45,932 nt of DNA from Eubacteriales bacterium (GTDB lineage Bacteria; Bacillota; Clostridia; Lachnospirales; Lachnospiraceae). The stretch covers positions 1 to 45,932 of the forward strand of contig JAUNGB010000038.1 of the NCBI GenBank assembly GCA_030524715.1, written 5' to 3'. The number at the start of each line of letters is the position of its first letter. Position 1 is the first letter of the stretch. The position numbers and the translations under genes are program-made. Shown piece by piece: positions 1 through 45,932 of this stretch. The notes beneath the pieces were generated by a model that did not search any database, was not told where the DNA came from, and saw nothing but the letters and a program-made list of their open reading frames with translations.

Positions 1-52
1 GGAACAGCAGCAGTTTGAATGCAAAGTAGCGGAGAAAGGAAGGAATTGATTT

Positions 53-369
53 ATGAGAAAGATATATGTTATTGAATCACAAAAAGGGGGCTGTGCCAAG
101 ACCACAACCACGTTTATCTTCCATTTACTTGTCTGTGGTAGATGCAAAGTTGCGTCTGGAAATGGGGGCAGAAAAGATTTTGGCAGAGGTATTGGAGCCC
201 GGGTGAATGGATACTGCAGAACGAAACCATGTACTTTTTGGCAAAAGTATCGGAAATAAACAGTCAGACAAAAGTATATATCAGATGTGGGATGGCTTCC
301 ACCTTTAATATACGGCAAAGCTTGCAAAAGGAGAAGAGCGCAGCAGTTCCCGTAGTTGACATTTTATAA
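53..369 (+). pseudogene. ParA-like ATPase remnant with scrambled downstream sequence
   Basis: A 68-codon reading frame starts after a good ribosome binding site (GGAAGGAATTGATTT then ATG). Its N-terminus contains QKGGCAKTTTT, which resembles the deviant Walker A box of ParA/Soj partition ATPases (usual form QKGGVGKTTT). After about residue 28 the similarity ends. The sequence then reads better in other frames: one gives a helical stretch containing LRLEMGAEKILAEVLEPG that ends at a TGA (204-206), and another runs 142-369. I read this as debris of a plasmid or integrative element joined by deletions and frameshifts, not a working gene. Only the Walker-like start is recognisable. A strong terminator follows directly. 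A short functional peptide cannot be excluded. Confidence 0.4.
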
Positions 370-418
370 AAACCGTGTATCCGCCATAAAATAATACATG
401 ACGGATACACGGTTTTTG
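368..418. terminator. Bidirectional intrinsic terminator
   Basis: A near-perfect stem (AAAACCGTGTATCCG paired with CGGATACACGGTTTT) is flanked by A-rich sequence on the left and T-rich sequence on the right, so it can stop transcription from both sides. It lies between the ParA-like remnant and the 3' end of the convergent MerR gene. Confidence 0.85.
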
Positions 419-428
419 CGTTATAAAC

Positions 429-827
429 TTATTCTTCTGTCCGAATCAAGTTACTGATATATGGGCGTTTGCCGGAAAGCACCTCATCGTAGAAATTCTG
501 TTTCCAGTCGATATAGGCGACGCTGTCTTCCAGTTCCTGAATGGAAATACGCAGAGCAGCCTGCTTATCAGCGAGCATTTCTTTCCTCTTCGGGATCGTG
601 GATTCACCCTGCAGGCAAAGGGCCAGGTAGTCTTTCATTTCCTGAATACTCATACCACATTTCTTCAGACAGGTAAGATCTTTGATCCATTTTACATCTT
701 TTTCATCGAATACACGGCGGTTGTTATGATCCCGTTTGACATTAGGGATTAATCCTTCATTGCAATAGAATTTTAAGGTTTGGTAGGTCATATCAAGCTC
801 CCGACAGACCTGCATCATCGTATACAT
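429..827 (-). CDS. MerR family transcriptional regulator
   Basis: A 132-residue protein with the MerR architecture. An N-terminal winged helix (about residues 1-70) contains MMQVCRELDMTYQTLKFYCN, where the usual YY.. of MerR is FYCN, followed by an R/V-F wing. A dimerising helix (about 75-125) follows. No C-terminal cysteine cluster is present, so it is not a metal sensor of the MerR/CueR kind. The context matches AdhR-like regulators that respond to aldehydes or electrophiles: it is divergent from an alcohol dehydrogenase whose promoter carries a MerR-type operator. I infer that it controls the dehydrogenase, flavodoxin and DUF4405 genes. The effector cannot be read from the sequence. Confidence 0.88.
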   Translation of the reverse strand: MYTMMQVCRELDMTYQTLKFYCNEGLIPNVKRDHNNRRVFDEKDVKWIKDLTCLKKCGMSIQEMKDYLALCLQGESTIPKRKEMLADKQAALRISIQELEDSVAYIDWKQNFYDEVLSGKRPYISNLIRTEE

Positions 828-883
828 TATTCTTGTCTCCTGTACTATTCACAAATTTTTCACATTAAAATACAAATAAACTA

Positions 884-914
884 TTGACCGATAGTTACTA
901 TCGTAAAATATAAT
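884..914 (+). promoter_or_regulatory. MerR-type promoter with operator in a 19-bp spacer
   Basis: A -35 TTGACC (884-889) and a perfect -10 TATAAT (909-914) are separated by 19 bp, two more than the optimum. The spacer holds a perfect dyad, GATAGT-T-ACTATC (890-902). A stretched spacer with a centred dyad is the hallmark of promoters activated by MerR proteins through DNA untwisting. It points toward the alcohol dehydrogenase, leaving a leader of about 90 nt. Confidence 0.82.
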
Positions 915-1009
915 CGGTTGCAAGAAGCGGTTCAAACAAACGCATTGTAACATGAAAAAAGAAAAAAGACAAGAGTATAAAAGATTAAAATCACAGGAGG
1001 TATTATACG

Positions 1010-2155
1010 ATGAACAAATTTACATTTTCTTATCCCACAAGAGTTTATTTTGGAGAAGGGAGCGCCGCGCAGGCTTTTCAGGCGGAGCTTGGCAAGGTTG
1101 GCGAAACGGTTATGCTGGCCTATGGCGGCGGTTCCATAAAAAAGAACGGCGTTTATGATGAGATGAAAGCCCTGCTTACACAGGCGGGCAAAAAAGTGGT
1201 GGATTTTTCCGGAATTATGTCAAATCCCACCTATAACAAAGTGCAGGAAGGCGCGGCGCTGGCCCGTGAATATCATGTGGACTTTATTCTGGCAGTAGGC
1301 GGAGGCAGCGTGATCGACTGCTGCAAGGTGATTTCCGCGCAGGCTGTGCTGGACGAAGATATCTGGAACATGGAGTACGGGAAAGGAAAATTCCCAACAG
1401 TAGGGATTCCAATGGGCGCGGTTGTGACAGCCTCCGGTACCGGTGCGGAAATGAACGCAGGGGCAGTCATCACTTACGAAGAAAAGAAGTGGAAAGGCCC
1501 CATCTTTGGAACCGCAGCATCCTTTGCCGTTCTTGATCCGGCTTATACCATGTCGGTGCCGCCTATGCAGGTGCTTTCCGGCGCTTTTGATACCCTGAGC
1601 CATGCGATGGAAACCTACCTCGGAAACTCCGATGAGGATAATGTGTCTGATGATGTGGCGCTGGCAGTCATGCGCAATACTGTGGTAAATATGCGCCGCC
1701 TGCTGAAAGACATCAATGATAAGCAGGCCCGGAGCAACCTGATGTGGGATTCAGCTATGGCAGAAAACGGGATTTTGAAATGTGGGCGGTTGACGGACTT
1801 TCAGGCACATCAGATTGAGCATCAGCTTGGAGCCTATACAGATTGTAACCACGGACAGGGGCTTGCAGTGATTCAGCCTGTCTATTACCGGCATATTGTG
1901 AAGGATGCACCGGAGAAATTCACCCGGTTTGCAAAGGTGGTATTCGATGTGGATACCGCAGAAGCGGGAGTGGATGCGCTGGAAAGCTTTATTGAAGAGT
2001 GCGGGCTGCCTGCAAAAATGAGCCAGTTAAAATCCACTGTGGAGATTACGCCGGAGGTACTGCGTCAGGTGGCGGATACCTGCAACATCATTAAATGTAA
2101 TCCACGGCAGCTTGAAAGGGAAGAAATTTATCAGATTCTCACGGAATGTATGTAA
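1010..2155 (+). CDS. YqhD-type NADPH-dependent iron/zinc alcohol (aldehyde) dehydrogenase
   Basis: A 381-residue protein of the metal-containing (group III) alcohol dehydrogenase family, of normal length. The nucleotide-binding region has VGGGSVIDCCK (about 96-106). The metal ligands Asp194, His198, His267 and His281 are all present, in GAFDTLSH, FQAHQIEHQL and CNHGQGLAV. Their numbering coincides with the ligands known for E. coli YqhD. It probably reduces reactive aldehydes or butyraldehyde-like substrates in the cytoplasm. AGGAGG precedes the ATG at a good distance. The next gene, a broken flavodoxin, starts 12 bp downstream, so the two share a transcript driven by the MerR-type promoter. 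An aldehyde-detoxification role is inferred from family and regulator. Confidence 0.92.
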   Translation: MNKFTFSYPTRVYFGEGSAAQAFQAELGKVGETVMLAYGGGSIKKNGVYDEMKALLTQAGKKVVDFSGIMSNPTYNKVQEGAALAREYHVDFILAVGGGSVIDCCKVISAQAVLDEDIWNMEYGKGKFPTVGIPMGAVVTASGTGAEMNAGAVITYEEKKWKGPIFGTAASFAVLDPAYTMSVPPMQVLSGAFDTLSHAMETYLGNSDEDNVSDDVALAVMRNTVVNMRRLLKDINDKQARSNLMWDSAMAENGILKCGRLTDFQAHQIEHQLGAYTDCNHGQGLAVIQPVYYRHIVKDAPEKFTRFAKVVFDVDTAEAGVDALESFIEECGLPAKMSQLKSTVEITPEVLRQVADTCNIIKCNPRQLEREEIYQILTECM

Positions 2156-2167
2156 GGAGGAAATACA

Positions 2168-3010
2168 ATGAAAACAAAAAGAATGTTTGGAATAGTTACG
2201 ATGATAGCGACCTTCCTTGCAGACCATGATTTTTCCGGCAAAACAGTAATTCCTTTCTGTACCAGCGCCAGCGATGACATAGATAACAGTCTTCATATTT
2301 TCAGTGAGCTTTGCCCGGATGCGGAGATTGCAGAAGGACTTACCGCAAATGATCTGAATGATATTGAGCCATGGCTTCAGGGACTTGGACTAAACACAGT
2401 GGAACCTATAGATGATGAAACAGAAAACCCAGAAATTACGGATACGGCGGAAGCAGGAAGCGGTAATATTCTGATTGCATATTTCTCCGTCATGGAAACG
2501 GACGGCGTGGATACTGTGGCCGGTGCGAGCCGCGTGGCAGTGGCCGGCGAGGTTCTGGGAAATAACCAGTACATCGCCCAGATTATTCAGCGTGAGACGG
2601 GCGGCGATCTGTTCTCTATTGAAACCGTGCAGGAGTATCCTACAACCCACGATCCTCTTCTGGAATTTGCCTACAATGAGAAGGCCGATAACGCCAGACC
2701 GGAGCTTGCGACACAGATTGAAAATTCCGACAGCTACGATGTGATTTTCCTGGGTTATCCCAGCTGGAACGCGGACCTTCCTATGCCGCTGTATACCTTC
2801 CTTGAAGAATATGATTTCAGCGGTAAGACCATTATTCCGTTTACGACGCACGGCGGAAGCGGCTTTTCCAGAACCGTTCAGACAATCTCTGAATTGTAGC
2901 CGAATGCAACCGTTATTTCCGACGGACTTTCTATCTCCCGAGACAGTGTATCAGGCGCGGAAAGTGACGTTGTTGATTGGGTGAATGGGCTGAATTTAAT
3001 AACCGAGTAA
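2168..3010 (+). pseudogene. Exported flavodoxin, rearranged and interrupted by a nonsense codon
   Basis: The reading frame begins with a short signal-like stretch (MKTKRMFGIVTMIATF) and passes abruptly into the C-terminal half of a flavodoxin (DHDFSGKTVIPFCTSA, about residues 18-75). A linker rich in D, E and T follows, then a nearly complete flavodoxin domain starting at ILIAYFS (about residue 99). The motif DFSGKT(V/I)IPF occurs twice, at the start and near residue 215. This suggests a tandem-flavodoxin lipoprotein gene that lost the first domain's N-terminal half by deletion. Translation stops at a TAG (2897-2899). Reading through it in frame adds 36 family-like residues (PNATVISDGLSISRDS...) up to TAA at 3008. 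A single CAG to TAG change would explain the stop. It is probably non-functional. Confidence 0.75.
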
Positions 3011-3122
3011 CAATAACAGATGAGAACTTGCCATGATGTTGAGGCTTGCTGCCTCGGCAGCAGCCAGCAGATTGGCCGGTGTTCCCGTGAAAGGATAAGG
3101 CGAGAGAAAGGATGTTGTCTGA

Positions 3123-3818
3123 ATGAAGCCTAAAATGATTGTAAAAATATGCGTAGATATTGTAATGACGATTGCCCTGCTGTTTCTTATGACCTATGAG
3201 CTGGTAGGGCAGGCTGTCCATGAATGGCTGGGGATCGGGATGTTCGTCCTGTTTGTGACGCATCATATCCTGAACCGTAAATGGAGTGGAAACTTTTTGA
3301 AAGGCCATTATACGCCGCTGCGGATATGGCGGACCTTACTGGTGGTTTTGGTATTGCTTTGTATGGCCGGTTCCATGGTCAGCGGTGTGATCCTTTCCCG
3401 CCACGCCCTTTCCTTTCTGCCCATCAGCAGCGGATGCTCCTTTGCCAGAAATTTGCACATGGTCTCCGCTTACTGGGGCTTTGTATGGATGTCCCTGCAT
3501 CTGGGGCTTCATTGGAGCATGATGATGGCAATAGCGAGAAAAGCGTTCCCGAAAGGATCCGCTGCCCGCACATGGGCGCTGCGGATTTTAGCTGTGGCGA
3601 TTGCGGTTTACGGAGCTTATGTCTTTGTAAAACGGGATATTGCAGGCTATATGTTTCTGAGAATCCAGTTTGTATTCTTTGATTTTGAAGAACCGCTGAT
3701 TTTCTTCCTGCTGGATTATGCGGCGGCTATGGGGCTGTTCGTGTTTGCCGGTCATTATTTCGCAGAGCTTTTGAAACGCCGCAGCCGAAAGAGGAAAAGA
3801 GCATCTATTATCTTGTAA
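3123..3818 (+). CDS. DUF4405 family multi-pass membrane protein (possible b-type cytochrome)
   Basis: A 231-residue hydrophobic protein with about five or six membrane segments, near residues 8-27, 33-48, 68-90, 105-125, 150-167 and 192-212. Histidines sit inside or beside segments (VHEWLG, VTHHIL, NLHMVSA, LHLGLHW), as in DUF4405 proteins, where they could bind haem. The family is often next to flavodoxin and aldehyde/alcohol dehydrogenase genes in Clostridia, as here. It lies 112 bp after the readthrough end of the flavodoxin and is probably in the same transcript. AAAGGA lies about 10 nt before the ATG. Its last 11 bp overlap the convergent glycosidase gene. Electron transfer is an inference only. 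Confidence 0.75.
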   Translation: MKPKMIVKICVDIVMTIALLFLMTYELVGQAVHEWLGIGMFVLFVTHHILNRKWSGNFLKGHYTPLRIWRTLLVVLVLLCMAGSMVSGVILSRHALSFLPISSGCSFARNLHMVSAYWGFVWMSLHLGLHWSMMMAIARKAFPKGSAARTWALRILAVAIAVYGAYVFVKRDIAGYMFLRIQFVFFDFEEPLIFFLLDYAAAMGLFVFAGHYFAELLKRRSRKRKRASIIL

Positions 3819-5112
3819 AATACAGAAAATCTCCGCAGGGGCGCTGGGCGCCGCCGATAAGCTTATTCATGACCTTGCCGTTAAAGTACAGGGTAGAGGA
3901 GCCGCCTCCGTCCAGATTGTAGGCGTATTTACAGCCGTAGGACTGGAAGATCGCTACCATATCCCAGTGGTTCAGGCCGGTGTAGCTTCCTGTATTGGTG
4001 ACAAGGAGAACATAGTCGTTGGGCTTGACCATACCGACAGCAGTTCTGGGATAATATTTGGAGGTTTCGGCCCAGGCAGGCTGGGCGTTGCCGTCTTTGA
4101 TCAGGATGGGGCCAAAATTATAAGTATCTTTCACCCCGGCTTTGAGCAGGTCCTTTCCCATAAGGCCCTGAGCGGGAGTGTAGATGGTACCGTCTTTTTT
4201 GACGGCCATGACGCTGTAGCTTGTCATGTAATCGCCATAAAGAGTACCGTTCTTGATGCACATGCCAAGAGGCGAGGGTTTGCCTGTGGCGTAGTCAAAG
4301 GCGCTTCCGTTGACGCCGATGATCCCTCCGTTGGAGGATACGGCGCTGGAGGTGGTCTGCCTGGTTCCGCCGTAGGTTCCATAGGAAAGGGCGGATTTTA
4401 GCTGGGATGCGTTTCTGGTCTTAACATGGGCTATCCAGTAGGAAACGCCGTGAGTGGATTTTTTGCGCAGCTCAATATTTAAGGTAGAGCTGTTGTAGGT
4501 GTAATAATCTCCTGACTGGGTGACTGTGGGCGCAGAAGGCTTTTTGGAGGTTCTCCTGCCGTTGGCGTCCACATAATATTGTCCGATCCAGGTGCTTTTT
4601 GCCATAACTCCGGTGGATTTATTGAAGTAATAATAGTAGCCGTTGATTTTGTGCCATCCGGTTGCCATGGTGGAATTAGAAAGGAAATAATAACGCTTTC
4701 CGTTCTGGCTGAGCCATTTGTTGGCAATAGCTACGCCGGAACTGTTGAAATAATACTTGTATTTGGTTCCCGTTGCCCAGCGGCTGCGGAACATAGCGCC
4801 GTTTTTGCGGTTGTAATAATATTTATTTCCGGAACGTTTCATCCAGCCGGTAAACCGTTTGCCGTCGGCTGTGCTGTAATAATAGTATCCCTTGTACTTA
4901 ATGGAACCGCACAGCAGCCGTCCTTTGGAATCATAGAAATAATAATCGTTCCCGATTTTCTGCCAGCCTGTCTTTTTGGAGGTGATGCTGACCTTGGTGT
5001 TCGATGCTTTTACATAGGCGGAGGCCTGAACAGTAGAAACGCTGGTGAAAGCCAGCAGAAGCATCAGAAGCAGAAGAGGGACTGCCCGGAAAAAATGTGT
5101 CTGTTTTTTCAT
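3808..5112 (-). CDS. Secreted phosphodiester glycosidase with cell-wall-binding repeats
   Basis: A protein of about 434 residues. A signal peptide (hydrophobic core LLLLMLLLAFTS, cleavage near VQASA) is followed by about six aromatic, glycine-rich cell-wall-binding repeats (GWQKIGNDYYFYDSKGR, GWMKRSGNKYYYNRKNG and so on; about residues 45-190). The C-terminal domain (about 200-434) is a phosphodiester glycosidase (NAGPA family). Supporting motifs are GVNGSAFDYATGKPSP, YPRTAVGM and NLDGGGSSTLYFNG. Members act on sugar-1-phosphate diesters of glycans or teichoic-acid-like polymers, and the repeats would hold the enzyme on the wall. I start at the internal ATG at 5112 because GGATGGAG lies six bases before it. 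The upstream ATG (5124) lacks a well-spaced site. Confidence 0.87.
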   Translation of the reverse strand: MKKQTHFFRAVPLLLLMLLLAFTSVSTVQASAYVKASNTKVSITSKKTGWQKIGNDYYFYDSKGRLLCGSIKYKGYYYYSTADGKRFTGWMKRSGNKYYYNRKNGAMFRSRWATGTKYKYYFNSSGVAIANKWLSQNGKRYYFLSNSTMATGWHKINGYYYYFNKSTGVMAKSTWIGQYYVDANGRRTSKKPSAPTVTQSGDYYTYNSSTLNIELRKKSTHGVSYWIAHVKTRNASQLKSALSYGTYGGTRQTTSSAVSSNGGIIGVNGSAFDYATGKPSPLGMCIKNGTLYGDYMTSYSVMAVKKDGTIYTPAQGLMGKDLLKAGVKDTYNFGPILIKDGNAQPAWAETSKYYPRTAVGMVKPNDYVLLVTNTGSYTGLNHWDMVAIFQSYGCKYAYNLDGGGSSTLYFNGKVMNKLIGGAQRPCGDFLYFTR

Positions 5113-5223
5113 AAAAATCTCCATCCTTTATCATCCTTTTATGTAACTGAATAAAGCAACGTTATTGTTCACACCGTAAGTACAGTAATGTATAATTGTC
5201 AGGAATTGCCAGGAAACTGCAAA

Positions 5224-5267
5224 TCCCGTATAAAACGGGTGAAATTGCCGGAAAAATGTGTTATGAT
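5224..5267 (+). promoter_or_regulatory. Hairpin and extended -10 element before the nucleobase permease
   Basis: A small hairpin, CCCGT-ATAAA-ACGGG (5224-5239), precedes an extended -10 element TGT-TATGAT (5259-5267) with no good -35. A purine riboswitch core was looked for in 5113-5357 and not seen. The rest of this 245-bp gap holds nothing recognisable. Confidence 0.4.
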
Positions 5268-5357
5268 ATCATACATGCACAGAGTTGTGCTCCTTTATTA
5301 TATTACCAAAAGAGAAAGCTTTTGTAAAATCAGTTTTCTGAAAGAGAGGGCGAGAGT

Positions 5358-6806
5358 ATGGAGAACAAAAACAAAATCACCGCAACCCCCTATGACCTTG
5401 ACGGACGTCCGCCGTTGAAGCTGGCGATCCCTCTTGGACTGCAGCATGTGCTGGCAATGTTTGTGGGAAATCTGACGCCGCTTCTGATCATCACAGGCGT
5501 GTGCGGCATTGAGTCAGGAGGAAGCCTGCAGGTGGCGCTGCTGCAGAATGCAATGCTGATCGCGGGAATTGTAACACTGGTACAGGTATTTACCATAGGG
5601 CCTGTGGGAGGAAAGCTTCCCATCGTTATGGGAACCAGTTCCGGATTTATCGGCGTCTGCAGAAGCGTGGGAGTTGCTATGGGAAGCAGCGTGACGGCGT
5701 ATGGTGCAATCCTTGCGGCATCCTTTATCGGAGGCCTGTTTGAGACGGTTTTGGGCGGATTCCTGAAGCCGCTGCGTAAATTCTTCCCGGCGGTTGTCAC
5801 GGGAACAGTGGTGTTGTCCATTGGTTTGTCTCTGATCTCTGTTGGGATTGGTTCCTTCGGCGGAGGCAGTTCAGCGAAGGATTACGGTTCTCTTGAGAAC
5901 CTGTTTGTAGGTACCGTGGTTCTTATTGTCATTATTGCACTGAAGCATGGGACAAAAGGATTTACAAGCTTTTCTTCTATTTTGCTGGGAATCATCGTAG
6001 GATATATCCTTGTAGCGGTTATGGCGCTGATCCTGCCGACGACCTTTACCTATGTGGATGATACAGGGGCAACAGTAGAGGCAACTAAAGCATGGGTATT
6101 GAACTGGAGCAAGGTTGCGGACGCGCCCTGGTTTGCGATTCCGAAGATCATGCCTGTAAAATGGGTATTTGACGCCAGGGCGATCGTGCCGATCTGCATT
6201 ATGTTTATCGTAACCGCGGTAGAAACTGTGGGAGATATTTCCGGCATTACAGAGGGCGGACTTGGAAGAGAGGCCACCGACAAAGAACTGTCCGGCGGCG
6301 TTATGTGCGATGGGCTTGGCTCTTCCTTTGCGGCAATCTTCGGCGTGCTTCCCAATACCTCCTTCAGCCAGAATGTAGGTCTTGTTGCCATGAACAAGGT
6401 TGTGAACAGATTCTCTATCGGGATAGGAGGCATTTTCCTCATCGCCTGCGGCCTGTTTCCCAAGCTTGCGGCGCTGATCTCCATTATGCCTCAGAGCGTT
6501 CTTGGAGGAGCTGCGGTAATGATGTTTTCCTCTATCGTTGTCAGCGGTATCCAGCTTATTACCAAGTGGCCTATGACTCCGAGAAACGTAACTATCGTCT
6601 CCGTAGCCCTTGGCGTAGGCTACGGCCTTGGCGCCAATTCTGCTGTGCTGGCGCAGCTTCCGGAAAGCGTAAGCCTGATCTTCGGAGGTTCCGGTATCGT
6701 TCCGGCAGCCCTGTTCGCGATTATTCTTAACGTGGTACTGCCTCCGGATGAGAAGTCAGAGGTAGAAATCGCAGAGGAGATTCTGGCAGAGAAAAAGAAA
6801 AAATAA
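5358..6806 (+). CDS. NCS2-family nucleobase:cation symporter (uracil/xanthine permease)
   Basis: A 482-residue protein of the UraA/XanQ/PbuX family with about 14 hydrophobic segments. Family features are the N-terminal PPLKLAIPLGLQHVLAMF with its conserved QH, the glycine-rich IGPVGGKLPIVMGTSSGF in the TM3 region, and NTSFSQNVGLVAM in TM10. It should import a purine or pyrimidine base with protons. PbuX-like xanthine transport is the nearest guess, but substrate choice cannot be read with confidence. GAGAGGGCGAGAGT precedes the ATG. It stands alone, with a terminator after it. Confidence 0.88.
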   Translation: MENKNKITATPYDLDGRPPLKLAIPLGLQHVLAMFVGNLTPLLIITGVCGIESGGSLQVALLQNAMLIAGIVTLVQVFTIGPVGGKLPIVMGTSSGFIGVCRSVGVAMGSSVTAYGAILAASFIGGLFETVLGGFLKPLRKFFPAVVTGTVVLSIGLSLISVGIGSFGGGSSAKDYGSLENLFVGTVVLIVIIALKHGTKGFTSFSSILLGIIVGYILVAVMALILPTTFTYVDDTGATVEATKAWVLNWSKVADAPWFAIPKIMPVKWVFDARAIVPICIMFIVTAVETVGDISGITEGGLGREATDKELSGGVMCDGLGSSFAAIFGVLPNTSFSQNVGLVAMNKVVNRFSIGIGGIFLIACGLFPKLAALISIMPQSVLGGAAVMMFSSIVVSGIQLITKWPMTPRNVTIVSVALGVGYGLGANSAVLAQLPESVSLIFGGSGIVPAALFAIILNVVLPPDEKSEVEIAEEILAEKKKK

Positions 6807-6833
6807 TGATCGCTGCTGAATAAAGGAAAAACC

Positions 6834-6879
6834 AAAAACTGCTGTGCCGCAGGTGTTGTCCCTGGCACAGCAGTTTTTG
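6834..6879. terminator. Intrinsic terminator after the nucleobase permease
   Basis: A perfect 15-bp stem (AAAAACTGCTGTGCC with GGCACAGCAGTTTTT) with a 15-nt loop. It ends in a T run on the + strand and an A run at its left foot, so it may also serve the convergent genes. Confidence 0.9.
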
Positions 6880-6923
6880 CTTCCAAATTCAGTCGGCGGT
6901 CTTTGTTCTGCTGCGGCCGGCGC

Positions 6924-7106
6924 TTAATAATTAAAGGCCCCTTCATACCGATAGCAATGCTCTTTCTTTTTGGAAAGCTCCTCGCAGACGCTGCACCGGT
7001 CGCAGAATTCCTGCTGGTAGCAGGTGGAACAGACGCAGCCCTTGCATGCGTCCCGGTCATACTCCAGTGTGCAGCTAAAGGGAATTTTCCTGTCTTCTTC
7101 CTTCAT
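6924..7106 (-). CDS. Small cysteine-rich protein
   Basis: A 60-residue protein with ten cysteines, mostly in C-x2-C type pairs (CKGCVCSTCYQ, CDRCSVC), suggesting a metal-bound (zinc or Fe-S) mini-protein. AAAGGAG lies at optimal distance from the ATG, which supports expression. The gene lies 14 bp downstream of the YitT-family gene on the same strand, so they form a two-gene operon. I do not recognise a named family. Similar short Cys-rich proteins are common in Clostridia. Confidence 0.7.
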   Translation of the reverse strand: MKEEDRKIPFSCTLEYDRDACKGCVCSTCYQQEFCDRCSVCEELSKKKEHCYRYEGAFNY

Positions 7107-7120
7107 GAAATCACGCTCCT

Positions 7121-7984
7121 TTAATAGTCCGTCTTATGATAAAATCTTCCGTTGATAAAGTCCGTCTTGATGATATTTACAAAGGCAGTCGGGTCAAGCT
7201 CCGTTACTTTTTTAACCAGGAGCTTTGCTTCCTCACGTGAGACAACAGAATAAATCATACTGGTAGCTTCGTTGGTATAGCAGCCTTTTCCCTCCAAACG
7301 TGTGGCGCTGTGATGGGTAATACTGGAAATTTCTTTGTAAACTTCATCAGGCTTCTGGGTAATAATAAACAGCGTATGTTTTTTGTATCTCTGGTGAAGC
7401 ATCTGGACCACCTGTGTGGATGTAAACTGGAAAATAATGGAATAAAGCGCCTTATCCCAGCCGAATAATAAACCGGCGGCGATCAGCATCAATGCATTGC
7501 CGCAGAGGATATAGTTCCAGATATCCTGTCCTGTTTTTTCGGAAAAATAAATGGCGATAAAGTCCGTTCCTCCGCTGCTGGTGTTGCCGATCAGACAAAG
7601 GCTGACCGCAAGGCCGTTGATCAATCCTCCGAAAATACTGATAAGCAGTGTGTCGTAGGTGATCGGCTGAGGCGAAATGATATCTGTCAAAATACTGGAC
7701 AGAAAAATCACGCAGCAGGAACTTAAGGTAAACTTTTTTCCGATGAATTTCAGGCCGATGGTTACGGGAATTGCATTCAGCACAAGATTGATAAGCGTAT
7801 AAGGAATCTCGATCCCCATAAATTTTTCAAAGATACTCTGAAACAGCAGCGTCAGCCCGTTAAATCCGCCCGGATATAAGCCTCCGGCCCGGACAAAGGT
7901 CTTAATGTTGACAGCAAAAACTACAGCGGCGATGACTGCGCAGCCAAAGCGCTTTACTTCATGGTTCATGCGTATGTTTTTCAA
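7121..7984 (-). CDS. YitT family membrane protein (DUF161 plus DUF2179)
   Basis: A 287-residue protein with about five or six membrane helices in the first 200 residues (DUF161-like repeats, with GGLYPGGFNGLTLL and GNTSSGGTDFIAIYFSEKTG). A cytosolic DUF2179 domain forms the C-terminus (about 205-287; HHSATRLEGKGCYTNEATSMIYSVVSREE). The family is of unknown transport function. The start is a TTG at 7984, since GGGGAGG lies eight bases before it, while the nearest ATG is 15 bp further in with no site of its own. Confidence 0.88.
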   Translation of the reverse strand: MKNIRMNHEVKRFGCAVIAAVVFAVNIKTFVRAGGLYPGGFNGLTLLFQSIFEKFMGIEIPYTLINLVLNAIPVTIGLKFIGKKFTLSSCCVIFLSSILTDIISPQPITYDTLLISIFGGLINGLAVSLCLIGNTSSGGTDFIAIYFSEKTGQDIWNYILCGNALMLIAAGLLFGWDKALYSIIFQFTSTQVVQMLHQRYKKHTLFIITQKPDEVYKEISSITHHSATRLEGKGCYTNEATSMIYSVVSREEAKLLVKKVTELDPTAFVNIIKTDFINGRFYHKTDY

Positions 7985-8142
7985 GATTTTTTCCTCCCCT
8001 CATCCCAGAGGATGTTCGGTTATCTTTGCAGCTTTTTGCTGTTTGCTCCGGACATACTCTAAAAGAAATATCCTGATCATGATTATTTAGTTTTATTTTC
8101 GCGGGCAGCGAGCCAGGCGAACATGCTTACATGTCCGGTTGG

Positions 8143-9003
8143 CTATTTAGCCTCCCATCGTCCGGACGCGCCGCAGGGAAGCACGAGTCCGTTGGAGGAA
8201 ACCGGAAGTCCGATTTCCTGAGAATCAACAGCGCCGTTAAATCTCTTAAGCTCCGTGGCGAGCATATATGTCAGAACGGCAGGAGCCAGTCCTGTTGTAT
8301 AAGAATTAATCAGGAAAAACAGCGGCTGTTGGCTTAGAAGCTGCGTACAGAGCTTCACAAGAGGATGGATCGAATCTTCGATCTTCCATATTTCACCCTT
8401 GGGACCCCGCCCATAGGAAGGCGGATCCATGATAATGGCGTCATAGTGATTCCCACGGCGGATTTCTCTTTCTACAAATTTCACACAGTCGTCTACCAGC
8501 CAGCGGATAGGCGCATCCTGCAGGCCGGAAGCGGCGGCGTTTTCCTTTGCCCATGTGACCATGCCTTTGGAAGCGTCCACGTGAGTGACCGAAGCTCCTG
8601 CGGCTGCAGCCGCCAGCGTAGCGCCTCCGGTATAGGCGAACAGGTTTAAAACCTTAATCGGACGTCCGGCATTACGGATTTTTTCTCCGAACCAGTCCCA
8701 GTTGGCAGACTGCTCCGGAAAAAGTCCCGTATGCTTAAAGCTGAATGGCTTCAGGTGAAAGGTCAGGCTTTTGTAATGAATATCCCATTGCTCCGGCAGA
8801 TCAAAAAACTCCCATTCTCCCCCTCCTTTCGCGCTGCGATGGTAATGGGCATTCATTTGCTTCCAGCCTTTTTCCTTTTTCGGAGTGTTCCAGATGACCT
8901 GCGGATCCGGCCGGACAAGGAGATATTTGCCCCAACGTTCCAGCTTTTCCCCGCATGAAGTGTCAATGACCTCGTATTCTTTCCATCCATCTGCAATCCA
9001 CAT
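8143..9003 (-). CDS. RlmI-like class I SAM-dependent methyltransferase
   Basis: A 286-residue protein. The central SAM-binding motif is VLNLFAYTGGATLAAAAAGA (about 116-135), followed by the acidic HVDASKG and the catalytic-type motif DPPSYGRGP. This is the signature of the RlmI/YwbD group that methylates cytosine in 23S rRNA. Unlike full-length RlmI it lacks an N-terminal PUA domain, and no clear second catalytic Cys motif is visible, so the exact target and chemistry are uncertain. AGAGGA lies eight bases before the ATG. The 158 bp between it and the YitT start hold no clear signal beyond short GC-rich stems. Confidence 0.82.
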   Translation of the reverse strand: MWIADGWKEYEVIDTSCGEKLERWGKYLLVRPDPQVIWNTPKKEKGWKQMNAHYHRSAKGGGEWEFFDLPEQWDIHYKSLTFHLKPFSFKHTGLFPEQSANWDWFGEKIRNAGRPIKVLNLFAYTGGATLAAAAAGASVTHVDASKGMVTWAKENAAASGLQDAPIRWLVDDCVKFVEREIRRGNHYDAIIMDPPSYGRGPKGEIWKIEDSIHPLVKLCTQLLSQQPLFFLINSYTTGLAPAVLTYMLATELKRFNGAVDSQEIGLPVSSNGLVLPCGASGRWEAK

Positions 9004-9128
9004 AAGTGATTTCCTCTCTGTTATGGTATTTTCTGTTAATATGATTCTGTTTCCAGAACTTTATAGGTCTAGTATAGGTCAATTTTGCAGAATCTGCAAG
9101 TGATGTTATCATAATATAGGGAAAATAC

Positions 9129-9158
9129 TTGACAAGCAGGAATTTACCATACTAAAAT
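9129..9158 (+). promoter_or_regulatory. Promoter of the aminotransferase gene
   Basis: TTGACA (9129-9134), an 18-bp spacer, then TAAAAT (9153-9158). It lies about 75 bp before the aminotransferase start codon. Confidence 0.7.
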
Positions 9159-9232
9159 GTATGAGATATAAATCTATTATAAATGGAGTTTATTAAAATG
9201 GAGCCGTATCACGGCGCCGCGAGGAGGAAACT

Positions 9233-10516
9233 ATGAAAAAATACAGCGAAATGAGCAGAGAAGAGCTGCTCGCCCTGAAAAAGGAACTGGATGAGCAATT
9301 TGCAGAAATCAAGGCGCAGGGACTTGCCCTGGATATGTCCCGCGGAAAACCCGGAACGGATCAGCTTGATATTTCCATGGGAATGATGGATGTTCTTGCC
9401 AATCACGCGGATCTGCGCTGTGAAACCGGCGTCGATTGCCGTAACTATGGAGTCATCGACGGTATTCCGGAAGCAAAGCGCCTTCTCGGCGAAATGTCTG
9501 AGGTGGATCCGGATCATATCATTATTTATGGGAACTCCAGCCTGAACGTTATGTTTGACAGTATCGCCCGCTCCATGACTCACGGTGTTATGGGCCATAC
9601 GCCATGGTGCAAGCTGGATAAGGTGAAATTCCTTTGTCCTGTACCAGGATATGACCGTCATTTCAAGATCACAGAATTTTTCGGTATTGAAATGATCAAC
9701 GTACCGATGACAAAGGACGGACCGGATATGGATATGGTTGAGAGACTGGTAGCCGGGGATGACGCCATTAAGGGCATCTGGTGTGTGCCGAAGTATTCTA
9801 ATCCTCAGGGATATACCTATTCCAAAGAAACGGTGGAGCGTTTTGCCCGTCTGAAACCGGCGGCTCCGGATTTCCGTATTTACTGGGATAATGCTTACAG
9901 CATTCACCACTTATATGATGACAATCAGGACTTCCTGGTAGAGATTCTGGGAGAATGCGTTAAGGCAGGCAACCCGGATATCGTATATAAATTCACCTCC
10001 ACCTCTAAGGTAAGCTTCCCGGGCTCCGGTATCGCGGCCGTAGCCGCTTCTAAGGCAAACCTTGAGGACTTCCGTAAATATATGACTATGCAGACAATCG
10101 GCCACGACAAGCTGAACCAGCTCCGCCATGTAAGATTCTTCAAGAATCTGGACGGCCTTCACGCTCATATGAGAAAACATGCGGCTCTGATCCGCCCCAA
10201 ATTTGAGCTGGTTCTGGATACTCTGGACAGAGAACTGGGCGGTCTTGGGATCGGCGAATGGACCAGACCCCACGGCGGATATTTCATCTCCTTTGACGCA
10301 ATGGAAGGCTGTGCGAAAGCCATCGTTGCCAAAGCAAAAGAGGCAGGCGTTGTCATGACAGGAGCCGGAGCCACATATCCATATGGAAAGGATCCGAAGG
10401 ATTCCAATATCCGTATCGCTCCTACCTATCCTTCTCTGGAAGAACTTGGCAAGGCGGCAGATGTTTTTGTACTTTGCGTAAAGCTGGCAAGCGTGGAGAA
10501 GCTTCTTGCACAATAA
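9233..10516 (+). CDS. PLP-dependent class Ic aspartate-type aminotransferase
   Basis: A 427-residue fold-type I aminotransferase of the unusual class Ic (PF12897-like) group rather than the AspC type. The PLP Schiff-base lysine is Lys259 in TSTSKVSFPGSG. Asn190 in KYSNPQGY, Asp219 and Tyr222 in YWDNAYSIHH match cofactor contacts. The N-terminus LALDMSRGKPGTDQLD is typical of this group. It probably transaminates aspartate or alanine with 2-oxoglutarate, but substrate is not fixed by the sequence. AGGAGG lies before the ATG. It has its own promoter and lies 49 bp before the L,D-transpeptidase. Confidence 0.88.
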   Translation: MKKYSEMSREELLALKKELDEQFAEIKAQGLALDMSRGKPGTDQLDISMGMMDVLANHADLRCETGVDCRNYGVIDGIPEAKRLLGEMSEVDPDHIIIYGNSSLNVMFDSIARSMTHGVMGHTPWCKLDKVKFLCPVPGYDRHFKITEFFGIEMINVPMTKDGPDMDMVERLVAGDDAIKGIWCVPKYSNPQGYTYSKETVERFARLKPAAPDFRIYWDNAYSIHHLYDDNQDFLVEILGECVKAGNPDIVYKFTSTSKVSFPGSGIAAVAASKANLEDFRKYMTMQTIGHDKLNQLRHVRFFKNLDGLHAHMRKHAALIRPKFELVLDTLDRELGGLGIGEWTRPHGGYFISFDAMEGCAKAIVAKAKEAGVVMTGAGATYPYGKDPKDSNIRIAPTYPSLEELGKAADVFVLCVKLASVEKLLAQ

Positions 10517-10565
10517 CTGATAAAATAAAAGAAATTCCTGTGGATTGAATAAATGAGGATATGAT

Positions 10566-11960
10566 ATGACTGAAGAAAAGGCAAAAATGAGCGTGGGGAA
10601 AAAAATAGTGGTCGGCTTCATTATTGTGCTCCTGTTATGTACGGCGGCAGCTTATTTTGTGGGCGTGCGTTACTTCACAGGCCATTTTTTGCCGGGTTCT
10701 ACGGTGAACGGTTTTAACTGCTCCTATATGACGGCAGAGGAAACGCAGAATCTTCTGGCGGGGAAAACCAACGCCTATGTGCTTACTCTGAATACCCGCG
10801 GCAATGGCCGGGAGAGCATCACAGCGGAGCAGGCAGGGCTTGCTTATGTACCGGATGACAGCGTTACGAAGCTTTTGAAGGCACAGGACCGTTACAAATG
10901 GTTTCTTGCCTTTAATCAGAAGAAGAACTACGATATATCCGCCGCAGTCTCTTATGACGAGGAAAAGCTGAAGGAAAATGTGCGCGCATTAAGCTGTATG
11001 CAGAATATGACGGCTCCCTCAGACGCTTATATCAGCGAGACAGAAACCGGCTATGAAATCATTCCCGAAACAGAGGGAACGCAGATCCGCAAAAAAAGGC
11101 TGTGGAAGCTGGTAACAGAAGCCGTCGTTTCAGGAAAAACTTCTATTGATCTGGAAGCGGAAGACTGTTATGTGAAGCCGGAGGTTTATCAGGATAACGA
11201 GACGCTTGTGAAGGACTGCGCCCAGATGAACAAGCTGACAGATATCATTATCACCTACGATTTTGCAGACCGTACGGAAACTGTAGATAAAGACGTTATT
11301 AAAAACTGGCTTGTAAAGGACGAAAAAGGCGATTGCACCCTGGATAAGGAGAAGGTTGCTGCATTTGTCAATGAGCTTGGATACAAATACGATACTTTTG
11401 GCTGTACCAGAACCTTCAGAACCTACGATGGCAGGGAGATCACCATTACAGGCGGCGATTACGGCTGGGCGATCGACCAGGAAGCAGAGACCGAAGCTTT
11501 GATCGAAGCTGTTAAATCCGGGGAGACACAGGTAAGGGAGCCGGTTTATGCCTACGAGGCCTGGAGCCGCGATTCCAATGATATCGGCTACACGTATGTG
11601 GAGATCGACCTTACCAATCAAAGAATGGTCTTCTATATGGACGGCAATCCGGTTGTGGATACGCCGGTGGTAACAGGAAATCCCAATATTCCGGGCAATG
11701 AAACGCCTACAGGCTGTTTTGCCATTGACGCCATGAAGTCTCCGGCAACGCTGACCGGAGAGGATTATTCGTCCCCTGTTACCTACTGGATGCCTTTTGC
11801 GGGAAATGTCGGTATTCATGATGCAACCTGGAGGACAGAATTCGGAGGAAACCTGTATCTGCTGGAGGGTTCCCACGGATGCGTCAATACTCCCTATGAC
11901 AAGGCTGAGATTATTTATCAGAATATCGGCATTGGCGCTCCGGTTGTGGTTTACAAATAA
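10566..11960 (+). CDS. L,D-transpeptidase with peptidoglycan-binding domains
   Basis: A 464-residue protein anchored by one N-terminal membrane helix (about 13-33) with the rest outside the cell. PG_binding_4-type domains fill about 40-320 (GSTVNGFNCSYMTAEETQNLL marks the first). A YkuD catalytic domain forms the C-terminal third. The catalytic motif is complete: His418 in GIHDATWR and SHGCVN with His437 and Cys439. It would form 3-3 cross-links in peptidoglycan or attach proteins to it. TGAGGA lies before the ATG. It is followed after 32 bp by ddl and then murF, so this is a cell-wall gene run. Confidence 0.92.
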   Translation: MTEEKAKMSVGKKIVVGFIIVLLLCTAAAYFVGVRYFTGHFLPGSTVNGFNCSYMTAEETQNLLAGKTNAYVLTLNTRGNGRESITAEQAGLAYVPDDSVTKLLKAQDRYKWFLAFNQKKNYDISAAVSYDEEKLKENVRALSCMQNMTAPSDAYISETETGYEIIPETEGTQIRKKRLWKLVTEAVVSGKTSIDLEAEDCYVKPEVYQDNETLVKDCAQMNKLTDIIITYDFADRTETVDKDVIKNWLVKDEKGDCTLDKEKVAAFVNELGYKYDTFGCTRTFRTYDGREITITGGDYGWAIDQEAETEALIEAVKSGETQVREPVYAYEAWSRDSNDIGYTYVEIDLTNQRMVFYMDGNPVVDTPVVTGNPNIPGNETPTGCFAIDAMKSPATLTGEDYSSPVTYWMPFAGNVGIHDATWRTEFGGNLYLLEGSHGCVNTPYDKAEIIYQNIGIGAPVVVYK

Positions 11961-11992
11961 TTATAAAGAATAATTATAAAGGAGTGGAGGAT

Positions 11993-13027
11993 ATGAAAAT
12001 CGTTGTATTAGCAGGAGGAACCAGTACGGAGCGGGATATTTCCATTGTCTCCGGTACCGGAATCTGTACAGCCCTGAGAAAAAAGGGCCATCAGGCAGTG
12101 CTTGTGGATATTTTCTGCGGTATGGAGCATGTAGACTGGGAAGAGCCGTTCCCGGAGGTCTACGATGTTGAGCAGGCATCCTCTTATATTAAGAGCTTTA
12201 ACGACAAGATCGCGGATATGAAAAAGACCAGAAGAAACTTTTTCGGACCGAATGTACTGGAATTATGTGAGGCGGCGGATATTGTATTTCTGGGGCTTCA
12301 TGGCGCCAACGGCGAGGACGGCAAGGTTCAGGCGGCCTTTGACCTGATGGGCGTCAAATATACCGGAACCGGATATTTGAGCAGCGCCATGGCAATGGAC
12401 AAGGGAATTACGAAACAGATTTTCCAGATGCATCATGTACCCACTCCAAAGGGAACCACTATGGAAAAATCCGGACAGACAACAGATTTAAAGGCGCTGG
12501 GGATGGAATTTCCGGTAGTGGTAAAAACCTGCTGCGGAGGCTCCAGCATCGGGGTTTATATAGTAAAGAGCCAGCAGGAGTATGAAAAAGCCCTGAAGGA
12601 CGCTTTTTCCTATGAAGATGAGGTCGTGATCGAGGAATTTATCAGCGGCACAGAATATACCGTAGCGGTAGTGGACGGCCAGGCTTATCCTATTGTGGAG
12701 ATCGTACCCTGCGAAGGCTTCTATGATTATATCAATAAATACAAACCCGGGGCAACCAGAGAAACATGCCCGGCGCCGCTTTCAGCGGAACTTACCAAAG
12801 AAATGCAGGAATGTGCGGTGCAGGGTTACCGCGCCCTTGGGCTGGAAGGCTACGCGAGACTGGATTTTATAATGACAGATGACGGAAGGATGTATTGTCT
12901 TGAGGCGAATACCCTTCCGGGAATGACACCTACCAGCCTGATTCCCCAGGAGGCGCAGGCATTGGGTATGGACTATCCCACTCTGTGTGAAGAGCTGATC
13001 CGCGTTTCTATGAAAAAATATAAGTGA
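11993..13027 (+). CDS. ddl: D-alanine--D-alanine ligase
   Basis: A 344-residue ATP-grasp ligase that makes D-Ala-D-Ala for peptidoglycan. It opens with MKIVVLAGGTSTERDIS. Further motifs are VKTCCGGSSIGV, EEFISGTEYTVAVV and the metal/ATP motif EANTLPGMTPTSLIPQ. The omega-loop reads FYDYINKY, with the Tyr and Lys expected for a D-Ala-D-Ala enzyme rather than a VanA-type D-Ala-D-Lac ligase. I choose ATG 11993, placed eight bases after AAAGGAG. A GTG at 11984 would add three residues but is too close to that site. MurF, the next enzyme, follows 107 bp later. Confidence 0.94.
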   Translation: MKIVVLAGGTSTERDISIVSGTGICTALRKKGHQAVLVDIFCGMEHVDWEEPFPEVYDVEQASSYIKSFNDKIADMKKTRRNFFGPNVLELCEAADIVFLGLHGANGEDGKVQAAFDLMGVKYTGTGYLSSAMAMDKGITKQIFQMHHVPTPKGTTMEKSGQTTDLKALGMEFPVVVKTCCGGSSIGVYIVKSQQEYEKALKDAFSYEDEVVIEEFISGTEYTVAVVDGQAYPIVEIVPCEGFYDYINKYKPGATRETCPAPLSAELTKEMQECAVQGYRALGLEGYARLDFIMTDDGRMYCLEANTLPGMTPTSLIPQEAQALGMDYPTLCEELIRVSMKKYK

Positions 13028-13134
13028 TATATGCCGTATATTGATTAACGATATATGTATATAGAGTAACGGCATATAAAGATAAAGTATGCTGTAAACA
13101 TAATGCGAGAGAGCACAAGAATAAGGGAAAAAGA

Positions 13135-14505
13135 ATGAAAAATCTGACTTTGGAAAATATAACGTCTGTCTGTGGGGGCGTGTATCATGGCAGCGCAGAC
13201 GCTCTGGCTCTGGAGGTAACGGCCATTACAACAGACAGCCGTAAGGTTGAAGAGGGCTGCCTGTTTGTCCCCATTGTGGGAGAGCGGGTGGACGCCCATA
13301 GATTTATTCCGGATGTGATCGCAAAAGGCACGCTTGCCGTCCTTTCTGAGAAAACTCTGGAAAATGCGGATTTTCCGTATATACAGGTAGAATCTACCCT
13401 GCAGGCAGTGAAGGATATTGCAGAGTTTTATCTGGAACAGCTTCAGATTCCGGTGGTAGGAATTACCGGAAGCGTGGGTAAGACCAGCACCAAAGAGGTG
13501 ATCGCCAGCGTCCTGAAGGAGAAATACTGCACCCTGAAAACTCAGGGAAACTTTAACAATGAGCTTGGCCTGCCTCTTACAGTATTCAGGCTGCGTGAGG
13601 AACATGAGATTGCCGTTCTGGAAATGGGAATCAATCATTTCGGGGAAATGAGCCGTCTGGCAAAGATTGCGAAGCCTCAGACCTGCGTCATAACCAACAT
13701 CGGAACCTGCCATCTGGAAAATCTGGGTGACAGGGACGGAGTCCTGAAGGCAAAGACAGAGGTGTTTGCTTATCTGAAGCCGGATGGGAACATCATCTTA
13801 AACGGGGATGACGACAAGCTTGTAACAGTACAGGAATATAATGGGATCCGTCCGGTATTTTTCGGGCTGGATACAGACCGTGAGGTTTATGCGGATAATC
13901 TGGTAAGCCATGGGTTGTTAGGAACCTCCTGCCGTATCCATCTCGGGGAGGACGCCTTTGAGGTACAGGTGCCTGTGCCGGGCCGTCATATGGTATACAA
14001 TGCACTGGCTGCGGCAGCAGTGGGCCGTGTTTACGGGTTGACCAACGAACAGATCAGGGCCGGTATTGAAAGTCTGGAGACGATCAGCGGTCGGTTTAAG
14101 ATCCTTGAAACAGACAGCCTTATGATCGTGGACGATTGTTATAATGCCAATCCTATGTCCATGAAAGCGTCTCTTGATGTGCTTAAGGATGCGGAGGGCC
14201 GCCGTGTCGCCATTCTGGGTGATATGGGAGAGCTTGGAAAGGATGAGGCTGCCCTTCATGAGGAAGTGGGAGAACACGCGGGAACCTGCGGGATCGACGT
14301 CTGCATCTGCGTGGGCGCCCTTTGTAAGCATATGGCTGATAAAGCAAAAGCGGTTAATCCGAAACTGAAGGTTATTTACGAACCGGACCGGGAAAGCCTT
14401 CTTGCTCATCTGGGCGGTTATATACAGGAGGGCGATACTGTTCTGGTAAAGGCGTCCCATTTTATGAAATTTGAAGAAGTGGTAAAGGCTTTGCAGGAAT
14501 TATAA
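13135..14505 (+). CDS. murF: UDP-N-acetylmuramoyl-tripeptide--D-alanyl-D-alanine ligase
   Basis: A 456-residue Mur ligase. Domains in order: N-terminal uracil-binding (about 1-95), a central ATPase with the P-loop GITGSVGKTSTKE and LEMGINHFGEMSRL, and a C-terminal domain with DDCYNANPMSMKASLD and ILGDMGELG. It joins D-Ala-D-Ala, made by the upstream ddl, to the UDP-MurNAc-tripeptide in the cytoplasm. AAGGGA precedes the ATG. The gap before it (13028-13134) is AT-rich, and ATATATGCCGT recurs there as an imperfect inverted repeat. Confidence 0.95.
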   Translation: MKNLTLENITSVCGGVYHGSADALALEVTAITTDSRKVEEGCLFVPIVGERVDAHRFIPDVIAKGTLAVLSEKTLENADFPYIQVESTLQAVKDIAEFYLEQLQIPVVGITGSVGKTSTKEVIASVLKEKYCTLKTQGNFNNELGLPLTVFRLREEHEIAVLEMGINHFGEMSRLAKIAKPQTCVITNIGTCHLENLGDRDGVLKAKTEVFAYLKPDGNIILNGDDDKLVTVQEYNGIRPVFFGLDTDREVYADNLVSHGLLGTSCRIHLGEDAFEVQVPVPGRHMVYNALAAAAVGRVYGLTNEQIRAGIESLETISGRFKILETDSLMIVDDCYNANPMSMKASLDVLKDAEGRRVAILGDMGELGKDEAALHEEVGEHAGTCGIDVCICVGALCKHMADKAKAVNPKLKVIYEPDRESLLAHLGGYIQEGDTVLVKASHFMKFEEVVKALQEL

Positions 14506-14635
14506 AATACATAAGCATTATTTTCTGCTAATGGAAAAGATACTGGAAGATAATGATAGAATTTGACGAACGATTTTTGTTTCCTGTAAGGGTACATAGA
14601 GGTATAATATTCTCACAATGTTGAAGGAGGATATT

Positions 14636-15223
14636 ATGCTGGAAAAAATCATGAACCTGCACATATTGCTCTACTGCATGGCGGCCGTTGGGGCTTTGGG
14701 GGCAATAGGAATGCTGGCCACGCATCTTACTTACCGAAGAACATTGAAAAGCACAAAGGACGTTAAAAAACTGAAAGAGAAATGGCTGAATTTATGGAAG
14801 ACGAGGGACAGGCTCCTGCGCCGTATGAATCTGCTGGTGTGGATACCGTCGCTTGTAAGTACGGTGCTTCTGGGACTGTCCCTGCTTCTGGAGACAAGGC
14901 TTAAGCTGTCAGGCCTGCCTCTTACATACCTGTATGTAGGAGCCGCAGTTCCGATTACGCTTTTGCTGCTGCGCTATTTCCTTGATTTTGCCTATAAAGA
15001 AGAACTGGTGATGGATTCTCTGGCAGACTATGTGGAGCAGGTAAGGACGTGGGTGGAGGAAGTACCCCAGGCGCAGAAGGACGATCCGGTGCTGCAGGAA
15101 GAGGTGATCGAGAGGATTACCGCAAGCATACGGCAGACAGCCGCAACAGGCAGTCACTTCAGCAAAATGCTGTCTCCCGAAGAGGAAGAGATTATGAGGG
15201 AGATTATCCGGGAGTTTATGTAG
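14636..15223 (+). CDS. Membrane protein of unknown function with coiled-coil tail
   Basis: A 195-residue protein. There is an N-terminal membrane helix (about 6-27), a basic linker rich in K and R (about 28-63), two further helices (about 65-82 and 90-110) and an acidic, helical cytoplasmic tail ending SPEEEEIMREIIREFM. I recognise no family. The start at 14636 is set by AAGGAGG five bases upstream. An ATG 18 bp earlier overlaps that site. It follows murF by about 130 bp and may be transcribed separately. Confidence 0.72.
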   Translation: MLEKIMNLHILLYCMAAVGALGAIGMLATHLTYRRTLKSTKDVKKLKEKWLNLWKTRDRLLRRMNLLVWIPSLVSTVLLGLSLLLETRLKLSGLPLTYLYVGAAVPITLLLLRYFLDFAYKEELVMDSLADYVEQVRTWVEEVPQAQKDDPVLQEEVIERITASIRQTAATGSHFSKMLSPEEEEIMREIIREFM

Positions 15224-15315
15224 GAAACTGCTGCAATGATGTACTACTATAGATAAAGAGATATTTGATCATTCAAGGGCCGGCTGTTTTACAGCAGGCA
15301 ATGAAGGGAACGTCT

Positions 15316-16272
15316 ATGAAAATAACAATTCTTGAAGGAAAAAGTGTGGGTGGAGACATGGTTTTTACCCCTTTTTATGAACTGGGTGAAGTAACGGTTT
15401 ATCCTGAGACGAATCCGGAGGAAATGAACGCGCGGATTAAGGATGCGGATATTATTGTGGCCAACAAGCTTCCCATGTGTGAAGAAACATTAAAGGATGC
15501 AGACAATCTGAAGCTGATCTGTCTGACAGCGACAGGAATCAACAATCTGGATCTGGATTATCTGAAAGCGAGAGGTATCCAGGCGCGCAATGTGGCAGGC
15601 TATTCCACGGACGCGGTGGCGCAGCATACCTTTGCACTGCTGTTTTATATCTGGGAAAAGCTGCATTTTTACGATGAATATGTAAAATCCGGAGAGTATA
15701 TGAAGGGAAAGGATTTTTCACGTTTTCCAGAGAGGTTCTTCGAGCTTCAGGGAAAGACCTGGGGCATTATAGGGATGGGCGCTATCGGGAGGCGTGTAGC
15801 GGAGATCGCCACGGTGTTTGGCTGCCGGGTCATCTGCTATTCTGCTTCCGGAAGAAAGTATGACTGTGAATATGAGCAGACAGACTTTGATACTCTGCTG
15901 GCGGAATCAGATATTCTGTCTGTTCATGCGCCTCTCAACGGGCACACGGAGAATCTGATGAATCTGGATGCTTTCCGGAAAATGAAAAAAGACGCCGTTT
16001 TGGTGAATGTGGCGCGTGGACCGATCGTTAATCAGGAGGATCTGTACACGGCGCTCACGGAGGACATGATCGGCGGCGCTGCATTGGATGTGCTGAAGAT
16101 TGAACCAATGACAGAGGATAATCCTCTGGGTAAAATCAAAGACAGCCGGAAGCTTATCATCACCCCTCACATGGCGTGGGCCCCTGTGGAGACACGGAAG
16201 CGCTGTCTTGATGAGGTGGTTTATATCATTGAGTCCTTTTTTAAAGGAGAGGACAGCAACAGTTTTTGCTGA
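15316..16272 (+). CDS. D-2-hydroxyacid dehydrogenase (NAD-dependent)
   Basis: A 318-residue protein of the D-isomer 2-hydroxyacid dehydrogenase family. The NAD-binding motif is GIIGMGAIGRRVAEIA. The catalytic triad is present: Arg234 in VNVARGPIVNQ, Glu263 in VLKIEPM and His285 in ITPHMAWA. It most resembles glycerate dehydrogenase/hydroxypyruvate reductase-like members, but the substrate is not certain. I start at ATG 15316 because AAGGGA lies seven bases upstream. An in-frame ATG at 15301 has a weaker site. A terminator follows. Confidence 0.88.
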   Translation: MKITILEGKSVGGDMVFTPFYELGEVTVYPETNPEEMNARIKDADIIVANKLPMCEETLKDADNLKLICLTATGINNLDLDYLKARGIQARNVAGYSTDAVAQHTFALLFYIWEKLHFYDEYVKSGEYMKGKDFSRFPERFFELQGKTWGIIGMGAIGRRVAEIATVFGCRVICYSASGRKYDCEYEQTDFDTLLAESDILSVHAPLNGHTENLMNLDAFRKMKKDAVLVNVARGPIVNQEDLYTALTEDMIGGAALDVLKIEPMTEDNPLGKIKDSRKLIITPHMAWAPVETRKRCLDEVVYIIESFFKGEDSNSFC

Positions 16273-16283
16273 AAAAGAAGAAG

Positions 16284-16320
16284 AAAAAACTGAAATAAAA
16301 ACTGAAACAAAAACTGAAAC
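16284..16320 (+). repeat. Short tandem repeat AAAAACTGAAA(C/T)
   Basis: Three consecutive copies of an 11-13 bp unit (AAAAACTGAAAT, AAAACTGAAAC, AAAAACTGAAAC) lie just after the dehydrogenase stop and before its terminator. They probably arose by slippage. No function is evident. Confidence 0.6.
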
Positions 16321-16323
16321 CCG

Positions 16324-16377
16324 AAAAAGCCTGTAAATATGCGGATGCAACCCGCAGTTTACATGGCTTTTTTTTTA
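16324..16377 (+). terminator. Intrinsic terminator after the 2-hydroxyacid dehydrogenase
   Basis: A bulged stem (AAAAAGCCTGTAAA with TTTACATGGCTTTTT, and inner GCGG/CCGC) followed by nine T residues. It overlaps the last codons of the convergent 88-residue gene. Confidence 0.82.
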
Positions 16378-16641
16378 ATCTTCTTCCAGAACCTGAATCT
16401 CCAGATAATCAAATTCGATCTGTTCAATAAAATTATCCTGATAAAACCGCGCCTTTGCGTGGCGCTTAAAATGAGTAATAGTAGAATTCAGCCAGATAGG
16501 GTTGCCCAGATCAAATTCATAGCAGATCTGTTCCAGACCACGAAAAATCTTATGTGTCCTTGTGTCTTCAGAATCATCCTCAACGACAGTATCACGTATC
16601 AGGCGATTGTCCTTCCATATTTTTCCCCATAAACGAAACAT
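16375..16641 (-). CDS. Conserved small protein of unknown function
   Basis: An 88-residue soluble, charged protein (MFRLWGKIWKDNRLIRDTVV... to LEIQVLEED). It reads like a conserved Clostridia protein rather than a chance frame, with balanced composition and AAAGGAGGGATAAGGC directly before the ATG. No catalytic motif is visible and I do not recognise the family. Confidence 0.65.
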   Translation of the reverse strand: MFRLWGKIWKDNRLIRDTVVEDDSEDTRTHKIFRGLEQICYEFDLGNPIWLNSTITHFKRHAKARFYQDNFIEQIEFDYLEIQVLEED

Positions 16642-16781
16642 GCCTTATCCCTCCTTTATCGAGACTGCCGCAAAAGGCAGAAATACTTGATTTATAAACA
16701 GCTTTCAGTATAGCGGATTTTGAGGCGGAAGTAAAGATGTGTTATAAGTTCATGCTTTTTGATGAATCAGAAAAATATCTT

Positions 16782-17732
16782 TTAATACTGATAAATTTCC
16801 GGTATTTTTTTGCGGAACAGCTCTATGAGGGCAGAGAGCTGAGTATGCCGGTACAGGTTTTTGTGATAGACAAGACAGATCTGCCTTGTATTATGAAACT
16901 CCGGCATAGAATAGTAGTGTACTTCGGGATAATAGCGCTTTTGCTTTGCAAAGATTTCCGGTACAAAAGTGATGCCCAACTGTTTTCTTACAAGCGCCAG
17001 CGCAGTTTCTATATTGGTACTGGTAAGGCGGATATCAGGATGAAAGCCGGATGCTTCGCACAGCTTGCGGCTCATGCTGCCCAGAATATGATCCTCAGAG
17101 AGCATAATAAAAGGGAAACCGGAAAGCTCCTGAAGGGATATTCCGTTCTCTGTATTGTCTGTCCGGTCAGCGGATGGCCGGCGGAGAATTTCCGCTAAAG
17201 GAGCCTTTGTTGTGAAGCAGTCGGGAACAGCAAGCCAGATTTCTTCTTTAACAAGCAGATCACTTTGATAATTTACGGTATCAGGATTTGCTACGTCTAT
17301 CAGTAAATCAATTTCGTTATTTTCCAGAAGCTTCTTTAAAAGAAAAGTGGGCTTTTCTATAATGTGGATCTCACAGTTGGGATAGTCCGCGTAAAATTCC
17401 TCCAGAATATCAGGAAGCATAATGACGCTTCGGTGGGGGCTGATTCCAAGCCGGATAAGATGACGCTTCTTTTCTGAAATATCATTCAGCTTTAATTGAA
17501 GCTGATGATTGGAACGAAGTGTGGAAACCGCCCACTCGTAAAATAATTTTCCTGCATAGGTAAGCTCCACTTCCCCGCGCTTCCTTTCAAAAAGAACCAC
17601 CCCTGTCTCTTTTTCCAGAGACTGAATGCTGAGTGTCAGGGAAGGCTGGGAAATAAAAAGCTTTCCTGCGGCTTTTGTAAAACTTTTTTCCTTTGCGATC
17701 GTGATGACGTACTGCAGTTGATTCCAATTCAT
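16782..17732 (-). CDS. LysR family transcriptional regulator
   Basis: A 316-residue LysR regulator. An N-terminal winged helix-turn-helix (about 1-60) reads MNWNQLQYVITIAKEKSFTK, AAGKLFISQPSLTLSIQSLE and KETGVVLFER. An effector-binding domain (about 90-300) follows. The ATG at 17732 has GAGG six bases upstream; the longer frame from 17765 adds eleven unlikely residues. It is divergent from two half-size CHR transporters, a common arrangement, so it probably controls them. An inverted repeat of the LysR kind lies in the gap (17840-17867). The ligand is unknown. Confidence 0.9.
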   Translation of the reverse strand: MNWNQLQYVITIAKEKSFTKAAGKLFISQPSLTLSIQSLEKETGVVLFERKRGEVELTYAGKLFYEWAVSTLRSNHQLQLKLNDISEKKRHLIRLGISPHRSVIMLPDILEEFYADYPNCEIHIIEKPTFLLKKLLENNEIDLLIDVANPDTVNYQSDLLVKEEIWLAVPDCFTTKAPLAEILRRPSADRTDNTENGISLQELSGFPFIMLSEDHILGSMSRKLCEASGFHPDIRLTSTNIETALALVRKQLGITFVPEIFAKQKRYYPEVHYYSMPEFHNTRQICLVYHKNLYRHTQLSALIELFRKKIPEIYQY

Positions 17733-17839
17733 AAAAACCTCGTGCCGTCCAGGGTTCATGGGCATGCAGCAAAGCGCAATGCGTGCGAATGTCTGCTCTA
17801 TGCTTTACCTGTTACGGATTTCATATTATAGATTTTCTG

Positions 17840-17867
17840 TTATAGTTTAAACCTATGAAAACTATAA
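17840..17867. promoter_or_regulatory. Candidate LysR operator
   Basis: A perfect inverted repeat, TTATAGTTT (17840-17848) and AAACTATAA (17859-17867), with a 10-bp spacer. It contains the T-N11-A type symmetry used by LysR proteins and lies about 110 bp upstream of the LysR start. Confidence 0.5.
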
Positions 17868-17927
17868 TAAACTATATATTTTACAAATGTCAAGATGAGT
17901 GGTAAAGTTTATTCCATAAAAGGTTGT

Positions 17928-17976
17928 TCTACCTGTGCGGTTGCAATATTCTTGATATTCCAACCGCACAGGTAGA
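17928..17976. other. Long perfect hairpin in the leader of the CHR transporter genes
   Basis: Sixteen-bp perfect arms, TCTACCTGTGCGGTTG (17928-17943) and CAACCGCACAGGTAGA (17961-17976). The 17-nt loop can itself pair (AATAT/ATATT). It sits about 75 bp before the first transporter gene. What follows is GT-rich rather than a T run, so it is a poor terminator. Attenuator, RNA stability element, protein site or small mobile palindrome are all possible. Confidence 0.7.
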
Positions 17977-18052
17977 GGTTGTTGCTGTTTAGATCCGGGC
18001 CTTGTACCGGGTTATGGAACAGGAACTACACTCTGAGAAGGGAGGACTCTTC

Positions 18053-18700
18053 ATGAAGAAAGAGAAATTTAAAAACGGATTGATGCTTTTTGCATTCTTT
18101 TTTAAAATAGGCTGCTTTACCTTTGGGGGCGGCTGGAGTATTCTGGCGCAGATGGAACAGGAATTTGTAGTTAAAAAAAAGCTTATCAGCAAGGAAGAAC
18201 TGCTTGACTTGGTAGCTGTAGGGAAATCCGTACCGGGGATTATGATCACAAATATCAGTATGCTGTTCGGGTATCAGGTAGGAGGCTGGTTCGGCGGCGT
18301 CTGTGCGGTATTGGGAATTGTCTGCCCGGCTGTCCTGATCTTATCTGCCGTAGCCTATGGGTACGATTACCTGAAATCCAATGTCTGGTGCCGGTACGCT
18401 CTGGAAGGAATACAGGCGGCAGTCGTTCCCATTATTGGCTGTGCCGCTCTTTCCCTGGGCAAAGAGGTTTTCCGTACCAGAAAAGGCCGGGTTGTATGTC
18501 TGCTTGCGTTTCTTGCATGCGTATTTACACAGGTCAGCAACGTGGTCCTGGTTCTGATCGGCGTTGCGGCAGCTCTGATCCTTCCGGACAGTCCAGTACT
18601 ACAGCAGACAGCAGAAGCGCAGTCCGGTACAAAAATGTTTGCCCGTATAAAAAGAAGATTTGTTGATGAGAAGGGAGGAACAAAGAATGGTATATCTTGA
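18053..18700 (+). CDS. Half-size chromate transporter family (CHR) protein, first of pair
   Basis: A 215-residue membrane protein of the CHR (ChrA) superfamily with about six helices. The signature FFKIGCFTFGGGWSILAQM occurs near residue 15, followed by a P-G-rich VGKSVPGIMITNISMLFGY. Short-chain CHR proteins act as pairs of antiparallel halves, and here the second half overlaps by 14 bp. Known members export chromate, but in gut Clostridia the true substrate is unproven. The ATG at 18053 follows GGGAGG. An upstream in-frame extension to 18002 has no such site. Confidence 0.88.
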   Translation: MKKEKFKNGLMLFAFFFKIGCFTFGGGWSILAQMEQEFVVKKKLISKEELLDLVAVGKSVPGIMITNISMLFGYQVGGWFGGVCAVLGIVCPAVLILSAVAYGYDYLKSNVWCRYALEGIQAAVVPIIGCAALSLGKEVFRTRKGRVVCLLAFLACVFTQVSNVVLVLIGVAAALILPDSPVLQQTAEAQSGTKMFARIKRRFVDEKGGTKNGIS

Positions 18701-19241
18701 AATCTTTTTTTCTTTTGTCAAAATCGGTTTTACCAGTTTTGGGGGAATGTCCATGATTCCGCTGATTCTGGAGGAAATGGAAAAGCATTCCTGGATGACG
18801 GCGGAGGATCTTACCAATTTGGTAGCCATAGCGGAAATGACGCCGGGCCCTTTGGGGATAAATTGCGCCACATTTGCCGGAACACAGACAGCGGGAGTTT
18901 TAGGAGGCGTGATCGCGGTAGCGGGAGTTCTGACGCCTGCATTTACCCTGACCCTGCTTGTGGCGGTTTTTTTCACAAGGTTTAAAAAAAGCAGAGTCAT
19001 GCAAAAAATAATGAGCTATGTAAAGCCTGTCTGTATCGCCATGATCCTGGCAGTGATTCTTACGCTCAGCGAAGAAAATTACAGTATGGAAGGAAAACCT
19101 GACTGGATTGCTGTGGGGATCGGCCTTGTTATGTTCTTCCTGATCCAGAAGAGAAAATGGTCTGTTCCCAAGGTTATTGGGTGTTCGGCAGTTCTTGGAA
19201 TTGTTTTGTACGGCATCGTTCCTCAGCTTAGGCCTTTTTGA
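18687..19241 (+). CDS. Half-size chromate transporter family (CHR) protein, second of pair
   Basis: A 184-residue CHR-family membrane protein. It has FVKIGFTSFGGMSMIPLIL at the N-terminus and IAEMTPGPLGINCATFAG, the counterparts of the motifs in the preceding gene. It starts inside the end of that gene (ATG 18687, with GGGAGG upstream), so the two are translationally coupled and likely form a heterodimer. The C-terminus is short and hydrophobic. Substrate as for its partner is unproven. Confidence 0.88.
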   Translation: MVYLEIFFSFVKIGFTSFGGMSMIPLILEEMEKHSWMTAEDLTNLVAIAEMTPGPLGINCATFAGTQTAGVLGGVIAVAGVLTPAFTLTLLVAVFFTRFKKSRVMQKIMSYVKPVCIAMILAVILTLSEENYSMEGKPDWIAVGIGLVMFFLIQKRKWSVPKVIGCSAVLGIVLYGIVPQLRPF

Positions 19242-19269
19242 TTGTCTAAATCTTAAAGTTTAGTATAAT
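19242..19269 (+). promoter_or_regulatory. Promoter of the AraC/GH39 regulator
   Basis: TTGTCT (19242-19247), a 16-bp spacer and TATAAT (19264-19269), beginning right after the CHR stop codon. The spacer contains CTAAA...TTTAG symmetry that could be an autoregulatory site. Confidence 0.6.
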
Positions 19270-19361
19270 GCGGTATACTTTGAACTGTCTGGCAAATTTC
19301 TTGTTTTACGCAAAAGGGTGTGGTAAAATTATTGGAAACACACATGAAGGTGGAAGAAGAT

Positions 19362-21776
19362 ATGGACAGTAATCGTATGAATTACAGCGTACAAAGAGCG
19401 GCTGCCGGGGAAGAGAACATCGGAACCGGCCTTCTTATTATGTGCCTGTTGGAAGGCGAGATGACGCTGCAATATCAGGGGGAGCGATACCGGATGAAGC
19501 GGGAGGATGTGTTATTGATTAATCCGGGCGTCAGTTATACGATCCGTGATGTGAACCATGCAGTGTATGGGGAAGCCTCATTTTCCATAAGGATGATAAC
19601 GGAAGTGCTGCAGAGCAATCGTAAATTCTTTTATTGTAATTCGGTGGTGGATAACAGTCATTCCTATCAGGATCTGCGGGACATTTTTTTCCAGCTTACC
19701 GTGGAATATATTTCCCGCACACATCAGAGCAGATGTTATATGGACAGTCTGCTCTTAAAACTATTGGATTGCCTTGTGGAACATTATCAGCCTGACCAGA
19801 AAGCTATGGAAATATATGAGACTGAAAATGACGCGAGGATGAGAGAAATCATGCAGTATATTATCACTAATCTGGACCAGGAGATCAGTTTGAACGAACT
19901 GGCGGAGAAGATGTTCGTATCTGCATCTACATTGTCGCGTATTTTTAAGAAAAATACCGGAGAGTATTTTGCTGATTATGTGATGCAGCTCAGAGTTAAG
20001 AATGCTGTAAGTCTTCTGGAGCATTCCGGACAGAATATGCTGCAGATAGCGGTTGCTTGCGGGTTTGCTAATTCTGCTTCCTTTAACAGAGCGTTCCGCA
20101 AGATCATGGGAGTAACTCCTACAGAGTATCGGGAAGCATACCAGAGCAGCAGGGAACAAGAAGAGAAAATATCTGCTCCTGAACCGGATATTTGTAAGGA
20201 ACTAAGGCAGAAGGGGTATGAGTTTGGCAAGAAGGAACGGGAAGAAATGCTCCGTCTCGACCTGAAGAACAATCAGGGGCGAAAGTATCAAAAGCCGTGG
20301 AATCTGATGATCAATATCGGCCCGATCTGGGATTTGAATCAGGCTAATGTACAGTTTCATACATTGTATTTAAATGAGCAGCTTCATTTTCAATATATCA
20401 GGCTCTGGAATGTTTTTTCCAGAAAAATGATGATCAACAATGGAAAAACGATCGGACAGTACAATTATGATGCGGTTAATCAGGTGCTGGATTTTCTTGT
20501 ACAGCATCGGCTGAAACCGTTTCTTGATCTGGGACGCAGACCGGATACGGCGCTTCGCTCTTTTAGGAACGAAGTATTTTTTGAGGAACAATATATACCC
20601 TTTGAATCCAGAGAAAACTGGGAATGCATGATAGAAGATTTTTTCAGCCATATTGTATCCCGCTACGGGCAGGAAGAGGTATCCGGTTGGGTTTTTGAAC
20701 TAAGCCGTGATTGCATTCATGGAGATAGTCTGCCTCAATACCGCCTGTATCAGGAGGAACAGTATGATTTTTTCGATGCATGGAGATATCTCTGGCAGAC
20801 AGTCAAAAAGAAGATACCAGCCGCCAGATTTGGAGGAGTTACAGGGATTGTGGTCAAAGACTGGAAGTTTTTGCTTGACTTTTATAAAAGATGTAATACG
20901 GAAAATGTCAGGCCGGATTATGTGTCTTTTCTCATGTTTCCTTATGACGTCCGCAGTAATCAGGAAACACAGACAACGAGGATCCTTTCACAGGATAAGG
21001 AATATGAAGAGAACCAGATCCGTGAGATACGGAAGCTGCTGAAACAGACCGGAATGGAAGAAACGCCGCTTTATATTACGGAGTGGAATAATACGATCTC
21101 CAACAGGAACTATCTCAATGACAGTTGTTACCGGGCCGCTTATATTGTGAAAAAGGCAGCAGCGATTTCAGAGCAGGTGGATATGTTGGGAATCATGGGC
21201 GGAACAGACTGGGTATCCAGCCATATGGATACGGTTGGAATCGTGAATGGCGGAATTGGTCTGCTGACGAAGGACACCATTAGAAAGCCGGCATATTTTG
21301 CAGTCGATTTTCTGAATCAGCTTGGAGATTATCTTCTGGCGAAAGGGGAGAATTATATTGCCACCCGGAAGGAAAACGGCGACATTTATATTCTCTGTTA
21401 TTATTATTCATGGTTCAAAAGAAGTTATTTCCTTGAGGAAGAGGATGTTGATCTGCGGAAATATCATTCTTTAGTATTTGAAGAGGAAGAGCCCCTTCAT
21501 TTGAATATCCGGCTGGAAAATCTAAAAGAAAGTGGAGAATATTATCTGAAAAAGCGTACTTTAAACAGGAGGCACGGGAGCATACTGAATGAATGGGAAG
21601 AGTTTCAGTACGACGTCCGGCTTACAAGGCAGGATGTGAAATATTTGCAGGGAATCAGTTTCCCGACGCTTTCCCAGAGCCGGAAAGTGGTGACAAAGGG
21701 GAATCATACGTTGGATATGAAAGTGACCATGGAACCGCATGAGATCAGCCTGATCCATATTTTTTGCAGAACATAA
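19362..21776 (+). CDS. AraC family regulator fused to a degenerate GH39-like domain
   Basis: A protein of about 804 residues. An N-terminal cupin-like sensor (about 1-140) is followed by an AraC DNA-binding domain (about 155-260) with two helix-turn-helices: ISLNELAEKMFVSASTLSRI and MLQIAVACGFANSASFNRAF. About 500 residues resembling a glycoside hydrolase family 39 TIM barrel complete it. Where active GH39 xylosidases have W-x-F-E-x-W-N-E-P, this protein has GWVFELSRD, so the acid/base Asn-Glu is missing; a TEWNN near the nucleophile position remains. I infer a sugar-sensing, non-catalytic domain. The start is uncertain: ATG 19362 has AGGTGG eight bases upstream, while 19344 or GTG 19320 would add 6 or 14 residues. 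It precedes the C-glycoside operon and probably controls it. Confidence 0.83.
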   Translation: MDSNRMNYSVQRAAAGEENIGTGLLIMCLLEGEMTLQYQGERYRMKREDVLLINPGVSYTIRDVNHAVYGEASFSIRMITEVLQSNRKFFYCNSVVDNSHSYQDLRDIFFQLTVEYISRTHQSRCYMDSLLLKLLDCLVEHYQPDQKAMEIYETENDARMREIMQYIITNLDQEISLNELAEKMFVSASTLSRIFKKNTGEYFADYVMQLRVKNAVSLLEHSGQNMLQIAVACGFANSASFNRAFRKIMGVTPTEYREAYQSSREQEEKISAPEPDICKELRQKGYEFGKKEREEMLRLDLKNNQGRKYQKPWNLMINIGPIWDLNQANVQFHTLYLNEQLHFQYIRLWNVFSRKMMINNGKTIGQYNYDAVNQVLDFLVQHRLKPFLDLGRRPDTALRSFRNEVFFEEQYIPFESRENWECMIEDFFSHIVSRYGQEEVSGWVFELSRDCIHGDSLPQYRLYQEEQYDFFDAWRYLWQTVKKKIPAARFGGVTGIVVKDWKFLLDFYKRCNTENVRPDYVSFLMFPYDVRSNQETQTTRILSQDKEYEENQIREIRKLLKQTGMEETPLYITEWNNTISNRNYLNDSCYRAAYIVKKAAAISEQVDMLGIMGGTDWVSSHMDTVGIVNGGIGLLTKDTIRKPAYFAVDFLNQLGDYLLAKGENYIATRKENGDIYILCYYYSWFKRSYFLEEEDVDLRKYHSLVFEEEEPLHLNIRLENLKESGEYYLKKRTLNRRHGSILNEWEEFQYDVRLTRQDVKYLQGISFPTLSQSRKVVTKGNHTLDMKVTMEPHEISLIHIFCRT

Positions 21777-21888
21777 GAAAGCGAGTCTTGAACAGATATG
21801 CAGAGCTTCGTTTTGGAGGTATGTCAGCGCATCTGACTAGAATCCTGCTTTAGAATGTGTTTGTGAGAATAGAAAATGAAAAGGACAG

Positions 21889-21938
21889 CCGCCCGTGCAA
21901 CAGATGATGTCGATCTGTTGCACGGGCAGTTTTTTTTG
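21889..21938 (+). terminator. Intrinsic terminator after the AraC/GH39 regulator
   Basis: A perfect 15-bp stem (GCCCGTGCAACAGAT with ATCTGTTGCACGGGC), a 7-nt loop, then AGTTTTTTTT. It separates the regulator's transcript from the transporter operon. Confidence 0.93.
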
Positions 21939-22000
21939 TGCATTTTTGAAAAAAATGGACAGGATTTTGAAATTCCTGAAGAGAGAAGAACGGCGTCTTT

Positions 22001-22009
22001 TGCTAAAAT
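22001..22009 (+). promoter_or_regulatory. Extended -10 promoter of the C-glycoside operon
   Basis: An extended -10, TGC-TAAAAT (22001-22009), without a recognisable -35, as expected for a promoter that needs an activator such as the AraC protein upstream. CATCAA and TTGATG lie just downstream in inverted orientation. Transcription would begin about 65 bp before the symporter. Confidence 0.45.
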
Positions 22010-22079
22010 ATAACCATCAAATAATTAACAGACCGGTTGTTGATGAAAGGTAAATAAGAAAAAAAGAGGTAAAACAATC

Positions 22080-23438
22080 ATGGAGAAAAAACGCAAAGCC
22101 ACAAAAGCGGCCACAATCTGTTATGGATTTGGTGATCTGGCTTCTCAGTTTGTATGGACGTATGTGGGATCTTACTTAACCATCTATTACACGGATATCG
22201 TAGGTCTGGTGCCAATCGCAGTTTCGGTGATCATGATGCTTGCACGGATCTGGGATGCGGTCAATGATCCGATGATGGGTGCGATCGCAGAGAGAACCAG
22301 ATCCCGGTTCGGTCGTTTCCGTCCGTACATTGCATTTGGCGCTCCGCTGCTTGCAATTTTCAGCGTACTGACCTTTACGAATCCCTTCGGGGGTAGTTCG
22401 GCCGCGGGCGTGATCTGGGCAGGAGCGATCTACATTATAGCAGGAATGTTGTATACACTGGTAAATATCCCGTATGGCGCGCTTGCAGCCGTTATGACGG
22501 AAGATGCAGATCAGCGGAACGTGCTGAACACATCCAGAAATATCGGAATGAATCTGGGTATGGTGATCGTAAACGGAGTATCGGCAGGACTTGCCCTGAA
22601 ATTTTCCGGAGCAGGCGCAGAAGTTGCAAATGGACACGGGTACATGATGGTGGCATTGATCTATGCGATTATTTCTGTACCAATGTTCCTGGTCGTATTC
22701 TTTACCTCCAGGGAGGTAGTACAGCCGGTGGGAAATCCGCAGACCTTCTCCTTTAAGGATACGGTCAGTAATCTGGTAAAGAACAAATATCTCATGATCA
22801 TTACGCTGATCATGGCGCTGCAGATGACCGCTTTCATGGGGAGAATCGCAGTTACCAGCTATTATGTGATCTACTGTTTGGGTTCCTTTACGATGATCGC
22901 GCTGATCATGACCATCCCGTCTATCGGCGGCATCATTGGCTCCTTCTTTGTTCCGTTCTTTGCAAAAAAAATCGGAAAAAGAAATGTGCTGATGGGTTCC
23001 ATGATCATTCAGGGAATCGGATTACTCATCATGTATCTGGCGCCTTTTGACAACATGAAGATGGTACTGGCAGGCGATATCATTTTCGGACTGTTCAATG
23101 TAGGTTTTCCAATGAGTTTGTCTATGGTTGCAGATTCTGTGGACTATATGGAATTAAAGGCAGGCGTTCGGACAGACGGCACGGCATATGCAACCTATGG
23201 TCTTGCAACAAAATTCGGAAATGCGGTAGGCGGCGCGTTTGGAATTATGATCATGAGCGCGTTCGGATATGTGGCAAATGCCGAGCAGACAGCCGGAGCG
23301 CTGAAAGGTATTAATATTACGGTGAATCTGATCCCTGCGATCATCTTTTTCCTTGCGGCGGCAGTATGCCTGCTCTGGAACATGAGTGATAAGGATGCAG
23401 ATGATATCCGGGCACAGTTAAGAGAAAAATATAAATAA
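22080..23438 (+). CDS. GPH-family (MelB-like) sugar:cation symporter
   Basis: A 452-residue protein with twelve predicted membrane helices of the glycoside-pentoside-hexuronide:cation symporter family. Typical motifs are [12 protein letters not shown] at the N-terminus, [29 protein letters not shown] after helix 2 and the mid-protein YVIYCLG region. It would import a glycoside with Na+ or H+. Being first in an operon with C-glycoside deglycosidase-type genes, its likely cargo is an intact C-glycoside or a related plant glycoside, by inference. AGAGGT lies before the ATG. The next gene starts 16 bp after its stop. Confidence 0.9.
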
Positions 23439-23454
23439 AAAAGGAGACAGAAAC

Positions 23455-24327
23455 ATGTATACATATAATAAAAAAGGCCCAAAGCGCGGTGTGGCGCTGT
23501 ACAGTTATTCCGCTGAATTTGGAATGACAAAGACACTGGAAGACTGCTTTGAGGATCTCTGTGACATGGGCGCCCATGGAGTGGAGATCTTAGCAAACAC
23601 GCATATTGAAAACTATCCGTATCCTACGGATGAATGGGTGGAAAAATGGTGGCGTCTCTGTGATAAATATGAAATTGTTCCCGTGGAATACGGTAACTGG
23701 ATCGACTCTCATGTGCTCGGCGGCAGAGATCTGACAACAGAGGAATCTGTGGAGATGTTAAAAAGAGATATCCGTCTGGCACACCGGTTGGGATTTACGG
23801 TGATGCGTACCAAGATGCCTGTGATCAACGACCTTCTGGAGCCGGTAAAGAACTGGCGCGAGATCATCAAAGGCGCGCTTCCGCTGGCGGAAGAACTGGG
23901 GATCAAGATGTGTCCGGAGATCCATACCCCTTCTAATCTGAAAGGAAAACTGGTTACAGATTTTGTGGATTTTATCAAAGAAACAGAAACGAAGAATTTT
24001 GGACTGAATATTGACTTTTCCGTATTTCGTACGGAATTTAAGGAAGGAGAATGGAAGGATCCGAACTATACCCCGAATCAACCGGAAGATATCATCCCGT
24101 TACTTCCGTATATCTATTGCTGCCATGCGAAATTTATCAATATGAGCGATGATTTCCAGGAGACGACCATTCCATATCCGGAGATCATCCGAGTGATGCA
24201 GGAGCATGGATATGAGGGATATCTTCTCAGCGAATATGAAGGCGCAGACAAATATGATGATGGCTATGAAGTAGGACAGACTTTAAGAAAACAGCATATC
24301 ATGCTGAAAAATTTATTGGGAGATTAA
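23455..24327 (+). CDS. Putative C-glycoside deglycosidase alpha subunit (TIM-barrel isomerase fold)
   Basis: A 290-residue protein of the sugar phosphate isomerase/epimerase (AP-endonuclease 2-like TIM barrel) superfamily. Likely divalent-metal ligands are Glu155 in CPEIHTP, Asp187 in LNIDFSV, His224 in YCCHAKF and Glu260 in LLSEYEG. In C-glycoside deglycosidases this fold is the catalytic alpha subunit, which cleaves the C-C bond of a 3-oxo-C-glucoside with Mn2+. The assignment rests mainly on the neighbour: a DUF6379 beta subunit starts 10 bp downstream. Alone, it could be called only an isomerase-like protein. AAGGAG precedes the ATG. Confidence 0.78.
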
Positions 24328-24337
24328 GGAGGACATT

Positions 24338-24781
24338 ATGGAAAAACAGGTAATTCAGTCAGTTGGTTTCAGAAACAGAAAGGATGAAGCAGGGAACGTA
24401 ACCGGTTTTCAGTTTAAGGTAAGACTGCCGTATTACAGGGGAATTTTCCTGTCACAGATCCGTCCGGGAACTCTGTATGTAGACGGAGAGAAGATTGAAA
24501 AAGAACAAATTGTCTGGAATATCAACGGTGAAGATTATACAAATGAGGAAATGGAAACGGATTTCCAGACACACTGGTCCGTTACGACGCCGGCAGTGTT
24601 AAAGGTGAAAAAAGAGGGAGGTTTAAGTCAGGGATATCACGATCTGAAGTATGGCTTCTGTTTTACCTCGTCTTATATGCCGCCGATTGTTCAGGATCAT
24701 CTTGATCCGGATCAGGAAAGCATGATATTTATGCCGGAATTCGGACACCACGTAAATGAGAGAAGGCTGCTGATCGTATGA
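24338..24781 (+). CDS. Putative C-glycoside deglycosidase beta subunit (DUF6379)
   Basis: A 147-residue beta-rich protein. The stretch VTGFQFKVRLPYYRGIFLSQ, then LYVDGEK, matches what I know of the DUF6379/C-glycoside deglycosidase beta-subunit family (small partners in DgpBC, CarBC and DfgAB complexes), and so does the length. The beta subunit packs on the TIM-barrel subunit to shape the active site. It is translated right after the alpha-like gene with AGGAGG before its ATG, so stoichiometric co-expression is likely. No signal peptide is present. The family call is from memory of the family's motifs. Confidence 0.78.
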   Translation: MEKQVIQSVGFRNRKDEAGNVTGFQFKVRLPYYRGIFLSQIRPGTLYVDGEKIEKEQIVWNINGEDYTNEEMETDFQTHWSVTTPAVLKVKKEGGLSQGYHDLKYGFCFTSSYMPPIVQDHLDPDQESMIFMPEFGHHVNERRLLIV

Positions 24782-24837
24782 CCACTGTATAACATATACA
24801 GGATTCGGAATGAAAAAAGAAAGCGAGGAATAAAAAA

Positions 24838-25677
24838 ATGAGTAAAAAACTTCCAGTTGGTATTCAGGTGTATGGGTTGAGAGATCTTCTGGAGAATACG
24901 CCGGAAAATTTTAAGGATGTTATGCTGAAAGTAAAAGCGATGGGATATGACGGGGTAGAGCTTGCCGGGTTATACGGACTGCAGCCGGAATACATCAAAG
25001 AAGTTCTTGACGAAGCAGGACTGGTTCCGGTCAGCGCCCATGTGGCATTTGCGGAAATGATGGAGAATCTGGACCAGATCATTCAGGATTATTCTGCGAT
25101 CGGTGTGAAATATCTGGTTATGCCATATATGGCAGAGGAATACCGGCCGGTGAATCCGGAAGGGTTTGAGAAGTTTCTTCCGCTTCTGAATGAGGTCGGA
25201 AAGAAAATCCATGATGCAGGCATGACATTTTTGTACCACAATCATGATTTTGAATTTGTAAAGCTTCCGGACGGCAGATGGGGGTATGACGCCATGTTTG
25301 AGGCAATCCCCCACGATCATCTGATGTCGGAACTGGATACCTGCTGGTGTGATGTTGCAACCGGTCAGGCGGCAGAATTTGTCCGAAAGTATACAGGGCG
25401 GATCCCGGTGGTACATCTGAAAGATTACATCAAAAAGGGTGAAGTAAAAAATATGTATAAGCTCATCGGTATTGATACGGATGAAGAGGAAGGGGATACC
25501 GGATATTTCGGATTCCGTCCGGTGGGCTTTGGACAGATGGTCTGGGAAGAAATTCTGGACGCATCCGTGGAAGCAGGAGCGGAATGGGTGATCGTAGAGC
25601 AGGATGAACACTATGAAACAGATCCGCTGGAATGCGCAGGAAGAAGCCGTGAATACCTGAAAATCCTCGGCTGGTAG
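24838..25677 (+). CDS. Sugar phosphate isomerase/epimerase family protein
   Basis: A 279-residue TIM-barrel protein with the conventional metal site of the family: Glu139 in YHNHDFEF, Asp167 in SELDTCW, His193 in VVHLKDY and Glu254 in VIVEQDE. The YHNHDFEF motif is typical of 3-keto-sugar or inosose-handling members. It is a different subfamily from the deglycosidase-type alpha subunit two genes upstream. In this operon it may isomerise or release the oxidised sugar (3-oxo-glucose chemistry), or act as a 3-keto-glycoside hydratase/lyase. That role is inferred. GAGG lies upstream of the ATG, 56 bp after the previous stop. Confidence 0.85.
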   Translation: MSKKLPVGIQVYGLRDLLENTPENFKDVMLKVKAMGYDGVELAGLYGLQPEYIKEVLDEAGLVPVSAHVAFAEMMENLDQIIQDYSAIGVKYLVMPYMAEEYRPVNPEGFEKFLPLLNEVGKKIHDAGMTFLYHNHDFEFVKLPDGRWGYDAMFEAIPHDHLMSELDTCWCDVATGQAAEFVRKYTGRIPVVHLKDYIKKGEVKNMYKLIGIDTDEEEGDTGYFGFRPVGFGQMVWEEILDASVEAGAEWVIVEQDEHYETDPLECAGRSREYLKILGW

Positions 25678-25738
25678 AAATGAAAATGAGCAGAAATGAT
25701 GTAGAAATGATCTGGAAATGATAAGGAGATAAATTGAG

Positions 25739-27019
25739 ATGAAAGAAATCAGAATTGCAATTATCGGAACGGGAATGATTTCCCACAGACATATGACCGT
25801 GATCCGGAACCTTCAGGAAAAAGGCCAGGCATTGAAAGTCGTTGCCGCAGCGGAAATTGACAAAAACAAGCTGGAAGCATTTGGAAAACAGTATGGGATA
25901 CCGGAAGAAAATCTGTATCAGGATTTCCGTGAAATGTTAAAGAGGGACGATATTGACGAGGTAGAAGTATGCGTGCATAACAATCTCCATACATCTGTGG
26001 CGACTGCTGTAATGGAAGCGGGATTTGACTGCTATTCGGAAAAACCGATGGCGGCCAGCTATGCGGACGCGAAAATTCTGTACGATGCACAGAAAAAATA
26101 CGGGAAAAAACTGGCGGTACAGATCAGTTCCATCTATAATCCGCAGACACGGATCGCGAAGAAAATGATCGAAGAGGGAAAACTCGGAAAAGTATACCAC
26201 GTCAGAAGCGTGGGGCACAGACGGCAGGGACGTCCCGGCTATGATATGCCGTTCTTCAGTCAGGACTTTATCAATCCAAAGGTCGGCGTACACGGTCCTC
26301 TCTTTGATCTGGGAATCTACCATCTTGCACAGATGCTTTACGTGCTCGGAATGCCGGAGCTGGAAAGCGTATACGGTTTCCAGTCCTGCGACTATTGGAC
26401 TGATGAGAGAATCGATAAGATCACACACCGGACTGCCCCGGTGGAAGATCTCGGCGTAGGCATGGCTCGCTTCAAAGGCGGACTGTCCATGGATATTTTT
26501 GAAGACTGGGCAATGCATATGGATGAGATCGGAACAAGCTTTATCGCAGGCTCACAGGGCGGCCTGAAATTCATAGACGTGGATACCACAGGAGGCCCGC
26601 TGGCAGTCCCCAAGGGCGGCACGATTGTAGGAGGCGGCGCGCTGCAGAATCCAAAGCTGATGTGGTTCGGCGTTGATGCGGACGGAAATCTGTTTGAGAA
26701 CAAACTGGATTGCGCCATCGGGGATATTACCGGCCAGCAGGAACTGATGCTCCATCCGGAGATGGAGAAGTATAACGATAACCAGCTTCAGTGGTATTCC
26801 TATCTCAGGGGAGAACTGGACGATACAACAAGGATTGATTCTCCGTATATCGCAATGCAGACAGCGTTTCTTTCCGAGGGCGTGGTACTTTCCAGCGAAC
26901 TCGGGCGCAGCGTAACGGCAGAGGAGATCAAAGCGCTGTCTAAATCTATTGCGCTTCGGGAGCAGGAGACTCCTTTTGGAACGATCAAGTACAATTTTGA
27001 CGAATATAAACCGGAATAA
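25739..27019 (+). CDS. Gfo/Idh/MocA family NAD(P)-dependent oxidoreductase (first)
   Basis: A 426-residue oxidoreductase. The Rossmann motif GTGMISHRH lies at residues 10-18, the family EKP motif is in YSEKPMAASYA, and the C-terminal alpha/beta domain has DLGIYHLAQML. It is longer than the typical 330-370 residues. In C-glycoside operons such an enzyme oxidises the C3 hydroxyl of the glucosyl group, which allows C-C cleavage, or re-reduces the released 3-oxo-glucose. Two paralogues here would suit both steps. Which does which cannot be told from sequence. AAGGAG precedes the ATG. Confidence 0.88.
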   Translation: MKEIRIAIIGTGMISHRHMTVIRNLQEKGQALKVVAAAEIDKNKLEAFGKQYGIPEENLYQDFREMLKRDDIDEVEVCVHNNLHTSVATAVMEAGFDCYSEKPMAASYADAKILYDAQKKYGKKLAVQISSIYNPQTRIAKKMIEEGKLGKVYHVRSVGHRRQGRPGYDMPFFSQDFINPKVGVHGPLFDLGIYHLAQMLYVLGMPELESVYGFQSCDYWTDERIDKITHRTAPVEDLGVGMARFKGGLSMDIFEDWAMHMDEIGTSFIAGSQGGLKFIDVDTTGGPLAVPKGGTIVGGGALQNPKLMWFGVDADGNLFENKLDCAIGDITGQQELMLHPEMEKYNDNQLQWYSYLRGELDDTTRIDSPYIAMQTAFLSEGVVLSSELGRSVTAEEIKALSKSIALREQETPFGTIKYNFDEYKPE

Positions 27020-27025
27020 GAATTA

Positions 27026-27081
27026 TGCAGAGCGTAGTCGGTAACGGCGTGCAGTGGGATAGCGCAGGCTGCGCTCTGTAT
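27026..27081 (+). other. Intergenic hairpin between the two oxidoreductase genes
   Basis: GCAGAGCG and CGCTCTG flank a 35-40 nt loop in the 89-bp gap before the next start codon. No T run follows. It may stabilise or process the operon mRNA. Confidence 0.4.
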
Positions 27082-27108
27082 GGAATCGAATGAATGGAGG
27101 ATGAAAAT

Positions 27109-28182
27109 ATGGCAGAAGAAATCCGTATGGCGATCATAGGCCATGGATTTATGGGACATGAGCATGAAAAAATGCTCGGCGATTTTCCGGGGATCAAACT
27201 GGTTGGGATCGCTGACAGAGATCCAAAACAATTGGAAGATGTAAAAGATGGAATCAAGAGGTACCAGAGTAATGAAGAACTATTTGCGGATCCGGATGTG
27301 GACGTCGTGATCATTGCCGCAAATAATAATCAGCACCATGATCTGGTGATTCAGGCGGCAGAGGCAAAAAAAGACATTATCTGTGAAAAACCTCTGGCGA
27401 TGAGCCTGAAGGAACTGGATGAGATGGAAGCCGCTGTCCGGGAAAACGGCGTAAAATTTACCGTTCATCAGCAGAGGCGCTTTGATCCGGATTTCCGCAC
27501 GGCAAAGGCAGTATACGATTCCGGCACGCTGGGGGAGGTGTACGCCATAAAGAATCAGCTTTATGGTTTTAACGGAAACATGCATGACTGGCATGTCCTG
27601 GTAAGCGAAGGCGGCGGAATGCTGTATGACTGGGGAGTGCATCTGTTAGATCAGGTATGCTGGATGTTCCCCGGGGCGAAACTGAAAACTGTATTTGCAG
27701 ATATCCGTAATGTAATTAACAAAGAAGTAGACGATTATTTCAATATCATGCTCCGGTTCGATAATGGTGTAACAGCCACGGTGGAGCTGGGAACATATTA
27801 TCTGGCGGATAAGGTGCAGGACAAATGGTTTGAGCGGCACTGGTTTGTGGCAGGAAATAAAGGAACCGCTTATGTAGATGGATTCTTTCCGGAAGGAAAG
27901 ATTGTCCGTACAACCAGCCTGCTGACCAATGTAGGAGGACAAAGGACGATGACTGCCGCTGGCCCGACAAGATCCTTCGGACCGGCGCCGGAAGGAAGGA
28001 TTGTTACAGAGCCGCTTCCGGAGGTGCATACAGAACACAGAAATTACTTTGAAAACTATGTGAAGGCCTATCGGGGCGAAGAGGAATTTTTAGTAAAGAT
28101 CCCGGAGGTGCGCAGAGTGTTAAGGCTGATGGACGCTGTGCGTGAATCCGGACGCACTGGCAGATCAATAGATTTTGAATAG
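27109..28182 (+). CDS. Gfo/Idh/MocA family NAD(P)-dependent oxidoreductase (second)
   Basis: A 357-residue oxidoreductase with the N-terminal nucleotide motif IIGHGFMGHEHEK, ICEKPLAMSL as the family EKP motif, and YDWGVHLLDQVCW as the substrate-side D-x3-H motif. I start at ATG 27109 because GGAGG lies eight bases before it; an ATG 15 bp upstream overlaps that site. It is the last gene of the operon, followed by a terminator. It probably works with the first oxidoreductase on 3-oxo-sugar intermediates (inference). Confidence 0.88.
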   Translation: MAEEIRMAIIGHGFMGHEHEKMLGDFPGIKLVGIADRDPKQLEDVKDGIKRYQSNEELFADPDVDVVIIAANNNQHHDLVIQAAEAKKDIICEKPLAMSLKELDEMEAAVRENGVKFTVHQQRRFDPDFRTAKAVYDSGTLGEVYAIKNQLYGFNGNMHDWHVLVSEGGGMLYDWGVHLLDQVCWMFPGAKLKTVFADIRNVINKEVDDYFNIMLRFDNGVTATVELGTYYLADKVQDKWFERHWFVAGNKGTAYVDGFFPEGKIVRTTSLLTNVGGQRTMTAAGPTRSFGPAPEGRIVTEPLPEVHTEHRNYFENYVKAYRGEEEFLVKIPEVRRVLRLMDAVRESGRTGRSIDFE

Positions 28183-28188
28183 AAACGA

Positions 28189-28239
28189 AAAAGAGAGGGA
28201 TAAACTGCCCACAGAAGCAGCATCCCTTTCTTTTTTTTG
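28189..28239 (+). terminator. Terminator of the C-glycoside operon
   Basis: AAAGAGAGGGAT pairs with ATCCCTTTCTTT around a 20-nt loop, ending in eight T residues. It closes the transcript begun before the symporter. Confidence 0.85.
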
Positions 28240-28266
28240 CAAAAAGGGCTCCGCGAGGATGTGATT

Positions 28267-28316
28267 CTTAATAAATATTAAGGAAAACAGGAGTACAGTT
28301 GTAAGGTTCCTGTTTT
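28267..28316 (+). promoter_or_regulatory. Two adjacent palindromes upstream of the citrate lyase genes
   Basis: First, a perfect inverted repeat CTTAATA-AA-TATTAAG (28267-28282), suited to a dimeric regulator. Second, two bases later, a hairpin AAAACAGGA (28284-28292) with TCCTGTTTT (28308-28316), which looks like a weak terminator or attenuator. Both are within 105 bp of citD. No standard promoter was clear. Confidence 0.5.
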
Positions 28317-28370
28317 ATGATAGGTACAACGAAGCAAAGGAAGCACAACTGATACAAGGAGGAACATGAG

Positions 28371-28673
28371 ATGAAGATCGAAAAGCCGGCGATGGCAGGG
28401 ACATTGGAATCCAGCGACTGTCAGGTTACTGTAGAAGCAGGGGAAGGAAAAATTGATTTTTCGCTGGAAAGTGCGGTGATCAACCAGTATGGAAATCAGA
28501 TCCGGAAGGTTGTATATGAGACATTGGATAACCTGGGAGTACGGGATGTAAGAATCACGATTATTGACAAAGGAGCGTTGGACTGTACCATCAGGGCGCG
28601 TGTGGAAGGCGCGGTATTCCGTTCTCTGGGACAGACAGAGCATTTGCCGTGGGGAGGTGCTATCAGATCATGA
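28371..28673 (+). CDS. citD: Citrate lyase acyl carrier protein (gamma subunit)
   Basis: A 100-residue protein. The prosthetic-group serine lies in AMAGTLESSDCQV (Ser14 or Ser15), where a phosphoribosyl-dephospho-CoA arm is attached. The remainder (FSLESAVINQYGNQIRKVV and LDCTIRARVEGAVFRS) matches CitD. It carries the acetyl/citryl thioester for the alpha and beta subunits in the cytoplasm. AGGAGG precedes the ATG. Its stop codon overlaps the citE start (ATGA), so the two are coupled. The genes that make and attach the arm (citX, citG) are not in this window. Confidence 0.95.
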   Translation: MKIEKPAMAGTLESSDCQVTVEAGEGKIDFSLESAVINQYGNQIRKVVYETLDNLGVRDVRITIIDKGALDCTIRARVEGAVFRSLGQTEHLPWGGAIRS

Positions 28674-29569
28674 ATCCGAATAAAAAACGATTAAGAAGAA
28701 CGATGATGTTTTTAAACGCACAGAAACCGGGATTGATCAAGGATCCTTATATTTATAAGCCGGATTCCATTATGTTGGATCTGGAGGATGCGGTTGCGGA
28801 AAATCAGAAGGATGCGGCGAGGTTTTCTCTGTATCATGCGCTGCAGGAGATCGATTACCGCGGAGTGGAAAGAGTAGTGAGAATCAACGCCCTGGATACC
28901 CCTTATTGGAGAGAGGATATCCGATGCGCCGTAGCAGGCGGCTGTGACGCTATCCGCATTCCAAAGACGGAATGCGCCAATGATGTAAAAATCGTAGAAA
29001 GCGCCGTAGAATACGCGGAGAAGGAATTCGGACGTCCCAGGGACAGCGTTCTCATTATGGCGGCGATCGAATCCGCAAGAGGGGTTATGAAAGCTCTTGA
29101 GATCTGCGAAGCATCGGAAAGACTGTTTGGAATCGCCTTATCCGGCGGAGATTATACAAAGGATCTTCAGACCCATATTACAGGAACCGGAATCGAGCTG
29201 ATGGGAGCAAGGCAGAATCTGGTGATAGCGGCCAGGGCGGCAGGAATCCAATGCTTTGATACGGTATACACGGATCTGAACAATATGGACGGCTTCCGCC
29301 AGGATGTGCAGAACATTCATCTGATGGGATTTGACGGAAAATCCATTATCAATCCACGCCAGATCAACATTGTACATGAAATCTTCACCCCATCTGAAAA
29401 GGACATCATATTTGCTGAAAAGGTAGTGAAGGAAATTGATTCAAAGAAAGCGCAGGGAATCGGCGTATTTACTGTAGACGGCAAAATGATCGACATTGCG
29501 TTTTATGACGGGGCTAAAAGAACGATCGAGCTTGCAAAGGCTTCAGGTGTGTATAAGGGGGATTTGTAA
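28670..29569 (+). CDS. citE: Citrate lyase beta subunit (citryl-ACP lyase)
   Basis: A 299-residue CitE that cleaves citryl-ACP to oxaloacetate and acetyl-ACP. It has the barrel motifs MFLNAQKPGL, PDSIMLDLEDAVAENQKDAAR, RIPKTECANDV, LIMAAIESARGVM and GGDYTKDL. The acidic residues of LDLEDAV and the Glu of AAIES bind Mg2+. ATG 28670 overlaps the citD stop. A start 21 bp upstream is possible but lacks a well-placed site. citF follows one base after its stop. Confidence 0.95.
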   Translation: MNPNKKRLRRTMMFLNAQKPGLIKDPYIYKPDSIMLDLEDAVAENQKDAARFSLYHALQEIDYRGVERVVRINALDTPYWREDIRCAVAGGCDAIRIPKTECANDVKIVESAVEYAEKEFGRPRDSVLIMAAIESARGVMKALEICEASERLFGIALSGGDYTKDLQTHITGTGIELMGARQNLVIAARAAGIQCFDTVYTDLNNMDGFRQDVQNIHLMGFDGKSIINPRQINIVHEIFTPSEKDIIFAEKVVKEIDSKKAQGIGVFTVDGKMIDIAFYDGAKRTIELAKASGVYKGDL

Positions 29570-29570
29570 A

Positions 29571-31136
29571 ATGAGAAACGCAGCAGGAAGAGAGATACCG
29601 GATGAGATTCTGGAAATTACAGGAAAAGAAGTATTTCACGGAAACCATTATTATGACGGCTATGAATACAAAAAGGACGGCCCCAGGACAAAATGCGTGA
29701 TCAACTCTAACGGAAGCAAGCTGGTGGACAGTATTCATGAGGTGTTGGTAAAGTGTGGGATTAAAGACGGCATGACGCTTGGCTTCCATCATCATTTCAG
29801 AGAGGGAGATTTCATTGTAAATATGGTCATGGAGGAAGTCCACAATATGGGGATCAAGGACATCACCATCTGCGCCAGCTCTCTCGGCAAAGCCCATGAC
29901 CCGATCGTGCCTTATATTGAAGACGGAACAATTACCAATATCCAGTCCTCCGGCGTGCGGGGAAAAATCGGAGAAGCGATCTCCAACGGAAAGCTGAAGG
30001 GACTTGCGATCATGCGTTCTCACGGCGGACGGGTGCGCGCTATCGAGTCCGGTGAAACGAGGATTGATATTGCTTTTATCGGAGCGCCTACCTGTGACGA
30101 TTACGGCAACTGTCGGGGAATCGGCGGAAAGAGTAACTGCGGAGTGCTGTCCTATGCGATGGTAGACGCGGATTATGCAGATAAGGTAGTGGCGATCACT
30201 GACTGCCTTGTTCCGTTCCCCAACTTCCCGGCTCATATCAGCATGACAAAAGTGGATTACGTTGTGGTTGTAGATGAGATCGGCGACCCCAAAAAGATCG
30301 CGACAGGGGCCGCGAAGCCTACAACAGATATGAGAAAGCTGATGATGGCGGACTACTGTACAAAATTTGTTGTCAATACCCCTTATTTTAAAGATGGTTT
30401 CTCCTATCAGACGGGTGTGGGCGGAGCCTCCATCGCTTCGACGATCTCTCTTGCAAAGATCATGAAAGAGCGAAACGTGAGGATGAAATTCGGAGTGGGA
30501 GGCCTGACTAAACCCATGTGCGACCTGCTGATCAACGGCCAGGTGGACTGCCTTCTGGATACGCAGGATTTTGACCTGGATGCTGTGGAATCAGTAAAAA
30601 GCCTCAACCATTTCCGCATCAGCGCCGGGGAATATGCAGACCCGTTCAACAAGGGCGCAGTAGTAAACAAACTGGATTTCGTAATTCTGGCCGCATTGGA
30701 GGTTGATGTTAATTTTAACTGTAATGTAGTCGTAGGCTCCGACGGAATGATCACCGGAGCGCAGGGCGGCCATCCGGACACGGCGGAAGGAGCGAAATGC
30801 TCTATTGTCATTGCACCTCTTCTTCAGGGAAGAATTCCGGCGATCTGTACAGACGTCACGACTGTCACAACGCCCGGAGAAAGTGTGGACGTAGTTATTA
30901 CCGATTATGGCATTGCGATCAATCCCAGAAGACAGGATCTGATCGAGGCCATGAAGGATGTGGATCTTCCGTTTAAGACCATTGAGGAGCTTCGGGACAT
31001 TGCCTATTCCATTGCGGGAGAGCCGCAGAGAGTACAGTTCGGGGACAGAGTTGTAGGAATTATCGAAAGCCGTGACGGAACTATTATGGATGTTGTACGA
31101 CAGATAAAACCATTTGAATTTGCGGAGGCAGAGTGA
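29571..31136 (+). CDS. citF: Citrate lyase alpha subunit (citrate:acetyl-ACP transferase)
   Basis: A 521-residue CitF, the subunit that swaps acetyl for citryl on the ACP. Full length and intact, with MRNAAGREIPDEI at the start, GFHHHFREGDFIVNMVM, SHGGRVRAIESGE, IAFIGAPTCDDYGN and GAQGGHPDTAEGAKC. With CitD and CitE it completes the lyase. The ATG lies one base after the citE stop with AAGGGGG upstream. A terminator follows. No citC ligase is adjacent, which is unusual, as most bacterial operons run citCDEF. Confidence 0.95.
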   Translation: MRNAAGREIPDEILEITGKEVFHGNHYYDGYEYKKDGPRTKCVINSNGSKLVDSIHEVLVKCGIKDGMTLGFHHHFREGDFIVNMVMEEVHNMGIKDITICASSLGKAHDPIVPYIEDGTITNIQSSGVRGKIGEAISNGKLKGLAIMRSHGGRVRAIESGETRIDIAFIGAPTCDDYGNCRGIGGKSNCGVLSYAMVDADYADKVVAITDCLVPFPNFPAHISMTKVDYVVVVDEIGDPKKIATGAAKPTTDMRKLMMADYCTKFVVNTPYFKDGFSYQTGVGGASIASTISLAKIMKERNVRMKFGVGGLTKPMCDLLINGQVDCLLDTQDFDLDAVESVKSLNHFRISAGEYADPFNKGAVVNKLDFVILAALEVDVNFNCNVVVGSDGMITGAQGGHPDTAEGAKCSIVIAPLLQGRIPAICTDVTTVTTPGESVDVVITDYGIAINPRRQDLIEAMKDVDLPFKTIEELRDIAYSIAGEPQRVQFGDRVVGIIESRDGTIMDVVRQIKPFEFAEAE

Positions 31137-31145
31137 TACCTTAAA

Positions 31146-31192
31146 AAAGAGGGGCAGGTGATTCCTTACTGAGGAACCGCTGCCCTTCTTTG
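31146..31192 (+). terminator. Terminator after citF
   Basis: AAGAGGGGCAG pairs with CTGCCCTTCTT, with an inner ATTCCT/AGGAA stem. The T tract is short. In the remaining gap up to 31310, GGAAATATT occurs twice and nothing else stands out. Confidence 0.6.
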
Positions 31193-31309
31193 CTCATTGG
31201 TACTACAGAGAAGATCATGTCCGGTTAGTGATCGGGAACACCGGTCAGACATTCGTGGAGGCGTCCTTTCTTATTTCCTTATAGGAAATATTTTTCTTAC
31301 AGGAAATAT

Positions 31310-31996
31310 TCAGGGAAGGAACCGATATCCCAGTCCCCGTACAGTAATGATATGTGCGGGATTCTGGCGGTTATCCTCGATTTTGCTGCGGAGACGGTTA
31401 ATGTATACCATGATCGCATTGTCATCAATAGCCACCGTATTTCCCCATACGTGCTCATAAATCATATCCTTTGTGAAAACCTGCTGGGGATGTTTCATAA
31501 ACAGCAGAAGAAGCGTCCCCTCCTTGGAGGAAAGGATCAGTTCCTCTCCGTTTTTGTAAAAACGCATGGTAGAGGTATCATAAGTAAAAGGACCACATTT
31601 AAGGGTATCCGGATTGTCAAGGATCATGTTCTTGTTTCTGCGGATCAGGGCCTTAACCTTGGCGCCAAGTACAAGAGGGCGGAACGGCTTTGTGATATAA
31701 TCGTCAGCGCCGAGGGATAACCCGTAGAGGGAATCGTAGTCCTCATTTCTTCCGCTTATAACCATGATCGGAGTAGAGATCCCCTGACCGCGGATTGTTT
31801 TAATGACGTCAAAGCCTTCCATATCACCCAGCATAATGTCCAGCAGGATAATATCAAATGTATGTGTTTTAATGATGGCTAATGCCTCCGAACCGGAATG
31901 GACAACCGTGGTTTCCAGATCATTGCTGCGCATTACCTTTTCCAGAAGCCTGCAGATTGCCGGGTCGTCGTCTGCGATCAGTACTTTATCTGCCAT
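31310..31996 (-). CDS. OmpR/PhoB-type response regulator
   Basis: A 228-residue protein. The receiver domain (1-120) has the acidic trio Asp9-Asp10-Asp11, phospho-acceptor Asp53 in ILLDIMLGDMEG, a Ser in MVISGRNED and Lys in YITKPFRP. A winged-helix DNA-binding domain (about 132-228) ends with RLRSKIEDNRQNPAHIITVR and GLGYRFLP. It is divergent from a hybrid histidine kinase and separated by a repeat array that is its likely target. Position between citF and the CitMHS-type transporter suggests citrate or tricarboxylate control, an inference. GGGGGA lies before the ATG. Confidence 0.93.
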   Translation of the reverse strand: MADKVLIADDDPAICRLLEKVMRSNDLETTVVHSGSEALAIIKTHTFDIILLDIMLGDMEGFDVIKTIRGQGISTPIMVISGRNEDYDSLYGLSLGADDYITKPFRPLVLGAKVKALIRRNKNMILDNPDTLKCGPFTYDTSTMRFYKNGEELILSSKEGTLLLLFMKHPQQVFTKDMIYEHVWGNTVAIDDNAIMVYINRLRSKIEDNRQNPAHIITVRGLGYRFLP

Positions 31997-32023
31997 GAAT
32001 CAATCCCCCAAAACATAGAATAT

Positions 32024-32132
32024 TATACAAAAAGCTTACTCTTATAGAATAAAAAGCTTACTCTTATAAAAGCCTTCGTCTATAGAATAAAAAGCCTATG
32101 CTTATAGAATAAAAGCGCTTTCTCTTATAGAA
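32024..32132. repeat. Tandem array of about 22-bp repeats between the response regulator and kinase genes
   Basis: Imperfect direct repeats of CTTATAGAATAAAAAGC. Their TATA(G/A/C) cores start at 32024, 32043, 32065, 32081, 32103 and 32126, mostly about 22 bp apart (two helical turns). The last copy overlaps the predicted -35 of the kinase promoter, whose -10 TATAAT lies at 32151-32156. On the minus strand a TATAAT (32022-32027) serves the regulator, with the first full copy at its -35. The layout fits tandem binding of OmpR-type regulators. Confidence 0.7.
32112..32123. promoter_or_regulatory. cre-like catabolite box before the kinase gene
   Basis: AAAGCGCTTTCT, with the palindromic core AAAGCGCTTT of CcpA cre sites. 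The identical 12-mer occurs before the transporter gene at 34475. It lies inside the repeat array, 99 bp before the kinase start. Confidence 0.45.
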
Positions 32133-32210
32133 AAAACGTAACAACAATATTATAATAAAAATCAGGGAATCTGTAAAGAAATTAACGAAAGAAATCAGAG
32201 GAAGAAATGA

Positions 32211-34376
32211 ATGGAAAAAGGAATCGAACCGGAGCAGAGAAGAGTGAGGCTTCTTGTGATCTTACAGCTCAGTATTATAATGATCTATTTGATCAGCGCC
32301 GCATCCAGGGTATGGATAGAATATCGTGAAACCCTGGTTCAGAACCAGAAGGAGCAGATGCTGATCACCGCTGAGATTCTGGGTGAAAATATGGGAATTA
32401 CCCTGCAGGAATATGAGAATGAACTGGAATTTCTAGGCTCCATTTCCGGTGAAGACGGATGGGAGGGGGGAATTTATGAACAGTTCCTGAATATACAGAA
32501 CAGCTTTGCCTGTAATATCCTTCAGGAGGATGAGAACGGAGCACTCCGGGCATGTGTTTATGATACGGCGCTGAAGGCCCCGATCCTCGTTTCAAAAACA
32601 GGTGAAAACAAAAGTATCTGGCAGTATGAAGATGAGAAGGGAAAGAAATACCTGGTATTCAAGGAAGAATTGGACAGTGGAAAGAAACTCTGCCTGGCAG
32701 TGGACGCGGAAAAATACTACGAAAAACTGATTTCGGATATTCATATCGGAACTAACGGATATGTGATGATCAAGAACTCATCAGGGCGGATCCTGATGCA
32801 TCCGGAGCCTGAACAGTGGGGGATCATGGTTATTGAGGGGCGCAGGGAGATGTACCCCGATCTGGACTATTCCAGCCTCGAAGAGATGGTAAAGGAGCAA
32901 TGCAGCGGAAACAAAGGTATTTCCGAATATTATTCTTACTGGTGGACAGATCCGGAGCTTCCCAGAGTAAAAAAGATCAGCGCCTATGCGCCTGCCACCA
33001 TCGGAGAAGATTTCTGGGTGGTCAGCGCGGTGATCGACTATGATGATTTTTACAGTCCGATCGTTGAGGGAATGAAGAAAATAGGATTTCTTTTTATAAG
33101 CGGCCTTCTTCTCCTGTTTGTTATGATCTTTTTCATAGGAAAGCTGTTAAATGACCGGAGAAAGGCGTCCAAAGAGATCGTTTATCTGCGGGAATTGAAC
33201 TCTCTTCTGGAAGAGGTTCAGCAGGGAGAGGAAAGAATCGCCCATCAGCAGAGGCTGCAGATCATGGGGACAATGACGGGAGGGATCGCACATGAGTTTA
33301 ACAATTTTCTGACTCCGATCATGGGATATGCGGAGCTTTTGATGCTTGAACTGGATGAGGAATCTGATGAATATGACAGCGCCAGGGAAATTTATGAGGC
33401 GTCCGAAAAAGCCAAGGACGTCATAAGGCAGATTTCGTCCCTGAGCAGACGGAATGTAGAGACCGTATATAAGACGATCCCTGCGGACAAAATGCTTCAG
33501 AGAGTTTCCAAAATGGTGGAATCCGTTTGCCCGGCCCATGTCCACATGAAAAGGGAGCTGCAGGTTCAGGGAATATCGATTCTTGGAAATGCCACCCAGC
33601 TTAATCAGGTAATCCTGAATATCTGCGTAAATGCAATTTATGCCATCGGGAAAAAGGAAGGGGAACTGATCCTGCGGGCGGAAACCGTTGAGAAAGAGAC
33701 GCTGGAACACATCCCTGCTCTGGAGGCGTCGCAAATATCCAAAGCATGGAGCCGTTACCTGCGGATCGATATAGAAGATAACGGATGCGGAATGACTCAG
33801 GAAACGTTAAAGCATATTTTTGACCCGTTTTTTACCACAAAGAAGGCGGGAGAGGGAACCGGACTGGGACTTTCTCTGGCTGAGCAGATCGTCCATTCCC
33901 ATAAAGGGTATCTTTATGCGGAAAGTGAAGTGGGAAAGGGAACAACCTTTACGGTTTTTCTTCCGGTTCTGGAAGCGGATACGGAGGAAACTCTGCTCGG
34001 GGAAAGGCAGCAGGAGGATCTCCGGATCCTGATAGCGGATGATAATGCCAAAATATTAAAGCTTCTGGAACGGAATTTTGCAAGGATCGGCCTTCAGATA
34101 ACCGTATGCAGGACAAACGGGGAACTACAGAAGATTTTAAAGGAAAGGAAGATCAATGTTCTGGTCATCGACGAGACTCTTGAGGACGGAGACGGTGTGG
34201 ATTCCTGTATGGCGATGCAGGGAAAATATCCGGATATCCTGAAGATCATGATGGCGGACCAGATTACAAGAGAAATAGCGGAAGCAAAGCAAAAAAGAGT
34301 GATCGACGGATACGTGGAGAAGCCTGTGTCAGATACCACGATTCTGGAGGCAATCCGAAGCTGCCGGGAAAGCTGA
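32211..34376 (+). CDS. Hybrid sensor histidine kinase with degenerate receiver domain
   Basis: A 721-residue protein. Membrane helices at about 13-33 and 288-312 enclose an extracytoplasmic sensor of about 250 residues (Cache-like; contains GTNGYVMIKNSSGRILMHPE). The kinase core follows: phospho-acceptor His361 in GGIAHEFNNFLTP, N box LNQVILNICVNAIYAI, then DNGCGM, FDPFFTTK and GTGLGLSLAEQIV. A C-terminal receiver (about 605-721) keeps Asp654 and Lys in YVEKPV, but Ala682 stands where a Thr or Ser is normal. It should phosphorylate the divergent response regulator. It is not of the CitA/DcuS type usual for citrate. The ligand is inferred from neighbours to be a di- or tricarboxylate. Confidence 0.88.
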   Translation: MEKGIEPEQRRVRLLVILQLSIIMIYLISAASRVWIEYRETLVQNQKEQMLITAEILGENMGITLQEYENELEFLGSISGEDGWEGGIYEQFLNIQNSFACNILQEDENGALRACVYDTALKAPILVSKTGENKSIWQYEDEKGKKYLVFKEELDSGKKLCLAVDAEKYYEKLISDIHIGTNGYVMIKNSSGRILMHPEPEQWGIMVIEGRREMYPDLDYSSLEEMVKEQCSGNKGISEYYSYWWTDPELPRVKKISAYAPATIGEDFWVVSAVIDYDDFYSPIVEGMKKIGFLFISGLLLLFVMIFFIGKLLNDRRKASKEIVYLRELNSLLEEVQQGEERIAHQQRLQIMGTMTGGIAHEFNNFLTPIMGYAELLMLELDEESDEYDSAREIYEASEKAKDVIRQISSLSRRNVETVYKTIPADKMLQRVSKMVESVCPAHVHMKRELQVQGISILGNATQLNQVILNICVNAIYAIGKKEGELILRAETVEKETLEHIPALEASQISKAWSRYLRIDIEDNGCGMTQETLKHIFDPFFTTKKAGEGTGLGLSLAEQIVHSHKGYLYAESEVGKGTTFTVFLPVLEADTEETLLGERQQEDLRILIADDNAKILKLLERNFARIGLQITVCRTNGELQKILKERKINVLVIDETLEDGDGVDSCMAMQGKYPDILKIMMADQITREIAEAKQKRVIDGYVEKPVSDTTILEAIRSCRES

Positions 34377-34377
34377 G

Positions 34378-34460
34378 CAGTAAAAGCCCGGCAGCAAAAA
34401 AACAGTAAAAAAGCCAGCAGTAAAAGCCCATCAGTAAAAAAGCCAGCAGTGCAAAGCCCG
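34378..34460 (+). repeat. Tandem CAGTAAAA-GCC repeats after the kinase gene
   Basis: CAGTAAAA(AA)GCC units begin at 34378, 34403, 34418 and 34432, with a diverged copy at 34447, mostly 14-15 bp apart. They start two bases after the kinase stop and run toward the transporter promoter. The TAAAAAAGCC part resembles the repeats upstream of the kinase. Confidence 0.65.
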
Positions 34461-34474
34461 GCCTTAACATGTTT

Positions 34475-34509
34475 AAAGCGCTTTCTTAATGAATTGTAAG
34501 GAAGAAAGC
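34475..34509 (+). promoter_or_regulatory. cre-like box and inverted repeat before the citrate transporter
   Basis: AAAGCGCTTTCT (34475-34486) is identical to the box at 32112. Its right half GCTTTCTT also pairs with AAGAAAGC (34502-34509), giving an 8-bp inverted repeat. Catabolite repression of citrate uptake through CcpA is known in Bacillus; here it is inferred. Confidence 0.45.
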
Positions 34510-34586
34510 TTAGGCATGTAAGGTTGGGCTTTTATACTATAACCATCAGCTAAAGAAAAAAGAAAAGGAAACGGAGGAAACACATC

Positions 34587-35930
34587 ATGAACGAGACAAT
34601 GCTGGCTCTTTTGGGCTTTGCGACCATCATTCTGATCATTGCTTTGCTGCTGAAAAACGTGACGGTTCCGGCGCTGGCTTTTATCGGAGTATCAACAGTG
34701 ACAGCGGCCATTCTGGTGGCTACCGGGACATTTACCATCGCGGAGATGGGAGATTTTATCAGCGCAGGCGTAGCGGGCGTACATTCTACCGCCGCCTTAT
34801 TCATCTTTTCCGTATTATTCTTCGGGATCATGACCGATGCGGGAATGTTTGACAAAATAATCAATGCATTAATGAAAAAAGTGGGAAACAACGTAGTAGG
34901 AGTTGCTATGATGACCTGTATCATCGCTATGATCGGACATCTTGACGGCGGCGGCGCGTCAACCTTCCTGATCACAATACCGGCAATGCTACCTGTATAC
35001 AAGCGTCTGAAAATGCGTCCGACAACCCTGCTTCTGATCTGTGTAACTGCAATGGGGGTTATGAATCTGCTTCCATGGGGCGGACCGACCATGCGCTCCG
35101 CTACGGTACTTGGAATAGATCCAAACCAACTGTGGATGCAGCTTTTGCCCATGCAGGTCGTGGGAGTTGTGATCGCCCTTGCAACTGCTTTTATCTGGGG
35201 AAATATTGAGAAAAAAAGAGGCGCAGGTACGTCGGCAGACGCTGCTGAGACGGAGGTTGCAGCAGAAGAAGCGGCAGGCGAAGCAGGCAGCACAGAGCTT
35301 GGAGATCTGGCAAGGCCGAAGCTGTTCGGGTTTAACATCATCCTTACTCTGATCGTTATCGTATGTCTGATCTTCCTGAAGGTACCGTCTTACTACACAT
35401 TTATGATCGGCTGTGCGGTGGCTCTTTTTGTCAATTATCCGGGTGCGAAGCTGCAGAATAAGATTATCAAATCACATTCCGGCCCGGCGCTTATGATGGC
35501 CTCCACTATCCTTGCCGCAGGCGTGTTCCTCGGCGTTCTGGAAGAAAGTGAAATCATGGTACATATGGCAAATGTACTTGCCGGTTTTATTCCGCAGTCC
35601 ATGGGACGCTTCCTTCCGTTGATCATCGGAGTTCTGTCTGTACCGCTCACTCTGATGTTCTGTACAGACTCCTATTTCTTTGGTCTTCTTCCGGTGCTTA
35701 TCGGAATCGGAGACGCGTTTGGAGTGGATCCGGCGCATACCGCAATCGCAATGGTTGTCTGCAGAAACTGCGCGACCTTTATCAGCCCGGTGGTTCCGGC
35801 AACTTTCCTTGGGGTAGGCCTTGCGGGAGTGGAAATTAAGGATCATATCAAGACAAGCTTCTTATGGATCTGGGGAGTCAGCATTGTCTGCCTGATCGCA
35901 GGAGCCCTCCTTGGTGTGCTGCATTTCTAA
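34587..35930 (+). CDS. CitMHS-type citrate:cation symporter
   Basis: A 447-residue transporter with about 11-12 membrane helices. A hydrophilic loop rich in A and E (about 208-240) splits it in two halves. Each half carries an ion-transporter motif: IGHLDGGGASTFLITIPAM in the first and FCTDSYFFGLLPVLIGIG in the second. This is the CitMHS pattern of metal-citrate:proton symporters. It probably feeds citrate to the CitDEF lyase. Its upstream region carries a cre-like box and tandem repeats. GGAGG precedes the ATG. It is monocistronic, with a terminator about 150 bp after the stop. Confidence 0.88.
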   Translation: MNETMLALLGFATIILIIALLLKNVTVPALAFIGVSTVTAAILVATGTFTIAEMGDFISAGVAGVHSTAALFIFSVLFFGIMTDAGMFDKIINALMKKVGNNVVGVAMMTCIIAMIGHLDGGGASTFLITIPAMLPVYKRLKMRPTTLLLICVTAMGVMNLLPWGGPTMRSATVLGIDPNQLWMQLLPMQVVGVVIALATAFIWGNIEKKRGAGTSADAAETEVAAEEAAGEAGSTELGDLARPKLFGFNIILTLIVIVCLIFLKVPSYYTFMIGCAVALFVNYPGAKLQNKIIKSHSGPALMMASTILAAGVFLGVLEESEIMVHMANVLAGFIPQSMGRFLPLIIGVLSVPLTLMFCTDSYFFGLLPVLIGIGDAFGVDPAHTAIAMVVCRNCATFISPVVPATFLGVGLAGVEIKDHIKTSFLWIWGVSIVCLIAGALLGVLHF

Positions 35931-36078
35931 AATAAAACTAAGAAATGGAATGGAATGATAAGTGTTGGCTGAAAGCTTTATATATAAAGGTGAAGGCATA
36001 GGATAAACATAGGATAAAGTTACAAAAGTATTTATATAGGGGCTGTCGGTTAATATCTGCTTTTGATCCCTGACATAT

Positions 36079-36149
36079 AAGAAAGAGAGCATCCTATAAA
36101 ATCCAGGATTTTATAAAAACCCGGATTTTTATGGGACGCCCTCTTTCTT
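36079..36149. terminator. Bidirectional terminator between the citrate transporter and the surface protein gene
   Basis: An outer stem AAGAAAGAG/CTCTTTCTT encloses ATCCTATAAAATCC paired loosely with GGATTTTTATGGGA. It serves both convergent genes. The rest of 35931-36209 shows only a CATAGGATAAA direct repeat (about 35995-36018). Confidence 0.78.
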
Positions 36150-36209
36150 TGCCCTTTATTTTTTGGCGAAAAAGTCTCTTATCTGAATATTCGGGAACTG
36201 CTCCCTGCG

Positions 36210-39200
36210 TCAGCCCGCCTTGCCGATGGTGACGGTGATGGTTCCCAGCGCTGCCCCCGTAAAGGTTCCTGTGGGCGCTCCGCTCAGTGAGAAATAAATA
36301 TCTGCCGTATTGTTTGCGCTCCAGTATTCTTCCAGCAGGGAGCTTCCCTCAGACTCTCCGGCGCCGGAGGATCCGGCAGAGCCTGACTGGTCTGTAGAAG
36401 AAAAGCTTCCGGTTACTTCGGCCAGTCCGTTTTCGGCAGTGTCCTTCGTGAATGTATAAGAAACCTCCACAGGCACGCTGCTGTCATTTGTTATAAGAAT
36501 CCTGCCGCCGTCGTCGTCAGAGTTGCCTGACGCGTCTACAGAATGCCATGTACCTGCTTCATAGCGAAGGGTATTTGGATTCCAATAGCTGTCGCCGTAG
36601 GCAAAGGACATGGAACCCCATTCCATGGATACGGAAATCATCTCATGATAATCGCTCTTTACAATGACCGTGCCGTAGCCGTCAGATGCGGACAGAGTGC
36701 TGCCGTAACTAATTGCATCTCTGGAAATTTCCGTCGCTTTTCCGGAGTTGTCTACCGCATAATACTGATATTCCGCATAACTGAGACTGCTGTCATTTTT
36801 AATGATCTGCAATAAAAGAGTCTGGGAGCCATCGCCGCTGATACTCGCTTCGCCGCCGGTATACATGCCTCCCGTAAGGCAGATGGAACTGGAAGCGATC
36901 CGGGATAGGGATATATACAGGCCGTATTGCTCTCCTTTGATATAGCCGTTGCTGATCGTCAGCACAGTGCCGTAGTTCGTATCGTTTACCTGCAGACCGA
37001 TTCTGCTTCCGGTAATTGTTCCCCCTGTAACAGCAACGCTGGGGAAGCCCGTAAGACTCAATCCAACCTCGCCTGAGATATCTCCGCCGCTGATGATGAG
37101 GCTGCCGTTGTCGTATCCGGATGCTATGCTTGCGGATATTCCGGCGCTTGTGCCGGAAATCGTGCCGCCGCTGATCTGAACATCTCCGTTGTCCACAACG
37201 ACTCCTACCCACGCCTGAATGGTACAGCCGTTTTTGATCTCCACAGATCCGCCTCTTACTAACAGACCACGTCCAAAACGATCAGCATTGGCGCTGATTT
37301 CGCCACTGTTTAAGATCGCGGTTCCGCTGCTGACTTCGATTCCATAAGCATAACCAGATAAGACGCAGATTTTGCCGCTGTTCATGGTAAAGCTGCCTCC
37401 CAGTACCCGGATGATTCCCTGATTACTGAAGGAGCCGGAGATGGTATACGGTCCGTTTTCGGAAGCAGCGCTTTCCAGGATAATGGATTCGCCCTCGCTG
37501 ACTGTCAAAGATTTGGAAGCGGTAACATCGGAAAGCAGTGTGACCGTCGCGGAGGTCCCCCCGGCGCTTTGCGTCTTTGCCTCATCCCATGCCGTGGCGA
37601 GATCGCCGTAATAAGTTATTTTTCCGCTCACGGTCACAGACGCGACAATGGTTCCCGTTGCCTCTGCACCGCAGACGGTACAGATTCTGTTTTCATCCCA
37701 TATGTGAGCCTGCGTCACAGAACCGCCGCAGACGGTACAGGTTCCGGTATGAGTTTCTCCGTCTCCGTTGTCTTTCCAGCCTGTACCGCTGTGATCTTCA
37801 GTCTCCACACATCCGCAGATGGAGCACTTCCTGCTGTGTGTCGCTTCGTCCCCGGCATCTGTCCAGTCTCCAAACTCATGGACACATCTCTTTACAATTA
37901 CCGTGCCTGTGATGACCTGGTTGCCTACAAACCGCTCCGCTTTCTCGCCCTCCGGTGTATAATAATCACAATACTCAGCCAGGATCTGATCCATATTGTA
38001 AGTGGATGAAGAAATAGTAAACACTCCGGAGGAATACGTACCTCCGGAGAGGAGGGCACCGCAGCCTTTGTCTAACTTCAGTGCAATACTCTCACCCGTA
38101 ATGGTGCCGCCGTGAATCTCAACACTGCCGCCTCCGCGCGCGTAGACGGCTGCTGCGTCCGACAAAATACCCTCAAGTTGCTCTTCGTAAATGGAACCGC
38201 CGTTTATGATGGCTTTGCCGCCTTCTACCGCCGCCACGCCGTAAGATCCCTTGGCAGAAACGGCACGGATTGTACTGCCCTCGTCGATCTGAGCTGTTCC
38301 GGTGTCGTACACGCAGACAGCGGAATTCCCGCTGGAAGCGGTCTCGACCGTACCGCCTGTCATAACAAAGACGCCGCCGCTGACTCCCACGGCATTGCTG
38401 CCGCCGGAACCCTGACTCACCGTACCGCTGGTCAGTGTCAGCGTTCCTCCGGTAATCGTGATCAGACCGCCGTTTGATACATTGACATTTCCGGAGAGGG
38501 TGTACGTTTCTCCGTTTTCTCCCTGCGCGCTGGACAGGATGATGGCGTTGCCTTCCTCCACGGTCAGAGCCTCCCCCAGCGCTACATTCTGAAGCAGAGT
38601 AAGCTCCGCAGGCGTTTGTGCGCTTCCCCTTTCCTTTGCGTCCGCCCACGCTTCCCCAAGGGTTTCCCAGAAGATTTTCCTGTCATTTGCCGTTACGCTG
38701 GCATAGAACGTTTTGCCGCAGTTCTGACAGGTTCCGTTTATCAGGTTGTCATGGGCGCATTCCGTGACGGTCACAGAAGCCGCAGCGCTTTGTACCTTGT
38801 ACCCGCTGCAGTCTACCACACAGTAATACTGACCGGTCTCGCCGCCCCGCAGTCCGGTGGGCAGGGTCAGAGAAGCGGACGTGCTTCCCGAATAACCGCC
38901 CTCGCTGTCGGAAAGCATTTGATCCGTGCCTTCAGCCCCGGCGCCGACCCGATACCATTGATAAAAAACCTCCGCGGCGTCCCCGGACAGCTCCGCCTGA
39001 ACGCTCAGTACCGCATCATTACTGCTGTATCCATAAGTCAGCTCCAGATCGGAGGGGGCGCTTACGCTTTTGACAGGAATGCTCCTGATGGAAATCGATG
39101 CGCGGCCGGCAAGCTGTCCGCCCTGATTCAGACTTTCTGTAATGTAGCATTTGTCCGTCTCATTATAGTACAGGAGTCCGTCCCCCAGTATACTGGAAAA

Positions 39201-40697
39201 GGCGTTCATTGAATAAATGCCCCCCAGATAGGCGCCGCCGGACAGCGCAGCCTTCACTGTGCTGTAATATAAACTCAATGCATAAGTCGAGGCGCCCTGA
39301 AGGGTTCCGTTCGTGATGGATACGCTTGCATTGCGGTAGGCAAGGACTCCGATCGTTCCTGTAATGCTGCCGCCATGGACGGTCAGGCTGCCATCGCCAG
39401 TTACGAAAATACCACTGTCTCCTTCGCTTTTTGCATAGCCGCTTTCCATGATCAGGGATGCTCCTTCACGGATATTGATCGCGTTGCCAAGGGCATTGGT
39501 TATGCTTCCTGTCTGACTGCTGCTGTCAAGCAGCGTCATCTGACAATTTGTCAGACGCAGAATCGTATTATAGTAACTGTCGCCGCCGGGATCGCCGTAC
39601 TGGTTGGCGTAGTTACTTAATGTATACCCGTTCAGATCCAGTGTGATCTGTCCGCCCGAAACCTCAATAATAGGAGCGGTACTGCAGTCTTTCAGCAAGG
39701 TAATCGTCGCCCCGCCCTCCGCCGCACAGGCGGCGGAAAACGCGTCTGTCGGATTTTCGTAATACGATATTTTATTGCCGGCCGTTACCCTTGCAACATC
39801 ATTTTCTCCCTGTTGGTCAATTGTAACAGTGATCCGTGGAAGTTCCGCACCTTCCCCAACGGTCAGCGTACAGGAGGCGCCGTCTGTCAGAACCGCCGTT
39901 TCCGGCAGTACCGGAACGTAAGTATAACTACTGCCTGCCGCCGATGCATCCGAGGAAAAGGTTCCTCCGGCGCTGGCTGCGGCATCAAGCTCCCATGTGA
40001 TTCCCGTTAATGTGAAATTAACGGTTTCCGTTTGCGGTGTATCCGTGATCTCCGCCGCGTGGACTGTCGCCGCCGGAAGGACAACATCCAGAAAAGAGGT
40101 CTGTATGTCTGTTTCGGAGCCTTCCTCCATCAGATTTTCCGGCTCCGCAGCAGCTTTCATGCCGTCCTCCTGCCCGTTTTCGGAATGCGCCTGCGGTTCT
40201 GCAGGGGAACTGTCAGCCGCTGGAGTTTCGGGCTGTGCCTGCGAGTCTGTTACATTGCCGTCAGACTGCGAAGCCTCCGGCGTTGTCTGCGGATCCGAAG
40301 TGCTGCCATCCGTCTGCGAAGCCTCTGGCGTTGCCTGCGGCTGCGATGTGTTGCCGTTATCCGGCGGAGCCTCGGACTGATCGCCTGCTTCGGCGCCATC
40401 CTTTGCTGTATTTTCCGGCCCTGTGGGCTCTGGATCCTGCACGGGGGATGTTTCCGCAGGCAATTCCAGTGTGACCGTTAAGCTGTCGGGCAGAGTAATC
40501 TCTGATTCTGCCGAGCCGATTGCCAGCGTCTGCGTCAGGATGTCGCTTGAAAGTTCTGCAAAAGCAGTGATTTTCCCTGTCTTTTCGCTGACAGCATCTG
40601 TTTCTGAAAGGCCGGAAACCGGAATGCTGCTTCCCACCAGAACAGATGTCAGCACAAGCGCCGCTATCCGCCGTAATTTCCTTTTAATTTTTTTCAT
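36210..40697 (-). CDS. Giant secreted surface protein with beta-helix repeats
   Basis: A protein of about 1495 residues. A signal peptide (basic KKIKRKLRR then AALVLTSVLVGSSIPVSG) is followed by a low-complexity P/S/T/E/Q-rich stalk (about 80-190) with 16-residue repeats such as TPEASQTDGSTSDPQT. The body has many glycine-rich turns (SGGTITG, NGGSIYE, GGTFSS types) typical of right-handed beta-helices, in three similar modules. Each begins near (K)I(T/S/F)Y(Y/W)E..., with TLL(K/Q)(D/N)V. Between modules lie Ig-like VFYQWYRVG and C-x2-C-G zinc-ribbon-like motifs (NCGKTF, CSICGCVE, CTVCGGSV). No LPXTG anchor is seen at the C-terminus. The start is ATG 40697, after AGGAG; an ATG 21 bp upstream lacks a site. 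An adhesin or glycan-binding role is inferred. Confidence 0.85.
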   Translation of the reverse strand: MKKIKRKLRRIAALVLTSVLVGSSIPVSGLSETDAVSEKTGKITAFAELSSDILTQTLAIGSAESEITLPDSLTVTLELPAETSPVQDPEPTGPENTAKDGAEAGDQSEAPPDNGNTSQPQATPEASQTDGSTSDPQTTPEASQSDGNVTDSQAQPETPAADSSPAEPQAHSENGQEDGMKAAAEPENLMEEGSETDIQTSFLDVVLPAATVHAAEITDTPQTETVNFTLTGITWELDAAASAGGTFSSDASAAGSSYTYVPVLPETAVLTDGASCTLTVGEGAELPRITVTIDQQGENDVARVTAGNKISYYENPTDAFSAACAAEGGATITLLKDCSTAPIIEVSGGQITLDLNGYTLSNYANQYGDPGGDSYYNTILRLTNCQMTLLDSSSQTGSITNALGNAINIREGASLIMESGYAKSEGDSGIFVTGDGSLTVHGGSITGTIGVLAYRNASVSITNGTLQGASTYALSLYYSTVKAALSGGAYLGGIYSMNAFSSILGDGLLYYNETDKCYITESLNQGGQLAGRASISIRSIPVKSVSAPSDLELTYGYSSNDAVLSVQAELSGDAAEVFYQWYRVGAGAEGTDQMLSDSEGGYSGSTSASLTLPTGLRGGETGQYYCVVDCSGYKVQSAAASVTVTECAHDNLINGTCQNCGKTFYASVTANDRKIFWETLGEAWADAKERGSAQTPAELTLLQNVALGEALTVEEGNAIILSSAQGENGETYTLSGNVNVSNGGLITITGGTLTLTSGTVSQGSGGSNAVGVSGGVFVMTGGTVETASSGNSAVCVYDTGTAQIDEGSTIRAVSAKGSYGVAAVEGGKAIINGGSIYEEQLEGILSDAAAVYARGGGSVEIHGGTITGESIALKLDKGCGALLSGGTYSSGVFTISSSTYNMDQILAEYCDYYTPEGEKAERFVGNQVITGTVIVKRCVHEFGDWTDAGDEATHSRKCSICGCVETEDHSGTGWKDNGDGETHTGTCTVCGGSVTQAHIWDENRICTVCGAEATGTIVASVTVSGKITYYGDLATAWDEAKTQSAGGTSATVTLLSDVTASKSLTVSEGESIILESAASENGPYTISGSFSNQGIIRVLGGSFTMNSGKICVLSGYAYGIEVSSGTAILNSGEISANADRFGRGLLVRGGSVEIKNGCTIQAWVGVVVDNGDVQISGGTISGTSAGISASIASGYDNGSLIISGGDISGEVGLSLTGFPSVAVTGGTITGSRIGLQVNDTNYGTVLTISNGYIKGEQYGLYISLSRIASSSICLTGGMYTGGEASISGDGSQTLLLQIIKNDSSLSYAEYQYYAVDNSGKATEISRDAISYGSTLSASDGYGTVIVKSDYHEMISVSMEWGSMSFAYGDSYWNPNTLRYEAGTWHSVDASGNSDDDGGRILITNDSSVPVEVSYTFTKDTAENGLAEVTGSFSSTDQSGSAGSSGAGESEGSSLLEEYWSANNTADIYFSLSGAPTGTFTGAALGTITVTIGKAG

Positions 40698-40770
40698 TCT
40701 GCTATTGCTCCTGTTCATTTACAATGTATTTTTACTTCTATCTGATTTTGTTTTTAATAATATTTCTTAA

Positions 40771-40799
40771 ATTATAGCAAACGCTTTTTGAAAAAGCAA
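40771..40799 (-). promoter_or_regulatory. Promoter of the surface protein with palindromic spacer
   Basis: On the minus strand, TTGCTT (40794-40799), a 17-bp spacer and TATAAT (40771-40776). The spacer and -35 contain a perfect palindrome GCTTTTT-C-AAAAAGC (40783-40797), which could be an operator. Confidence 0.72.
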
Positions 40800-40864
40800 C
40801 TGAACGAAAGTATAGTCCAGCAATGACGCTTAAAAAATATAGAGAAATAGAAAAGAACAAAATA

Positions 40865-40893
40865 TTGCTGTTTTGAGAAAACTTCGGTATAAT
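40865..40893 (+). promoter_or_regulatory. Promoter of the B3/B4-domain gene
   Basis: TTGCTG (40865-40870), a 17-bp spacer and a perfect TATAAT (40888-40893). The start point would be near 40900, giving a leader of about 140 nt before the ATG. Confidence 0.75.
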
Positions 40894-40899
40894 TTATAA

Positions 40900-41039
40900 T
40901 GCAATCGTGAGAGTGCAAAGCACAGAACAATCGACTTTTATTAATAAAAAGTTCCGGACAGCGGCTGAGCAGAGGGGCAAGCTTGCTTGTGCAGATGCTC
41001 AGACATTGGCCGGGCTGACCGAAGAAAGAGGAATAATAA
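40900..41039 (+). ncRNA. Structured 5' leader of unknown class
   Basis: The untranslated leader can fold. ACTTTTAT...ATAAAAAGT forms a hairpin at 40933-40952. CCGG...CCGG can enclose TGAGCA (40966-40971) paired with a TGCTCA (about 40995-41000), with an inner GCAAG/CTTG-rich stem. No T-box consensus (TGGNACCGCG) and no terminator-type hairpin was found, so it is not a T-box. It could regulate translation of the following gene. The folding was judged by eye only. Confidence 0.4.
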
Positions 41040-41705
41040 ATGCATACAATTACAATTGACAACCATTTGAAACAGCTTTGGCCTGATGCTGTTCTGGGCT
41101 GCGTCCAGTGTAAGGTAACGGTACAGGAAAGTCCCGGGGAATTGCTTCAGGAAATCGAAGCCTGTTCAAAAAGTCTCAGGGAAACCATCGAAAAAGTCCC
41201 CGATCTGCCTAAACGCGATAAAATCGCTCAGACCAGGAGCGCTTATAAGGCGTTTGGCAAGGAGCCAAGCCGTTACCGCAATTCTGCGGAGGCTATGTGC
41301 CGCAGGATCCTGCAGGGGAAGGGGCTTTATCAGATTAACAACGTGGTGGAATGCAACAATCTGTTTTCTATTAAAAGCGGTTATTCATTAGGAGCTTATG
41401 ACGTAAATAAGATCGACGGGGATGTGGTGTGGAAGGTGGCGGAAGAAGGCGCGCATTATCAGGGAATCGGCAAGGATCAGATCAATGTGGAATTTCTTCC
41501 TGTATTTTCAGACAGTCAGGGTCCCTTCGGCAACCCGACCAGCGATTCTGTCCGGACAAGGATTACGGAAGAAGCCCGGGAGATCCTGATGGTTATTTTC
41601 GGCTTTTCAGGAACTGATCATATGGAAGAGGATTTGAAGGAATTATGCTCCCTTTTGGAAAAATACTGCAATGGACGGGAGTTTGAGACGGCGATTATCG
41701 TATAA
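41040..41705 (+). CDS. B3/B4 tRNA-binding domain protein
   Basis: A 221-residue stand-alone B3/B4 domain, the editing-type fold found inside the phenylalanyl-tRNA synthetase beta subunit. Typical elements are RSAYKAFGKEPSRYRNSAEA (about 61-80), NNVVECNNLFSIKSGYSLGA and GNPTSDSVRTRITEEAREIL. Stand-alone members are widespread in Clostridia. Proposed roles are editing or checking of mischarged tRNA, but none is firmly established. GAGGA lies upstream of the ATG. It has its own promoter and an unusually long leader. Confidence 0.85.
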   Translation: MHTITIDNHLKQLWPDAVLGCVQCKVTVQESPGELLQEIEACSKSLRETIEKVPDLPKRDKIAQTRSAYKAFGKEPSRYRNSAEAMCRRILQGKGLYQINNVVECNNLFSIKSGYSLGAYDVNKIDGDVVWKVAEEGAHYQGIGKDQINVEFLPVFSDSQGPFGNPTSDSVRTRITEEAREILMVIFGFSGTDHMEEDLKELCSLLEKYCNGREFETAIIV

Positions 41706-41712
41706 TTGCCCA

Positions 41713-41741
41713 TTGCGGTTTTTACGGAAACAGACTATAAT
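41713..41741 (+). promoter_or_regulatory. Promoter of the aconitase-family hydratase
   Basis: TTGCGG (41713-41718), a 17-bp spacer and TATAAT (41736-41741), 29 bp before the ATG at 41771. The hydratase is thus transcribed on its own. Confidence 0.75.
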
Positions 41742-41770
41742 AAAACGATAAAGAATTGGAGGAGATTATT

Positions 41771-44029
41771 ATGAAACTGTACGACAGCGGTATTTATCTG
41801 GTAAACGGCAGAGATATCGTGGAGGAAAGCAATGCTTCCCTGCCCGTATCCAAAGAAGCAGCAGCCAAAAACACGATTGCCTACGGTATTCTGGAAGCGC
41901 ATAATACTTCCGGAAATATGGAGAAGCTTCAGATCAAATTTGATAAACTGACTTCTCACGACATTACGTTCGTAGGTATTATCCAGACAGCGCGCGCATC
42001 AGGACTGGAGAAGTTTCCGGTACCTTATGTGTTGACAAACTGCCATAACTCCCTCTGTGCGGTAGGAGGCACTATCAACGAAGATGACCATATGTTCGGA
42101 CTGACCTGTGCTAAGAAATACGGCGGCGTCTATGTTCCGCCTCATCAGGCCGTTATCCATCAGTTCGCCCGTGAAATGCTTGCAGGCGGCGGCAAGATGA
42201 TCCTTGGCTCTGACAGCCATACACGTTACGGCGCTCTGGGAACCATGGCAATGGGCGAGGGCGGACCGGAGCTTGTGAAGCAGCTCCTTTCCCAGACCTA
42301 TGATATTAATATGCCGGGAGTGGTAGCGATTTACCTGAAAGGGGAACCCCGTCCGGGTGTGGGACCGCAGGACGTTGCCCTTGCAATTATCGGCAAAGTA
42401 TTTGCCAACGGCTATGTAAAGAATAAAGTAATGGAATTTGTAGGCCCCGGCGTTGCCGCATTAAGCGCTGACTTCCGTATCGGCGTGGATGTTATGACTA
42501 CAGAAACCACATGCCTGTCCTCTATCTGGCAGACTGATGAGAAAATTGCGGAATACTATGAAATCCACGGAAGAAGCGAAGAATACAAAGAATTGAAGCC
42601 GGGCGAGATCGCATACTATGACGGCTGCGTTGAGATCGACCTTGGCGAGATCAAACCTATGATCGCTATGCCGTTCCATCCAAGCAACACCTATACCATT
42701 GACGAATTAAAAGCAAATCTGGACGACATTCTTGCTGATGTTGAGAAAAAGGCTCAGGTAAGTCTGGACGGTAAGATTCCCTTTACCTTAAGGGATAAAA
42801 TTGTAGACGGTAAGCTGTATGTGGAGCAGGGAATCATCGCAGGCTGCGCAGGCGGCGGTTTTGAAAATATCTGCGCGGCAGCGGATATCTTAAGAGGCTC
42901 CAGCATAGGCGCGGATGCGTTTACATTAAGTGTTTATCCGGCAAGTACGCCGATTTATATGGAACTGGCTAAGAACGGCGTTCTGGCTGACCTTCTGGCT
43001 ACAGGTGCTGTAGTGAAGACTGCATTCTGCGGCCCGTGCTTTGGCGCAGGCGATACTCCTGCCAATAATGCGTTCAGTATCCGCCATACGACCAGGAACT
43101 TCCCCAACCGTGAAGGCTCCAAAATCCAGAACGGTCAGATTTCTTCAGTTGCGCTGATGGATGCCCGTTCTATTGCGGCAACGGCTGCAAACAAGGGCTT
43201 TTTGACCTCTGCGGAAGAATATACCGGAAATTATACGAATCAGAAATATTTCTTTGATAAGACCATTTATGAGAATCGTGTGTTTGACAGCAAGGGCGTT
43301 GCGGATCCCAGCGTTGAGATCCAGTTCGGCCCGAATATTAAAGACTGGCCCAAGATGGCGCCGCTGGCAGAGAATCTGGTATTGAAGGTAGTTTCTGAGA
43401 TCCATGATCCGGTTACTACTACGGATGAGCTGATTCCTTCCGGTGAAACCTCATCCTATCGTTCCAATCCTCTTGGACTGGCTGAGTTTACTTTATCCAG
43501 AAAGGATCCGGCTTATGTGGGACGTGCCAAAGAGGTTCAGAAGGCGCAGCAGGCAATACAGGACGGCGGATGTCCGGTAGAGGCTCTTCCGGAGCTGGCG
43601 CCGGTGATGGATACCATCCATACGCAGTTCCCGGAGGCCGGAGAAGGAAACTTAGGCGTAGGAAGTACGATCTTTGCCGTAAAACCAGGTGATGGCTCTG
43701 CCCGTGAGCAGGCTGCCTCCTGCCAGAAGGTTCTCGGCGGCTGGGCAAACATTGCTAACGAGTATGCCACCAAGCGTTACCGCTCCAACCTGATTAACTG
43801 GGGAATGCTTCCGTTTTTGATTCCGGAGGGAGAGCTTCCGTTTGCAAACGGCGATTATCTCTTCTTCCCGGGAATACGCAGGGCAGTGGAAGAGAAGGCA
43901 GAGGTTATCAAAGGATATGTGGTAAAGGATGGCGCTCTGAAGGAATTTGAAGTAACTCTCGGCGAACTGACGGATGATGAACGCGAGATTATTTTGAAAG
44001 GATGCCTGATCAACTATAATAGGAGGTAA
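41771..44029 (+). CDS. Aconitase-family hydratase (YbhJ-like)
   Basis: A 752-residue protein of the aconitase superfamily, closer to E. coli YbhJ-type hydratases than to AcnA or AcnB. It has the substrate motif [20 protein letters not shown]. Cysteines for a [4Fe-4S] cluster are in [11 protein letters not shown] and [14 protein letters not shown], and the swivel domain has the [20 protein letters not shown] region. It probably interconverts citrate and isocitrate or a related hydroxyacid. Its place near the citrate module fits, but the substrate is unproven. TTG 41756 would add five residues; ATG 41771 is preferred because GGAGGAG lies before it. A terminator follows 170 bp later. Confidence 0.88.
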
Positions 44030-44198
44030 CTCCATAAGAAGTTCGCAAAGGGACCGAAGCCCCGGTCCCTCTGCACACCCTTCGGGCTTAATAAGCCGCC
44101 TGAGCGTTTCAGGACGGCAGGTGTTTCAGAAGAGAGAAAACAGCTAATATGTCGATGAGCTAATCTTGAAGTGATAAGTGCAACGATGTACTGGACAG
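44030..44198. other. Gap after the hydratase with small hairpins
   Basis: A perfect GC-rich hairpin, AGGGACCG (44049-44056) with CGGTCCCT (44063-44070), has no T run. A second weak one is CCTGA...TCAGG (about 44099-44113). No convincing open frame was seen. Confidence 0.4.
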
Positions 44199-44231
44199 AC
44201 GTATCCGGATATTTTCCGGATGCGTTTTTTA
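44199..44231 (+). terminator. Intrinsic terminator downstream of the hydratase
   Basis: ACGTATCCGGA pairs with TCCGGATGCGT (one G-T pair) around a short loop, followed by TTTTTT. Confidence 0.85.
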
Positions 44232-44247
44232 TTCGCTTATGGGTCTA

Positions 44248-44316
44248 ATACCCCGCTGCTTGCAGCGTTCTAAAAAAGAAACCAGGAGCGGATACCCCGT
44301 TGCTTGCAGCGGGGTG
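44248..44316. repeat. Duplicated CCCCG palindrome
   Basis: ATACCCCGCTGCTTGCAGCG (44248-44267) and ATACCCCGTTGCTTGCAGCG (44292-44311) are 19/20 identical. The second is a complete hairpin (CCCCGTTGC/GCAGCGGGG). The first keeps only part of its right arm. They look like two copies of a small repeated palindromic element beside decayed phage DNA. Confidence 0.65.
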
Positions 44317-44409
44317 GTTCACCGAAGCGTAGTTATGTAAGCATACTTTGGACAACGATAAACAAACGAATTATATGTGTAGACCGTCACTCTCTGCACC
44401 GAAAGATTC

Positions 44410-44435
44410 AGCATCCGAAAGGGTGCTTTTTCTTT
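44410..44435 (+). terminator. Intrinsic terminator with GAAA loop
   Basis: AGCATCC-GAAA-GGGTGCT followed by TTTTCTTTT. It lies just before the primase remnant, with no obvious gene upstream of it. It may end a lost gene. Confidence 0.78.
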
Positions 44436-44467
44436 TGCGCATGAGCGGCGGACTATGGAGGTGAGAA

Positions 44468-45932
44468 ATTGAACAAGAAATTTTTAAAGCATTACATGAC
44501 TACGGAACCAAAAACAACAGAGCAAAATACATCTTTCTGGTAGATAATGAAAATATCGCAATGAACATTGTTGCCAGTGGGTATCTGGCAGTCACATTGA
44601 TACCAGACAACGACGCATACTACTCCATTGATTCATTTTTAATGTATATGAACGAGATTGCCTTTATGGGGAAATGCTGCAGTGATTATTGTTATGTTCC
44701 GGCCTGCGCTTCAAAAAAAGCAAACGATATTTTAGAAGCATATTTTAAACAGGAATATCTACAGTTTCGGGCAGGCTGGACATTATTTAAAAATAAAGAA
44801 TATCTTGAAAAAATGGAGAATCAAAAAGAATTGAAAGCCATCTTATCCGACTTTATTATGAGGTTTGAGCGGAAACCGTCAGAGCAGCCGGATTTAAACC
44901 GTTTTCACAAATTTAATGAACAGGGAAAGCGAATCGGTGTATTGGATATGGAGATTGTCGATTATCTGATACAGACGATTCCTTTTTTTATTATCGGCAG
45001 TACACCATATATTTACTGTCATGGCTATTACCAGGAGGATTCCAACGGTATTCTGTTGAAATCCCATATACAAAAACTTTTGTTTCGTGATTGCATTAAA
45101 AGCAGCACAATACAAAGTATTTACAATTTACTGGTGAGCCAGCCGCAGATTCAGAAAAAATTTTTGATGATTAAAGGAAAAGGCGGCACAGGAAAATCAG
45201 TGGCAATAGCGTTGATTCAGCACATTGTTGGAATAGAAAATTGTTCCAGTATTTCCCTTCAAGATTTAAACAAACGATTTTATGCTACCGGTTTATTTGG
45301 GAAACAATTAAATGCCTGCGCAGATATTCCCTGTACAGCTATGCAAAGTGTAGATATTATCAAAAAAGCTGTTGGGGAGGATACCTTACTTTATGAAAAA
45401 AAGGGGCAAGACCCGACACAATTTCACAGCTATGCAAAGCTGCTGTTTTCCGCCAACGAAATGCCGCTGAATCTGGATGACAAAACAAATGCGTACTATC
45501 GCCGTTTACTTGTACTGGATATGAACCGTTTGGTTTCAGCGTCAGAAAAAGATACCATGCTGAAAGAAAAAATATACAAAGAAGCAGACTATGCAATTCA
45601 CATGGGAATTGCCGCATTGAAACAATTATATGCAGATAATCATTTTTGCGAATCTCTTCACAGCCGGGAATGTATTGAGGCGCTTTATCGTTCTGCTGAC
45701 AGTGTAAAAGCATTTCTGGATGAAAAAATATGTCGGCAAAAAGGAGCAAAACTAAGGCGAAGCGAGCTGTATCAGCTTTATACAAAGTTTTGTGAGGAAA
45801 ATGATCGGCAGGCACATGGTAAATCTGTATTTTTCCGCATGATGTCAGACAAAGGATACACTCTTAAACGGGACTGCAACGGTTTCTATTATGATAATCT
45901 TTCGCTGAAGGATGAGGATTTTGTGAAAGTTG
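44468..45932 (+). pseudogene. P4/D5-type phage or plasmid primase-helicase, damaged and cut by the window edge
   Basis: An open frame of about 488 codons runs off the end of the window. The helicase core has the Walker A motif KGKGGTGKSVAIALIQ, AYRR-type YYRRLLVLDMNR and the D5-family LLFSANEMPLNLDDKTNA. A winged C-terminal region follows (SVKAFLDEKI... and KRDCNGFYYDN). Two defects are suggested. The codon six bases after a good GGAGG site is ATT where ATG would fit. The D5_N region also seems shortened: SIYNLLVSQPQIQ, which usually precedes about 100 residues, runs straight into KKFLMIKGKGG. It is a remnant of a prophage or integrative element. The ATT could still be a rare start codon. Confidence 0.68.

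Follow-up and report, generated by a model that had tools for sequence, protein, structure and literature searches.

The six-gene locus studied here is, judging from its sequence, the known dfgABCDE flavonoid deglycosylation operon of Eubacterium cellulosolvens in another bacterium, probably one of the Lachnospiraceae, and the pathway that it would encode is not new. We give a probability of roughly 0.87 to the reading that the locus is an orthologue of that operon and works by the series of steps proposed below. dfgABCDE is already characterised; it removes sugars from plant flavonoids, including those attached by C-C bonds, and the find is mostly known. The first description of the operon was reportedly Braune 2016. 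That study is cited in PMC11170127, PMC8563793 and PMC12101588.

The window, that is, the whole stretch of DNA analysed (45,932 nt), contained the following features around the operon.

19320..21776, + strand: AraC-type regulator fused to a GH39-like domain, 818 aa
21887..21937, + strand: terminator-like stem-loop between the regulator gene and the operon (-31.2 kcal/mol, z -7.92, T8 tail)
22080..23438, + strand: GPH-family cation symporter, 452 aa (TIGR00792, 354.5 bits against a cut-off of 231.35)
23455..24327, + strand: dfgA, C-glycoside deglycosidase alpha subunit (TIM barrel, metal site), 290 aa
24338..24781, + strand: dfgB, C-glycoside deglycosidase beta subunit, 147 aa (PF19906)
24838..25677, + strand: dfgC, second TIM barrel, probable 3-keto-O-glucoside beta-eliminase, 279 aa
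25739..27019, + strand: dfgD, Gfo/Idh/MocA oxidoreductase, probable partner of DfgC, 426 aa
27094..28182, + strand: dfgE, Gfo/Idh/MocA oxidoreductase, probable C-glucoside 3-oxidase, 362 aa
28187..28236, + strand: terminator-like stem-loop at the operon end before citDEF (-23.7 kcal/mol, z -6.55, U-rich 3' arm)

All six open reading frames were confirmed on the + strand at 22080-28182, in the order originally noted (symporter, TIM barrel, small protein, second barrel and two oxidoreductases). The intergenic gaps were 16, 10, 56, 61 and 74 bp in order, the second being the 10 bp that had been noted between the alpha-like and beta-like genes. Pfam profiles matched the symporter (MFS_2, E = 1.9e-90), the small protein (CGDB, 1.9e-38), the two TIM barrels (AP_endonuc_2, 3e-19 and 1.5e-16), the two oxidoreductases (GFO_IDH_MocA, 1.2e-23 and 5.4e-28), and the regulator (Glyco_hydro_39, 3.8e-43; HTH_18, 8.7e-24; and an AraC_binding domain). 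Both stem-loops have T-runs and flank the six genes, and 0 of 200 shuffles was as good for each. By sequence, the unit would begin 3' of the regulator gene and stop before citDEF. Because of the two terminators, a single long transcript spanning the regulator and citDEF was rejected as the default, leaving room for read-through.

The dfgA product was 90.0% identical to the alpha subunit of crystallised EuCGD, which is the DfgAB of E. cellulosolvens (PDB 7bvs_A; 261/290 residues, full length, gapless), and the dfgB product was 80.3% identical to 7bvs_B (118/147, full length). The small protein matched PF19906, 'C-glycoside deglycosidase beta subunit', with 131.2 bits against a cut-off of 27.6 (E = 1.9e-38). 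Its PDB matches 9m3a_B and 8umc_B bear the title 'DUF6379 domain-containing protein'; DUF6379 and PF19906 are two names of one family, and the predicted membership in DUF6379 was confirmed. All seven metal and catalytic residues of the alpha chain were kept (E155, H157, D187, H224, K226, E260 and E262), and none of the 54 alpha rows aligned at more than 300 bits varied in these columns. When mapped by motif and spacing, AgCGD2 residues E147, D179, H269, K271, E305, H149 and E307 correspond to E155, D187, H224, K226, E260, H157 and E262 of the window, respectively. An ordinary sugar isomerase or epimerase lying beside an unrelated small protein would agree with the generic Pfam label AP_endonuc_2 and with the lack of any NCBIfam match for the alpha or beta protein. 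However, the PDB matches of the alpha protein at E<=1e-20 comprised eight distinct sequences, every one of which has a match to the window's beta protein as a partner chain or as a fused part, and the small protein belongs to PF19906. With such a partner and such deglycosidase alpha matches, the isomerase reading of the alpha gene was rejected as practically untenable. By sequence the alpha protein falls among the alpha chains of deglycosidases, as originally predicted, and not among ordinary isomerases.

The E. cellulosolvens operon was compared by way of the related locus L035, in which DfgA was identical to 7bvs_A at 290/290 residues and DfgB to 7bvs_B at 146/147. In the window A, B, C, D and E are adjacent, in an order shared with L035, and their products were 90, 80, 77, 80 and 88% identical to the L035 counterparts. 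The Mur ligase was just 62% identical between the window and the L035 genome, and the best full-length match to it in the 29 genomes holding relatives was 63%. The identity of DfgA and DfgB to EuCGD, the PF19906 match and the synteny with L035 support the original prediction of a candidate C-glycoside degradation operon; since the locus is a syntenic orthologue of known dfgABCDE, the word candidate understated its likelihood and overstated its novelty.

The predicted substrates are 6-C-glucosides (isovitexin, homoorientin), not puerarin, and mangiferin would probably be accepted as a 6-C-glucoside too. Residues L128 of alpha and P115 of beta, which are among the EuCGD residues that clash with orientin, a C8-glucoside, in the docking model described in PMC8563793, were both identical in the window, so that the C6-selective pocket is retained at the level of these residues. 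None of the C8-glucosides tested is accepted by EuCGD, whose pocket residues are preserved in the window; puerarin was therefore set aside as the first-choice substrate. The substrate had been left open; it is less so now, as residues and identity to EuCGD point to C6-glucosides, in a prediction made from sequence only. The natural substrate could instead be some other C- or O-glycoside, the pair applying the same chemistry to a different aglycone. Divergence of the regulator (49%) and the symporter (36%) from L035, far greater than that of the enzymes, would fit such a case, and PMC10628242 asks whether the wide occurrence of the enzymes fits the scarcity of the substrates. We nevertheless consider it unlikely, since the alpha and beta chains are 90% and 80% identical to those of EuCGD, and neither of the two pocket residues that PMC8563793 names in EuCGD has changed.

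DfgE appears by sequence to be a 3-oxidase of the DfgE type, being 88% identical to L035 DfgE and matching 9m37 ('P581a DgpA2 and isoorientin complex structure') best in the PDB, with 431 bits. For DfgC the best PDB match was AtOGE (8bvk; 104.6 bits, 6.7e-29), and all eight AtOGE residues were kept: H132, D163, H189 and E233 of the metal site, the catalytic H134, and E39, H66 and E161. They were invariant in 16 of 16 DfgC sequences (>300 bits, window included). The solved TIM barrels 8tcd, 8tcs and 8tct also matched DfgC (76-90 bits), which was counted against the main reading. DfgD matched DgpA 7xr9 best, with 92.6 bits. In E. cellulosolvens and C. scindens, according to PMC11170127, DfgC/DfgD deglycosylate O-glucosides. 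DfgC is a probable 3-keto-O-glucoside beta-eliminase of the AtOGE type, and the operon may carry two oxidation-elimination routes because DfgC keeps the eight residues of this beta-eliminase. Since activity of DfgC/DfgD on O-glucosides is reported, some genes of the operon need not serve C-C cleavage. The second TIM barrel and the first oxidoreductase, originally counted among the C-glycoside activities, correspond to the reported O-glucosidase pair.

We would give even odds to the view that the dfg operon is built of exchangeable oxidation-elimination cassettes, two in number: one of E and A-B, serving C-glucosides, and one of D and C, the latter a metal-dependent eliminase of the AtOGE type, serving O-glucosides. 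In the genomes of L038-L041 and L059, A-B-C-D was present and the best DfgE match reached only 1.0e-11 to 1.2e-14; DfgE is therefore not always the partner. If the operon is built of two such cassettes, both eliminases would be supplied by D or some other oxidoreductase in these Butyrivibrio-like genomes that have A-B-C-D and lack a DfgE orthologue. Over 44 loci, 19 of them cut short on a flank, C and D were both found in 15, E in 10 and all three in 2, against about 3.4 expected for all three if independent. No association of C-D with E can be read from these counts, and no clear avoidance either.

Alternatively, DfgC might hydrate 2-hydroxy-3-keto-glucal and DfgD reduce 3-keto-glucose to glucose, which would make a redox-neutral C-glycoside cycle; cleaving O-glucosides would then be a side activity. 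For the PUE, Agrobacterium and levoglucosan operons, PMC10628242 describes a predicted scheme that runs through oxidation, elimination, hydration and reduction. A cycle of this kind is consistent with C and D sharing one unit with A, B and E, and with the genomes that lack a DfgE orthologue keeping C-D alongside A-B. However, DfgC matched AtOGE at 6.7e-29, while the hydratase 8ro4 was absent among its six PDB hits at E<=0.001, and another TIM barrel, encoded at a separate place in the window's genome (L070:6359-7279), matched 8ro4 weakly (28.7 bits, with 2zds ahead at 57.6). O-glucoside deglycosylation by DfgCD is also reported in two species (PMC11170127), and we regard the hydratase and reductase roles as doubtful.

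A GPH gene was found near a close DfgA in 22 of the 44 related loci and an AraC/GH39 gene in 21, where 19 of the 44 have a flank cut to less than 6.5 kb on one side or more. Symporter and regulator are recurrent yet exchangeable neighbours. The symporter probably serves glycoside uptake, which need not match that of L035 because the two symporters share just 36% identity. The regulator is a probable sensor and activator, and its gene would have its own transcript. In its GH39 part, the ITEWN motif kept its Glu in 20 of the 23 rows aligned, the acid/base region being poorly aligned. The earlier description of the operon as apparently self-contained thus holds only in part, both genes recurring as counted above and neither TIM barrel of the window matching 8ro4, the solved 2-hydroxy-3-keto-glucal hydratase.

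In the proposed mechanism, the GPH symporter would import the glycoside, and the AraC/GH39 protein would probably sense it. DfgE would act on a 6-C-glucosyl flavone or xanthone and oxidise C3 of its glucosyl group, as is reported for the reference DfgE. In DfgA-DfgB, an active-site divalent metal and His157 would deprotonate C2, and the C-C bond would break by a beta-elimination-like step, giving the aglycone and 1,5-anhydro-D-erythro-hex-1-en-3-ulose. This type of mechanism was proposed in the literature for the family of EuCGD from structures and mutants of relatives, and its transfer to the window rests on identity and intact residues. DfgD would oxidise O-glucosides, from which DfgC would eliminate the aglycone by AtOGE-like chemistry, the O-deglucosylation by DfgCD being reported and its mechanism presumed. 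Hydration of the freed sugar would give 3-keto-glucose, and its reduction would give glucose; genes in other parts of the genome may serve these steps.

C-glycosides are resistant to ordinary glycosidases, and bacteria of the gut or rumen determine whether isovitexin-, homoorientin- or mangiferin-like compounds have their aglycones made available. A close five-gene orthologue widens the set of likely C-glycoside degraders, and the substrate class becomes predictable. If the arrangement in two cassettes is true, a single operon would need no hydrolase to break both the C- and the O-bonds of mixed flavonoid glycosides. If the O-activity of DfgC/DfgD is oxidation and beta-elimination, it would explain why two enzyme sets share an operon.

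Compared with known systems, the window has the same genes, order and alpha residues as dfgABCDE of E. cellulosolvens (EuCGD; PDB 7bvs, 7dre, 7exb) and, read via L035, an AraC/GH39 gene is upstream in both. In contrast, the symporter is upstream of A in the window and downstream of E in L035 (36% identical), the regulator is just 49% identical to that adjoining the L035 operon, and citDEF follows the terminator in the window. The dgpABC genes of strain PUE (PuCGD, 7bvr and 7exz; DgpA, 7xr9) use the same chemistry, with 3-oxidation by a Gfo/Idh/MocA protein and then elimination by an alpha/beta pair, but PuCGD is farther from the window, with 133 bits for alpha and 61 bits for beta against 627 and 279 bits for EuCGD, and its substrates are C8-glucosides such as puerarin (PMC8563793). 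AtOGE, the Agrobacterium O-glycoside beta-eliminase, has the same eight residues as DfgC but is distant in overall sequence, and according to PMC10628242 the oxidase in Agrobacterium is a flavoenzyme, whereas DfgD is of the Gfo type. Other islands of the window's genome encode close DgpA homologues. The Catenibacillus gene sets described in PMC11170127 resemble this genome in having several alpha/beta pairs and DgpA/DfgE homologues per genome; in that report the DgpA genes are separately located, and C. decagia has six dgpBC clusters, compared with 4 beta genes in the window's genome.

The six open reading frames at 22080-28182 and the AraC/GH39 gene upstream of them were found at the coordinates assigned in the original prediction. 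Family scans matched the six genes, in order, to MFS_2/GPH symporter, AP_endonuc_2 (DfgA, alpha), CGDB (PF19906; DfgB, beta), AP_endonuc_2 (DfgC, second TIM barrel) and twice to GFO_IDH_MocA (DfgD and DfgE). The small protein had been predicted to be of the DUF6379 type, and this held: it matched PF19906, the Pfam family 'C-glycoside deglycosidase beta subunit', and certain PDB relatives bear the title 'DUF6379'. Intergenic gaps within the unit were 10 to 74 bp, and two strong structures bracketed it:

21887-21937, terminator-like stem-loop on the 5' side, -31.2 kcal/mol, 0/200 shuffles as good
28187-28236, terminator-like stem-loop on the 3' side, -23.7 kcal/mol, 0/200 shuffles as good

A consensus terminator scan picked up the first and missed the second, whose loop is probably too long for it.

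Upstream of the regulator gene lies a tandem pair of overlapping Chromate_transp-family genes (18002-19241). On the other side, a probable citrate-use cluster adjoins the operon (28371-35930 and 41756-44029, coordinates for the whole group), with citD, a citE-like gene, citF, a response regulator, a hybrid histidine kinase, a CitMHS transporter and, farther along, an aconitase gene. A 1502-aa protein (36210-40718, minus strand) looks, on visual inspection, to have a signal-like N-terminus, along with repetitive segments and an acidic region rich in Pro, Ser and Thr; no match to it at E<=0.001 was found in Pfam or PHROGs.

In excerpts of PMC8563793, E147, D179, H269, K271 and E305 are the metal ligands of AgCGD2, and H149 and E307 are further named residues. 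Mapped by motif and spacing, the equivalents in DfgA were all present (E155, D187, H224, K226, E260, H157 and E262), and these columns were invariant in 54/54 alpha rows above 300 bits. The same excerpts describe a docking model of EuCGD, the crystallised DfgA-DfgB pair of Eubacterium cellulosolvens (PDB 7bvs), in which orientin clashes with residues including alpha L128 and beta P115. Both are kept here; position 128 is L in 52/54 of those alpha rows, and position 115 is P in all 45 beta rows above 180 bits.

The best match of DfgE among solved structures was 9m37, 'DgpA2 and isoorientin complex' (431 bits), a likeness that fits a C-glucoside 3-oxidase. DfgD was distant from DgpA (92.6 bits). 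According to excerpts of PMC11170127, DfgCD of E. cellulosolvens and C. scindens deglycosylated O-coupled flavonoid glucosides, and no C-deglycosylation was seen. The best solved relative of DfgC was AtOGE of Agrobacterium (8bvk, 6.7e-29), described in excerpts of PMC10628242 as a 3-keto-O-glucoside beta-eliminase, and its E39, H66, H132, H134, E161, D163, H189 and E233 were all kept in 16/16 DfgC sequences above 300 bits. DfgD would perform an oxidation and DfgC the elimination. We infer this mechanism of DfgC, as we do the substrate class, regulation, uptake and host family. DfgC also matched 8tcd, 8tcs and 8tct (76-90 bits), for which a literature search found no paper. The name 'DfgC' has 0 occurrences in the main text of PMC10628242.

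The assembly of the same genome (5.28 Mb, 210 contigs, 5.02% contamination) carried four PF19906 genes and two additional DfgE homologues (74% and 58%), plus weaker matches; the 58% homologue covers residues 2-219 and stops close to a contig end. Two other islands were found:

contig C167, L070:942-12405, second and larger C-glycoside island: GPH symporter, DgpA homologue, DfgE homologue, two alpha/beta pairs, TIM barrel, ROK glucokinase, AraC/GH39
contig C134, L071:190-10157, third island: beta, alpha (377 aa), close DgpA homologue, ABC transporter with SBP_bac_5 binding protein

The gene order on C167 is GPH, DgpA homologue, DfgE homologue, alpha, beta, TIM barrel, ROK glucokinase, AraC/GH39 and second alpha/beta pair. 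Its close DgpA homologue scored 519 bits to DgpA (7xr9), its TIM barrel was weakly similar to 2-hydroxy-3-keto-glucal hydratase (28.7 bits), and the alpha of its second pair was 60% identical to DfgA. On C134 the DgpA homologue scored 536 bits to 7xr9, and a DfgE-like gene is truncated near the contig end. With the genes of these two islands, the pathway could run through to glucose 6-phosphate and more substrates could be covered. PF19906 was carried by 10 of the 61 genomes searched (this one and 60 relatives), and the trait is therefore patchy.

Forty-eight loci were fetched using DfgA, of which 44 had a close DfgA by score cut (L062, L065, L066 and L067 were left out). The beta gene adjoined DfgA in 44/44; DfgC and DfgD were present in 15, DfgE in 10, all three in 2, a GPH symporter in 22 and an AraC/GH39 regulator in 21. 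Among the 25 loci whose two flanks each span 6.5 kb or more, the corresponding counts were 25, 11, 8, 2, 16 and 15. Identities to the window for DfgA, DfgC and DfgD were 70, 84 and 82% in L059 and 73, 84 and 83% in L060, the uncoupling that separate movement of A-B and C-D would be expected to give. A simple two-cassette picture is, however, countered by the genomes of L038-L041 and L059 (Butyrivibrio-type and related), which have A-B-C-D; a search of them for a DfgE orthologue found none, the best matches reaching 1.0e-11 to 1.2e-14. In these five loci the regulator and symporter accompany A-B-C-D, and in L040 and L059 an extra Gfo-like gene sits between D and A. In Olsenella profusa (Actinomycetota; L069:1246-9400), identities to the window were 73% for the symporter, 74% for DfgA, 79% for DfgB and 81% for DfgE, a likeness that suggests inter-phylum transfer. 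In the AraC/GH39 regulator, the ITEWN motif retained its Glu in 20/23 rows (the window gene at 19320-21776 and 22 related ones).

The sequence, order, residues, terminator-like structures and recurrence of the operon were observed directly, and literature reports of 3-oxidation, C-C cleavage and O-deglucosylation concern orthologues. DfgA and DfgB were identical to EuCGD alpha and beta at 261/290 and 118/147 positions. One fetched locus, L035 (titled Eubacterium sp. RUI459), matched 7bvs at 290/290 (DfgA) and 146/147 (DfgB), and was therefore used as a stand-in for the E. cellulosolvens operon. A quick tree was built from 76 alpha proteins, and the tool warned of long branches in other parts of it; DfgA of the window and L035 fell together among 29 rows that form a starred set (97% SH-aLRT).

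The operon is real and well supported, and adds a member to an already known kind of operon. In both loci AraC/GH39 comes first and A to E follow one another in alphabetical order; GPH stands between AraC/GH39 and A in the window and after E in L035. The enzymes of the two were 90.0 (A), 79.6 (B), 77.1 (C), 80.3 (D) and 87.8% (E) identical, whereas the regulators were 49.3% and the symporters 35.8% identical. The Mur ligase encoded at 13135-14505 and its counterpart in the L035 genome shared 62% identity, thus the operon enzymes are more alike than this single housekeeping protein.
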